Assembly: GCA_030737835.1 (NCBI GenBank)
Contig: CM060855.1
Coordinates: 13,363,927 to 13,427,926, forward strand
Length of the DNA stretch: 64,000 bases
Reading direction: 5' to 3'
Source of the DNA: Acorus gramineus
Lineage: Eukaryota > Streptophyta > Magnoliopsida > Acorales > Acoraceae
Shown: piece after piece, positions 1 to 64,000 of the stretch
How positions within the stretch are numbered: position 1 is the first letter of the stretch
Layout: each line of letters begins with the position of its first letter
Position numbers and translations under genes: made by a program
Notes under the pieces: model-generated
The model's input: the letters and a program-made list of their open reading frames with translations, nothing else
What the model was told of the DNA's origin: nothing
The model's database searches: none

Positions 1-3000
1 TATATTTTGAACAAATAGAAAACATGGCTATGAGCATAAGGTGAGATCATATCATATTATATATGCTATTGTGCCAAATTCTTTAATTAAATGACTTAGA
101 AGAGAAATTGACATCAGAATAACGTAGCATTTTCCCAACTGTTGGAGTTATGGGTCCTATTGCTCAATAAATTGTCTATCAATTACTTTCATTGTCCATT
201 TACCTCGTTCTCCCTCCTCTTCCCAATACCATCAACCCTGCTTTGTAATATTTTCATAGGTGCAATAACCATTTCAATGATCTATCTGCCTATAGTATGT
301 TCTATCATTTTACATTGTTTTGATTTATATCTAAAGTGCCCTTTATGACAATAATTTGTAGTCTTATTCTTGCCAATCTAAATGTCCTCATCTTCTCTGC
401 CATGCATAATTTAGTAAATTTTTTTCCTTGTAGCTGAACAATTTGATCCCTGACGTATTGTTTTTATTTTTATTTTTTTGATAAAATCCCCGACATATTG
501 TTGATCCATGTGCCATCTAATGTTTGCAAGTGAGGTGTGGATCACATATGGTGTTGGGCTCTCTAGGGTACATGCAGTTGCACATTGGCTGCAATAGCCG
601 TTTGAATGGCTATTGTTTGTTTTAAACAGTTTAAATCCAACCTATCAGACATTTGGTCCGTTTGAACATTGAATGGACTCGCAAATAAAACACTGCCTGT
701 TCGAATGGACTCATGAATAAAACACCCGAAACCCCATTTCCCCATTATATATCCATCTCTATCAAAACAATTTGAACCCCCTTCCATCCCAAAATCCAGT
801 GATATTATATTTCTTCTTTCATATCTTCAATTTCTATGTTGGTGAATTGTGGAAGCGATTTAGTCATTAATTGTGATTCTCTTCAATCTAGGTATTTTTT
901 TACTCATTTTTTTCCGTTACTCATATTTTGATGTGTACTTTAGATAAATATTGGTTAGAATGATGTTTCTTTTTTCTGCATTGTTGTTTTGCAACAAATA
1001 AATCTGTTCTTTTTTGTGCATTTTTTAAATCCCCATTCCAATCTCAAACCCTAGATCCTCAAAAGTCCAGCCATGTAATTTTTTAATGATTGCTTATCAA
1101 CCCGGTGAGTATCCTTTATCTTGCTGGAGAACAAAAAATACTGCAAAATGTCCAAGGAAGGGTAAAAATGTTCACTCGTCCTCATCTAAAAATATTTTCT
1201 ATAATGATAAAGCGAAACATGCATTTGATCAAACCTTTCATTCTCGTCCTTTACTTCTTGAGTGACAAACTACCATTTATAAAATCAAGGGTATGCCATC
1301 CTATGCCATTGTTCCCCCCATATTTGAAACTTCTGGATGGCTAAACATTACTCGTATAGGTGTTGTATCTTATTCCTAATATGCTTGTTGGTTTTATGCC
1401 ATCATTCACGACGTAGAATATGCACAAGACCTGCGGAATCTGCTGTGTGTCAACACTTGAGGCAGAATATGAACAAGATCTGCTATTCCAGCCAAACCAT
1501 TCCCTAGTCACTCTGGATTGGTCAGCATGTTGTTGGTGGCAGATTTGATGATCTCAAAATTGTCGTTTAAATTTCATGTTTGCCAACAAAAGAAATTTAT
1601 AATACCCTTACCTATTCTTGATAGAAAGTGGTAGTAAAGGGTCGAATCCACAAGGAGGCTATTGAAGCAAACAAGTAAAAATAAAAGATACCCAACAAAA
1701 AGGTTTTAAAACAAGGTTTTGGAAGATTTTTAAGAAAACTACTCAAAGCTAAAAATAAAAATTAAAGTTAAAATCAAGATGAAAAAGGCCACCAAGTATT
1801 GGAAATCCACCCTACAAGTATCGTGATAGTTCTTTCTTTTGCACTTAATGAAAACAAAATATTTCAAAAGCAATTCGCTTCTACTCGATTTAAAAATAGG
1901 GTTTATAAAGTATCAACTGTATCCTATATAAGTGGAATGACGAAAGATTTAACAATACCCATAATCGAAAGAAATCTCAGTTGAAGAAACAATATAATCA
2001 TGAAGAACAAATTAGAAAATCAATTCATAAAGAAAAAAATTAATCACTCAAACTCACGTGGTGGAATCCTCTCCTTGATGGGAGAATTCTCTAGCCTATC
2101 ATGGTTGGTGATATTTTAGAATAAAAATAAAAATATTACATGAAAATAAAATAAAGATGCAATTTTATTAAAAACACAATAGAACCTCTGTCTTTAATAA
2201 TAAAGAAACAAAAACTAAAAACAAAACCACAAAATAAAAAAGAAAGAACAAAACTGAAAATAAAATTCTTCTTGGCTGAATGAAAAGATGCCCTCCTGTC
2301 TCTCTACAGTGCCCTTTTATAGGGGTTTTGAGAGTTGAATTAGTTGTAAATGTTGATTTGATGGAACTATTAATGCTGATTTGCAAAATATGGTGGAGAT
2401 ATAATTGCAAAATCTTTTGGAGATTTTGTTAATTTGTTGGAGAAGTCAAAGATGATTTGATTGAAGATTTTGTTAATTTGGTGAATCAGATTTAGAAGTT
2501 TTGATGAAGATTTGAATGTTAATTCATTCTCCAATTTATAACCTGCCAAATTTGAATACTGCCAATTTTGATTTCTGAATTTTAAAATATGACTCCACAT
2601 GAAAAAATATGATTGTTCATATAAAGTGTATAAATATTGTCAATTTGTGCAAAATATGCTTTGGATATAAAGAAAAGAAACTTTCCTTATATGTATGTAG
2701 AAATGAATAATTACATAGCTAAATGTCCAAAACCACTCTGAAAAGCATATGAAAATTGAAAATATGTACTTTGGGACATCTAGCACATGTCCTGAAAAAT
2801 TTCCACTTGTTTAGCTCTCTAGCAATGCATCATCTTTGTTCAAATGAAGAATACTGTGCTGTCCCACACATTTTCAAGATATAGCCTGTCCCCCTTGAAA
2901 ACCACTTTGTTTCTATTGAGCAAAATGGCCCAATATCCTACTCGAATATGGGTTTGCAAGATCTTTCGAACTATATTCTATAAGTAGAAGTATAATATGA

Positions 3001-3206
3001 TGCCTAATTTTAGGTCAAATAACTAGGGTTTTTTTTAAGATCATCAATTATAGAGTATTTATACATATTTCTATAATGAAATAGTGAATCTCTTATGAAG
3101 GTGATATTTACATTATGTTATTAGATGCTGATACATTTGTTTGGAAATAGCTGTGGCATATTCATTGCTGGTGACCATTATTTAACAGGTTCTTGTCTTT
3201 CTGCAG
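1..3206. other. Upstream DNA or intron 5' of the LpxC exons; no exon recognised
   Basis: AT-rich DNA to the left of the first recognisable LpxC exon. I looked for the preceding LpxC exon and did not find it, so this is either a long intron or the earlier exons lie outside the window. The stretch around 700-830 has a promoter-like look (a TATATATCC motif near 747) but leads into no recognisable coding sequence. Part of it (about 1610-2560) resembles non-coding retroelement DNA and is listed separately. Nothing else could be supported. Confidence 0.6.
1610..2560. mobile_element. Possible LTR-retrotransposon non-coding remnant
   Basis: The phrase GTAGTAAAGGGTCGAATCC near 1632, followed by a long A-rich, gene-free stretch, resembles the non-coding spacer DNA seen in several plant LTR retroelement families. 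No LTR pair, primer site or coding domain was recognised. The call rests on general resemblance only and the limits are approximate. It is a decayed fossil if correct. Confidence 0.3.
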
Positions 3207-6200
3207 TGCCAGTCTGGGGTGGTTGAATCCGCCCTTGCATTTTGCTGATGAACCTTGCCGTCACAAAGTTTTAGATCTTATTGGGGACCTCTCTCTTTTT
3301 GCCCAGAATGGTCATCAGGGGCTTCCAATTGCGCATATACATGCTCACAAGGTTTATTCTTTCTCCTGTGCATGATTGGTTGAATGAATTTATGTTTAAG
3401 ATCATGATACGGAATACAAAAATTGCGGAAAATATCAAAATAATACACCAACGCAGGATGCCATTTGAACAAATAACCTGTCCTCTCTGTAGGATGAAAA
3501 CTTCAAATGATGCATTCATTTATGCAGTAACAGGGAGGGATTGGTTCTGCAATTTAAATATTGGGTAACTAATGAAGAATTTAATTATGAACTATAATTT
3601 GCAGGAGTTTCATTGTGGTTGTACATTATCATCGTATCCATGTCGGATCTCTCAATTTGTTGATAGGTTCATATCCTTGTAAACTAATCTCTGTACAATG
3701 TGCTCTCTCCATATCTCGCTAAGCATTCACACACAAAATGCTCTATTAGTCCGAATATATATTTTATGTTGGCTCATTCCATTGACAAAAATATGTTGCC
3801 ATTGTCTTGAGTTAGTTTTGAAGATCGTATCTTTTGATGCACAAAAGGTAAACAAGACTTGAAGACCTCTAGATGGAACCATCTTTCTTTAACTTGGCAA
3901 TGACTGTTGAACAGATTCTTACTTTAGGCACATTCTTTTAGAAAATCATTGAAAGTCTTTAGGAAAAATGTTTTTTTTTTTACCAAAATCGAGCTAGGTT
4001 TTGAGTTAAATTGAACAAGTAGAATTTTCATTCTGGCGACCTGATTCAGAGTAGATTATGGACTGTGTTCTGTGGATTTGAATGGTGCAGAAACAATGCA
4101 AGAGCGACCTTCAAGCGCTTGCATTCATTCATTGGAAATTCAAATGTTTGATTTTAAACTTTTTTGTAGATAGAAGAGAAAAAGGGTTTTGGAATTTCAA
4201 GTGCAAAATCATTTGAACAGACATGTAGCGGCAGAAAATATTATTTGCCAGTTTGAGCAGCCTATTTGAATGACCCTTGATCAACCATACTACAAGAATG
4301 TTGGTTTACAAACTGCTCTAGCAACTGTTCAAACGGCTTCAGGTTTTTTATCTGGTTTGTTTTGAAAATTATTTATAAAGGGGGTGTTTTTGTGCTTGAC
4401 TTCTATGGAATTTAGAGTGATTTAATATAAGGATTTTGTGTGATTTTTGTTGTGAGATTAAAAAACAAGAGCGGTGTTTTTGCAATCCTTTAAGTTCCAA
4501 TATCTAGCTAGGATTTGTGAAATTCCAAATTTCTATTCCTAATTATATCCAGCACTGGGATTTTAGATTCATTCTTGTCTCATGGAAACCTAGACCATTG
4601 ATCACCAAAAGCCTATTTTGTATTTTGCGAGTGGTGGGTCTTCACCCGGGGATGATGAGGAGGAGGATTGGATGGTGCATTCGAGTGGATTGAGGCGCTC
4701 ACCTAGAGGATATTGTAGATAAAGTGTTTGTGATTGGGCATGGATGGTTGCAGTTTGCTGAGGTGTGGGGATGGTGAGGCTAGGTTCTGGATAACTTGAT
4801 AATGTTTGTCATTGCATTTTCATGTGTAAGTCTCTCCTCCTTTTTAAAGTAGATTGAGCATGTCCCATTGTTATTTCCTGAGGGGTTTTCACATTACTTT
4901 TTTGTTTTCCATTTCAATTTATTGCTCTGATTGGCTGTTTCAAAATGATATAGACAACATGGTATTTATATATTTATTTATGCTTTCCTATCAATATTAC
5001 TGAATCTTAGTTACGGTTACTTGCTAGATCTAAAGCAAATTGAATTTAATCTGAAAATTTGCAAAATAATTCTGATTTCCTTCAAATATTTAGAAAGAAT
5101 TTTGACGAGATCTATAGGCCAATTAATTAGACAGACATAACCCCCTTCTAGACTTCACATGGTATGTTATAGAGGAATCCAAGTGGTATCAGCCTTGTGT
5201 CTCAATTGAGGTTTCAAACCTCAATCAGATATGGGTTCCTAACTTGTGTGCTAAAATGTAGATTGCAATGTTTAGTATATTTCAAAAATATTTGATATAT
5301 TGAAATGGCTGCCAAATGATATATCGATCGACATTGATATATATCAATTTGTTTTTTTTTATTTTTGTTTGCCGAAAAATGGGAAAAGCCAGATAAAATA
5401 AGAACAAATTGCCAAAAAAAGAAAGAAAAAGAAGAAAAAAAATGGAGAATAACAATTTCATATTTATTTATGAATATTTTTGAGAGTTTTGGTATGAAAT
5501 AGAAATGTACAACTACAACATGAAGTGATATATTATATTTTATACATTAAATTTGAGAAAATTTATTTATATAAATAATCCATTGAAGCATTAGCAAAAT
5601 CTTGGTCTTGGGTTCCACCTTACTATCATCATTGCCTTCGGACCCACCATTGTTGGTTGTCATCTGAATGTGTCTTCCTTAATCAGATGATCCAGGATCT
5701 TCTTGGCTCTGAAACTGTGTTGCTGGAAACATTTCTTCTCCTTCATCGTCTCAACAACAACCATTTTTCGGGAGCGTTGTGATTGTTGAGTCTGTTGCAT
5801 ATCATCGCGGGCGTTGTTCAGCTTCTTCGCCATATGCCTCATGTTCGATTTGAGTCCATGTCAACTTATCACCTTGGATTACTGGGCCGTCAACATCTAG
5901 AATCCACTTGTTGTCATCTTCCATGGAATCCAAATTAATTGGATCTTGATGTGTTGGGTTATGTTGAATGCACAAACACCAAATGCTGAACTTCTTTTGC
6001 TTCAACCAGCTCCTCTTCAAGTATTTGTTTGCTAATTGTGAGTAGTTGAGAGTATGTAGAAGAGATTGAGTAATAGAGAAGATTGTTGAGTGTTGTGAAG
6101 CGAATGGAAGTTTTGAGATGTATTTATAGGATAGGGAAAGTGAAGGGTTGAAATGCCAAAACAGATAGGGGAAAGGTATTTAAAAAAAAAAAAAAACTAT

Positions 6201-9081
6201 CATGAAATGATGGTTTGTCTAGCTGTTGGAAATCCAATGGTTATATGAAAAATTTAAAAATCAGGTCAGGCATTATCGATACATCGCCAATATATAAAAA
6301 AAAACTTGATATATCGATTTTTTAGTGATAATGTCATGCTGATGTCATCGCAGATTCGCGATAATCTCGTGAAATGACCCTATTATAGCGATTTGCTCGT
6401 CAAAATTGATAAATCAATCGATACCTCGAGATATCAATCGATTTTTAAAACTATGGTAGATTGAAGATGGCAATGTCCATCCACCTTCATTATTCAACAA
6501 TAACTATGCCTATTGATAGGTTAGAATACTTTATGAGGTAGGTAGACATGTTTGAATGACCATTAAAGATTATTGAGTAATATCTTAAGAAATTATAGGT
6601 TCGAAACTAGTCAAAGATAGGACAAAATTAGCAGAATATGATATCAAGAAATAGAAATTGAATGCTAAAAGGCTTGAATGCGTTATTCAATGAACTCATT
6701 CCCAATAAATTTTGTTGGATCTCCACATATGAGACCTCCAAAGAGGCATGGGATATATTCTTGGGAGTTGAGATTGCACGTGGGGAAACTCTATTGTTAA
6801 AATTTTAAGGTTGCAGTTGACAACTAGGTTTAACTCAATTAAAATTGAAGAAAATGTAGCCTTTGATGAATTCAATGTCAAGTTGTCATGAATGATGATA
6901 AGAATTCCACATTTTGTGAAAGATTTCAATAATTTCTGATCTTAATTATTATTTATTTTGAAAGAAGGTAGGAACTCTACCACTATGATTCATTGGTATA
7001 TTACTTTTAAAGAAAATGAGAAAGTCATCCAGTAGATGAGAATTCTGCGGGAATCAGTTTTCAAGTACACAAAAAAAAAGGAGAAAATAAAAACAGCAAG
7101 GAAATAAAGAAATCTGAGAAGAAAACTACAAACCAATTACCAGAAGATTTGCCGATCACACTTGAAAACTCACTTATGAATCACCGATCTCCCCTGAACC
7201 AGCCCAACATCTTGACATCTAGCGCTGTTCCTCACCCAGTCTTTAATGAAGAAGATTGTACCTTTCTATATGTTTTTTTGCATATAGTGTGCCCCCCTTA
7301 AAAACGACCTCATATTATAAGCCAAATTTCCCAACATTCCGCCGAAACATTGATTCAGTTTTATCTTTCTATCCAAATCAAATTTGGTTGATTTCAGTTA
7401 CAATTTATGAGAAAATATACCTACTTATGGAGTAGTTAGAAAGATTTTAATTCTTTACCCGAATGATTCTAGGCCTACTTGCAATAGAGGAATCCTCAAA
7501 TATAGATTGTTTTAGGATAGATGAACATTTATTGTTCAGTTTAACCTTTCGAGTCTACCTTGCTTCCGTCCTAGAAACCAAAGGGAATTGCTCATCAAAC
7601 GACTAGAGAAATATTATGGAAATATGTAAGGAATCAAACATTGGGGATGATGAAGAATTGGTTCTCTTAGCAAGAATATTGTGAAGATTCATAAATGGTA
7701 GAAATTCTTCTAGACTGTTTTGGTAGAATTTTTTTTTTGTAGGGAGATCACAAACACAGGCCCCGTAGGGTGATTACAAGCTGTGTGGACAGTGCCCACC
7801 TAGTACACTCAGCCCAAAGGGCTGTTTCCCACTTTTTTTTCACCTGCTGGAGGCAGGCTTCGAAACCCAACCGCCCCATCAAATGGGGGTGTCTCTCACC
7901 ACTGCGCCAAGTGCATGGGGGACGAACATCAATGTTTTTTTAATGCAAAGGATAGTTGCACACATGAATATCCTAATAATAATAATAGAATTCAACTTTG
8001 AATGTTACATAGGGTGATATAGTTTAGGAGAAACTACTTTAATGAGGAACTCAACTTCACTGTGTACCAAAAGAGACTACTTGGGGAGATGATCTTGTTA
8101 ATGTTAAGTGAGCTGAAGTGAAGTAACATTGTGTTTGTGATGAAACCAATGAACAAAAGCTAGAAAAAGTATTCAAATTTTCTAGATGTTTCATTCAGTG
8201 GCCAGGATGTTTAAATGGAGCTAGAGAGGTGTGACTCCTGCAGCACTAGATGCAGAGAGAGGATAAAGAGAGGATTTAGGTAGCAGTTGGCCTGTGTTGG
8301 GAAAGGGCAAACTGATGATATGGGAGGAAGGATGTCGCTATGTTTTAGGACCTCTGGTTATTTATTAACTTAATATAGGTCCTCATGGATCATATGAGAA
8401 CATTTGCATCGTTGATTACTGACATGGTACATTTAGTTGGATGGTGCTATATCTGTGAGAAAATATTGCTTTTTTTCTTCTTATTTTTTGGCTATCAGAG
8501 GTATCCCAAATCTTTCAAGGCAATGACTTATCCTCCGGGTGTCTACACTGAGTCACTGACCCACTCGGAAGTTTCCCTATGGACACCCTTCGAGGCCACA
8601 AAATATTGCTTTGTTGCTTCTACAATCAATCTCATGCTTGATGATCACGACCTAATAAAGAAACAACCCTGGATAAATCTAGTGTTGAGATAATCATGAT
8701 ATTATAATGATATTATTCTGCATATTGTTTAGATGTTTTCTGTACCTTAATGAAACAACCGACCACCGGCATTCATGTAAAGTATATTTTCAAGTTTTGG
8801 TTTCTTGTATTTATGTGAAGCTACTTCTTTTAGACTGCTAGAGTGTCGTAGCATTTACCACAATCTGATTTAAGTTACTGCAGCATTTCAATCGATTGTT
8901 CCTTTAAAGTATACAATGTATTCTATACATTTGACGTGTGCTGATTTATCTAATACAGGCTGGACATGCACTGCATGGCAAATTTGTTCGCTGCTTATCA
9001 GAACTAAGCTCGAATGCAATTCCTCAAGATGCATTGGAAGATGTAGAGAATAGTAAATTTTATGATTCTGGAATTTCCTGA
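3207..9081 (+). CDS. LPXC: UDP-3-O-acyl-N-acetylglucosamine deacetylase (LpxC), last two exons only
   Basis: This is the 3' part of a plant LpxC, the zinc deacetylase that makes the committed step of lipid A-type precursor synthesis; in plants it is reported as mitochondrial. Exons: 3207-3351 (acceptor CTGCAG, donor GTTTAT) and 8959-9081 (acceptor TAATACAG, stop TGA 9079-9081). The first encodes [13 protein letters not shown], then the zinc motif [10 protein letters not shown], whose His and Asp match E. coli H238 and D242. The second opens with AGHALH, whose His matches the catalytic H265. Reading phase is kept across the 5607-bp intron. The first codon (Ser) is split with an upstream exon that I could not find, so the N-terminal two thirds, including the third zinc ligand, are missing from view. 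One oddity: the usual AHIVAYK just before the intron reads AHIHAHK. The gene converges with the RING gene. The family call is secure; whether the gene is intact cannot be told here. Confidence 0.88.
5270..6450. repeat. Unclassified repeat rich in GATATATCGAT motifs, in the LpxC intron
   Basis: Clusters of ATATCGATCG/GATATATC motifs occur at about 5280-5345 and again, roughly inverted, at 6270-6440. Between them lie two minus-strand open stretches (5660-5842 and 5802-6020) with no family I recognise. The arrangement suggests a decayed DNA element with similar ends, but I could not define exact termini or a target duplication. Confidence 0.35.
6460..8100 (+). mobile_element. Ty1/copia retrotransposon fossil, gag region
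   Basis: Translated pieces around 6660-6800 match the copia gag (UBN2) family, for example the run ending in SKEAWDIF. Later pieces around 7590-7730 ([10 protein letters not shown], then a [10 protein letters not shown]-like stretch) and just after 7935 fit the rest of gag up to the zinc-knuckle area. The copy is old and heavily broken, with many breaks. It is interrupted by a SINE at 7729-7922 and apparently by other DNA at about 7000-7580. No LTRs, integrase or reverse transcriptase were recognised, so it is a partial fossil inside the LpxC intron. Confidence 0.65.
7729..7922 (-). mobile_element. tRNA-derived SINE
   Basis: Read on the minus strand, the element starts near 7922 with GCACTTGGCGCAGTGG. 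This contains an exact RNA polymerase III A box (TGGCGCAGTGG fits TRGYNNARNNG). A B-box-like GGTTTCGAAGCC follows about 40 bp later. After about 120 bp of unrelated body it ends in a run of A (plus-strand T run 7729-7738). Length of about 190 bp and this layout are typical of plant tRNA-derived SINEs. It sits inside the copia gag fossil, so it is the younger insertion. I saw no clear target duplication. Confidence 0.75.
8100..8958. other. Rest of LpxC intron; nothing recognised
   Basis: Intronic DNA between the copia fossil and the last LpxC exon. An open stretch at 8385-8693 on the plus strand has no recognised family, and its codon use resembles the surrounding non-coding DNA. I see nothing supportable here. 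Confidence 0.6.
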
Positions 9082-10776
9082 GCTTCCAGCCTGTGGTCCT
9101 TGATTGAGAAGTGGATTTTGCTTTTCTTTTTTTCTTAGCCTATTGAAGTAGAAGGTATCAGTGAATCTTGTTGGGTTGCAGTTGTGCTGTAGCAGTAGTC
9201 CATTTCTCCAATGCCAATGTGTGGATCATGCTTTGTCTATATTTGTGAGGTTTGTGTAAATATCAAATGCGGTCTCCCTATTATTCATTTGGGTTATTTA
9301 ATGGAAGAAAAAGTATTTGCTCAGTGTTTACAAGCAAACATTTTTTTTTTTTGGGTTTGGGGTGGAAGGGATTCCAATTTTTTTTTTTTAGATCCCATAA
9401 CCATTTTAGCATATCAAAATGCTCTCGTTTTAGTGATTATATATTTTTAAGGTCTTTTTGTTATCCCATGAAATACTACTCCCTTGTATGTTGTTATGCA
9501 TTACGTGTACATTGTTATCCATTTTATATACATTGTTATGTCCCTCATGTACGGTGCTTTGCACCCTATACTTATACGGTATTCTACACCCTATATGCTA
9601 TTGAATCTCATACACTGTTAATTATTCTATGTAATTTGTTAATTAACCAAAACGACCTAAAAATTTGAAAAAAGTACTTGGAATTGTTTATTTTGTGCAG
9701 CAATAAAGCACTCATTGAATTATGATTTTAATGAGTATTTTATTAAGAGCGTCGATACACTCAGTTAGTTTTGTAGTATTATACACTATGATAGCAAAAT
9801 ATAGAATACAAAATTCTATTACAGTGTAGAGTAAAATATTTTTTCATTTTTCAAAGAGAAAAATAAATATATTATTGTATCTAAGAATATATTTAATTTC
9901 ATATAATAAAATGTGCTTCAATTAAAGAATGTATAAATTAAAAAAAAATGAAAAATGGTATAGACTGCAAGTCTACAACTTGTGCTAAACTTTGAATTGG
10001 TGCTTTAGTAATAAAATGCATTGTAGAATGTGAAGCCACTACCTTTTTTTTACCCCTTAATTTATGCATTACAAGCTTTTGATGAATGGAAAAGCTTACC
10101 ATACCATTCCTCGCTGTACACAATTTTACTTTTGGCACCATGGATGCTCTAAGATTAACATTAAACATCCAAACAGAAGTATATCTGTATATACTCACAA
10201 ATGTTTATGTAATTCAAAACACTTAACAGATAAATTAAAATTAACAATGGAAAGCAATTAGATCTATGTCAACAGGTTATTTTTCCATGCAATTCACCGA
10301 ATACTATGGACAGCATTTGGTGTCTCTCGAAGAGTTTTTCAGTCTGAGATTATATACAAGGCCGGGATACACTTAATTCAGTGCCAAAATTACTCTTAAA
10401 AGATGTGGACGGCTTTGATTTTCAGTTAAAGAAGACATGACTCTTTCAACCAGCTGTTTTTTTGAGATGTCATTTCCCACTTGATACTAAGAATGACGAA
10501 GAAAACATAACACGATCCTACAGCCATAAGTTGATTTAGATCAGTTTAATTTACAAACCCTACAATAATATTAGATGATATATTTCATCCAATCGCTCCA
10601 TCTGTGCCTATCTTAAATAGATTACCTCTCCTTCTGTGTGGCTAAAATTGACCTTGGTGCGTGATCGATGAGGAAGCTGCATTTTCTTAATTTACATGTA
10701 TACAGATCCAGGGTGAAAGGGCAGTGAGGCTTTTTGTTGGTAGGAGTAAATAAATTTCGCTGTACAGCGTCTGTCT
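9082..10776. other. Convergent intergenic region between LpxC and the RING gene
   Basis: It holds the 3' flanks of LpxC (+) and the RING gene (-). Homopolymer T runs occur at 9341-9353 and 9379-9389. Around 9500-9530 the motif TACATTGTTA recurs, resembling a cluster at 34670-34720 (see findings). No gene, RNA gene or complete transposon was recognised. Confidence 0.6.
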
Positions 10777-13700
10777 TCATGCATGATCATTTCCTTTGAG
10801 GATATTATACTTGCAGAGTGGACATGTTGCATTAATCCGAAGCCACTTGATGATGCAGGAGGAATGGAAATGGTGGTTGCACGGTAGCTCATGGATCTCC
10901 ACACCATCCTCATAAGGTGAGATACATATGCAACATTCCTGGAGATGATAAGACAGTCAAGAATTTCATCACCACAAGAGGAATGCCGGTAATTAATACC
11001 AAGGTATGCAGAAAATTTATGAGGTAAATATGCCGATCACTGGGAATCACAACAAAAAAAGTATATAATGAACCAGGTTTCTATTTATCAAGGAAGTGCT
11101 ACATGCAGATTTAATAAATATGAAGACAACCCCGTTTGGAAATAGTTGTCAAATAGATTTTGCTTTTCGAAATCAGTTTTTAGATAATCGGTTCCAAACA
11201 AGTATTTTGGAATTTCAGCTTTTGGTTTCGGATTATTGTTTTTTTATGTTTAAAAGGTCAGCAAAACAGATTTTTTGAGAAGCTGGTTGCAAGTAGCTTT
11301 TCCAGAATAAGTTGTTTTAATTAATTTAGTGCATCTATGAATAGCTCCAAAATTACGAAGCTTTGACAAATTGACTATGGAATTAATTGGCTGAAAAGAA
11401 GTGCATTTTAATCATGCATAGAGGAGGTAAATATTTTGAGTTGGTTTTCCCTAAGGAATAGCCATACAGTGTATGAAGACTGATCAATGATAAAACACCT
11501 AGACCTGGGGTTCTCTTAATCTGCAGAGGAGAATAAGGGTTTGTAATGGTCAATGAAAATTATTGATAAATATAAAAAGAATGGCATGATTGATGGCATA
11601 AACTAAACCGATGATTGAGGATTATTCTATACATGTGAAGCGTTTCAACATAACTAGAATAGGTACATGCCAGGGAAAATATTGGCGTCAATAAGATTAT
11701 CCAATTACTTGATCTTCAATGTATGAGAATATCACGATGGCTTTTGAGACAAATCAGTTATTACAGGCACATAAAGATCTAAACCACCAATTGTATTAGT
11801 TTTACGTTTGATCATCAATCATCCATGGGACAACTATTTGACAAACAATATATATCTCATCACTAGCCAAACTAATATGGTGCATGCATAGGATTAGATA
11901 GACTTGATCAGAAAGTGTACATTTGGTGAACTATATCAGCCTCTGGATTCCTTTGACAAGTTGTTCTATCACTGGACACTTAAAATCCATACATGAAGTT
12001 GATTCATTGAGTATACAGCATGCGCACGTGCATGCACGTGTATGTCCGAGAAAAAAACTGCGTTAGAGGGGGCAATTTCTTCTAAACAAAAGAGAAGAAA
12101 ATGTATAGTTAAGATATGAAGGAATAAATGCCCAGAGTATAAGATTTATCGAGGCATCACTTTGTTCTGTTACCATGGTTATCAAGATGTTGGGCCAGCT
12201 GAAAGCAACATGTAAAAGCTTTTGTGTGGAAATGAGTCTGTTGAGATAAATATGTGGAAAAATACAAAGGATTAGAGGAAAATATCATTGAGGGGCAAAA
12301 TCATCTTAATGACTGATGCAACAACTTCCATGAATAAAGATTTGAAAGCCTGAGCATATAGTTGTTGGACAATGAAACAGGGAGCTAATAAAACGTGGAA
12401 GTAGTTAGGTTATTTATGGACAAAACACTCAGAACAGGAATTGCATTTGACAAGGTTTTATGGTGTCACTGAAGTGCGAATCCCAAACCAGGGAAAATAG
12501 TCTATATTGACGATCATGTGACAAGGAATCAAGGGACAAAATGAGAAAATGAGGACAGGGTAAAGAAATAAAACTGGACAACAATGGTAAGATGTTGTAG
12601 ATATTAATCTAGAAATGTGTTTCCAATTATTGACAAGTTGAGTTGATGGTCCTTTTATGTTGACCAATGGACTCCAATATATGCCGCTACGAACTATTAT
12701 ACTTAGTGGGATAATATCATGCTTAGCAAAGAAAATGAAAGGTTTAAACTTAAACAAGAATACTAATTGACTGATTGACAGTGAATGTCGTAGATTTCAG
12801 ATATATCCCCCGATAAACGCTAACAAATCATTTCCTTCAGGCTATGGTTCAGATCTTGATCAGTATTTTACTATATCATATTAAAATTAAAAAATAACCA
12901 AATTGACTACATTCAACTATGAAACAATTCTTTAGACAATCCTGCGATTTAGCTCAATTCAAACAATTGAAGACAAGCTGATCTTGGTATGAAACCAAAT
13001 TTGCAGTTCTACTAGGTTAGTCTACTTAAGTTATTAAGAAAATAAAACTGCAATTCAACTCGATTGGTAGTATGAAACTAAAAATGCTTTTATTATAAAC
13101 TGAAATGAAAATATGAAATCCAATCATTCAAGAGAATATAAAGTACCGCGTCCTCCAATGCAATCACACGTTCTTCAACAGGGAATCCATTATTTGTTGC
13201 AATAGGAATCATGACTCCCGTCTCTGCAGTAGCTTTTTGGCCATTGTTACTGGGTCGGCAAAATTTATATCTTAGAAGTAAGCTGATATCTGCATCTGAT
13301 GCTCCTTCCTGCTCATTGGTGCTAAAGGTAAGTGGTCACCATCACAAATAAATATTTACTATACAGCTGACGTGCGCTTGAGGATCTTACCTGGCCTGCT
13401 AGAGCATAAAGAATCCCAATAATGCAAGGCAAGCAGCAGCAAAGTGCAATGCCTATCACAAATGCCAGGGACACACATAAAACAGCAAATATCACATCGA
13501 ATGCCAGAAATACAACGGCCAACCTGCACAAACTCACTCAGAAGTGTTGGTGACGGAATTAATAATCATACAATTATCTGAAATAAATAATAACAGATTG
13601 TCAGTAGGTTGCTCCTCCATGCTAGTAGGATTCTCTGAGAAATCACATGAGTACTATTACCATATTTAGGGTGTGTTTGGCAACCCGATTGGGGTTGCTT

Positions 13701-16700
13701 TTAGCTTCTTTAAAAGCTAAAAGCCCCAAACAAGTTACCAAACAAGCCCACTTAATTGAAAAGCTGCCCTCATCATTAGTTCATTACATCAAAAAAAGTG
13801 CCTCGAAAACTGTGTTTATTCCAACAAAAGCAACTTCTGTTATCAGCAACAAACATGATTCCTTGATTAATTAAAAAGCAGCCCTCATCATTACATCATA
13901 AAAAAACGTGTATAAAGCTTAAAACTGTTTTTCAAATGGTGTTTCCAAATGCACCCTTAGATGTCTTACAAGTATAATCATAAACAAATCTCTTTTTTCA
14001 AATGGCGAATATAACTACTGTATGAAAAGAAATAATATGTAATATTTTAAACTCGAGGTTTAAGGCAAAAAACTAGAATCCAAAGAACCATCATAATAAA
14101 ATTTCAGGATATCTGGAATTTCAATCCCCTTTTCAGGAAAGGCATACAAGCAGATGGTTTCCAACAATCAGTCAAACACTGAAAAACCAAAAAGCTTCAA
14201 TTTTGATGCATGGTGGCTTAGGAACAAATAGCACAAAACCATTCTGCCAATTAGCCTTTTTTGGATATTTATATTATTATTATTGGAAAAAATTAGCATG
14301 AACCCAATCCTATTAGACAAATTAGCATGAAAACAAAATAAGAAAAATGGAATAAAGTGAACTAAATTATTATGGGACGAACAGCAATCCTATTCCAGCT
14401 TATTCTACACCATTAGCAATCAGGGTGATGACAGTATGTTAACCCCTTTTATCACTTTGATTTATGCAAAAGAAGAACGAATTTAGAAAGTAACAAAATG
14501 AATAAGATGGCAATCAAAATTCAGGATGTTTGAACAGATGTTTCACTAATAGAATATTTTATTCAAAGCTCTCCTTGACATGGAATGGTAAACGGAACAA
14601 TCCGTGAAACTTATCAGTTTCTTACTTGCACAAACAGGTAATACCTTTGCCAAAATAAAAGTGATAGCCTTACCAATAAAGACGCGGAGCATTCTGTAAA
14701 AGAACCTCACTGCCAGAAACCACCCAATAGAAGCCAATTATCCACCACAGAATAGACACCATTGTATTGATAGATTCACACCGTTTGGCAAAACTGCATA
14801 TTAAACATCATTGCATAATCAGACAGTATAAAAGAACATAGCAAGTCGAAATAACAGTTTGCTATATCAAGAGTAGATATCCTAATGAATATTTCAACGC
14901 CTTGCTAGCTTACTTTGACAATAGTAGAGAATAATCTGATCAATATATGCATATCCAGGGTATTGAGCAAATAAATCTTATCTATTTAAAAAAAAGTTCA
15001 GGTTCCAGCATAATTGTACCTAGCATATAAATGAGTGGTATTCACTCAACCACCATGCAGAATGCACAAGCATGATTGCATGTTCATGCTGATTAATCAA
15101 ATAAATTTATCGCAGTTAAGACCCAAACAATAATAATATATATGCACATAATTGCAGGCCTTGCAGCCAGATGAGGCAACACAACCAGCCTCAAGTGATG
15201 GAACTCAACCATAATGGTACATTGTCTTCAATGTTTTGACAAGAAGTTGTTGACCTCAGTGAAACAATTATGTTCAAGCTTTTCATTAGTTTGATACAAG
15301 GCTGGGAATGTATATAAAAATGGTGGCATGATAACACACGTCTGTGATAGACATAAAATGTCCAAGTGAGTACCTTTACAAGGCCGTAGCAAGCACGTGT
15401 TCCTATGTGTTGGTGTCGGACAGGAATATGGCATCCTTATTGAGATTGAAGGAAGGAACAAAGTACCCTCGTTGCCAATCGTATAAGAATGTAATTCAAA
15501 GGTGTGTTTTACTTAATCTAATGATTTATCTGGTTGCAATGTTACATACCTTTGAGGGGATGTGGATGGCAGGGAGGAGGCTGAGGAATCGAGAAGAGAG
15601 AAGTGTGATAGCAAAGATTACCCAATCATTTGATCCAACGGTGGAGTGGTCGTTATGTCCCAAGTATTCTCAATACACAGAGTTACATCTTCAAAGTATC
15701 ATGTCATTCCTTGTCAATCAAATTGCCTAACCTCCTACCGGATAAGGATTTGGGATATTTTAGCCCTTACGAGCTGGTTTGGGAGAAGGTTTTAAAGATA
15801 AATTATCTTTCTATAATTTATTTATGAGGGTGGTTAATTGTAGTATGATGTTTTCACATGATATAGCATTATCCATTTAAAAAAAAACGTGATCTTATTC
15901 ACCGACTTATACAACACCAATTGTTCATTTTCGTCCCATGCACCCTAATTGAAAGATCTTAATATGACATTGGTTTAACATGCCCACATTTTTACATGTT
16001 TCAATCAGCCAACTCCGTTGCTTTGTCTTTTACATGTTAGAATGTTACATTTGTTGGGCCGCAGTACTCAAGGATTCTCTCTTCCCCCATGGAAGCCATT
16101 TCAATTACATACATATGGTTTTGTCCCAAATCAACTATGGGAGAAGAAAAGAGGGGGAAACCAGTTATATGAGCCAAGGACCTACCTTTCTAACAAGCAA
16201 TGAGTGGGTTGTCTATTAACACGGTGCAATTCACATTTAAGTTTATTTATTGTAATTGTATAGGCTAAATAGGGACTTGATGGACCTTGATGGGTTTGAT
16301 TATCTCATCAAGCCTATTCAAGTTGTGCTCAACCTTACTTTTTTTAACCAAGCTGAGCTTGGAAAAAAATCAGCTTGAGAGCTTGGCTTTTTTTTTTTTT
16401 TTTTTTCTATCTTAAAAAAAAAAAAGGAAAATTGGAGCTATCTTATTATGAAAAGATGCCCCTCAAACAAAAAGGAGATGAGAGATCTCTATACAAAATA
16501 TGAAAGAAAAAAAAAAGAAAAAAAAAAGGGTGAGTGCGATTGGAGTATGCCATTCCCCGAAAAAAATTCAAACAAAGGCTTCACTTTTCAAACCATTTGT
16601 TGTCCATAAAGGGTGAATCCTCCCCTAATACCACCACAACTCATGTTTTAAGGAGAGAGGATGTGAACACCCACATATTTTCCAAGCAGAACCTCTTGTC

Positions 16701-19700
16701 TTGGAAGACACATTCGTTGCACGTGATCCAAATGCATCGACACACTCCGTGTGGAATTAGCCATTGACACTTTGCGATATTGCTATGATCACCGCACTTA
16801 CGCCTCTTACAGAACCAAGCCACATCTAAAGAATTGAACATTGGTCTTTGTGGAGGCCTTTCACTAATCACCAACATTTGCAGCTATTTTTTATTGGGTT
16901 AGGTAAACTTTGCTGATCAGATTTCTTGTATGAAACCAGTCTAGAATTTAAGTTGGAAGGTATGGACTCAAGCTCATTATGAAATGGGACCAAATGATCA
17001 AAGATAAATAGTACAGCAACAAAATCCCTCTATACTAGAGTTCAATGTGATTCAAAATTTATTTTAGCAATATTACTACTGAATATGGTATTAATCATGT
17101 TTGATTTTGGATTACAAAAGCCGACTAAAATATCAGACTCTAAAATATAAAATTTAAAGATAATTTTTAGTTATGGAGCAGATAATTCATCAAGAATTTG
17201 ACGTGATTTGTGAGTTTCAGCCAATAAAGAGCCCCAGGTGAGTCGGCTATCAAATTAGTATATAATGATCAATAAGCACCAGGAGATACCCGTCTCTGGG
17301 ACAATTTTTTTTTATATAATTTATTTTGGAGGGAAAAAGAAAAATTTGGGACAAATGTTGATAAGCATACAAGTGTCATTAACCACTGTGACTTGAATTT
17401 TAAAAAGTCATTCAGGATCCACTCCAACAATATTATTGATATCAAATGACTGTCACCTGTAACTTATACAAGATCCTTATTTTTATCTAAGAATGTAATA
17501 CTTTCTCTTGTACACAATGGAACAAATACCCTTGGAATGCATGATTGATAATCAAATAAACTCCCTCTTAGAGTTTTGTCCATGACCATTTAAGAATCAA
17601 ATCTTAAATGTGGTGCCTTCTCCAGATTCCACATTTTTTTTACATTGATCACCTCCATTGCCTATTGCCCGTTTGTCTCATACCTTGTTTCGATTTTGCA
17701 GGGCTAGAGTTCACCAAACAACTAGATAACCCTACATCTACCACAAGATAATATATACTAATATACCATCATGTCACGAGATACAAAATCAGAGCAGGCC
17801 GATATGTAACCATTGTTATTCTAATCAGAAAATGAAAAGAAGACATAATTTGAGAACAAAGTCCTCAACATTGTTGGTGAAGGAGAGAAGTTTTTAGGAT
17901 AAATTAAATAAATTGAATGTCCTCAAGACTCCTCTGGTCCTCTATAATTGGGCTTGTCTCCAGTCACAATCTAAACAAAGTTTGACACAGTCAAACTGAG
18001 ATGGAGATAACCTTCAAGGAAGATTCCTAAATAGGTAAGGGTGTCAAACCTGTTAGAGATTTTTTAAAGTGTTTTCCAGGGAAAAACACGCTATAACAAC
18101 AATACTCAGAGAAGTATCATGGGCCACTACAAAGCATGGGGATTCACATTTTGGATGAAAGAGGATGGGAGGTTCAATATTGATTATGCCTTTTTTTTGG
18201 TTCAGTGTTGTGAGTTTGGAGCTTTTAGATTTTGTTGATACAAGGAAGAAATAGTAGAATTATTATAAAGGGAGACATCTCTGCCTCCTCCTATGGAAAA
18301 GGATGGTGTCACCCATTGTATTAAACTGGAAATACTACAGAGAACAGAGAAAAAAAGAAAGAAGATAGAAACAGGGGAGGTCATAAGAAACGTCCCCAAC
18401 CCTATGTCCAGGATACGAGGGGAGACATCATCTGTTCATTACCTTGGGCATTTACCAAGTAATAAATCTGATGGACTTCTGACATTTTCTTCAAGGAAAA
18501 ATGATATTTTACTGAATAGGTCTTCAAGTGAATACTGAAAATCAGCAAATGCCTTCAAGATTCAGAAAATATAGACAACCCCGTACAACAAAAATGCATA
18601 ATTCTCTAAGCCTTATAATATGATGGTTGTAGAACACAACTTAAAATAACTTTCTATAAAAACCAAATTGCCCTTGAAATGCATTAATTTTAATACCAGA
18701 GCTCCACTTTTCTAAACCAAGCATCACCATTGCCTGAAACAAACAAACTCAAACACCATTGTTCCAGATCTCAATCTACTAGCAGCAAAACCACCTACAT
18801 ATATGATAACTTACTATGCACGGACATTTCAAATGACATAAATTCTCGAAAGCAAAACCCCTACTAACATTAGACCACGAAACTCTCAAAGCCAAATTTG
18901 GTCATCCAATTCACAATCAGAAGGAAGCCCCCTACCTGTTTCTATTAGGGTTTACCAACTGAAGTTTAACTCTGTAACTCAGTCACTGGATCATCCATTT
19001 GAATATCATCAAACAACACCAAAGCAGTACAAATCCAAGAAAGAATTTTCTTTCTCAATTTTAATTCGAATCCCATGAAATGTATTCACTAATTGTACTT
19101 CCCCAAAACCGCCATAATCAGACAAATAAAAACATAAAGCACCTGATTCAGCAAATCTGATTAAAGTGAAAAAAAAACCCCACCTCGACACATCGTGAGA
19201 GAACCTCCACCCATTCCCGTCTTCGTCCCCCCCGCTCTCGTTCGCCTCGATATCCGTGCCACCCGCCCCGCGACCTCCCTCCTCCTCCTCCGACCGCTGA
19301 ACTCCGCCGCTGCCGCCGCGGCGTTGGCCGTGAGCGTTCCTCCTGCGGTACTCGGCCCAGACGAGCGACACATGGACAAGGCACTGGAAGGCGTACCCGC
19401 ATATCCAGAGCCGGATCGGCGTGACCGGCCTCTCGCGCCCGCTGAGAGAGAGGACCACGACCGACGCAGCGGCGAAGGAGAGGTTCCAGAGGACGTCCAG
19501 CGCCACCACGGGCTTCGAGTATCCCCAATCGGCCCTCCTCTCGTCCAGCTGCAGCGCCGCCGTCTCCCTCATCATCATCTGAGGTCCCCTCCCCCTTCCC
19601 GACACCCTCCCCAGCACCGCCGACAGAGTCGCCGCCCCCGCCCTAGCCGTCGCGGGATCCGCCGGCCTTGGTGTCCGTTCCAGGAGTGGCTCCGAAGCTC

Positions 19701-19740
19701 CGTCGATTGTCGCCGGCGAAGTTGTCAGTGTCTCATCCAT
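10777..19740 (-). CDS. RING-H2 E3 ubiquitin ligase, membrane type (At1g12760/At1g63170/At4g11680-like), 5 exons
   Basis: A membrane-anchored ubiquitin ligase by family. Exons on the minus strand: 19740-19184, 14793-14674, 13523-13391, 13308-13147 and 10938-10777. The coding length is 1134 bp (377 aa), about family length (roughly 390-408 aa in Arabidopsis). The N-terminus is Ala/Pro/Arg-rich. The family block [20 protein letters not shown] lies at 58-77, followed by hydrophobic segments at about 78-100, 108-130, 195-214 and two in 227-268. The acidic/Gly-rich loop 140-175 is cytosolic or lumenal (unknown). The RING-H2 finger is complete: Cys326, Cys329, Cys344, His346, His349, Cys352, Cys363, Cys366. 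At the exon 3/4 junction I chose the acceptor giving [13 protein letters not shown], which matches the family. Exon 1 is far more GC-rich than the rest. Introns 1 (4390 bp) and 4 (2208 bp) are long and contain repeats. Substrate is unknown. Confidence 0.93.
11090..11310. repeat. Possible MITE-like remnant in RING intron 4
   Basis: This stretch contains phrases such as CCCGTTTGGAAATAGTTG and AGCTTTTGGTTTCGG, typical of the ends of plant hAT-type MITEs. A matching terminal inverted repeat could not be fixed, so the limits are approximate. Confidence 0.3.
12016..12042. promoter_or_regulatory. G-box and RY motif cluster in RING intron 4
   Basis: Two CACGTG G-box cores (both palindromic) alternate with CATGC/CATGCA RY-type motifs in about 25 bp, in the order GCATGCGCACGTG then CATGCACGTG. 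Such paired motifs are known binding sites for bZIP/bHLH and B3 factors in plants. Whether this intronic cluster works is unknown. Confidence 0.35.
13668..13957. mobile_element. hAT-like MITE in RING intron 2
   Basis: The element is about 290 bp with imperfect terminal inverted repeats. The left end reads AGGGTGTGTTTGGCAAC, and the complement of the right end reads AGGGTGCATTTGGAAAC. Inside are two direct partial repeats of AGC(T/A)GCCCTCATCATTA. It has no coding capacity. An exact 8-bp target duplication was not found, so it is probably old. Confidence 0.6.
14794..19183 (-). other. RING gene intron 1 (4.4 kb)
   Basis: This long intron holds A/T homopolymer tracts (for example 16387-16406), several short open stretches (15344-15730, 15980-16219, 18202-18399) without family resemblance, and a cysteine-rich minus-strand stretch at 16641-16877 discussed in findings. 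No transposon with clear ends was recognised. Confidence 0.6.
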
Positions 19741-19983
19741 TTTTCTTCTCCCTCTCTATCGAACGATTGATGTGTCTATCATCGCTTCGCTTCGACTTTC
19801 GGAGTGTGGATAGTAGAATGGTTGCTGGTTCGAGAGCAGCATAAAAAAATTCGGTCGTATTGTAAACCTTCTACGCTCGGGTATCTGTTTTCAGAGTCGA
19901 GTCTGTTGTCGGGTTCAACGATGGTAGTATAATCTCATACCAGAAAAATCGAAGGGTGGTATAAATAATCATTACAAAAGGCC

Positions 19984-20040
19984 GGCGGTTATTCCCACCA
20001 TCTGATTTATTATTCCCACTAACCAATATTACTTGAAAAA
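19984..20040. mobile_element. MULE-like terminus, left end only
   Basis: GGCGGTTATTCCCACC starts at 19984, 243 bp upstream of the RING gene ATG. It resembles the ends of the elements at 26191-26911 and about 33620-34139. I could not find a matching inverted right end within 1 kb, so this is either a broken copy or a chance similarity. Confidence 0.4.
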
Positions 20041-20339
20041 CATATGTGCTTTTTTCTTTTATTAAAAAGCATTAAATCTACTGTCCACACACTTTTCACC
20101 ACTTTGAAACAAATGAATATCTATCCAATCTCGTTGTCCAAAACAAAAAAATTTACATCACACCCACCCTTTCTCTCCCCGCTCTCGTGTTCTACTATCC
20201 ACGGTGGCTTATCAACATCCACAACCACCAAAGACACTCTAGCAACACTCCGACAAGAATGTCAATGCCCCTAGTTTAAAAAAAAAACTATCATGAAGAG
20301 GTGAAGGTTCATTCTTCATTTGGATTTTTGTTTTGGATT

Positions 20340-20735
20340 TCTTGTATTTCTCATGTGGCCTTGGTGATGGTTGTTTGTGCTGGTGGTTGTAGTGGTGATG
20401 GTATATCTTTGTTATTGTGATAGTTATGTTTGTGTTGGAGTTTATTTTGTTTGTGGTTGTGATGATGTTAAAGGTGGTTTTGTTGTTGGTGGTGATGGTA
20501 GTAATGTTATCTCGATGGTTATTTTGTTTGTGGTTGTGATGATGTTGAAGGTGGTTTTGTTGTTGGTAGTGATAGTAGTAATTTTGTCTCGATGGTGGTG
20601 ATGGGGTTGTGGGTTATTTGTTCTAGGGTTTATTGGGGTGGTGTATTGTTTGTGATGGTTGGGTGGTGGTGGTGGAGGAATGATGATGGTCAGGGTGGTG
20701 GTAATGGTGGTTGTGGTTGTAGTTGTCATAGTATT
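20340..20735. repeat. G/T-rich low-complexity tract with a 77-bp tandem duplication
   Basis: Degenerate GTG/GAT/GTT triplets run for about 400 bp. Within them a 77-bp unit is present twice, at 20444-20520 and 20521-20597, with only a few differences. Open frames on both strands here (Thr/Ile-rich on minus, Val-rich on plus) are products of base composition and not credible genes. Confidence 0.8.
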
Positions 20736-22053
20736 TTTTTAGTATAAGTTCTCTCTAAAAGCAACGAATTCGGGAGAATGAGCAATCCATTTGGCCGATT
20801 CCTCGAGAGTGGAGGACAACCGCCATCTTCGGTAAACAAATAGTGTCTTTGCTTTCTTCTCTTCTTTTTTCTTCAACTAATGTCGCCTTTCCTCTTTCGG
20901 TATACTCTTCAGACAAGAAGAACAAATTGCCAGATGGGCAATCATTGATGATATTGACATTGAAAGGGCAAAACTACATCCTTTTCGAAACTAGGTCTCG
21001 CTTCTTAGCCTCATAGAGAGAGGAAAAAGAAGTCGCCCAAAACTGGGACTTCCAGTTAACATGTGACTTTCAATCTTACCCTCCCATTTGTTATTTTTTT
21101 AAAGTTTGATTTTTTTATTCCTCTCTTTTTTCCTTCCTTTTTTTTGGCACCCCTTTCTAGGTTAGGAGGTTTGGAAAATGCGTGAAGAAGAAGAAGACGA
21201 AGGTCCCAAGGATAACCCTGTTGCGGAGTTCTGATAAGCTATTGCTTAGATGCCAGGGTTAGTAGCTGGTCAGAGGCGGGAGACCTGGCCTCATTTGACG
21301 CACCTACCAAAGCCATCCTAGCCCCATGGCTAGTTTTTCCATGCCCGGCACAGAGGAAATCAAGCCCTTTGTGACAATCCCATATGGAGCATGGAGACAT
21401 TGTTCATTAATGCCGGATCGACCACTACCATTGCCAAGGGCTTTGGGAATGTAATAGTTGCGGAGTTCGTTAGGGACAAACAAAAAAATTCAACAATCAT
21501 TGAAGATGTTGAGAGGTCTTTGGATAAAATCTTTTAAATATTTTAATCCACCATCTTCTTTCTTTCTTTCTTTTTTAAATTCTATATTGCTCAGTGATAT
21601 TAGAGATTTCTTAATATTAACATAATTTGAAATCAAATATTTTCACGAAATAGATAGAAAAATCAATATTTGACTATTTCACAGACTAATAAAACACTCA
21701 ATATGTCTCTAACGCGCCACGTTGTTAGATTTTTTTTCTTCTTAAATTATGCTTTCTAAGAGTTATTTTATTTAATATGTTTTTAAAAGAAATGCTAATA
21801 AGAGAAACATGGTGCAAGACATTGAATGAAGAGTGGATATAATTCCACCACTAGATGCAAATAGGCAATAAATATTTGAAATTTATTATCAAAATTTAGA
21901 TACCATGATAAAAAGAAATCTAACCATTTGCACTCTCAAACATCAGTCTCGACTGATTGAGCAAATAAGACTTCTATACAGCAATAAAGTATTTCTATAC
22001 AACAACGTAAAGCATACATATAGTTTTTTTTCTTCCAAAACTGCAAGTCTATA

Positions 22054-25000
22054 TCAGTCATCTATGCTTCCTTCTGTCCTAATTGCAAAGTGGTGCACCA
22101 AAGACTTGGACCTCAAATCCTTCTCAAAGAATGCTCCCAAGAATTCGGTCATTGTGAAGTCACGGTACCGAGCAGGCTTATCATGTGAAACCAGTTCTGG
22201 TAGAGGCCCGTAAAGATCAGTCTCCCCTCTTCTCCCTGGATTGAAGAACACGGCGATGGAGATTCTTGGTTCTTTAGAAGGGTTTGCCAAAACTCGGTGT
22301 GCCACACTATTGTACTCATCATTGGACATGATCTGATGTCGATCATAAACATACCAAATTCAGTGCAAATTTAATTAGATGTGTCATTTGGAATAATGCC
22401 AGTTTAAGACTACACACAGGCTTCTCATGTTATATAACAGCAATCTAACTAGTGAAAAACATGATTGTGCTTCATGGACATGAAGGCTAATCTACATTAT
22501 TTTCCACTCCAGGAGAAACAAAAAAGGTGTACTGAGCATGGATCCATGAACAATCTAGGTAGTATAATAATATGATCTATGCCTTTGCATTACAAATGAG
22601 ATGCACTCATGCACCTAATTACTCGTTTGAAAAAAAAATGGAGAATGACAATGGAGAAAATACTTTAGAAATGTAAGATGGAACAAGGCAGAAGTAAATG
22701 GGAAATGCTAATATAGATACTCCTGTGATGCTCATAAATATAGAATGTACTATGCAGAGATGCAAATTAGGCTACGGAATGGATTGCATGTAACTTTTTA
22801 CATTTGTCAAGATATGTCAACTTGCAAGAATGTATATATATATATTTTTTTTGGGGGGGTACAAGAATGTACAAGTTATATTTATTAAACATTCAAACAA
22901 TACACTGTAGTTCCAACACAATGGATTTAATGTTTTTCTATTAGTAAATGCATATGCTAAGGAATGTTCTTCTCTTTCAATTCAGATAGGTGTTTGAAGT
23001 TTTCCAAAAGACGCAGATAGGTAAGCAATTAATCAAATAAAATAAACATAAAAAATCGTGCATGAATTTGTGGAATATTCAATAGATATTATGTTGGAAA
23101 ATGAATAAGTGTCAGAGTGAGAATAGGTGGCCTAACACGATTTTGACTCTCATTTGAGTAGTTAGGAGAATGAAGATATGCATCAGATATTTATCTTGAT
23201 TTAGATGCTAATTTACATGATATTTTGGATATTACCAAGTAATCCTCTACATTAATTCTGTGTTCTGGAACACTAACCCATGCACCAAACTTTGTTGGTG
23301 AGGTTTTAAGGATCGTCTTTATCTATGTTTAGACTCCTACATAATGAAGTTCACCCTGTGCTCCCTTCAATTTTCCCAATCAGCATGCACTCAAAGTGAG
23401 TGGATCTTAGTATGGGTTTAACTACACCAGCTAGAACCAATATTGCATCACATGGGTTGGTCAATTATTTTGTTAGTTGGACAAGAGTAAAGATTTGACT
23501 CTCCTCTTCGGCCAAAAACTTGCTTTCTTAGTCAGATGTAAGAGGTACAACTTGTGAGGAATTTTCCCACCTATAAAGCATCGTCTTTTGGCAAAGATTG
23601 TGTTAATTGAAAAAATTTCCATATACTGTACATTGAAATTTTCTATATAAATAATCCAAACTCTAACTAATAAAAACAAATTTTAATACTATTACACATA
23701 ACAAAAATAGACAAATTCAATTAATGTGAACTGTTGAATGGCGCTGATGTTTTTTTTATTGTGTGGAAAACACACAGGATTCAATTGTGTTTTCATAGAG
23801 CATGGTATTACATATCCTGGAAGCTGATTCGTGCAGGATTTCAGGGACGGGGAGTTTCTATGTAGAGTGAGATTGTAATATGGACCTGGGAGGCTGTGGG
23901 ACGTTCCTTATGGCTATTCTTTAAAAAAAATCTGGCTTCACTTTGGAAGTTTCAAATAAACAATGATTCAAACAAAGTGAAATGGTTGTCCTACATGAAG
24001 TCTTAACTATACTACATGTCAATGGTTAATAACATAGGAATAACTTAAACACAACCACCAAAAGAAAGTTCCTTTGATCTGTAATTTCACGAGGCATGAC
24101 GAGTCCAGGACTCCCTGACCATTTCAATCTCACCAATGGAAATACTTACAGGCAGAAATGCTAATAGGTTTAGTTTGCTTGGATCCATATCCCATCCAGG
24201 GGACCCTTCATGTAATCTATGTGTAACACAGTCGTCTCCCAAACCCACACCCTCTCGCAGATTAGACTCACTTTCATGCAATTGACATGCATAAGATGAC
24301 CAACCAGTTATGATCTATATGGAACATGCTAGCTTGAATTTCTTTTCAAGTCACTCTGTTTAATTATGTAGTTGTTCTCTTCATTACACTACACAAATAA
24401 CATCAGCTTTTAGTTGTTCATAATCAATAGGATTTGATCATCAGATGACCATCCAGTTGGACCACAGGGATTGATCACATTCCATTGTGATGACTTTTTC
24501 TGTTGGACCAGTTCAAATCCAATGCATGGTAGTTAGATAGTCAATTGGCATGCAATCAGGCCCCCAAAAAAATAGTATTTTTGGATAGGCCAATTAGAGG
24601 ATGATGAAACACAAACTTCTTAACATTGGTTGATCAAAAAATGATTTTCTATAGGTTTGCCAGTGAGGATGCTAAAATAATGCCATCAACCTGTATGGGA
24701 CATTCAGACCAATGCCCAAAGTATAAATTAACCTATATCCAGAATTCCAGATAACTAGAGCGATTCTTGAAATGCCCATGCAACCACAAACAATGGGAGG
24801 TTTTGCGTCAACAGAACAATATGTGTTTTAACTAGATTGACGTCTACTTTTGAACACATGAAATAACTAGACTATTCCATAAACTCTAAAACAATTAAAA
24901 GCGAGTTTGACTGGAAGTTATTACTGAATCTCTATAAAGATTTCAACTCAAGATTTCAATTGCTAAATAGAAGTTCAGCCACTATCACTCTACAAATATC

Positions 25001-25960
25001 AACATAGTAAAACAAAAAAAATGCAAAGGATTAAGTAAATTCAATTTCAAACATAAATGCATAAATTCAATGCATTCTTGCATCCATTGTAAACACAAAT
25101 CCAAACAAACACAAAGAACCCTTGAAGTTCAAAAACAGTACCTGCAAAAGATCGCCAACATTGATGACGATGGACCCGGGCACAGGCTTCACATCCACCC
25201 ACACATCCTCCCCCTCCATCTCCACCTTCACCTGAAGCCCCCCCACCATGTCCTGCAACAACACCGTCAGCACCCCAGGATCCGTGTGTCCGGCGAGCCC
25301 GACCGTCAGATCGGGCTGAGGACAGTACGGATAATAGTGAGCCACCATAACCCTCCCCTGTAGACAACTCATCTCCTTGATCCTCTCATGCCCTAACCCT
25401 AGCCCCTCCGACAGAAGCCCCATCAGCCTCTCCCCGAGCGCCATCGCTTGCCCGTCCCAATCGAGAAGCTCCTCCCGGCAGACCGAGGGGATCTTCTCCG
25501 ACTCGACCGGGACCGGACCCACCAGCATCTGGATCGTGTCGCGCCAGCTGGCGGCCTCGGACCTGTACAGATCGACGTTGGTGGAGAAGGTGACGCTCGC
25601 CTTCGGGTCCCTCGTGTAGTACTTCGATTTGGCCTCTGTTGGGAGTTCGTTGAAGGATCGGACGGCGGAGATGGTGCGGTCGAGGACGGATTGGGGGATG
25701 CCGTGGTGGACGACGTTGAAGAAGCCCCAGTTGCGGGAGGCGTCGCGGATGAGATCGACGAGAGTAGGGTGGGGGAGGGAGAGGTCGATGGTGGGGATGG
25801 AGAGTTGGTGGGGGTGGTGGGTTTTGGAGGGGAGGTTGTGGGATGGGTGGTGGAAGATGCGGGGGATGGTGGCGGAGCCGGCGTCGACGAGGCCCTTGAC
25901 GCCGATCTTGGACTCGTCGAATTCTTTGACTTCCCTCGCTCGGTCGTACGACGTCGTCAT
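22054..25960 (-). CDS. 2-oxoglutarate/Fe(II) dioxygenase, ACC oxidase homolog 1-like (copy 1)
   Basis: A soluble 2OG/Fe(II)-dependent oxygenase of the 1-aminocyclopropane-1-carboxylate oxidase homolog group (At1g06620-like). Despite the name, these are not true ACC oxidases and most substrates are unknown. Two exons on minus: 25960-25142 and 22332-22054, joined in phase 0 across a 2809-bp intron; the product is 365 aa, normal for the group. The DIOX_N domain spans about 54-165, including the IPTIDLS motif and GFFNVVHHGIP. The oxygenase core follows, with iron ligands His225, Asp227 (GHTDPGVLTVLLQD) and His285 (AHRVLANP), and the 2OG-binding pair Arg296 and Ser298 (RISIAVF). All catalytic residues are present, so it looks functional. 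The family's usual NHG is HHG here. Exon 1 is GC-rich, unlike its AT-rich intron. It lies tandem and same-strand to copy 2 at 31949-33402. A Pack-MULE sits 231 bp upstream of the ATG. Confidence 0.94.
22333..25141 (-). other. Intron of dioxygenase copy 1 (2.8 kb)
   Basis: This is AT-rich intronic DNA with short T and G runs (22840-22860). The tandem paralogue's intron at the same place is only 326 bp, so about 2.5 kb was gained here or lost there. I recognised no transposon with clear ends inside it. Confidence 0.6.
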
Positions 25961-26190
25961 GAACGGACCTGATTGGCGGCGGTTCGGGATTTTGAAATGA
26001 TGAAGAGTGGACGTTTTTGATGAGGGACCTGAGAGGTTGAAGATGCAATGATTTCTCGGTTGATCTTATCTTATGCATAGTTTTGCTATTGTTTTCGTGT
26101 TTCTTTGAACCGACGCCGACGACTTCTTGCAAGTGTTGGAATTTGGAAACACGCATGCTACGTCATGGACAATTTTTTTTCTTTTTTATA

Positions 26191-26911
26191 GGGGCCGTTA
26201 TTTCCACCTCTGTATTTATCTGATCCACCCCATTATCTTACTCACCCCTTTAATGTAATAAAAAATGGCATGGCACCTGCAAACCCACCCCTCTCAAAAC
26301 CCATTTCTCTCTCCTTCATCTTTCTTCCTCGACTACCTACCTGAGTTCTCAGAACATTTCTTGGAGCTTGAACACCACCTACTGGTCTGGGATGATCACA
26401 TGATCGTTTGTGATTGTGAAGTCATGCATCATCGTCACTGTTCAAGAGGGACATGCATGGTGTCGAAAAGACGAAGTGCGCCAGAGGGTCTTTTGGAGTG
26501 GAAGAGGCAATGGAGGAGGGTGTTGTAGGAGCAGGCGTCGGAGGAGGGGATGTCGTCGAGGAGGTCGAGGGAGAGGTCGGGGAGGTGGACGCGGAGGTAG
26601 GAGGAGGGAGCTGTAGGGACGGAGGGAGGGCGTTTATGCGATGGGGGGCGGAGTGGGCTGCGTAGATGTGGTTGAAGTGGGAGTGGATGGCGATGAGGGT
26701 GTCGTGGAATGCAGGATCAGGTTGGATGTCGATGGTAGCGACGATGACGGACTCGGCGCAGTCAAAGTTGTAACATGGCCCGCACTTGCAGAGGGACCAG
26801 TAAGTTGGAGTGGGTTCCAACGGGGGTGGGTTTTGTCTCGGTAAAAAATTTAAAATTTGAATTTTTGAAGGGGTGTGTAGAGTAACTAAAGGGGTGGAAA
26901 TAACGGCCTCT
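26191..26911 (-). mobile_element. Pack-MULE-type element carrying a PPR gene fragment
   Basis: A 721-bp element flanked by 9-bp direct repeats TTTTTTATA (26182-26190 and 26912-26920), the target size usual for Mutator-like elements. The ends are inverted: GGGCCGTTATTTCCACC on the left, GAGGCCGTTATTTCCACC on the complement of the right. It has no transposase. The interior is GC-rich and exon-like, unlike its surroundings. On the minus strand at about 26638-26435 one frame reads DLLDDIPSSDACSYNTLLHC followed by an ALRLFDTM motif, which fits a pentatricopeptide repeat (PPR). A neighbouring frame further upstream (about 26800-26640) is also open, so the captured piece seems frameshifted. It lies in the promoter region of dioxygenase copy 1, opposite in position to a transcription unit but with the captured strand the same as the gene. 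The transposon call is strong; the PPR identity is moderate. Confidence 0.75.
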
Positions 26912-27169
26912 TTTTTTATACACCCAATCCCGAGAATCAGACGACAAATCATGTATAGTTATTTTATTCAAGAAAAATTGATATTACTCTTCTACAAATC
27001 AGTTAAATCGGCTTTAATCTTTATAAAATTAAAAAATTATCATATATCTTAAAAAGAATATGCATTTTCCTTATAAAATATGAAAAATTAGATTTAGTGC
27101 ATTTGATAACAAAACTGCTCTTACATTTTTTTTAAAATTCTCCTATTATCATATACTCTCCAAAGGTAT

Positions 27170-27222
27170 AAAAAAAAAAAAAAAAAAAGAGGGAGGGGGG
27201 ACAATATATATATATAACTTCC
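27170..27222. repeat. Poly-A run with an AT dinucleotide tail
   Basis: A run of about 18 A residues, then GAGGGAGGGGGGAC and a short (AT)n. This is a simple sequence, possibly the tail of an old retroposon, but no body was recognised. Confidence 0.5.
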
Positions 27223-27508
27223 TCGAAACTTATGACCATTGAAAAATGTCCATATAAAATCAGTAAGTCCCCTTGAAGACAACTACAAATCTAGTTAGTA
27301 TATTACAGTAATTTATTAAGTAAATTTTAAAAGGGTATTACAGTAATTTATTATGAATGGTTAAATATCAATCATAGATCTGGTTAATTTTAGTTATGAC
27401 AAGGACTAAAATAAATATTGTATAATAAGATAGGGATCTGAGGGGATTTATCGATTTTATAGCGACCATTTCAGTTTTCATAAGTTTCTAGGAAGATATA
27501 TCAATTTT
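27222..27508. mobile_element. Small MITE with inverted ends
   Basis: About 287 bp. The left end contains ACTTCCTCGAAACTTATGA, and the complement of the right end contains TCTTCCTAGAAACTTATGA. It has no coding capacity. A related end in the same orientation lies near 29578, which suggests a local family. Target duplication is unclear. Confidence 0.5.
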
Positions 27509-27721
27509 TCAAACATAAGGGATGAGGGCATTCTGATAACTTTTAATGTGTAGTTAGGGTTAATCATGTTCATGTAACTAATTAGTTGGGGTGAGGATAT
27601 GGAGTAAAAAGATATTTTTCTAATAACATGAGAACCTGTGATGATTTTACAATTTTATATGGACTAAAACCAATTTAAATACCTTTTACGGAGTTGTATC
27701 GATTTTTCCCTTTTTTATTAG

Positions 27722-29043
27722 GGTTAAAGACATCTAAGTCCCTACAAACATGGAAAAACCCATATAAGTCCCTACTAAAATTGAGATAGACATACGAGTC
27801 CCTCAAAACTAAAAAAAACCCAATTATCATCCCTGAGTTAAATTTTCATCCAAACTTAACGGAATATTCCTGGAATATTCCATCACATATAATTGTGTAG
27901 ACATTGAAGTCCTTATAAACAGTCATAAAGACAAATTAGTCCATACAAAAGATAAAATTACCCTTGAAAGACTTTTACATTAAATTGTATACACATTGCA
28001 GTCCCTATAAACAATCATAAAGACAAATTAGTCCCTGCAAAAGATAAAATTGCCCTTGAAAGATTTTTACATTTAATTGAATAGACATTACAGTCCTTAT
28101 AAATAATCGTAAAGACAAATTGGTCCCTGTAAAAGACAAAAATGCCCCTGAAGGATTTTTACATTTAATTGTTTAAACATTACAGTCCTTATAAATAATT
28201 ATAAAGATAAATAATATAATTTTATTATTTATAATATAATTTTATTATTTATTCTTTCATCTTTTATCCTATTGCTTACACTCCACCTGAACAAGTAATG
28301 AATAATCCTATTTTATTTAAGGCGTTTGCTTGCTTTGAAATACCTATACATGATTTTCCATAAAATTTGTTTATTTACATTCCTGGCAGAGAGAATTTTA
28401 ATAAACTCATGCCACTTTTTTTACTTCCCTACAAACAAAAAGGTAAAAAGAATGCATTCTACCGGTTAAAATATTTTTTTTACATCCAAATTGAGATCTT
28501 TAGGTGGAGTGTGAGCGATAGGATAGAAGATGAAAAGAAAAAAAAATTATATTATTTGTCTTTATGATTGTTTATAAGGACTGCAATGTCTACACAATTA
28601 AATGTAAAAATCCTTTAGGGGTATTTTTGTCTTTTACATGGATCAATTTGTCTTTACGATTGTTTATAAGGACTGTAATGTCTATTCGATTAAATGTAAA
28701 AGTTTTTCAGGCCCAATTTTGTTTTTGTAGGGACTAATTTGTCTTTATGATTGTTTATAGGGACTGCAATGTGTACACAATTTAATGTAAAAGTCTTTCA
28801 GGGGCAATTTTATCTTTTGCAGGGACTAAGTTGTTTTTAAAACTGTTTATAAAGACTTCAATGTCTACACAATTATATGTGATGGAATATTATGAGAATA
28901 TTCCGTTAAGTTTGGATGAAAATTTAACTCAGGGATGATAATTGGGTTTTTCTGAGTTTTCAGGGACTCGTATATCTGTCCCAATTAAAGTAGAGACTTA
29001 TATGAATTTTTTCATATTTATAAGGACTTAGATGTCTTTAACC
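27722..29043. mobile_element. Foldback-type element with about 480-bp inverted arms and 92-bp subrepeats
   Basis: The left arm (27722 to about 28200) and right arm (about 28560 to 29043) are inverted copies beginning GGTTAAAGACATCTAAGTCC. Each arm carries about three to four tandem units of 92 bp. On the left, the ACATT(G/A) landmark recurs at 27901, 27993, 28085 and 28177, exactly 92 bp apart. The central 360 bp is AT-rich and non-coding. The arms can pair into a very long hairpin. The element resembles foldback or long-TIR MULE derivatives. Flanks are AT-rich and a clean target duplication is not resolved (TTTTTATTA left against TTTTTAATTA right). It lies between the two dioxygenase genes. 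Confidence 0.8.
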
Positions 29044-29519
29044 TTTTTAATTAATGTTATATGTATTTTAAATATATTTTAAAAAAATCATTCATTACAA
29101 CTCAAATTTTTTTTTGTGTAATATATAACAATTTTAATCTCTTTTAAAATTTATTTAATAAATTACTATAATATATAACAATTTTTTGAGTGAGGTGTAT
29201 ACCTTTTGTGTTAAATTGTTTGAAAAATAATGTGTCATTTTGAGATGTATCATTTTACTATTTACAAGTTCGAGCTATGGGTGGAATTATCCAACTTCAA
29301 CATCAAAGACAGAAATGATGAAGGAAATCCAACTTGGCAAGGTGTCACTTCCTCGTGTGAAGGGAAACTTATGAAAATCAGAAAAAATTCTTATAAAATT
29401 ATAAAAAATTCTTATAAAATTGATAAATTATCTCATGTATCTATCTTATTAAATAATATTTATTTTAATTTCTATCAAAATCAAAACTAATCAGATGTAT
29501 GGTTAACCCTAATAATGCA

Positions 29520-30180
29520 TAGTAAATTACTATTATACCCTTTAAAAAATTATTTTCTTTCTTGAAACAAATTTGATATAACTTCCTGAAAACTTATGAA
29601 ATAGAAAAAGTTCATGTAAAATTTAAAAATCATTTTAACTCTCTGAAATTTGCTTAACATCACAAAAAGTCCCTATGATTTATCTAAAAGTATATATTGA
29701 TTTATTTAAATTTTATCTAACAAATTATATTTTTGTTGATCAACGTTTTATGCTTTTTGTTGCTATTAATTTTGAGTTGAAATGTATTATAGAATTTTGA
29801 TTTGGTTTTTAAATTGTTTTATCTGATTGTGTAATGGAGTTGATGAAACTGTAATTTTTTTTGTTCAGTCTTTGTAGTGGGATTGAAGATGTGAAATTGT
29901 CAAAAAAAAGACTAGATTTTGTAGATCAAAGATGTTCAACGACTATTTTTTTATAGTTGAAGATGACATTTCAGGAGATGTGGTTGTTGAATAATGACAA
30001 AGGTATTTTCGTTTTACAAAAGGACTAAATATGATATTATAAAGTTTGTAGGGACTGAATCCGATTTTAATAAGTTTATGAGAACTTATTTCGATATATT
30101 TTTTATCAGGGGATGAAATTTGTTAACCATGTACATTTTATGGGACCTAAGATGATTTTTTTATTTTACATAGATTTTTT
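29520..30180. repeat. Diverged MITE-like sequence (AGTCCCT type)
   Basis: Phrases such as ACTTCCTGAAAACTTATGA (near 29581) and AAAAGTCCCTATGATTT, with inverted-looking partners near 30050-30100, resemble the small MITE at 27222-27508 and the foldback arms. The exact limits could not be set. Confidence 0.35.
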
Positions 30181-30319
30181 ATGATTTAAGGATATTTCAA
30201 AGAGTTAAGATTTTTTTTTTTTTTTAATCGATTCTCTCTCACCCAAATTCTAACATGTTCTATCTTAAAGTATTTAAGAATATAATATGACTATATTTTC
30301 TATAAAAAAAAAAGAAAGA

Positions 30320-30332
30320 GAGAGAGAGAGAG
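30320..30332. repeat. (AG)n microsatellite
   Basis: A short GA dinucleotide run just left of the GC-rich block that carries the 56-bp minisatellite. Confidence 0.8.
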
Positions 30333-30406
30333 GTTGCGGGCTTAGGAGTCAGGGGTTCGGAGACTCTGTGGAGTATCCACAGAGAAAGCCTGTGTAACTC
30401 GCGTGG

Positions 30407-30856
30407 ATGGGCGACGCGTGGAGTATGGATCACGTGATCTCACGTGAACGACTTGTCAAAACAGAGAAAGCCTCGTTGACGCCGTTAGCTCATTTTCCCC
30501 ATCTCTCTGTGGTTCCCCTCTCCCATCGTCACAGAGAAACCCTCACCGAAGCCTTGCCGCACCCTCGCCGATCTCCGCCACCTCGTGTCGTGTCTCCCTC
30601 ACCGAAGCCCCGCCGCACCCTCGCCGATCTCCGCCACCTCGTGTCGTGTCTCCCTCACCAAAGCACCGCCGCACCCTTGCCGATCTCCGCCACCTCGTGT
30701 CGTGTCTCCCTCACCGAAGCCCCACCGCACCCTCGCCGATCTCCGCCACCTCGTGTCGTGTCTCCCTCACCGAAGCCCCGCCGCACCCTCGCCGATCTCC
30801 CGTGGTCCTACAGCCACCTCGTGAGTTTCTCATTTTTTTTATTTTTTGTAATTTGA
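30407..30856 (+). other. GC-rich block open in several frames; not a convincing gene
   Basis: An open frame of 149 codons starts at 30407 and is Pro/Arg/Ser-rich. Its openness comes from the 56-bp minisatellite inside it, which also keeps the other two forward frames open. After it, CTCGTGAGTTTC at about 30818 looks like a splice donor, and the block with its surroundings resembles a 5' untranslated exon (CT-rich, followed by an AT-rich intron-like stretch). I cannot connect it to a downstream coding exon. It could be a relic of a captured or lost gene 5' end. Confidence 0.35.
30542..30808. repeat. 56-bp minisatellite, about 4.8 copies
   Basis: The unit begins CTCACCGAAGCC and recurs at 30542, 30598, 30654, 30710 and 30766, exactly 56 bp apart with few differences. 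Each unit contains CGCCACCTCGTGTCGTGTC. Because 56 is not a multiple of three, each copy is read in a new frame, and three copies (168 bp) restore it. Confidence 0.92.
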
Positions 30857-31867
30857 ATGTAGTTCTGTCTTGATTGTTTAGGTTCTGATATGGATTTCAG
30901 TGGTTTTCATTTGATTATTTGAATGGGTTTGTTTCATATATGAGGTTTGAGTGGATTTGATTCTGATATCTGAATGGGTTAATTTCAGATATGGGTTTGA
31001 GTGGATTTCATTTCCAACACTTCAAAATCCTACTGTTTTTTTTTTTTTTTTGCATCAAACCCATATTTGAAGTCCTGGTAGTTCAATGAGAATGTATATA
31101 TAATGTATAAAAAAAAGTTGTGACTTCTACCTTTAACTCAACACAATAATGAAATTAAGCTCCTAAGTATGTAGCAACTCAGAAATTTTTTTAAATCCCA
31201 TACTGACCTACTACAAACTCTACTGCGGTGGGGGGAGTGATATAATGGATTGTATATATTCAGAATGAAATATACTGGTTCTGTGGAAAATTTTTAAGGG
31301 AAATATGCATATGCACAAATTTTTAAAACCATGATAAGTTGCTTGTGATCCATACATATTTAGTCATCTTGTGTTGTTGTCTTGTGAATCCTTTCCTTCC
31401 AGTTGTCTTGTTAAATGTTCTAAATTATGTTTTCTTCTTATAGGTGAACACTGAGTTGTTATGGAAATTATAATAAAGACCAGATCAAATGCTTTCAGAT
31501 TTAACATCTAGCACAAATTCTATAAAAATTTTTATAACAAAAGCAAAACAAGGGAGGAGAACACGAATACAAAATTCTATTTTAGGTAGAGAAAAAAAAA
31601 AGCCGCTGAAGCTATGAGCAGAAGCTACAGACTGATCACATATATTTTTTCACCATGTAATGCAAAAGAGCAATTGAAATATATTGAAATTTTCAAAATA
31701 ACAAACCATATTTTATAAAATCATCTTACATCAACAACAATCATAATAGACTTCTTGATTATAGAGAGAAGTTCCCATCATGGGCATATATAACACCTAT
31801 AAGATGGGCCTGATATCATTATTGAAACAACATATACCACCCTCCACTCCCACCACCACCACACACA

Positions 31868-31869
31868 CC

Positions 31870-31904
<35 letters not shown>

Positions 31905-31929
31905 ACGACAACGACAACGACAACGACAA
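31868..31929. repeat. Compound microsatellite (CT)n(CA)n(ACGACA)n
   Basis: Adjacent runs of CT, CA and the six-base ACGACA lie 20-80 bp beyond the stop codon of dioxygenase copy 2, so probably within its 3' untranslated region. Such tracts are expected to vary in length between individuals. Confidence 0.9.
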
Positions 31930-31948
31930 ATCTACATATACAAATGCA

Positions 31949-33402
31949 TCACAAATCATTCCTGCTTCCTCCTCCCCTGATTCCAAAGTGACGTACCAGA
32001 ATGTTGGACTCTAATCCCTTGCTATAGAAAGCTTTGACGAATTCAGTCATTGTAAATTCACGGTAGAGAGCGGGTTTATCAGGTGCAATCAGCTCCGGTA
32101 GAGGCCCGTAGAGATCAGACTCACCCTTCCTCCCAGGAGTGAAGAAAGCAGCTATGGAGATTCGCGGTTCTCTGTAAGGGTTCGCCAGAACTCTGTGCTC
32201 CGCGCCCTTGTACTCGTCGTTGGATATGATCTGATGACAACCACACACACACACACACACACAATTAAAAAGAAAGATCCGAGGAATGAAGTTTACATAA
32301 ATTCATTTGGGATTCTAATCGAAGACACTGCGTTCCTGTTATATTCCCATGACAGAAATTCGATGTGGAATATTCATTTCAATTCTAATCTCAATTTAGC
32401 CTTCACTATAATAATAATAATAAAAAAAAAAACCTTTTCAAAAATTGAGTTTAAAACACAAAAACATTGTTTTAAAAACCAGCATCACATGGGACCATTA
32501 AATATCAACACAATTTTTTCCCTTGCAAAAATTAAGATAAGAATGCATATGCATACCCTCATAAGATCCCCCAAATTGATAACAAGTGATCCAGGCACAG
32601 GCCTCACATCCACCCAAACTTCCTCCCCATCCCCATCACCGCCGTCCGTTGTTGGCGCCTTCACCTGCAACCCCCCAATATGATCCTGCAACAACACAGT
32701 CAAAACCCCACCGTCCGTGTGCCCAGCGAGCCCCATCGTCAGATCTGGCTCCGGACAATACGGATAATAGTGACCCACCAAGTTCCTCCCTTCATGACAC
32801 GTCATCTCCTTCAGCCTCTCAGCCCCCACTCCAAGCCCCTCCGACAGCAGCCCCATCAGCCTCTCCCCCAATCCCGCCACGTGCGCCCCCCACGTGAGAA
32901 GCCCCTCCCTGCAGACCTCGGGAAGCCGACCCGGGTCCAACGGAACCGGGCCCACCTTCACCTGCATCGTGTCCCGCCAGGTGGCGGCCTCGGATTCGTG
33001 GAGGTCGTAGTTGGTGTTGAAGATGACATCCGACGTGGTGTCCCTCGAGTAGTACTTCGACTTGGTCTCCGTGGGGAGCTCGTTGAAGGATCGGACGGCG
33101 GAGAGGGAGCGATCGAGGACGGATTGGGGGATGCCGTGGTTGGTGACGTTGAAGAAGCCCCAGGTGCGGGAGGCGTCGCGGATGAGGTGGACGAGGGTGG
33201 GGTGGGGGAGGGAGAGGTCGATGGTGGGGATAGAGAGTTGGTGGGGGTGGTGGGTTTTGGAGGGGAGGTTGTGGGAGGGGTGGTGGAAGAAGCGGGGGAT
33301 GGTGGTGGCGCCGGCGTCGATGAGGCCTTTCACGCCGATCTTGGAGTCGTCGAACTTCTTGACCTCGCTCGCTCGGTCGTATGTGGATGCCATCATCATC
33401 AA
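31949..33402 (-). CDS. 2-oxoglutarate/Fe(II) dioxygenase, ACC oxidase homolog 1-like (copy 2)
   Basis: Tandem paralogue of the gene at 22054-25960, same strand and same intron position. Exons on minus: 33402-32557 and 32230-31949, phase 0, intron only 326 bp; the product is 375 aa. Four ATGs in a row open the frame (33402, 33399, 33396, 33393); the family-like N-terminus MASTYDR starts at the fourth, so the true start may be 33393. The iron ligands are His228, Asp230 (GHTDGGVLTVLLQD) and His294 (EHRVLANP); the 2OG-binding residues are Arg305 and Ser307. GFFNVTNHGIP is canonical. Relative to copy 1 it has an added Gly/Asp-rich loop (about 250-261) before VWVDV. Exon 1 is GC-rich. A TATA box lies about 60 bp upstream. 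The substrate is unknown; the family includes enzymes acting on small specialised metabolites, which is knowledge of the family and not evidence here. Confidence 0.95.
32239..32262. repeat. (CA)n microsatellite in the intron of dioxygenase copy 2
   Basis: An uninterrupted CA run lies directly next to the 3' splice site of the intron (complement GTGTGTGTG just before the CATCAG acceptor). Its length could influence splicing, which is inference only. Confidence 0.9.
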
Positions 33403-33426
33403 AACAGAGAGAGCCCCAGTGAGACT

Positions 33427-33445
33427 TTTTTTTTTTTTTTTTTTT
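33427..33445. repeat. Poly-T run in the 5' leader of dioxygenase copy 2
   Basis: About 19 T residues on the plus strand (poly-A in the transcript sense) lie between the TATA box and the start codon. Confidence 0.85.
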
Positions 33446-33463
33446 GGGATCTACATTACTGCA

Positions 33464-33471
33464 TTTATATA
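33464..33471 (-). promoter_or_regulatory. TATA box of dioxygenase copy 2
   Basis: On the minus strand TATATAAA lies about 62 bp upstream of the first ATG. Transcription would be expected to start roughly 30 bp downstream, giving a short leader of about 30 nt that includes part of the poly-A tract. Confidence 0.6.
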
Positions 33472-33591
33472 ATACTTTTACTATGGGCAGCCGACATAGA
33501 TTAGAACTTGGTGGTCAAAGTTTCATTAGATAAGGTATGTGACTATGGATAACGTTTATTTCAAATCCATCAATTTTTTCACTCATCTCTT

Positions 33592-33626
33592 AAATTTATT
33601 TATTTATTTATTTATTTATTTTTGGT
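33592..33626. repeat. (ATTT)n microsatellite
   Basis: About eight tandem ATTT units, at the left edge of the MULE-like element. Confidence 0.9.
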
Positions 33627-34139
33627 TATTTTAACCCACGCCTGACCAATGAAGCATCTATGAGGGTCGCTCGTAAAAGAGTGGTGGACAATGTCGTCTC
33701 TGATGGGGGAGGACGAGGTCACTGTCGCCGCAGCCCACCCCCATCAACGCCACCAACCACCAAACACCTCTCAATCTGCTCCTTGAGAGGACCCGCCTCC
33801 CTCAACTCTCCCTGCAACGTCTCGTCGTTACCTCCACCTTCAACAATCTCTGCTCCTGCTCCTCCTGCTCTGTCAGCGGTGAGGCCGTCCACCGCTGCCT
33901 CCTCTCCACCTCCCCCTTCGTCGTCGATCAGGTGGTCTGAGAGCTCTACTGCCTCCATCTTCAACAACTTCCACTCCTCCTCCTCCTCCCCTGTCGGCGG
34001 CGACGCCGTCCACTACGCCTTCGCGAGCGACCCCTTGTGGATGCTCCGCTGGTCGGGAGTGAGTTAGGATAAAAAAAAAAAAAAAAAATTTAAGGGGTGG
34101 GTGGAGAAGTTGACGGGGTTGAAATAACCGCCCCCAACG
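33620..34139 (+). mobile_element. MULE-like element with a GC-rich captured-looking interior
   Basis: The right end (complement GGGGGCGGTTATTTCAACCCC) is well preserved. The left end is a weaker match (GGTTATTTTAACCC at about 33624). The subterminal C-rich phrase CCACCCCTT is shared with the Pack-MULE at 26191-26911. The interior is GC-rich and exon-like with a 135-codon open stretch on plus (33660-34067), Ser/Pro-rich; another frame contains SGEAVHRCLL and SPFVVDQVV. I do not recognise the source gene; a PPR-like origin is only a guess. It lies about 215 bp upstream of the dioxygenase copy 2 ATG. Confidence 0.5.
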
Positions 34140-34199
34140 TTTTTTTTATGTTTTTTAATATAAGCGAGTTATTTGTCTATCAAGCCTGACATTGGGAAA

Positions 34200-34480
34200 G
34201 AGATTGGATCCACTCAGGACTGGATCCGTCAGTTTGGTCAATACTGAATTGGGCGACATGAAAATCAGACTGCACCAACTATAATTCGAACTGCACAATG
34301 AATTGTTGGGTATATATTTCATGCTTTTATTGGATACTGATGATACTTAGGAATTCATATTTTCTCCAATAGCTGATTGAATCCAATAAGAGAGTGAAAC
34401 ATATACCCAACAATTGATTGTGCGGTTCGATTTTGTTTAGTACTGACCAAACTGATCGGATTTAGTTATGACTGGATCCG
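34200..34480. mobile_element. Palindromic MITE (hairpin)
   Basis: The two halves are inverted copies. The left half contains CACAATGAATTGTTGGGTAT, and the complement of the right half contains CACAATCAATTGTTGGGTAT. The outer phrases GGATC(C/T)G and AGTTTGGTCAATACTG/AGTTTGGTCAGTACT also match. Arms of roughly 120 bp flank a short loop. It has no coding capacity. Confidence 0.75.
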
Positions 34481-37244
34481 GCCCAGTTGAGAAATTAATT
34501 TTGGGTTCGTTCAAGTAATCCTTGAAATAGTTATAGGTGATTGAAATATTTGGAATTATTTTTAGATGCTTAGACCCCATTACATATTGTTTTTAGGTCC
34601 TTTCGTTTGAACATCGTTAAATCTACCGTTATATTTTTTATTTTTGCACCTTCTTTTTTCATCGTTTATGTACATTGTTAACGAGTATGTGTACACTGTT
34701 AACATATCTGAATACACTGTTAAAATGGTGAAGATAATGACAAAAATAGAAAAAATGGGTATAAGATGATTCCATTGGATGAAAGGATCTAGAAGAAATA
34801 CCACAACTAATATGAGGGCTTAAAAATAAACCCAGATGTTTCCCCGAAAGACTTGAAATTAATTTTCCTATTTTTTATTAAATTTTTTTAAAAATTGGAT
34901 TAATAATAATTTTACAAAATTTTGAAGGTTGAATATGACTAAAAACCAATATTAGATGTTAATTTCAGGTTGAAAATGATAATTATCGAAGATTTGTTCA
35001 TAATTAAAGGGCATCATAGTGTATAATATTCAAAATTGATGCTATTCGACAATTACTAAAAATGATATGATTTTTTTTACATATATATAATCCAAAATTA
35101 GGTTATTTTTTGTATACCATTAAATCGCTCTCATAGTAAAATTTAACATTTTTTTTCTTCATATAAAAATAAATATAATTTTAATGGTATAAAAATAAAT
35201 ATTGTATTTTTGTAAGGGCAAATATAAAAATAAAAAATGAGGGTATTTCATTTCTTCTTGAATTTAACGGAATTAATAAAAAATTTGATGGAACTTAATT
35301 AGGATGATAAAAATGCATAATTTTTAAATATTTTAATTATATAAAAGTAAAGAAGCTATCTGTGATAGTATAAAAATAAATAATATGTTTTTCTAATGGT
35401 ATACATGTAAAAAAAAACCCATTCGAATTTATATAAAATCCTACTTGATTGCTCCAATATTTTTGGTTGTCGTTGAACATATAAAAAAAATAAAAATTAG
35501 AATCCATCATACATTTAGGTAGAGAAATTTGCGAAGGTATAAAAAATTGTGTGCGCGTGTACCTAATTTAGATTAACTTTCTATTAATGAACCACAAAAA
35601 GAATCGTTGAACATCCAAGAGACACGTGAGCCTGAAAATTATTTCCAATAATGAACTTTCTATTAATGAACCACAAAAAGATTCATAAAATCTTAGATTA
35701 ACTAATCTGGATCCTTTAATGATGATTCTACTGATTCATCAAATCTTAGATTAACTACTTTGAAATTTGAATCCGTGTTGACTGAACTCCGAAATCAACG
35801 GAAACATTACCGACATTATGACCTATATATATGTATCTGTTGTTCTTCATAGTTCTTCTATCAAAATCAAAGTAATATTTCTTTAGTTGCAACGCTATCG
35901 AGAGAGAGAGAGAGATTCGGTATTTTTTTTTTTTACTGAAATATATTATGCTCTCAATACTTTATTCGAATTCGATTCTTTTGCCCAAAAAAAGAGAGGC
36001 TCTATTCGAATCTATTTGTTAATCATGTTGTCCCATGATAGGTTTAAATCAAGTTTTTGTTCACTTTTTGTTTTGATAAATCAAGTTATAAAGTCTTGTT
36101 TTTAATTTCCTGAAATTATATTTACAAACACTACTCTATTTTATTCTATTCATTTATTTATCATGGCACATTGTGCATAGAATTCTCTAGGTTAATTGGT
36201 CATTGTTTTTTTTTTTTTATCTTTTATGGAAACAGTTATTTTATGTTTTAATTTCTAATCATATAATTGAAACAGGAGATTGGCTGAAATACTTTTTATT
36301 TTTTTATTTTGGATTAACATGTTTTAATCCTTATTTGATTTCACGATTCTTGTTTGATAGTTTTATTGAATCTTTATACTGTAAATTTATCTCAAAATCA
36401 AGGCTTATGTTTTCAGTGACATGTTAGTGAAATATAAGAAAATTATTGATAAATTGTATTCATGTTTTTGTAGTGATATTTTATTGTGTGTGTGTTGCAT
36501 GTCATGTATAGAGAGATATATGGAATTGACAAGATCAGCTGCACCCCATTTTGTAAGTGAGAAGCTATGCATGTAAAGGGATCATACAGTCTCTCACCTA
36601 CAAAATGAAAATAATTTCTTTTGAATAATATTCATATTGAATTTGACAAAAGATAAAAATCTAGCCCATCTCTATGACATTGGTTGATTTTGGTGGGTGA
36701 ACATGATTTCCATGTAAATTAGAACATGCAAGAAGTAACAGATTCAATAAAAAGATATTAGACAACAAAACAAAAGATTTACCTGTGAATGCAAAATTAC
36801 AATTCCAGAAAATGTTTGTACATTAAACCTGTATTACCTTCCAATTCTTGGAAAAACGAAATGATGATTGCAAGGAAGAAGCCATCTCTGGCAATGAAGA
36901 AACCTGCAACTAACTTCTCTGCATACATAATCATTTATCATCTAAAATACCAATAGAAACAAGAACCATGTAAAAAAATATTTGCACATGGACTGACATT
37001 ATGCTTTCCTGTGGAGACATTCCAATATGTTATGCCTTCCATTTCATTGAAAATACTACTTGAAATGCATGCTAACAATGGTATTGTTGTCCCTGATTAA
37101 ATGAGGCATTACTTATGAAGGATGATTGTGTCCATCCAGTCGATCATTTCATTGCATGTCTTTAAATACTTGTTATTGACTTCTCTGTAAATTCTTTTCC
37201 TAGTTGTCCCTCATGATCTCTTTTTGTAATCTTGGAACAGAGAT
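34480..37244. other. Upstream region of the F-box gene
   Basis: AT-rich DNA. It contains an inverted pair of GTATACCATTA phrases near 35113 and 35393 (possible 300-bp MITE), a 28-bp direct repeat at 35575-35602 and 35654-35681, and a possible distant promoter at 35823. Nothing else coding was recognised. Confidence 0.55.
35823..35833 (+). promoter_or_regulatory. Candidate TATA box for the F-box gene, 1.4 kb upstream
   Basis: CTATATATATG, followed by a CT-rich leader-like stretch (35836-35870). If used, the transcript would need a 5' untranslated intron ending at the acceptor CTTGGAACAG (37240), five bases before the ATG. No closer TATA box was seen. This is inference. Confidence 0.35.
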
Positions 37245-38384
37245 ATGGACTCGAAGTTGAACAAAAGAGCAAGAAAAGCGAAGACCCAGAGCTACAGAAA
37301 AACAAAGAAGGCCAAGGTTGACAACCTTTGTAGTGATCTATGTGACGACGTATTATTTAGTACTCTTTCATTACTTCCACTTAGATCACTTGGTCGGGCT
37401 GCCTGTGTGTCAAAGACTTGGAGACGTTGGGTTTCGGAGATCGGCCTCAAGAAGCCTCCTGAACCCCTGTTAGGTGGCCTCTTCTACGAATATGAGACCC
37501 TTGACACAATGATGACTGGTTATGCCCCATTGCCTTCATGCAATGATGGAGATGGTGCTATTATCACAAACCCAGCCAGCAATTCCACTATGAAAATCCT
37601 CAGTTGTAGCCATGGTTTGATTCTATGCATCGACAACAACTCGCCAAATGAGTACCGCGTTATCAACCCGTTGGTGACTCAAACAATCGTGCTACCTAGG
37701 TCAACATGCCACAGCCACAGCCCCAATGCGACGCTTGTTTTAGATCCTTCAAAGCTTCCTAACTACGAAGTTGTTCGCTTGATCACTGATGTCAACAACG
37801 CGATTGTAGGGGTTGATGTCTTCTTGTCTAAGACGAGCAAATGGGAAGAATTGGAATTGACAATCGATGACCTCTATTATGAAGATGGAGAAATCTCCTT
37901 TCTCAATGGAACATTGTATGCCCTGGCAATGAAAAACAGTGAGGGAGTGCTCTTCACCTACAATATCATGGACAAGATTGCACAAGTGATTTCACTGCCT
38001 TGTCAAGGTCTATGGGATGAGAAACCAAATTGCTTGGGAGTTTCTCAAGGATGCCTACGATTTTCTGCTTATGATTTAGTTGAAGGTGATGATTTCGTTC
38101 AGCATCTGATCTGGGAGCGGGAGCTTGAACGCCAGGATCTGTGGGTACTGAAGCATCGTTTGGGGCCACTAGATTATCAACTATTGGCTTTCCATCCAGA
38201 TCTAAATGCAGTTTTCTTCCACTCGATCGATGAGGAGCAGCATAATATCCTTGTACTCCACCTGACGGACATGGAGTGGAGGAGAGTTTGCACATTTTAT
38301 GATGGCGATGAAGTTGACGTGGTGGGCATGAGTTTCTTCCCCATCTCCCAGTCCCTTCTGAATCCAGCACACCTTGGAAGATAG
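37245..38384 (+). CDS. F-box protein with C-terminal F-box-associated (DUF295/kelch-like) region
   Basis: A single-exon gene for a 379-aa protein. Residues 4-25 are Lys/Arg-rich and could act as a nuclear localisation signal. The F-box lies at about 28-66 (LCDDVLFSTLSLLPLRSLGR, then the ACVSKTWRRWV core). F-box proteins of this kind join SKP1 and cullin 1 in SCF ubiquitin ligases and choose the substrate. The remaining 300 residues have the features of plant F-box-associated beta-propeller domains: a CSHGLILC motif at about 120, INPLVTQ at about 140, and repeated W/F-rich strands such as SKWEELEL and MEWRRVCTF. The start ATG follows a likely acceptor site (AACAG|AGATATG). It is complete, without internal stops. 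The substrate is unknown and the subfamily cannot be named confidently. Confidence 0.88.
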   Translation: MDSKLNKRARKAKTQSYRKTKKAKVDNLCSDLCDDVLFSTLSLLPLRSLGRAACVSKTWRRWVSEIGLKKPPEPLLGGLFYEYETLDTMMTGYAPLPSCNDGDGAIITNPASNSTMKILSCSHGLILCIDNNSPNEYRVINPLVTQTIVLPRSTCHSHSPNATLVLDPSKLPNYEVVRLITDVNNAIVGVDVFLSKTSKWEELELTIDDLYYEDGEISFLNGTLYALAMKNSEGVLFTYNIMDKIAQVISLPCQGLWDEKPNCLGVSQGCLRFSAYDLVEGDDFVQHLIWERELERQDLWVLKHRLGPLDYQLLAFHPDLNAVFFHSIDEEQHNILVLHLTDMEWRRVCTFYDGDEVDVVGMSFFPISQSLLNPAHLGR

Positions 38385-38949
38385 ATAGTTTGTTAATGTT
38401 TTTTTTTTTTTTTTGGGGGGGGGGAAGCTCTGGTTTCTTCAACGGCATAGATTTTTTCATTTATTTTATATAACAGATTTAACAATTAGCTTCTGTTATT
38501 GCACAAGATTTTGTTCACTAATGGAGTTTAGCAGAGAAATTATGGGACACCTATGGTTGAAAATTGAGGTCCTAAAGAATTAAATGGGATGAAAGCTCAA
38601 CCTTTCAGTGTATTGTCAATGAAAATTAATGTCCCTGTATGGAGTATATTGTCTTTCATTGATGAATTACTCTTTTAAGATAATTACGATTGCATAAGTT
38701 ACTTGACACACTAACAAACATGAACCAACATACCACATTCAACCATGCTCTATTACTTGTGCAGAAGAATATTATAGACAATGTCGTTCATGGTTTCAGA
38801 AGAATATTACTCGACACTAACAACAAAGATGTCTGCATTTCAAACCCAGCCTACACATAACTAATGGAAGCAAAAAAAAATGATGGTATATTTCTCGTAA
38901 CTTGATGGCATCTTGGAAATGAATTCATGTATGCTAATTTATACCAAAT
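38385..38949. other. 3' flank of the F-box gene
   Basis: It starts with a 17-T then 10-G homopolymer (38398-38425), just behind the stop codon. The remainder is AT-rich and I recognise nothing in it. Confidence 0.6.
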
Positions 38950-38967
38950 CCTATATATCATGATGTT

Positions 38968-39102
38968 TTTTTTTTTTAGTTTTTGGTACAAAGAGGCCCG
39001 GACAAGGAAGACACTATCCCAAACTTAGAACAACAGTGGGCCGAAGCCCAACACAACCTAGAACAACTGTGGGCCGGAGCCCAACCAACCAAGCCCAACA
39101 GA
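38968..39102 (-). mobile_element. Short retroposon (SINE or LINE 3' end) with 18-bp target duplication
   Basis: The insert is flanked by perfect 18-bp repeats CCTATATATCATGATGTT (38950-38967 and 39103-39120). On the minus strand it ends in an A run after CTTTGTACCAAAAACT, the mark of LINE-type reverse transcription. The 135-bp body contains two related units with GTGGGCCG(A/G)AGCCCAAC on the plus strand. The source family is unknown to me. Perfect flanks point to a young insertion. Confidence 0.85.
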
Positions 39103-39196
39103 CCTATATATCATGATGTTAAACTACTTGTTTCCTACAGTGCTTAAAATCAGTCAACTAACATTTCTAATATGCTATCAATTAAGTTGCATCACA

Positions 39197-39362
39197 GGAC
39201 GTCCTCTTGCCTAGTGCGGCGGACGAGATGCATGCGTACTCGTGGATGACCCGAGATAGATCCCCAGTAATACCCCCACTCCCACCTATGGGGAGTTTAA
39301 GTTGGGTTCTGGATCATATGCCCTGCGTGTACTTATCCCTGTGGGCTTTGTATATAAAAAAA
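39197..39362 (+). mobile_element. tRNA-derived SINE with 16-bp target duplication
   Basis: A 166-bp insert between perfect repeats ATTAAGTTGCATCACA (39181-39196 and 39363-39378). It starts with an A-box-like TTGCCTAGTGCGG and has a diverged B-box-like GAGATAGATCCCC about 30 bp later. It ends with TTTGTATATA and an A run. It differs from the SINE at 7729-7922. It sits only 60 bp beyond another retroposon. Confidence 0.85.
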
Positions 39363-39378
39363 ATTAAGTTGCATCACA

Positions 39379-41180
39379 TGTCATATCTTTGATTGCTCGA
39401 ATTGACCTTTGACTAAATAATCATGATCCGTATAAGTACATAAAAGCTAACAACAAGTAATTTATTTTTTGTTCCTATAATTGACAAAAAAAAAAAAAAT
39501 TTTTTATTGACTTTTAATCGTTAATGTATCTTTGATAAGAACCTCCCTCTTCTCCACCAAGAAGGATAGCAGGATTATTAGAGCTTTTCACTTTCAATCT
39601 CCAGTTTAAATATCTGACTAATGGCATCATTCACACATCCATGTTTTTGTGCGTGTGACATTTGACCAATATGGCAACATGGTCATGGTCAGAGTCCATG
39701 AGATGCACATATAATATAATACTGCCAATAACAACTGAATTTTTATAAAAACAATGTGCCCTATAAAATGTGTTTGATATATAGTCAAAGTTAGGCGCCA
39801 CAATAGGATTCCAAGAACACATTGCACCCTGTCATTTCTAAAAATTGGTCAAAAATCAGAGCTTCATAAAAGAACAAAAAATGAAGAGAAAGGTTTACTA
39901 AAATAATAAAAGAAAAAGGAAAACAGGATGTGGTATTCAAGTTCCAAACGATGCAATGCATTTTGTTTTATTAGAATATCAATCATTCCACGACAATTGA
40001 ATATATAAGACATGCTGATTGTCCACATCTACTTGCCATCAATTTTTTAATTTGCCGGAAACACAGCTTCCACCGTTCATTTAACATCAGAAAATCAATG
40101 CAAAAAGTTTGCGGGACCCACTTCAGTGCATGAACTATCACAGTCGTCCACATATTATTTAGATCGTGGAGAAAGCTAGGCCAAGTGGGGTAGGATAATG
40201 ATATGACTAATCAGCCAATGCTTCATCACTTAATCCAGAAAGGCACACGTCATGGCCGGTGCTATCCTATTGGGGATAGAAATATTTTCGGTGGTATTCA
40301 AAAAGTTACATTTGAGGCTTCCAACGTAATTTTTTTTTTTTAATCAATTTTGTAAAAATATTAAAAGCTAGTCAGATGATTTAAGAACCACTACAGATTA
40401 GTCGGTTAAATAGGGATTGATCAATCACTCTTTAAAATAATAAATATATATATATATAATAATTTTATACTATGAAATAATAATAAAATAACATTAAAAT
40501 AAAATTAATAATATGGATAAATGGAATACCATAAAAAAATTAATTAATAAATATACAATATGTAATGTAACTTATTAGTTTATTAGTCAATTAAGGATAA
40601 TAAAAAAAACGACTAAACGCTAAACATTATTGGTTGGGCCTCCTTAAGCTTAGGCGGCGGGTTATTAATCGAGGTCTAGAGGGGGAACACTAATTTTAAA
40701 AAAATGAATTATATAATTTAATGAGTTAAATAATATCATTTATAAAAAAATTCTTAAGTGTGCTCTTAGGCTATAAAAAAAGATTGAATGTGTTCTTGAG
40801 AATGCAATTGAACCAACACTTTTTCTCGGTTTTCTGGTAGAGGGCCATCATCCCTATTTTTGGATGTTCCCCGGACATATCCATTTATACAATAGAGTCT
40901 TTTTTATTTTTTTTGTCAACTTCAAATTGTAGGCATATTATATCCTGTGGTATACATATTGTATTGTTTAAATGTGCAATTAATGCAATAACTAAACAAT
41001 GCTTCGACTTGAGAAATATAAAGTTTTGTTTTCCACGGGGTGGTTGGGAGCACACAAGCTAAAATGTAACCCTGTATCGTCATCCAAATGTCGTCAGAGA
41101 TGACTCGACGAATCCATCTATCCCCGAGTTTTCTTTTATGTTTTATTACAAGTCGGGGGAGATCGAACACGATGTTCCAC
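39379..41180. other. Gene-free AT-rich DNA
   Basis: It contains short simple repeats: an A run and T run at 39486-39506 and (AT)n at 40445-40460. The stretch 40330-40690 looks like decayed transposon DNA. No gene was recognised; a few short open frames have no family resemblance. Confidence 0.6.
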
Positions 41181-41199
41181 TCCGCACGAGAAGTTAGAC

Positions 41200-41640
41200 T
41201 CTATTAATCCCTGTTTGTTTTGAAAATAAGTTTCTGAATAATTTTGGATAAAGGATAAATGGTGTTTGAAAACTCTGGATAACCCTTTATAAAGTATGTC
41301 AGAATAAATTGATATAAGAGGTATATGGATTCCAATCAACCCTTAGAATTAAAGTTATCCTAGATTATTCTACCTAAAGAATATGTGGGTCTACTATCAA
41401 ATCAACTGTCATCACCTCTTATAAATCACATATCAAATCAACTATCATTGTTTTTTCACATTTTATAAATCCTTATCTATATTTTATTTACATTTTACTC
41501 AAACAATAAAACATTTATATTCTTATGTTTACCCAACCAAACATAAAATTATTGTATCCTTATTTATGTTTATTTATGCTTGGATAAATGTATACCTAAG
41601 AATAAATCCTATTCCCATTCCGAATGGGGGCTTAATCTAT
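41200..41640. repeat. Probable MITE (GGATAAA family, copy 1)
   Basis: CCCTGTTTGTTTTGAAAATA at the left, with GGATAAAGGATAAATGG, CTGGATAACCC, and at the right CTTGGATAAATG and TTCCGAATGGGGG. Similar phrases (CTTGGATAAAG, TCAGGCTTTATCC, CAAAACAAACAA) recur at 42890-43340. Both copies look like members of one inverted-repeat family; the ends are not resolved. Confidence 0.4.
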
Positions 41641-41892
41641 TTTTACATGTTATTCTCGATCGCACGGATTATGTTGACTGTGAGTGGCTCCTGTCAATTC
41701 CGCGTCCAAGTGTGTTGTACTGTTACATGAAAGTGAGAAAAAAAATGGGAGAAAAAATATCAGTGGTTATCATTTTTAAAATATTTAAAAACATTTGATA
41801 AGTTAGATTTTTTTTTATACGTATATTTAAATTAGTATGCAAATAATATATTTGAATTGTTTTTATATTCTCTAACATGGAGGTGTTACTGT

Positions 41893-42122
41893 TAGTGTGC
41901 GTTTGGATTTAAATTCCGTTCAAAAAGTTAAAAATTCATCAACTCATATTTAAATACATTTTCAGCATTTAATTTTTTTTCATGCCATTATATTCTTTGT
42001 TTTATGTTAAAAATTTTACGGTTGAAAACTCTAATAAAACAACGCTTTTTAAAAACTGAGTTTGAAACACAAGATTTTAGAAATTTTAACATTTTAATCT
42101 CACATCCAAACGTTGCGCGCCT
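41893..42122. mobile_element. MITE with CGTTTGGAT inverted ends
   Basis: About 230 bp. The left end reads GTGTGCGTTTGGATTT, and the complement of the right end reads GCGCGCAACGTTTGGATGTG. It is AT-rich inside with no coding capacity. Confidence 0.6.
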
Positions 42123-42364
42123 TAAATAGCAGTTGGAAATACTTAATGAAAAGTAGCTTTGATGATAAAATAGTTTTTCAACATGTTTTTTGACCATTTC
42201 ATTTTTTAATATTTTTCTGTTAATTCAAGAATCATGTTTATTGTTGATAACATATGCTCTTTTTATACATTTGAAATACAAAAAACATATACAGGCTTTT
42301 TTGAAAAATACAGATTTTCAGGTATGAATTGACTTGAATCTATCTGCTGATTTCTAATTAATCT

Positions 42365-42443
42365 GGCGTGTTTGGCAACCCGTTTGAAATTTTTGGATTA
42401 ATTGAAAAGCAATGCTATAATAAGCGAGTTGTCAAACGCACCT
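42365..42443. mobile_element. Very short hAT-like MITE
   Basis: About 80 bp. GGCGTGTTTGGCAACCCG at the left is inverted at the right as AGGTGCGTTTGACAACTCGC. It is probably an internal-deletion product of a longer element such as the one at 13668-13957. Confidence 0.6.
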
Positions 42444-42889
42444 TTAGTTTATTTTGACTTACTGCATTGATGTAGACTATGTTAGAATTTATTTTACATA
42501 TTCTAATAAGTGAATCTATACAATTTATCGGATTATATATTATTTTTTTAACAAAATGCATTTTTAAAAAATAAGAAAAGTGCGGACTGCAGTTGAAGCT
42601 AAAAATGAGATTGAATCTAATTTTTTTAATTATATTTTTTATATAATAATAAAAAATCGTATATTAAATATGATGAAATACACATTGTAGTAGAGAAATA
42701 TGACTCTACTTGAGAATGTGCATAATGATCCTTTTTTTAATAATTTTTTTTTTTTTAAATGGATGGGCTGACTTGAAGTGGGTTGTTGAAGATCCATCGT
42801 CAAGGTATTTAATGTGAGGGAGTTCTGGATTTGGACTCGATGAACGAAGCTCTAATCTTTAGTCCTTTTGTATGGGGTGTGATATTAGG

Positions 42890-43345
42890 TTATTCGTTTC
42901 TGATAGCTATACTGGGATAAATAACAATTCAGGCTGAATAAATAACTTTTTGTTTAGTTATCTTTTTTGTTATTCTCATTGGGAAACTTAAAAATGATTT
43001 TTTTGTTGTTTGGTTCACCTTGGATAAAGTGATGATAAATGGTTGATAATGGATGAATAAGAGTTTATGATTTTTTAAATGACAATTATACCCTCTGGGA
43101 ATAGTGTGACAGATATTTGATTGATTTGATAGATGTGACAGTTTTTGAAATCTGTGTGAGTCTGTTAGGTAAAATAAATTTTTTAAAATGACAGAGAAGG
43201 GTATTTTTATCCATTGGCATAGATAAGCCTTGATAAACAATTCCACCATTTCCTTAGAATAGTTATCAGGCTTTATCCTAGCTTATCCAGACATAACTAT
43301 CGGGGTTTATTCTATCAAAACAAACAACTTTTTTTAGCTATTCTC
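42890..43345. repeat. Probable MITE (GGATAAA family, copy 2)
   Basis: It shares phrases with 41200-41640 (see that entry). The left part has GGATAAATAACAATTCAG; the right part has GGTTTATTCTATCAAAACAA. The ends are not resolved. Confidence 0.4.
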
Positions 43346-43596
43346 ATCTATTCTTCATTATTCTTGCCTTATGTTCCATGCCATAGGGGGGGTAAATGGC
43401 TGAGGCAATGGGTCAGACTGTTCAACGAACGCTACGGTCCTAACTCACCAGGTTCTCGTTTACCTGCTTCATCGCAGCGAATGTCCATCATGTGCAAGGC
43501 CTGGTTTGAGCGTTCGTTCAAATAATAGATTGGTATATAATGGCGCTAGTGTGTTTTTGGCATGACAGGTGCTGCGGGGGTACCTTCCTCTGTCTG

Positions 43597-44671
43597 GGGT
43601 GCAACTCGGGCGGGTCGGATCGGGTTGAAGGCTTGTCCAAACCCAACCCACGATGCAGAGAGCCCAACCCAAACCCGAGCCCGAAGACCTCAACCTAAAG
43701 GGTGCAACCCGAGCCCGAACCCGAGGTCAACCCGCGGGTTTGGGTCGGGTTCGGGTTGAGCCCGGGCTTGGGTTCATTTGCCTTGAGAAACCAGTATCTT
43801 GTTCATTTGTAATGAAAAATAATTCAAAAACATGAGATTGATTTTGTGCTCACTGGAACATGTTGGGTAAACCAGAACTATTACTTTTTTAAAATGTGAC
43901 ATTCTAATCTCAAATGTATTTATGTTTTCAAAAGTCTATTTATTTTATTTTTCTAAAGTCTATTTAGAATGGGAAAAGAAATACTATTTAGAAGGAAAAA
44001 AACATGTTGAGATTAACTCTACATATTCGAACTCTTCATTTTCACGATTTTATTTTGCCCTTCCCCTTTCAAGATTTTGTTTCCCAAAACCCACATCATC
44101 AATGGAAAAAAAAATCTACATGATTAAAAAAAAAACATATAAAAACGATTGTGAAAAGAAAGAGAGAAAGATCATCTGTGTGTGACTGCGAGGGACGATG
44201 GACGGTGGTGCTGGTGGTGCTTCAAAGAATCAAAGCTTCTCCGTTTATTTTTTTGGCTATGTATTTGTGATGGCATAGACTAGGTGGCTTTTTTGGGTTT
44301 TGTATCTGTGACGGCAGAGACCAGGAGAGGAAGAGAGGATTGTGAAAAGAGAGGAATAACATTTTTAGGGTTAGAAATGAACGGTCAAGATTGCACCATG
44401 TTAATGGTTTGATTCACTTTTTATATTTTAGTTTGGGTAAGTTATTGTGGCATATCATTTTGACGTATATTTTTTGTTGATATGCATTGGGCTTCCGGGT
44501 TCGGGTTGAACCCGCCCAACCCGACACCCCAACCCGAACCCGACCCGAATTGGGTTCGGGTTAGTTCCAGTTTGGGTCGGGTTGAACCCGGCATGTAAAA
44601 ACTTAAACTCAAACCCGCCCACGAATCGGGTTGGGTCGGGTTAGATCCGGTTCAACCCATTCAAGTTGCAG
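43597..44671. mobile_element. hAT-like non-autonomous element with GGGTCGGGTT-rich ends
   Basis: The left end, GGTGCAACTCGGGCGGGTCGG, is inverted at the right (complement CTGCAACTTGAATGGGTTG). Both ends are dense in (G)GGTTCGGGTT/AACCCGAACCC motifs for about 170 bp, and the 700-bp centre is AT-rich and non-coding. The motifs recall telomere repeats but are degenerate. A relative lies at 62968-63392. Confidence 0.5.
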
Positions 44672-44679
44672 CGGATTTT

Positions 44680-45550
44680 TAGAATCGCTTAAAACGAAGA
44701 AGTCACGGTGGTAGGCGTGTGGCGGGCCGAAGGGGACAGTGGGGAAGGGAAGATCATACTTCACCAGTCTCATATATCTTTTTGATTCCCTATATGTCGC
44801 ATTTAAAACATATACTTCATCTTTTCATAGAAATACGTATCTCATTAATGAGGTATATGATTTTTAACAAAATCCATATTTTTTTTACAACATAATGAAT
44901 TTTCATAGGCAAGTGTGTATATATTTTTTAAAGAAAAAAAAAAAGTGAGAACCTTAGATGAGTCTACCTGCATAGCTGTACATATCATTTTTCAAAGAAC
45001 TCTGTTACTCGTCTTTTCTCTTAACTCCAATTCCATACTTATATTTCTCGAAAGCGCTATATACACACACGTTAGTGAGGTTTATATATATATCGTTAAA
45101 TTTTTTTTACCTTTTCTATAAACGGATCTATACAAAACGTATAACATTTTCCTTTATTTTTTATAAAAACATAAAATTCATCAAACGAAGTAAACTAATT
45201 TAAACAAAACAAAAAAACGTGTAACATTTTCCTTTCCTAATCATATTATAAACTTATATATTATATTATTATATAATGACCTTATATATTATACAATGGA
45301 AAAACAAAAACTGTGGGCCATTTGAGCCCCCAAAAGTTGTAAAAACAAATAGAGTCTTATAATAGACCTACCGGTCCTTGCATATGTTGTCTCGCAAATT
45401 CGCAGTGGTGTCAACACGTCCCAGCCAACTAACACCAACGTATTGCGCCCTTTACCCGCGTAAAAGAAGCTGCCCGAAACCCAATTTAAATAACAACAAC
45501 TCGAAACAGCCTAGAAGCCCCCACGATACCCTTGCGAAACTCTTATCAAC
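44680..45550. other. Upstream flank of the Nudix gene
   Basis: AT-rich, then more mixed from 45370. An open frame at 45378-45692 ends just before the Nudix ATG and is in another frame, so it is not the gene. Nothing further was recognised. Confidence 0.6.
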
Positions 45551-45554
45551 TCTT

Positions 45555-45564
45555 CTATATATAG
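45555..45564 (+). promoter_or_regulatory. TATA box of the Nudix gene
   Basis: CTATATATAG lies 148 bp upstream of the ATG at 45703, followed by a C-rich stretch and then ATCTCTCACAAATTAAC. A start site about 30 bp downstream would give a leader of about 110 nt. Confidence 0.65.
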
Positions 45565-45702
45565 CCCCCCAAATCCATCCATCTTTTCATCTCTCACAAA
45601 TTAACTTCCCTTTCATAGCCAATAAGAAGAGCAAGATCTTTAAGAAGTGTTTCTATCTCCTCTTTTGTTTATCACTACAATCTCTCACTTGATCTTAATT
45701 TG

Positions 45703-47203
45703 ATGTATTCAATGGAAGATATGGCACCATTGAGTCCTCCCAAGCAGAGGTCGCACCAGCGTTACAACGACCATGGCGGTCGCAGAATCGTCGGGTACGT
45801 ACTTTTTCAATTTTCTTTTAACAGTACCCCTTCCACCTATAACATTGGATGAAATGAAATGTTCCTTCTCAAAAAAACATTGGATGTGAAATGTTGATGT
45901 TAACAAGTTTTCCCTTTCTTTTCATTTTGAATTGGAACAGATGCATCCCCTACAGATTCAAAACGTCCTTCAACAAAAGCACTGGTGAGAATGGCATCTC
46001 TGTGAATCAATTGGAGGTCCTCGTCATCAGTTCTCAAAATGGTGGGGCAATCCTCTTCCCAAAGGTATTTTCTCACATCTTTATTCATATTTCTCAAGGA
46101 TAATATTATGTACAATTTATTTCCCGGTCCACATATATTTTGAGTTTTTAAAAATAATATATATCATCTAATGAAATGCATGCTTTTATAAAAAAAAAAA
46201 AATGTACTCCAATTAATTAGATGGATGCTTTTATAGTCAATGCAAAAGATTTATATCAAAACATATAACTTGTTAACGTGAGTATATAACAGGAAAAAAA
46301 AAATAACCGAATAATATCATTTATCAAATGTGGTGTCAATTAGCCCTCAGACGTAGAATCCAAATGTCACGTGTATATTGGCTTTATTTTATTTTATTTT
46401 CTGAGCAAAGCGTGTATTGGTTGTTAATTTCAACCAGTACTCATCCACAAACAATATAATCAACAGTACTTCTTGTGTTGTGGGGACTACTTTGTGATAG
46501 TTGCTTTCATTGATTTTCTTTATTGGAAAAACGTGTAGTCCAAACTTTTGGTCACGTAGAGACAACTACGACGTAGTGTTTCTTATTCTGACAGCGCTGA
46601 ATAAACGTTTCTCATACAAATCTTCATTTTGCAGGGCGGTTGGGAAGAGTACGAGTCCATGGAAGACGCGGTCTTGAGAGAGGCTGAGGAGGAAGCCGGT
46701 GTTCGTGGAATTATTAAGGTCTTTATCCATTTGGGGCTTATTGATCAGCTTTAGATTTCTCCAGTAACAAGTGTATGAAGTTGATTCTGATGTTGTTCCT
46801 ATTGTCGTTATTGAATGCAGGATCGACTCGGGAAATGGATATACGTTAGTAGAAGACACAAATCTAATTATGAGGGGGTTATGTTCTCTTTCATTGTCAA
46901 AGAGGAGCTCAGTGAGTGGCTTGAGTGTCATCGCGAGCGACGTTGGGTGAGTTTTTTTTTTTTTTTTGACATGAAATAATGAACTTCAAAGCTGCTTTTG
47001 ATGTGTTAACATATATATTGAGAGAGTGTTGTTTGTATGTTGATTCTGATGTGTTCATGTGGTTTATATAGGTTTCTGTGGAGGAAGTGAAGAAAGGGTG
47101 CCCACATATTTGGATGAAGGAAGCTTTGGATAAGTTGGTGGATAAACTGTTTGGGGGCGTTGGACAACAACAAGATGCTTTGGAGATGGAAAGAATAGAT
47201 TAA
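45703..47203 (+). CDS. Nudix hydrolase (plant NUDT17/18/21/4-like), 5 exons
   Basis: A small hydrolase that cleaves nucleoside diphosphates linked to another group; the closest plant group (NUDT17/18/21/4 and NUDT12/13) resembles diphosphoinositol polyphosphate phosphatases, and some members are mitochondrial. Exons: 45703-45794, 45941-46064, 46635-46718, 46821-46946 and 47072-47203. All junctions are GT-AG, for 558 bp and 185 aa. The N-terminus QRYNDHGGRRIVGCIPYRFK is the family signature. The Nudix box is complete at residues 73-95: G73, E79, R87-E88, E91-E92, G94 in the pattern GX5EX7REUXEEXGU, so the metal-binding glutamates are there. GKWIYVSRRH (about 104-113), YEGVMF and RRWVSVEE continue the fold. 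The C-terminus WMKEALDKLVDKLF is family-like. It converges with the TOM1/3 gene. The exact substrate cannot be told from sequence. Confidence 0.94.
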
Positions 47204-48268
47204 CCGACCATAGGAGGGGAAGTTAGATGTGAATTTTGTTTGACATGTTCTCGACTTTGTATATGTATCCATAAAAAAAAAAGAAGATACAAATGAGACT
47301 TAGAACTCATTCAATTTATTCTTTAATTAATTGAAATTCTTTTGAACCTCTCTCTGCGTCTCACTTTATCTCTTCTCCTCCTCCCCTCATGTGTTATGGA
47401 GTGGGTTGATTTATACGTCATGTAGAGTATAATATCAATGGAAATGCAACATTTTTAGTGGCATATATTGCTTGAGAAATGTGAACATTTTTTGACCTTT
47501 TGGGACATTAGGGTTGTTACGCAATGCAATAAAAAACCATGGGGAGTTGGGTTCACAAACTTGAAAGATTATAAAATACATATGCTTGTTTATTATATAT
47601 TCTATCATTATATATATATTCCCGTAACAGTACAAATTGTCATCCTAATTTAGACTCGGAGGAGTACGACTTTTATTGCTCAAACATAAATACAAGTTAG
47701 AAGGGTTTGAAAGGCCTCTGTCAAACTCACAAAATAAAATACTAAAATTTAATGTCTAGATCTATTTATATACTTGGAGGAGCTGATTGGTTCATATGTT
47801 TCATCAAATCAATTTGGTCCATACACATCATCTAATGGAATAAACTACTAGGTCTGCACACATACAAAACCAATCCGATTGATCCACCACCTAATTCTAA
47901 TAAATTATTATTCAATACACGAATAAAATAAAAACTACTAACTAATTATATATCTAAATAATTTTGAAGTGAATCTAATCCTAGAATCAATCTCTACATT
48001 AGCTGTGAAACTCCATTTTAATACGAGTGCTCTAAGGATCTATGGAGGGTGGTCTCTGCTTCTCGTTCCATCCAGATGTGAATCTTTGGGGTGTTTTCCT
48101 AACAACTTCTCGTGGTCCAAGTGTTCATAGGGAAACTTTCGAATGGATCGGTGTCATATCTTCAATATAAAAAAAAAAAAAAAAACTTCTGATAGTCAAA
48201 TAGACACATCCATGCTTCTTAAAAAGATGCAAACGTCCCTTTTGCATAGAGTGTAAGTCTCCTCTTTT
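47204..48268. other. 3' flank of the Nudix gene
   Basis: AT-rich DNA with an A run at 47272-47283, a short (AT) run near 47612 and an A run at 48169-48184. No gene or transposon end was recognised. Confidence 0.6.
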
Positions 48269-49081
48269 AGGGCTGATTTGGCAAGGGGACAAGGAGTGAG
48301 ATAAAAGGTAATTGTGGAGAAAAATGGAAGGATGACAACTTATTCCATTTGGTATAAAAGATAATCGATATAAAGTGTAAATAGTGTTGGGAAGGTTATT
48401 CGCGGAAGCCACCAACAAGCACAACAACGAAACATCACATCACGCGAAGAAGGCAAGATATACGTGGTTCGACCTAGGCCTACATCCACGGGGCAAAAAC
48501 AAAGAATCCACTTTGATAGTTGAGATACATTAAGAGACTCACAAACTCTCTCATAGAGTTACCCTCTCTTAGAACCCTCTCAACCTTCCCTTAGGATCTC
48601 TACATTGTATGCATTGCCTTGTCTTGCCATAAAACCCTAGAAGATATTTATAGAGCTAAATAACTTCATTCCCAAGTAATCTCCCAATTAACAAACAAAT
48701 ATTGTTCCCATTAATTAGGAGATATTCACTCTCCTAATTAAAAAAATATTGTTTCCTATTTTAGGAGATTCACTTTAAATATTAATTAAGATCAAATCTT
48801 AAATAATATTCTACTTATTAGGTGCCGAACCTAATATGGTTTAATTATGGCCATCCGATGTGATACACCGGATCGAGACATAATTCCAATAGATAGTTCT
48901 CACAATTTTAAAATGAACATGTGATTTCTTTTTTGTTTTATCTAAAAGTTGAAATAACATTTATTCGCATTTTTTGTTCTAATTTTGATAAATGTGAATA
49001 GTGATAAAATTGATAGACTTTCTATCATCTAAAATTAAAAAAACTTATTATCAGAATCTTAATCTCTTGTCAAATAGCCCT
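48269..49081. mobile_element. hAT-like MITE split by a solo LTR
   Basis: The left end, AGGGCTGATTTGGCAAGG, is inverted at the right (complement AGGGCTATTTGACAAGAG). Without the 500-bp LTR inside it the element is about 305 bp. A relative with similar ends and interior (GACAACTTATTCC and TTGAAATAACATTTATT phrases) lies at about 62268-62562. That copy lacks the LTR and so shows the empty state. Confidence 0.65.
48385..48888. mobile_element. Solo LTR, probably Ty1/copia or TRIM type
   Basis: About 504 bp starting TGTTGGGAAGG and ending ATTCCA, flanked by ATAG on both sides (48381-48384, 48889-48892). Within it ACGTGGTTCGACCTAGGC and CATCCACGGGG resemble a phrase common in plant LTRs. No internal region or second LTR is present, so this is a solo LTR fossil, nested in a MITE. 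The family assignment is tentative. Confidence 0.6.
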
Positions 49082-49378
49082 TAGGAATTAGTTCAGTTGA
49101 AACTCTCCCACATGACATGTCTGGACATTGACATGTAATTTCGTCAGTATAATTCTTCCCTGCACTGCATAGAGTGAAAGTGCAAGAAAGTATATATCAT
49201 AGTTTATACCTGACTGGGCTATCAGGAGGAAACAAAAGTAGCAATGATAGGCTTCAAATCTGTTGTGGGACTTTCTTCTTAGGTGGGTTACTACCACATA
49301 TACATCATGCCTAGGATACATGGGCGAGATTGCATTGTGTATTTTAAAACATAATTAGCTGACCTTCAACATTGTGAG

Positions 49379-50142
49379 CGCGCATGGCGAGTTAACAGCA
49401 GCGCCGGACACTATATATTCTGGAGGCCTAGTTGGGTCCGGGAGTACACAGTGAAGTGGGGATGAAATTCAAGCAAATTCAAGCGGACGTTAGTTCCACT
49501 AAAAATTAAAGTTCAAGCAAATTTGGTGTTGAATAAGGAATGTCTTCTCACAGAGGTCTACAGGGCCAAATGGGCGCTCAATGACTCGACAGTGTGCGCC
49601 TTGTGTGATGCGGCACCAGAGACAATACAACATCTCTTTTGCGAATGTGTGTTGGTGAAACAATTCTGGGCAGTGATTGGTGCGCACACTGGAATGGACA
49701 CTTCGACAGGCAAAGCTCTGTAATGGACGGAGGACGAAGCGTTGATAGCTACAATTTTGCAATCTGTTGTACCAATGGGGGCTTGGACGACATGGCGAAT
49801 GCGCAACGAGGTGATTTTTAAAGACGCACCGGCATACCAAGAAAACATGTGGAAAATGTTTGTTGCACAAATGTGAGATTGAGGTAAATGCGTTGCGTCT
49901 GCTTACGAATTTTACTTCTGAAATGAGCATCTTGGCACCGCGACATGATCGGTTTAGGAGGCTTTGGTCCCTTTTGGGGTAGATGCATTTTCTACTGGGG
50001 AGGTGGTCAATAGCTACTAACTCTTGTTATTTTGTGCTTTGTTTTTATCTATTCTCTCTCTTTTCAGAGTTTGTAATTCAATCATTCAAAAATGAAAATC
50101 GAATAGTAAATATCTATCTCAGTTTCACAAAAAAAAAAAAAA
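49379..50142 (+). mobile_element. 5'-truncated LINE (L1-type) 3' end
   Basis: 764 bp between 11-bp direct repeats AACATTGTGAG (49368-49378 and 50143-50153). In the frame at 49523-49723 the protein reads VCALCDAAPETIQHLFCECV, the zinc-binding reverse-transcriptase-associated domain (zf-RVT) that ends plant L1 ORF2. It is followed by a 3' untranslated part and a run of about 16 A. The reverse transcriptase proper is absent, lost by 5' truncation at insertion. The frame is disrupted after the zinc motif, so it is dead. Confidence 0.85.
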
Positions 50143-50153
50143 AACATTGTGAG

Positions 50154-50915
50154 ATTTCATGCCACAAAATTGACTTGCTATGGGAAAGGCCTATGATATG
50201 GACTTTGAGCAAGTTTCTTATGGGATGCATGTTCCATATTGCAGAGTTGCTTTAGTAGGGTAGGGTTCCCAGCTGCCCTACTATACTAGGAGGTACACCA
50301 TGTCGTAATGTTGTCGTGTCCTTGGATAAATGGACCTTCTAAAGAAGTTTTGTACTTTATGTGAAACATTTAAGAACTATTTTGTGTTTTCTCTGTATTA
50401 TGATTTCTAAGGTATTAGTTTTTGGAAAGGGATATGTAATACTTGTGTATTTTACTACTTTTGTGATCTATATATTTGATTTAAGTATAAAAATGAAATA
50501 ATTAAATTGGAATAAGTTCTTTTTTTTCTAGCTCTAATTCCAATCCTGTGTGTTTTGAATCTGTAGAAGAAGAAGAAAAAAAGGGGGACAAGATCTAGAA
50601 AAAGAACCACAAAACAAACCTCTTTTCTTTTTTCTTCTTTTTTCTTCATTAGTCAAAGAGTACAGAAGAAAAATGACAGACTCAGGTCATTATCAGCCAT
50701 CAATGCAACCAAAATTCATTGGATGCCTAACATGAATTCTTCCAGAAACAGAACTGCTCAGTCACCATGAAGAACACGTATCTTTTGGAATGTGAAAAAA
50801 TAAATGAAACATGAACAAGATCAGGTGGCTCCTGAGTTTCCAGATGAGAAGCCGGAGTTGCTCCTCTCTCTTAACCTGCATGCATTTAGTCGAACATTTG
50901 GCTTTCAATCCAAAA
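50154..50915. other. 3' flank of the TOM1/3 gene
   Basis: Intergenic DNA that includes the 3' untranslated region of the minus-strand gene. It has T-rich and A-rich runs and no recognised element. Confidence 0.6.
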
Positions 50916-53900
50916 TCAGCTAATAGGGTGATACTTGTCGGAGACACGCTTTGGTGGGAGCTTGCGAAGGATGAACAGTACAAGAGCTGACGGAAGAATT
51001 TCTACCATCTAAAATAGAAAACGAGAGATGCTATAATTAGAACAGCCTTCATAAGATCATTCTTTGAGATATATACAGAAAAGCGGAAGATAATGGACTT
51101 ACCATATAATAAATGAGATTCAAAATAGGATGGTCAAGTACATCAGGATCAGCATTCTTGTCAAAGGCGGATATCGCCACCTACGATTATAAACTAATTA
51201 GCATTCATGTTCGTATGCCTGTTTGACTTTCCTCTGACACTGAGAGTAATTCTTTCAATAAACTTCAAAGCAACTTACCACAAGGCACCTTATTAAGAAA
51301 CAAGTGCAGCATATCCCAGTTACAAAGCCAACCTGTCATTATCACCAGCCATGAAAAGAGAAACTCAATTACAAACATTACAAAAATATATAGCCATGAA
51401 AGTTTATATAATAAATATTGTACTTACCCTCAGCTTCAATCAGAGTTTTACAGCCATGAGAGGAGAAACTCATATCATAGAAACTTGACAAGAACATAAC
51501 ATGATTCTCATTTCACAAAAAATTATATAACAGCTAGTGTAGTTACCCAGACATGTCAGATTTTTCTCCAGTTTTGATTTTCAAGAATGATATCGGATAA
51601 TTAATAACAATATTTAAATTATCTATAATCTTAATTCTTATTTGTTAACCTCATTTCCAACCATATATGATAATGCAATTTAGATTATTGGAGACCTAGA
51701 TAGGTAAAGAATGATGCATGATAAACATCTGAATGGTGCTTACATCAGATCGATGTTTCCAATTTCCCACTACACCGGTGTACTAAAATATTTCTCAAAA
51801 TGATTCATTCCACAGCTTCCACAAAAAGCTCGATGCTTCATATACAGATTCTATATGCTAGAAAAGATGGGAAATAAAAAACATGTAACTTTTACTATTA
51901 GTACTAGCATATATTATTTTACAACATAACTCATCTAGTGCATCAGGAAAATCCTTGTAGTATTATAGATTCCCAACTCTTTAAACCACATCCTTAACAT
52001 TTTTTTCTCCTTTTTCATTCCCATTAAAGTTGGAATAACATGCAAATAAGAATCAGGAAGATTTTTCAGGAAGACATGATTAACAAGTTACGGGAATTTT
52101 TCATATCAACTCTTGACTCTTGAGTCGAATTTATCCAAGAGAAAATGCCACCACTTATCTCATTTAAATGTGTGCCTTTTTGAATTCCAAATTTTATTTC
52201 CGGAAGATGTTAATGGTTATTAGGAATAAAATATAAAACTTTCGTTAAACTTGGATTTCATTTGTAAATAAAATATATTTTTTTAATCCATCAAACTTTT
52301 ACATAGATTTTAACAGTCATTATAAATACATCATACCAAACTCAAAATATGCTAAATAAATTAAAACTTATCAATATGAGTAAAATATTGACTTCTTTCA
52401 CGTCACTCAAGTAAATATGAATGATATGAATGTCAATAGTCTATAAGTAAATGAACAAACATCTAAATGATTAAATGGTTAACTTGGATGAAGAAAATAT
52501 ATAGCCTTACCAATGCTATACACTGAAACTGTTAGTTTAAAGTTTGGATAGAGCATAAAATTGGATAAAGAAACTAATCATCGCATCCTACAACACCATA
52601 AAATAACCCAGAGTTCAAGAACTAAAACCAGTACAAAAAAACTGTTTCGTACGCCTCTCAAAAAGCTAGTGATACTCCCCAAGTACATTATCGACCAGAG
52701 ATCTTCAAGTGAACCTTTCTTTATATGGTAGGTAAAACAAAATTTGTGATAAGAAACTACTCCTATAGCCAAGTCACCCATCTTGGCAGAAATGTCATGC
52801 CCTCAATGTCCACCACATCTTTCTTGGTGAACAGCTTAGAGGGCCAATGCCCCATGTTCAGTCAGACAACCTTCATCACCATATCTTAGTTGTTGAATTG
52901 ATTGCAGGGCCTCCAACTTGGTTATCACAACTTACAAATTATACTCAACTGACATTTCATTGAGAGGATTCCTTACATACTCAATATTGACATATTTATA
53001 TATTAGTATGGTAGGATCATATTAAGGGGGAAAAGCATACTGAAGAAATAAAAAAAAATTAATTTTTATCTACAAAATGTTAAGACTCTTTCTCTCAAGG
53101 TCAGTAGGAACATTTGAGCACCAAACATGAATCAGTAAACAGTTTTGACAAGCTCTTTTCATTTAATTAAATCTTAACAACATTGTAAATATAATAGAAA
53201 TAAGCTTCAGGACGTGATTATCCTCTAGATGGGTTCTGGCCTTCTATACTTCAAGGAAATCTTCTCAAGAGGAACCTATACAAAAAATTCCTCTATTAAT
53301 TTTCAGTTTATCTCTCATTTATCTTCTCATATCGAGTCTTCTATCCATCTCACTTGTGACCAATAGGGGTTTTAATGCTTTACTAACAATTTTACAGACT
53401 GGTGAGGGTTCTTAGTATTTTTGAAAACTAAGTGGTGAGGGTTCTTAGTATTTTTGAAAATTAAGTGCTGCAAAGTCAGAAAGGATGTGATATGATGAGT
53501 ATGGATGTGAAGTCATATCACTTAGCAATAGAGTAGAAGAAACAATCATGAAACAAGAGAGAACATGTAGAAGCCCCCCTGTGCCTACAAAATTAATGCA
53601 CATGCTGTACTTCAAGAAATCATTTTTATCAGCACAGTAAAGAAAAGATAAAAATTCTATTTTAAGAATATAACACATGAAAAAATTATGTAACAATTTG
53701 AATAAATTTAAAAAAATAAATGTACTAAATAAAAAAAGCATCATCGAAGCAAACCTCGTTTAGTTTTTTCTGACGACCTTTAGATTCAATTGGAAAGCGC
53801 CTCAGCATGACGAACAACCTTACCAACATACAAAGCCCATAAGATGTAATATCAAATATAACAATTATGCATACAATAAAACTTAAAATAATAATGAGCA

Positions 53901-56900
53901 ATTACCTCCCACCATATATCAAGAATCCAAGAGCCGCAGAAAAAGAAACAACTGTAGACACCAAGAAATTAACAGTCAACATAGTAACCTTAAAAATTGA
54001 AAACAACAAATAGATCCCCCAAAATGAACAAAACAGATAAATTGAACCACCAACACAAGTATCTCAATATTTAACGATAAAAAAGAAAAGAATATCAGAA
54101 TATCAAAGAGTGTGTTAATTGTGAACAACAATAAGGAATTTCAATTTCATGCTCTCTTGGAGCAATTCATCAGATGGAGCTGCTGCAAAAATGTCTAACA
54201 AATGAGGATCTGTGTGAAACTATAGAAGTGTTAGAACATTCATCAATGCTTAGTTGCTTGCTTAGAATGAAAAATATAATTACCTGCTAAGAAGAGCTTA
54301 GCCACTTCCACTGACATGGTCATCGGGCTTACGGCCATATATACCCATATACAGAACTGTAAAAAATAACAAGTAGCATTTCTCAAAATAAAAGAAAAGA
54401 AAAGAACAAGTTGTAAAAACATTCTCTAAAAAAAGATAGCGAAAACATTTAGTTATAGAACATGATACTGACAATTAAAGCATAAAAAGAAAGAAACATG
54501 GATAGTTGTCCATCACCTGTATTAGGTATACAACCCCATTCACTATGACATATGTAGGTCTAAGTTTGTCTATCGGAAGACTTCTTGCCTGAAGAAATCA
54601 AGAAAATTGAGAACAAAATGAAATAGAGTGCTGTCTAGTTCAAACCACAAAACTAGACAACTCTTACTGGTACCTGATAATATATCTCTGCCCAAAATAA
54701 CACTAACAACGTGTAGGTTGAGAAAAACAAGAGGCCTGGGAGATCTAAAAGTGCCACTTCAATGATCTGCAAACATAAATATTTGTTCAGTTACTAGAAT
54801 ACTCCCTTCTGAATCAATCTTTGCAACACCTAATGAGAATACCAACCCTGAGAAAATGTCAAATACACTATAGATTGGGTGACAAAACAGAATCAAATGT
54901 AGCTTCACCAATATATTTAATACACCTCAAACTTCACATGTTCAACTACAATATTGCATTTAAAATATTCACAAATTACCAGCATCGAAATGTGGCATAG
55001 ATTAGTTATAGTTATCTTGAATTTGCACATGGATTGAAAGTGCTATTGCTATCTATAAGAAGGGTTTGAAAAAACATGATTGACATGTATCTACAGATCA
55101 ACGAACAACAAATAAAATCCTTGCAATTCCCATAGAGCATCAAGAGTTAATAACATAGCCTCACCATATGAAGATTGCAAAAAACATTTCATAGATTCAG
55201 CATAATCAAGAATAACACATACTAGCAGAAATAACGGGATGAAAACCTAACACAAAAACCAATTGCATGATGAAAATATAAAACCTTTTATGAAGATGAA
55301 AATTTAAAATAAACGGAAAAACATGGGAATTGAATCCAGAATTATTGACCCATATGAGAAAATTCAAGTTTCTGCATTGGCATTCTTGGATAACTCCCAC
55401 TGCTCAAAAAGTGATGAAAACTCAAGAATGACTAATTACAATATGGCCTTGTCTCATCAAGCAAACTATATATTATCTACAAACAATATGCACAAAATCA
55501 TGGACCACAAACTTAAAAAAGATGAGGAACTAATTTCTTCTATAACAATGAATCTCTACAAACTGGGGTTCTTTTCCCATGGATTAAACCATGTTCCATG
55601 ATGCTGATGTGTACATTCTTCTTCTTGAATGTGAGAAATCTCAAGGCAATCACCATTCATCTCTTAAACAAACAATAATTTATGGAAAGGTGTCCCTGAA
55701 GTGTAAAATTTTCCGAAAAGCCTGAAAAACTATTTATTTTTATCTGGTGTGTATTGCATGTGCAATCTATATGTATGCACTTACAGACACATATATGAAC
55801 ATATATATGCATGCATACACATGTGCATGTAAGACTAGACATTAGAAAATTCATTATGCATACTACTAATGAGATTGTTGTAGCTTTTATTTATTAGTCT
55901 ATACATTAACCATCTGTCAGTAGCCTTGAACAAACCTATGTTTGATCTGTTTTTCTGGATCAATGATCAACTATTAACATCATTCCCATTCTCTATAGAG
56001 CATCAAGTGTCAAAGAAATAGCCTTGCCATGTGAAGGTTGCAAAAAAATACATTTTCATGGCTTCAGCATAAACAAGAACAAAATGCATAAATTAATTGG
56101 ATGAAAATCTCATAAACAGTAATCTCAACTAACATCACTAAGTTGAATACTATAGAGATCTTCTAAATTCCTAACAAAAAATACAACAAAAAAAACCTCC
56201 AAAATTAGATAAAAGTTTGAATGTAATAGGAAATCATGGCAGATTAGAATCCAAAATTATGGACCAAGGCCACAAGCCTTATTGGTCAGGCAGATAAATC
56301 AATCTAAGGTTTCTCGACGCGGAATAAAATATCTTATTCTAAATGAATGTGAGTGTGATATAATGTCACACAAAGACGTACCACAGAACAGAGGAACTTT
56401 CAAAAACATGCCACATTTGGTACTCCTTATCAAACTAACTGACCATATGATCATACAATGACTTGCCACTTTTCATAATCGGAACTAAACAACAATGTGC
56501 AGTCACACTAACAACTAACAACAAGAATGACTCACTTTAGGCCTGAGAAGGAACACATTCTTGTAAAACCCGAAAAGGATCGCTCGCACTGCAAAAACAG
56601 CAACAAAAAAAAAATCAAATTCCATCAAGTCACAACCACATTTCAAATGCAGTTCAATCAATAAAAAAAGAAGAAGAAGAAGAGATTGGGCCTTACATCC
56701 ATTAACGACGAAATTCATGAAATGGAAGACCTTCTGGGTCGTCCATCCGTACTCCGGCACTCTCATTTGAATTCGAACCAATTGTACCTGTAAGTGTAAC
56801 ATGAAAAAATCAAATTTTTTTTTTTAAAAAAAAATTCGATTTTGGAGAAGGTTTTAGAGAAGAGAGAGACTAACAAAGGCGACGAAGGAGACAAGGCCGC

Positions 56901-57015
56901 AAGAGGCAGAGAGGGCGTAGAAGATGCCCTCCTGCCACTTCTCTGAGCCATCGATCTCGTCCCACCAATCGACGGAGACCACCGAATCGACGGTGTAGGT
57001 TCTCGGAATCCTCAT
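50916..57015 (-). CDS. TOM1/TOM3-like membrane protein (tobamovirus multiplication protein family), 11 exons
   Basis: A multi-pass membrane protein of the TOM1/TOM3/THH1 family, tonoplast proteins that tobamoviruses use to anchor their replication complexes; the normal host role is unclear. Exons on minus: 57015-56875, 56787-56697, 56588-56536, 54766-54674, 54588-54517, 54356-54284, 53951-53906, 53818-53755, 51332-51279, 51180-51103 and 51008-50916. All introns are GT-AG and in phase, giving 858 bp and 285 aa, the family's usual size. Landmarks: [20 protein letters not shown] (15-34), [20 protein letters not shown] (51-70), [38 protein letters not shown], and the tail [17 protein letters not shown], which matches the family end. 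About seven hydrophobic segments are present. No break is seen and it looks functional. Introns 3 (1769 bp) and 8 (2422 bp) are long. Confidence 0.95.
51333..53754 (-). other. TOM1/3 intron 8 (2.4 kb)
   Basis: AT-rich intron. It contains a perfect-looking 33-bp tandem pair at 53401-53433 and 53434-53466 (unit starts GGTGAGGGTTCTTAG). Several short open stretches have no family resemblance. No transposon ends were recognised. Confidence 0.65.
54767..56535 (-). other. TOM1/3 intron 3 (1.8 kb)
   Basis: AT-rich intron. Segments around 55080-55440 and 55940-56270 share a succession of phrases (for example ATCAACGA/AATGATCAAC, AGAGCATCAAG, ATAGCCT(C/T), TGAAG(A/G)TTGCAAAAAA), indicating an old internal duplication of about 350 bp separated by about 500 bp. 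No transposon was recognised. Confidence 0.5.
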
Positions 57016-57690
57016 GACGGACACAGCTGCTTAGGAAGCATAGAGAGAGGGGAGGGGGAGAGAAGATGTTTGTCTGTTTGGTGTTGGTGACGGGAGAAGA
57101 AACAGAGGGGGGAAGGACAGGTGGCGACAAGAAGAACACGACACGTGGGCGGCAAAATCGCCGTCTTGGAGGGTTCTGGTATTAATTGCATCGCACGAGA
57201 GGACTACAGCTTTCCGATTCGAAAATGCCGAATCTTTTACTTTCCCCTCACTTCCTGTGTCTAGGGGATGATGATCCCGCAGTTCTACTACTGAGCGGGT
57301 CTGGTCTAGTCCTGTTAATGGATCGCATGTCGATTCGGATCCGATTCGATAATTAAAACGAGTCGTTTTTTGATCAACCTCAATACTACCGTTCATCAAA
57401 TCTAATACTATGTGATTTTTTTTTATATGATCCAACAAAATACTCATGATCCAATCCAATATTTATAACTAAATACTGAATAATCATTTTAAATTTTAAG
57501 TATTTAAAATATTTTTACAACCTTTTGACTTAATGTAAAAACACAATAATTAAACCGTATTCCCAATGTTTCCTCGTAAAACATTAAAAAATCAAAATAA
57601 TGAAGAGCTATTTATAATACAATAGATTCTATTAAAAAAAAAACAAATGAAGCCATTGTAGGCCCTTAAGAAGTTCTTCCACCTCCTTTG
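57016..57690. other. Upstream flank of the TOM1/3 gene
   Basis: It holds the expected promoter of the minus-strand gene. No clear TATA box was seen within 250 bp. From 57285 to 57470 a diverged sequence with GGGTCTGGTCTAGTCCTGTTAATGG-like composition suggests another decayed hAT-type copy. Confidence 0.5.
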
Positions 57691-57692
57691 TC

Positions 57693-57825
57693 TGATCAAG
57701 GCCTGCTAATGGGTTGACCTAACCGACCCGACCCAAGACTTGATAGAGACCCAATTCGAAGGACCCGACAATCAAACAGGTCAGGTCCGGATCACCACGA
57801 CCTGACCCGTTCATAGACCTAGTCT
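57693..57825. mobile_element. Short hAT-like MITE (AGGCCTG ends)
   Basis: About 130 bp. The left end, AGGCCTGCTAATGGGTTGACC, is inverted at the right (complement TAGGTCTATGAACGGGTCAGG). GACCCGACC motifs lie between. It is a short relative of the element at 59789-60600. Confidence 0.55.
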
Positions 57826-58193
57826 GGTCTTTTGCTACCTCCACTGAGCCTGTCAATCAGACAAATACGGATAAGATATGTTAATATTCATATCCTAACT
57901 GATAGATTCGGATAGGGATATTAATTTTCGGATTTGAATCTCTTATATGTTAATATTCATATCCTAACTTATAGATTTGGATAGGATATTAATTTTCAGA
58001 TTTGAATCTCCTTGGATAATTGGCATGTTTAAATATTAATAATCAATTGGATAATCAAATGATATATTAAAAGATATGAAAATTAAAATTGAGATTTTAA
58101 GATGTATTATCTCTTTTAAATATTGAAAATTTAAAAGTAATATAGCTTATCATAATTGTGATTAATCATACAAGATAATAAATATAAATAATA

Positions 58194-61109
58194 TGTAACG
58201 TTTCTATATTTTTCAACATTATATATTTGTTTTAAATATATAATGAAAATTTTAATTGAAATTAAATTCTTCCATTTTTCAGTTTTGACGGTGGGCCAAA
58301 TGGGTTCAATTTGATTTATAATTATAATAATTATAAATTGATATCGAAATATTTATTTTATATTTTTTCAGAGATCTTTATAGTCTCAAAAGTTTTAGTT
58401 GAAATTCGGTGAGATTCGGAGTTCGGGAAATTAAGTTTTTAAGATTTTGTGTCAAGTTATTGGGCCCAGAGATCTAGTTGCGAATCCATAAAATCTTTTA
58501 ATTGCCTGCAGAGACCTGTTGGTAAATCAGATAGGGTTCTATCTGTAAATCAGATAAGGACCACGTTGTAAACCCAGAAAACCTAAGGGGTCATTTTGTA
58601 AGTTTGGTAAAACCCCTTTAAATATCACGTTTTGGGTTAGGGTTTTCATCCAAATCTCATAAGGCATGAAAGGTGGTGATGGCCTAACCCTATTGGTCAA
58701 GTACTACAAGGTGAGAAATCATTCTCTATTATTTTGTTGTTTAGTGTTTTAATTTATTTTTTTTGTTAGGAGATGATCATGTCAATCGATTGTTTGAGGA
58801 AGAAAGTTGATGGATTAAGGTTAGGGTTTGATTGATTTTAATTAGATGGTTATTTGATTATATTTTAAAGGATCTCGAAGGATTTCTTAAGATCAAACTA
58901 GATTTATTGGTTTTGGGGATTTAAGTGTTACGTTATTTTCGGGTTGATTATATACCTGGACGTTAAATCAAGTTTTTGACCTTGAAGGGATCGTTTCTGG
59001 GAAAAATGTATTTCACAAACAGAAATAGATTTTGAAAAGATCTTTCCAACGAATCATGAATCGTCCAATTTGGAGTTACAGGTAGAAAGTTATAATGCAA
59101 ATATTTAGATTAATGGATTTGTGAGTATATGAATTTTCAATATTTATTCAGAGTTGGGATTTTCGTTAGGCCTTTGAGGTGAGTTGCGAATTGTGGGTCT
59201 ACTAGGTATGGACTCTTGGGATTTATTAGGCCGAGTGTTTTTATAAGTTAGTTGTCAGTTGTTTGGGTCATAATCGAATGATTTCTCATTTATTATTGCA
59301 TAATTATTATGCTAGGTTATCCACGTGCAAGTGTGTATCGTTCATGCACGTGAATCGGTTTGTATTGCGTGGACTAGAGGTGTGTGGACTTAAGTCTCAT
59401 GTGTATTTTCAAAAGAATATATTATGTATTCATGTTACGACCGCCTTAGTTTTGATATAAAAAATATGAGCATGCTTTTGTTGATATATTTATCATGATA
59501 TGATTGGTATGTTGAGATTGTGCATGCTTTATTCTTTTGTGATTTTGAAGATATGATAGGTTATCAATGCAGACATTCCATTTAGGTAGCTCAGTCTTGG
59601 TGGCCAACGTCTAGGTGGGCGTACGCCTACGTGGCCAGGTCTGAGAACGTATGACCCAAGTCTTCATTGCTATATCTACGTGGCCATGCCTGTGAAAAGC
59701 CCAGTGAGCTAGGTGCTGCGAAGACTAACATGTGTGTTCGTGGTGTTGCATGCATTATGTTGAATAGGATCATATGTGTATATATATTAGGCCTATCAAT
59801 GGGTCAGGTCCAGACCCAGACCCGACCCGACCCGACCCGGACCCGATTATACGTGTAATATACCCGACCCGAGTTGGACCCGACCCGGCGGACCCGAACA
59901 AACAAACGGGTCTGGTCCGGGTCCACCCGCCCTGACCCGTTGGACCCGAGACCCGATTGTTTTATTAAAATATGCTCATATATTATAAGGCCATTAGTAT
60001 TAGTTGATACATAATTTTATTTCTTACTTAACTTATTTTTGTATCCACAAGTTCATAAATCATAATCATAACAAGCCCATAAATCATAAGTCATAATCAT
60101 AACATTTTTTTCGTTGTGTTGATGTTGCAACTTGCAAGAACTTGATTGTTTAATATGTAATAAACTTAGTAATGTATTATCGTCGGTTTGTTTTGGACAA
60201 TTAACTTATTAGCTTTTGAATTTGTATAATTAATTAGTTTGTTGCATGATTTATGTTTATTATTTAGGTTAATATATTAGTGTTTATTGTTTTGAATGTT
60301 TGTATAATTAATTATGTTTATTATTTAGGGTAATATGTTTTTTATGTTAGTGATTATTGTTTTGGATGTTGTTTAATAATTCATTTACTTCTTTTGAATT
60401 GTATAAAATTATATTCAAACATATTATCATTAATAATAATATTTTATTACAAAAAAAGTTCAAATAGAATGATAAGGCAAACAAATACATGAGCTCTTCT
60501 TGTTTTTTTTTTTTTTTAACCAACCATTCGGGTCGGGTCCGGGTCCGACCCGACCCGGGTTTAACGGGTCCGGGTCCACCCCGACCCGTTGACAGGCCTA
60601 ATATATATTATTGCATGTCTTGGTGGTTTTTTGTATATTTACTCTTTTGATATGTTGCATGCTTGTGTGGGCATAATATGATTATGATATTTTGGATACA
60701 ATTATACTAACGGGATAATGATAGTCTATTAACTGAGCGTGTAGTTGCTCACCCCTCATTATTTTCCTTTTTTAGATTAAAGACTTAGATTAATGGATCT
60801 TGTGTATTAGCGATCGAGATAATGATTTCCGTAACACTAGACTTGTGTAGAAGGTGTTGGTAATTTCTTTGACATATAAAATACCCATATGTATGATAGT
60901 GCGGATATATATAAATTCAATTGGTCTAGATATATATAGAATTTGTGTTGGATTTTTGCTTTGACAATTGATATATAAATATGGTGATGTATTCTTTTGT
61001 TCCTTAGATGAAAAAAAAAAAAAAAATAGAATTATGAGATTTGAGGAATTAAGTTAACGCAACCGGATTTCACGCTTAAAAATGGAGTCGTGGATTCGGG
61101 GGCATTACA
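58194..61109 (+). mobile_element. Probable Ty3/gypsy-type solo LTR containing a hAT element
   Basis: The stretch starts TGTAACG and ends GGGGGCATTACA, like many plant Ty3/gypsy LTRs. It holds phrases usual in such LTRs (CGCCTACGTGGCCA near 59622, GTTGCTCACCCCTCATT near 60744). Without the 812-bp insert it is about 2.1 kb. No coding region or second LTR was seen, and the five bases on the two sides do not match, so the limits are tentative. It is an old fossil. Confidence 0.4.
59789..60600. mobile_element. hAT-like non-autonomous element with perfect 8-bp target duplication
   Basis: 812 bp flanked by ATATATAT on both sides (59781-59788 and 60601-60608), the 8-bp size typical of hAT transposons. 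The ends are inverted: TAGGCCTATCAATGGGTCAGG on the left, TAGGCCTGTCAACGGGTCGGG on the complement of the right. About 150 bp at the left and 75 bp at the right are dense in GACCC/GGGTC motifs, and the centre is AT-rich and non-coding. The AT-rich target weakens the duplication evidence slightly, since ATATATAT is a simple sequence. Confidence 0.8.
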
Positions 61110-61155
61110 AAGATTATTTGAAATCTACATATGATGCTTGAATTTATGGGAAAAA

Positions 61156-61421
61156 GATATACGTAGCCCTCTTTGCAGCCCCAATTGCAGTCCACCCCGT
61201 TTTTTTTTTTAAATCATACATTCATCTTTTGAAGTGAATGCTGTTATATGAAATGAAGTATATACTGATATACATTAGTGTATTTTTTTTTCATAATGAA
61301 AAATTGAAAAAAAAGGGTCATATACTATGATAAGACCCATATACTATGATAGTACAGTATATACTACGTTATCATAGCGTATGTGGCTGCAAAACGGGCA
61401 GCAAAAAGGACTGCGGGTATC
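61156..61421. mobile_element. MITE with GCAGCCC inverted ends
   Basis: About 266 bp. The left end, GATATACGTAGCCCTCTTTG, is inverted at the right (complement GATACCCGCAGTCCTTTTTG). Inside, ATATACTATGAT-like phrases recur three times near 61321-61362. It has no coding capacity. Confidence 0.6.
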
Positions 61422-61439
61422 AGTACTCAAATTTATATG

Positions 61440-61684
61440 GATGCACGTTTTGGGTTTTGCATCTGACTATGACACCTAGCCCATTGAGGGGGAGCCCCAA
61501 CAGTCCCAAGAGGCCCATGGATTGAGTGAGGGTGAGGGTTTGGTGTTTAGTCCACATCCTCTAATGGGAGGAGATAGTCTGTGCTTATATATGAACACAA
61601 CTCTTACACACCGAGACGCGTTTTAAAACCATAAGCCCATTTAGGGGCAAAACAGACAATTTCTTCCTGTGTAAGCTTGTGACG

Positions 61685-61690
<6 letters not shown>
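61440..61690. mobile_element. Possible LTR fragment
   Basis: The run TCCTCTAATGGGAGGAG, then TTATATATGAACACAACTC, then GAGACGCGTTTTAAAACC resembles a promoter and start region found in many plant LTR retroelements. Only a fragment is present; the limits are uncertain and it is an old fossil. Confidence 0.35.

Positions 61691-61727
<37 letters not shown>
61687..61727. repeat. (AT)n microsatellite
   Basis: About 20 uninterrupted AT units, able to form a hairpin and expected to be length-variable. Confidence 0.95.
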
Positions 61728-61729
<2 letters not shown>

Positions 61730-62267
61730 CACTCTTTTTAATGCATCGAAAAACTATAACAAAAATCCAACAAGCATTGAGATCCTCAAACAAATTCATA
61801 ATTCTCAAAAGAGAAAAAATTCAAAATTATATTAATGAAAAAAACTCGAAATCCTAAATTACAAGTCTCCCTTTATACTAATTAAAAATGACTAAAAATG
61901 ATAAAAATGGAAGTTTGTTGTAACTAAATCTACGAGATCCTAGGAGGTCATTAGAATTGATAGAAATCAAATCCGAGTTGTTATGATAAAGATATTTCAA
62001 ATATAAAAAGTTACTAAAAATAACAAAAATGTCATTTTGAGGGCCTAAAAATAAAAAAATAATATTGCGTTGTGGCATAGTGATAACTTTTGAAGATCTC
62101 CTTGATATCTAGTTTTAGTAAAAATTTCATGAGATTCCAAGTTTGGGGCCCATTTGATTTCTACTAGCCGGTTTTTCTGTAATTACTTGGAAATCTCAGA
62201 TTCATCGCTCCAGGAACACGTCGGTCACCCGTTCTGCATCACTTTTTGATACATAGACTTTTATGAC

Positions 62268-62562
62268 TGGTTTGACGAGGGGGATAAATAATGGGACAAG
62301 AAAAAAAATGTGAGTATAAGTGAAGGTAGACAACTTATCCCGTTTGGTATAAAAAAATAATTATGATAAAGTGCAAACAATTACCCCGATTTTGAAATAA
62401 AAATAGAGATATTTTGTTTCAACTAAAGATTGGAATAACATTTATTTTTATTTTTTGTCATAATTTTGACAAATGTAAATATAAACAAAATTGATTGACT
62501 TTTTATTCTTTAAAATTATGATAACTTATTATTAAAATCTTAACTAATTGCCAAACTCATCT
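62268..62562. mobile_element. hAT-like MITE, relative of the one at 48269-49081
   Basis: The left end is CTGGTTTGACGAGG, with the complement AAGATGAGTTTGGCAA at the right. The interior shares phrases such as GACAACTTATCCC and GGAATAACATTTATT with the split MITE. It has no LTR inside. Confidence 0.5.
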
Positions 62563-62836
62563 TATGAAAAAATGAGCATAATTTTTTTGTTAACTGATTA
62601 GATTAAAAGCCTCTATTTAAAATTTCTTACATACATCGTGTCTTAATTTTTTAATCAAAATCTTAACCTTTTAGCATATTTTAGATAAAACCATAGAATG
62701 GGCGTCGGTGAGAACAGATCCCTGGAACAATGGCAGGAAGGGACATGGGTGTCGCCTAGATAAAATAAGACTATCATAATTTTGACAATTTGACGGTTAA
62801 AAGATATATACTCTGACGTTTAAATTAGAAATCTCT

Positions 62837-62860
62837 TTTTTTTTTTTTTTTTTTTTTTTT
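62837..62860. repeat. Poly-T run
   Basis: About 24 T residues, possibly the reverse-strand tail of a retroposon, but no body or target duplication was recognised. Confidence 0.8.
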
Positions 62861-62967
62861 GTGAGACAAAAGAAAGATCGACTAGAAAGTAAATTTTTAG
62901 AGTGTTGCGTGATGCGTCATCCTCTTGGAAAGTAGTTCATTTTCCTATCTCCATGTGTAAGGCGGCA

Positions 62968-63392
62968 ACTCAGGTAGGTTGGGTTTGGATTGACCCCAAT
63001 TCGAATCAAATCTGAATTTTAAACTACTCAATCCTAACTTGACTCAACCCGATTTTCAACCCGAATTGGACCAACCCGATCCAACCCGAATTTCTAACAT
63101 GATGTGCAAATTAAATAAATCAACCCGACCCATCCAGTAAGATTAACTAGGTTTACCTAAAATTTGAACTACCCAGATTAGAAGCTACAGAATGAATGGC
63201 CATGTTTTTTTTTTTAATCATTAGTTTACAGATTTGGGTTGAGTTGGGTTATGAGTGAGGCCAACCCGAACCCAACCCGATTTGTGAATCAACCTGAATT
63301 GATCAATCCAAACTCGATTTAGTCAACTCAACCCATGTAAAAATCAGATTCAACCCGTCGAGTTTGAGTTCAATCGGACCCAAGTTACAGTC
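62968..63392. mobile_element. hAT-like element with GGGTTGGGTT-rich ends
   Basis: The left end, GCGGCAACTCAGGTAGGTTGG, is inverted at the right (complement ACTGTAACTTGGGTCCGATTG). Dense CAACCCGA motifs lie at both sides. It is a shorter relative of 43597-44671. Confidence 0.5.
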
Positions 63393-64000
63393 TTCTCCAC
63401 AGGTATGTTCCTCGTCTTGTAAGGGTACATTGAGAACATTAAGTGTAACATCCCTGGCTTACTTAAAAAATATTAAGTGTAACATTGAGAACATTAAGTG
63501 TAGCATTCTAGGCTTACTTAAAAAATATTGTTCACTTGCCCTTGAGTAGGCGCGCAAACGTGTCTTGATGGTGTAAGAGATGTGATATATATAAAACATG
63601 CTATCTTTCCCAATTGGGCAATGCACAGGGGTGAAACGGATTTAAAGGGTGGAGGCTAAGAGTTTGAAAATAAATAAATAAATAAAATACTTAAAAAATC
63701 AAATAAATGTATGATAATTTTTTTTTTTAAAAATAAATATTTGCTATCCGATTTCATTTTTGACAACCTAATTACATACTCTGAAAGGGATGTTGGGGGA
63801 GTGAGAGATGATAATTAAAAGCAATTAAAATTGTAGGATAATGATGTCCTTGAAATAAGGCACGATTGAGATAAAAAAAAAATATTTTTTTTGTAGGACA
63901 ATGACATGATTGGGCATGAAAACATGTAGAATAATGGCGTGATTGGGTATGAAGCATTGAAAGAGAAACATCATTAACGCATACAAGTCGATCAAGATCT
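63393..64000. other. Right end of the window; nothing recognised
   Basis: It includes a short duplicated phrase, TAAGTGTAACATTGAGAACATTAAG-like, around 63429-63502 (ACATTAAGTGTA three times), an (AATA)n run near 63673, and otherwise AT-rich unclassified DNA. Confidence 0.6.

Follow-up and report, generated by a model that had tools for sequence, protein, structure and literature searches.

Three neighbouring genes of Acorus gramineus, a RING-type gene and two dioxygenases, have a transposon end close upstream, and the locus raises the question whether one Mutator-like (MULE) family has struck the same promoter zone three times, as an earlier note on this DNA had proposed, and whether such elements have a regulatory role in common. 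Within the window, i.e. the whole stretch of 64,000 nucleotides that was analysed, the distance between element and ATG is 150-245 bp at all three genes, and every element is upstream of coding sequence.

The core motif CGGTTATTTCAACCC occurs seven times in the window at up to three mismatches, whereas 100 shuffles gave a mean of 1.58 and none reached seven. Across the 398.6-Mb genome 81 exact cores were found and none of the reversed control; by a count from the genome core listing, 15 pairs face each other with 355-869 bp between the cores. The ends of two subfamilies, A and B, are conserved over about 50 bp in inverted orientation, i.e. terminal inverted repeats (TIRs) are present, and as the subfamily-B profile also matches A ends (E down to 4.7e-10) the two subfamilies are related. 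Among 36 complete copies the median length is 537 bp, two body types are common to copies and the mean body GC content is 0.588 as against 0.326 in the 1-kb flanks.

Target-site duplications (TSDs) of 9 bp with at most one mismatch were present in 28 of these 36 copies (13 perfect, ends allowed to move by one base), while eight had none by the same one-mismatch measure; in the control only 0.71% of 1260 mismatched flank pairs reached one mismatch or fewer at 9 bp and none was perfect. With one mismatch allowed and ends shiftable by one base, the number of copies that scored (n = 36) was 29 for a length of 8 bp, 28 for 9 bp, 15 for 10 bp and 3 for 11 bp. Perfect duplications numbered 5, 8 and 0 at 8, 9 and 10 bp with fixed ends, and 20, 13 and 2 with the one-base shift. 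The 36 copies were taken from 45 fetched subfamily-A loci, omitting L046, L053, L054 and L060 as well as L016, L018, L021, L045 and L066, which have one end only. Five subfamily-B pairs were inspected: L034 and L035 have perfect 9-bp duplications, L036 a perfect 10-bp one, and L033 and L032 have one and two mismatches, respectively, at 9 bp. Membership of the hAT superfamily, prompted by a possible 8-bp duplication at element 2, was dropped on account of the 9-bp family signal. At locus L066, on C7 near 4.115 Mb, an open frame encoding the MULE transposase domain PF10551 (E 1.2e-23) lies about 0.9 kb inward of an A/B-type end; this is the sole transposase-bearing locus, and a second end was not found within the 7.8 kb covered. 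The inverted-repeat ends, the 9-bp duplications of the families and a transposase domain near a similar end in a longer locus support the MULE identity proposed earlier for the two dioxygenase elements, which belong to non-autonomous Mutator-like families.

The first exon of dioxygenase 1 (25141..25960, minus strand, ATG at 25960, 3' limit approximate) encodes DIOX_N (E 8.7e-17) and 2OG-FeII_Oxy (E 1.7e-21) domains. Element 2, with subfamily-B ends, occupies 26191..26911 and begins 231 bp from this ATG, just where a terminus had been placed before; both ends match the subfamily-B profile built with the window left out (E 8.6e-13 and 2.3e-9), and an inverted repeat was detected. The element is bounded on the forward strand by the duplication TTTTTTATA, on the left, gene-proximal side at 26182..26190 and on the right, distal side at 26912..26920, a perfect 9-bp match of a kind that T-rich flanks make easier. 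Its interior holds a captured fragment of a pentatricopeptide-repeat (PPR) gene at 26448..26798 (minus strand, the direction of dioxygenase 1), which is 77% identical (289/376 columns) to locus L037 at G000:C5:26722256-26722622, with E 1e-83 and 3.6e-78 in two comparisons; its PPR_2 match (E 3.2e-5) lies under the curated cut-off. The fragment matches a PPR gene located elsewhere in the genome, in the 5' part of that gene, and because a host-gene fragment with a parental copy elsewhere is thus enclosed, element 2, judged by its structure, is a Pack-MULE.

Dioxygenase 2 likewise encodes DIOX_N (E 9.6e-18) and 2OG-FeII_Oxy (E 7.2e-18) in its first exon (32554..33399, minus strand, 3' limit approximate). 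The translation places its first in-frame ATG at 33399, not at 33402, and the nearby element is about 150 bp away instead of the 215 bp or so reported earlier. This element 3 is a decayed, MITE-like Mutator-like element with subfamily-A ends at about 33548..34135, the left boundary being an extrapolation of five bases beyond the profile match. Its right end (34135-34086) matches profile A at E 8.2e-17 and its left end (33553-33596) weakly, over 44 bp at E 6.4e-4. The left end formerly proposed near 33620 (33623..33637, forward strand) follows an ATTT microsatellite at 33594-33621 and scores 5.5 in nhmmer (E 0.97); it is a weak internal match and probably not the boundary, the better choice of left end being 33553. 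No duplication flanks the element when the left end is taken near 33620; the corrected end gives a candidate TSD of 8 matches in 9, read by eye and overlapping the repeat itself. The body matches 24 of the 36 complete family copies and has 94 genome matches, and three of its open frames have no Pfam match; the frames in the bodies of both elements gave no Pfam domain besides the PPR trace. The GC-rich body of element 3 is a repeated family body and not a private capture, although an ancient capture is possible.

Another reading gives these families a genome-wide preference for gene 5' ends, of which the window would be a display; the surroundings of 45 loci outside the window were examined for it. 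Such a preference agrees with maize Mu, which favours regions 5' of the ATG and near transcription starts (PMC2774946), and with rice MULEs, which are reported to bring GC-rich DNA into the 5' ends of genes (PMC4858842). Two sampled copies also fit it. At L023 the first ATG of a PPR frame is 157 bp away; at L015 a P450 has its probable ATG at a distance of 116 bp, this start (3633) being a reading of the hydrophobic N-terminus in a frame without Pfam match and the next candidate (3422) lying 327 bp away. Against it, only seven of the 45 loci have a detected gene within 1 kb, with four Pfam-supported gene starts and four gene ends, and at the other 38 no host gene was detected within that distance. 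A detected gene start within about 300 bp was present at only two or three of the 45, and the contrast of this count with the three window elements, drawn post hoc, speaks against the explanation preferred below. The distance at L021 is uncertain as its left end was not found, and the frame at L017 may be an internal exon, to judge from the E1-like family. The flanking frames were ordered with a codon score for which ten Pfam-supported frames of these loci served as training set. Candidates within 1.3 kb numbered 241 and came from 44 loci, L059 alone having none; 40 frames, picked by eye and some of them beyond 1.3 kb, were run against Pfam, a procedure that can overlook genes whose first exon is short. 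Some of the 45 loci are interdependent: L045 and L046 are 97% identical, and L053 and L054 have the same end layout. This test, a weak one, gives no clear preference for gene starts in the sampled copies, and we regard a family-wide 5' bias as unlikely. Of the proposed targeting of the 5' zone, the upstream position of the three window ends stands, while its extension to the family finds equal numbers of starts and ends.

The elements could also have been co-opted, supplying or replacing promoter or enhancer DNA of both dioxygenases and persisting upstream for that reason. The distances from ATG to element are about 150 and 231 bp. The best pointer to a possible regulatory role is the gene-side duplication of element 2, which reads TATAAAAAA on the minus strand towards dioxygenase 1 (26182-26190) and contains the one TATAWA motif seen in the scanned stretch of that promoter. 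Rice PsbS1 offers a precedent: a MULE lies 0.4 kb upstream of the gene, and this type of promoter had higher reporter activity (PMC4178011). At dioxygenase 2, however, the TATA-box-like motif TATATAAA (33464..33471, minus strand), 65-67 bp from the ATG, sits between element 3 and the gene, so that the core promoter need not derive from the element, and the two bodies have no common match beyond the ends; co-option of both elements appears rather improbable. As a bolder and quite speculative possibility, element 2 may have inserted into the dioxygenase 1 TATA box, its 9-bp duplication then re-creating a TATA box on the gene side. As element 3 sits just above the TATA motif of dioxygenase 2, members of one transposon group may have replaced the upstream control of each paralogue in separate events. 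If true, the insertion would have swapped everything upstream of the dioxygenase 1 core promoter while sparing the core, a simple route by which a transposon could replace upstream control and leave the core promoter intact.

The third gene shows whether a single family is involved. In the RING-type gene, the first coding exon (19012..19740, minus strand, ATG at 19740, its 3' limit being that of the open frame and not a mapped splice site) has a coding score of 18.7 and no Pfam match, and its search against PDB sequences returned one match at E 0.23. A zf-RING_2 domain (E 5.5e-13) lies on the same strand at about 10810-10941, and we infer that both belong to one gene. The element end upstream of it (19984..20130, forward strand) gave E 1.1 with profile A, which had suggested a chance match, and is absent from the profile B matches up to E 10. 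The chance reading was overturned by a genome search, in which alignments to three other places start at 19985-19987, and by a profile C from nine other loci with the window left out, which matches 19985-20054 at E 1e-10; the end is significant only with this profile and with a combined B+C profile (E 4.3e-6). By these profile comparisons it is a real end of a third family, C, weakly similar to A and B. The concern that the RING-gene terminus might be spurious is thereby removed, and of the claim that the same family lies at all three genes, the presence of an end upstream of each remains while the common family does not. No inverted partner with nine or fewer mismatches was found within 6 kb of the RING end, and in the nine family-C loci (1.8-2 kb each) the best inverted partners had at least eight mismatches in 22-24 bases, with no second end found; the right-hand regions of two of these loci, compared by eye, gave no duplication, and about 2 kb adjoining the RING end had no Pfam match in six frames at E 0.01. 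One could still place all three ends in one family, in which the RING end would have diverged strongly, as profile C is in register with many A/B ends from the first bases and the combined profile, which contains no window sequence, matches all three places. But the best E value of profile C on A/B ends is 0.012, profiles A and B fail on the RING end, and the combined match there is expected from a profile that contains family C, all of which leaves a single family improbable.

The dioxygenases themselves are 80.6% identical over 829 aligned columns of their coding exons, and their promoters have no match below E 0.02 except the element ends and poly-A/T runs; an empty site was sought in the paralogue promoters, which do not align. 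The bodies of elements 2 and 3 have no match in common beyond the ends, as the earlier note had observed of their interiors, of which that of element 3 turns out to be a repeated family body. The unmatched promoters and different bodies support the view that elements 2 and 3 are independent insertions, in keeping with the statement that they were not copied with the genes. Carriage along in the tandem duplication, suggested by an element in the same zone of both paralogues, deserves almost no credence, since the exons align so well, the promoters meet only through ends and poly-A/T runs at that limit and the bodies come from different groups.

The three-gene pattern looks like ordinary Mutator-type transposon litter and not like a shared switch, as the RING end comes from another family and the sampled copies have no clear preference for gene starts. 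Very probably, two independent and rather diverged non-autonomous MULE insertions from related subfamilies lie at the dioxygenases and an end of a different family at the RING gene. Element 2, a Pack-MULE with a PPR-gene fragment, and element 3, a copy of a repeated MITE-like body, would both have been mobilised in trans, presumably by a MULE transposase; their upstream position may reflect accessible chromatin at promoters, or the fact that insertions ahead of a gene are tolerated, and the three elements would have little or no regulatory role in common. Several observations count against this explanation: the weak left end of element 3 and its single imperfect TSD candidate, the eight complete copies that had no TSD at one mismatch, ends that are short beside the long TIRs described for most plant MULEs (PMC3310237), the second end not found at L066, and the closeness of all three window elements to an ATG. 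These results define a MULE subfamily pair in the Acorus gramineus genome with a clear Pack-MULE example, and correct the idea of one family striking three neighbouring promoters.

The elements resemble several known systems. Like the Pack-MULEs of rice and other plants, element 2 combines MULE-type ends, a 9-bp TSD, a host-gene fragment (from the 5' portion of a PPR gene) and a GC-rich interior, whereas element 3 and its relatives have common bodies in place of individual captures; for rice MULEs insertion at gene 5' ends is reported (PMC4858842), in contrast to the four starts and four ends at the loci sampled here. Mutator-derived MITEs are similar in the short median length of 537 bp, the conserved ends of about 50 bp, the two common body types and bodies which in elements 2 and 3 have no Pfam domain but the PPR trace, and differ in that the body here is strongly GC-rich (0.588 vs 0.326 in the flanks). 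Long TIRs are described for most plant MULEs (PMC3310237), as against about 50 bp in subfamilies A and B. Robertson's Mutator of maize (Mu/MuDR) has the same 9-bp TSD and inverted-repeat ends, and favours gene 5' ends; its ends, however, are about 215 bp (PMC2774946 for both points), and the likeness noted here is one of structure. Similar in situation is OsMULE-JSS at rice PsbS1, where a MULE likewise sits a short way upstream of a plant gene and has a possible TSD and TIR; for it promoter activity was measured (PMC4178011), while the elements of this locus are known from sequence alone.

The earlier note's observation, that three neighbouring genes each carry an end of one Mutator-like element (MULE) family shortly upstream of the ATG, was partly right. 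Ends of the related subfamilies A and B lie upstream of both dioxygenase genes, whereas the end upstream of the RING gene (ATG 19740, minus strand) scored E 1.1 with profile A at 19984 and was absent from the profile B matches up to E 10, so the claim of a shared family fails there. Each of the three proposed ends was examined by sequence search, with profiles made from copies lying outside the window, and for a partner end and a target-site duplication. The elements in the window belong to already known kinds, the members themselves being new.

Nor does the RING-gene end look like a chance match, as the earlier note had allowed. In a DNA search, the 156 bases around it matched three other places in the genome at 70-75% identity, each alignment beginning at 19985-19987, and profile C, built from nine such loci without the window, matched 19985-20054 at E 1e-10. 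Homology among these loci begins at the end and covers ~20 to 225 bases in most pairs, with longer shared sequence among L038, L040 and L042 and between L031 and L041. The end is genuine and belongs to a separate family, C, whose relation to A and B is weak at best (best E 0.012) despite similar outermost bases. A partner end was sought within 6 kb of it and in the nine family C loci, and none was found. The first exon of the RING gene has a strong coding score and no Pfam match; the RING-H2 domain on the same strand at ~10810-10941 (E 5.5e-13) is consistent with the name of the gene, while not proving a single transcript.

The window's 398.6-Mb genome is evidently that of a plant, to judge by its genes (2OG dioxygenases, PPR, F-box). 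The exact core, a short terminal sequence of subfamily A, occurred there in 81 copies (37 plus, 44 minus strand; reversed control 0). Counted by hand from the genome listing, 15 facing plus/minus pairs spaced 355-869 bp apart show the pattern of short inverted-repeat elements; with 51 unpaired ends this gives 66 loci, the window's own included, and 45 of the 65 outside the window were sampled for family analysis. The subfamily-A end is ~50 bp long, from GGGGGCGGTTATTTCAACCCC through CACCCACCCCTT (commonest bases, 37 ends). The subfamily-B pattern GGGCCGTTATTTCCACC was found at 111 places with at most one mismatch (control 0), and as profile B matched A ends with E-values down to 4.7e-10, the two subfamilies are related. 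At two places on C5 (L053:827-1962 and L054:797-1932), identical in their layout of ends, a subfamily-A element lies between left and right subfamily-B ends, an arrangement that resembles nesting within a B element. Loci L045 and L046, with 97% identity over 3.2 kb and a B-type end inside, are probably a duplicated segment carrying that end; ~570 bp adjoining the end of L016 is common to both. Beside the L016 end, an open frame (L016:3575-4111, minus strand) with a weak WAV3-like C-terminal domain match (E 1.6e-4, below cut-off) is perhaps a second gene capture.

Target-site duplications (TSDs) were counted in the 36 copies of subfamily A that have a single clear end per side, each end being allowed a one-base shift. 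Of these, 28 carry a 9-bp TSD with no more than one mismatch and 13 a perfect one, against 0.71% and none among 1260 mismatched flank pairs; at lengths of 7, 8, 9, 10 and 11 the copies with at most one mismatch numbered 30, 29, 28, 15 and 3. Five subfamily-B pairs comprised two perfect 9-bp TSDs, one perfect 10-bp TSD, one with a single mismatch and one with two. As a 9-bp TSD is that of Mutator elements, stated for maize Mu in PMC2774946, it supports placing both subfamilies among them. An open frame with the MULE transposase domain PF10551 (L066:289-999, minus strand, E 1.2e-23) lies ~0.9 kb inside an A/B-type end (L066, 1867-1930) and is followed on the same strand by a 397-residue frame without Pfam match (L069:3241-4431). 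As no second end was found in the L066/L069 region, this locus is a candidate source of transposase and a candidate autonomous or decayed autonomous element. The genome gave at least 150 PF10551 matches (150 of 1162 first-look candidates scored), so MULE transposases are common in it.

Element 2, upstream of dioxygenase 1 (ATG 25960), spans 26191-26911, with both ends significant with profile B and the TSD TTTTTTATA; as the element is flanked by T-rich sequence, such a match arises more readily than the control rate implies. Part of its interior is 77% identical to G000:C5:26722256-26722622 (E 3.6e-78; 1e-83 in a second search), a locus that on the minus strand, with stops read as X, encodes a PPR array (PPR_2 E 5.9e-60). 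The matched part, about RSLCRCGNLDRAESV to FDSMRVP, falls early in the open frame of that locus, a little behind a methionine at which translation probably begins. An open frame of element 2, read in the direction of dioxygenase 1, still gives a PPR match that falls short of the curated cut-off (E 3.2e-5), and further smaller matches elsewhere in the genome suggest a mosaic or PPR paralogues. By its structure, element 2 is a Pack-MULE.

Element 3, upstream of dioxygenase 2, has a right end at E 8.2e-17 with profile A. The left end at ~33620 proposed in the earlier note scored at noise level (E 0.97) and gave way to a 44-bp match at 33553 (E 6.4e-4, with high composition bias of 14.7 bits). Element 3 is thus ~588 bp long and starts ~150 bp from the first ATG (33399), rather than ~215 bp from 33402. 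Its left end includes seven ATTT units (33594-33621), perhaps grown from an AT-rich part of the inverted repeat. The interior had at least 94 genome matches, many of them coinciding with core matches (scored: 40 of 68 first-look candidates). It grouped with 24 of 36 complete copies; the other 12 are linked in a group of their own, and element 2 falls in neither. The two elements do differ in their GC-rich interiors, as had been noted, being in different groups; that of element 3, given its grouping and its many genome matches, is a family body. Interior GC averaged 0.588 against 0.326 in the 1-kb flanks and was higher in all 36 complete copies.

The view that the elements were not simply copied with the genes was supported: apart from the ends and poly-A/T runs, the dioxygenase promoters share nothing below E 0.02, against 80.6% identity of the coding exons, and the insertions therefore look independent of gene duplication. 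Between the dioxygenases, a long inverted repeat (27715-29050; 353-nt arms, 88% complementarity, more inverted repeats inside) is probably another foldback-type element. A GC-rich tandem repeat of 4.7 copies of a 56-base unit lies at 30540-30800.

Insertion bias was assessed at the 45 fetched loci from Pfam-supported host genes within 1 kb of the element, which were present at seven. Gene starts were those of a PPR gene (L023, first ATG 157 bp away), a P450 gene (L015, probable ATG at 116 bp), a DnaJ gene (L021, distance uncertain, left end missing) and a ThiF-type exon (L017, ~0.3 kb, possibly a later exon than the first). The gene ends were those of HSP20 (L012, 233 bp), PPR (L060, 449 bp), dirigent (L067, 723 bp) and a second P450 gene (L015, 552 bp). 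No host gene was detected within 1 kb at the other 38 loci (40 open frames run against Pfam), L066 with its transposase counted here. As starts and ends were equal, four against four, in a weak test (40 open frames, some more than 1.3 kb away, against 241 candidates within 1.3 kb; two locus pairs that look like duplicates), no family-wide 5' preference was seen, and the suggested 5' targeting is not supported beyond the window. A gene start lay within ~300 bp at 2 of 45 loci, or 3 including L017, where chance predicts ~1 at an assumed, typical number of 30,000 genes. Within the window, the gene-side ends of all three profile-found elements lie ~150-245 bp from an ATG, which is striking but was noticed post hoc, with one family group in just two of three. 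A fourth gene, with an F-box domain (open frame 37230-38381), has no A-type end near its start (nearest listed profile A match 38837, E 36) and no profile B or C match nearby up to E 10.

The gene-side TSD of element 2, read on the minus strand (26190 to 26182) as TATAAAAAA, contains a TATAWA motif 225 bp from the ATG, the sole one in the scanned dioxygenase 1 stretch. If it were a working TATA box, the insertion would have duplicated it and one copy been kept beside the gene; chance is an easy explanation, as target sites of the family are generally AT-rich (95 of 117 bases A or T in the 13 perfect TSDs). At dioxygenase 2, TATATAAA occupies 33464-33471, on the gene side of element 3 and 65-67 bp from the ATG, and the stretch scanned for the RING gene has no TATAWA motif.

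Ordinary insertions of non-autonomous MULEs, presumably mobilised in trans and retained owing to their position outside coding sequence, would most likely account for these elements. Their upstream location is unsurprising, since maize Mu favours gene 5' ends (PMC2774946) and rice MULEs are reported to take up GC-rich sequence and to integrate at the 5' ends of genes (PMC4858842). As promoters can sit in MULE ends (PMC3310237) and the rice PsbS1 promoter bearing a MULE showed higher reporter activity (PMC4178011), a regulatory effect on the window genes is possible.
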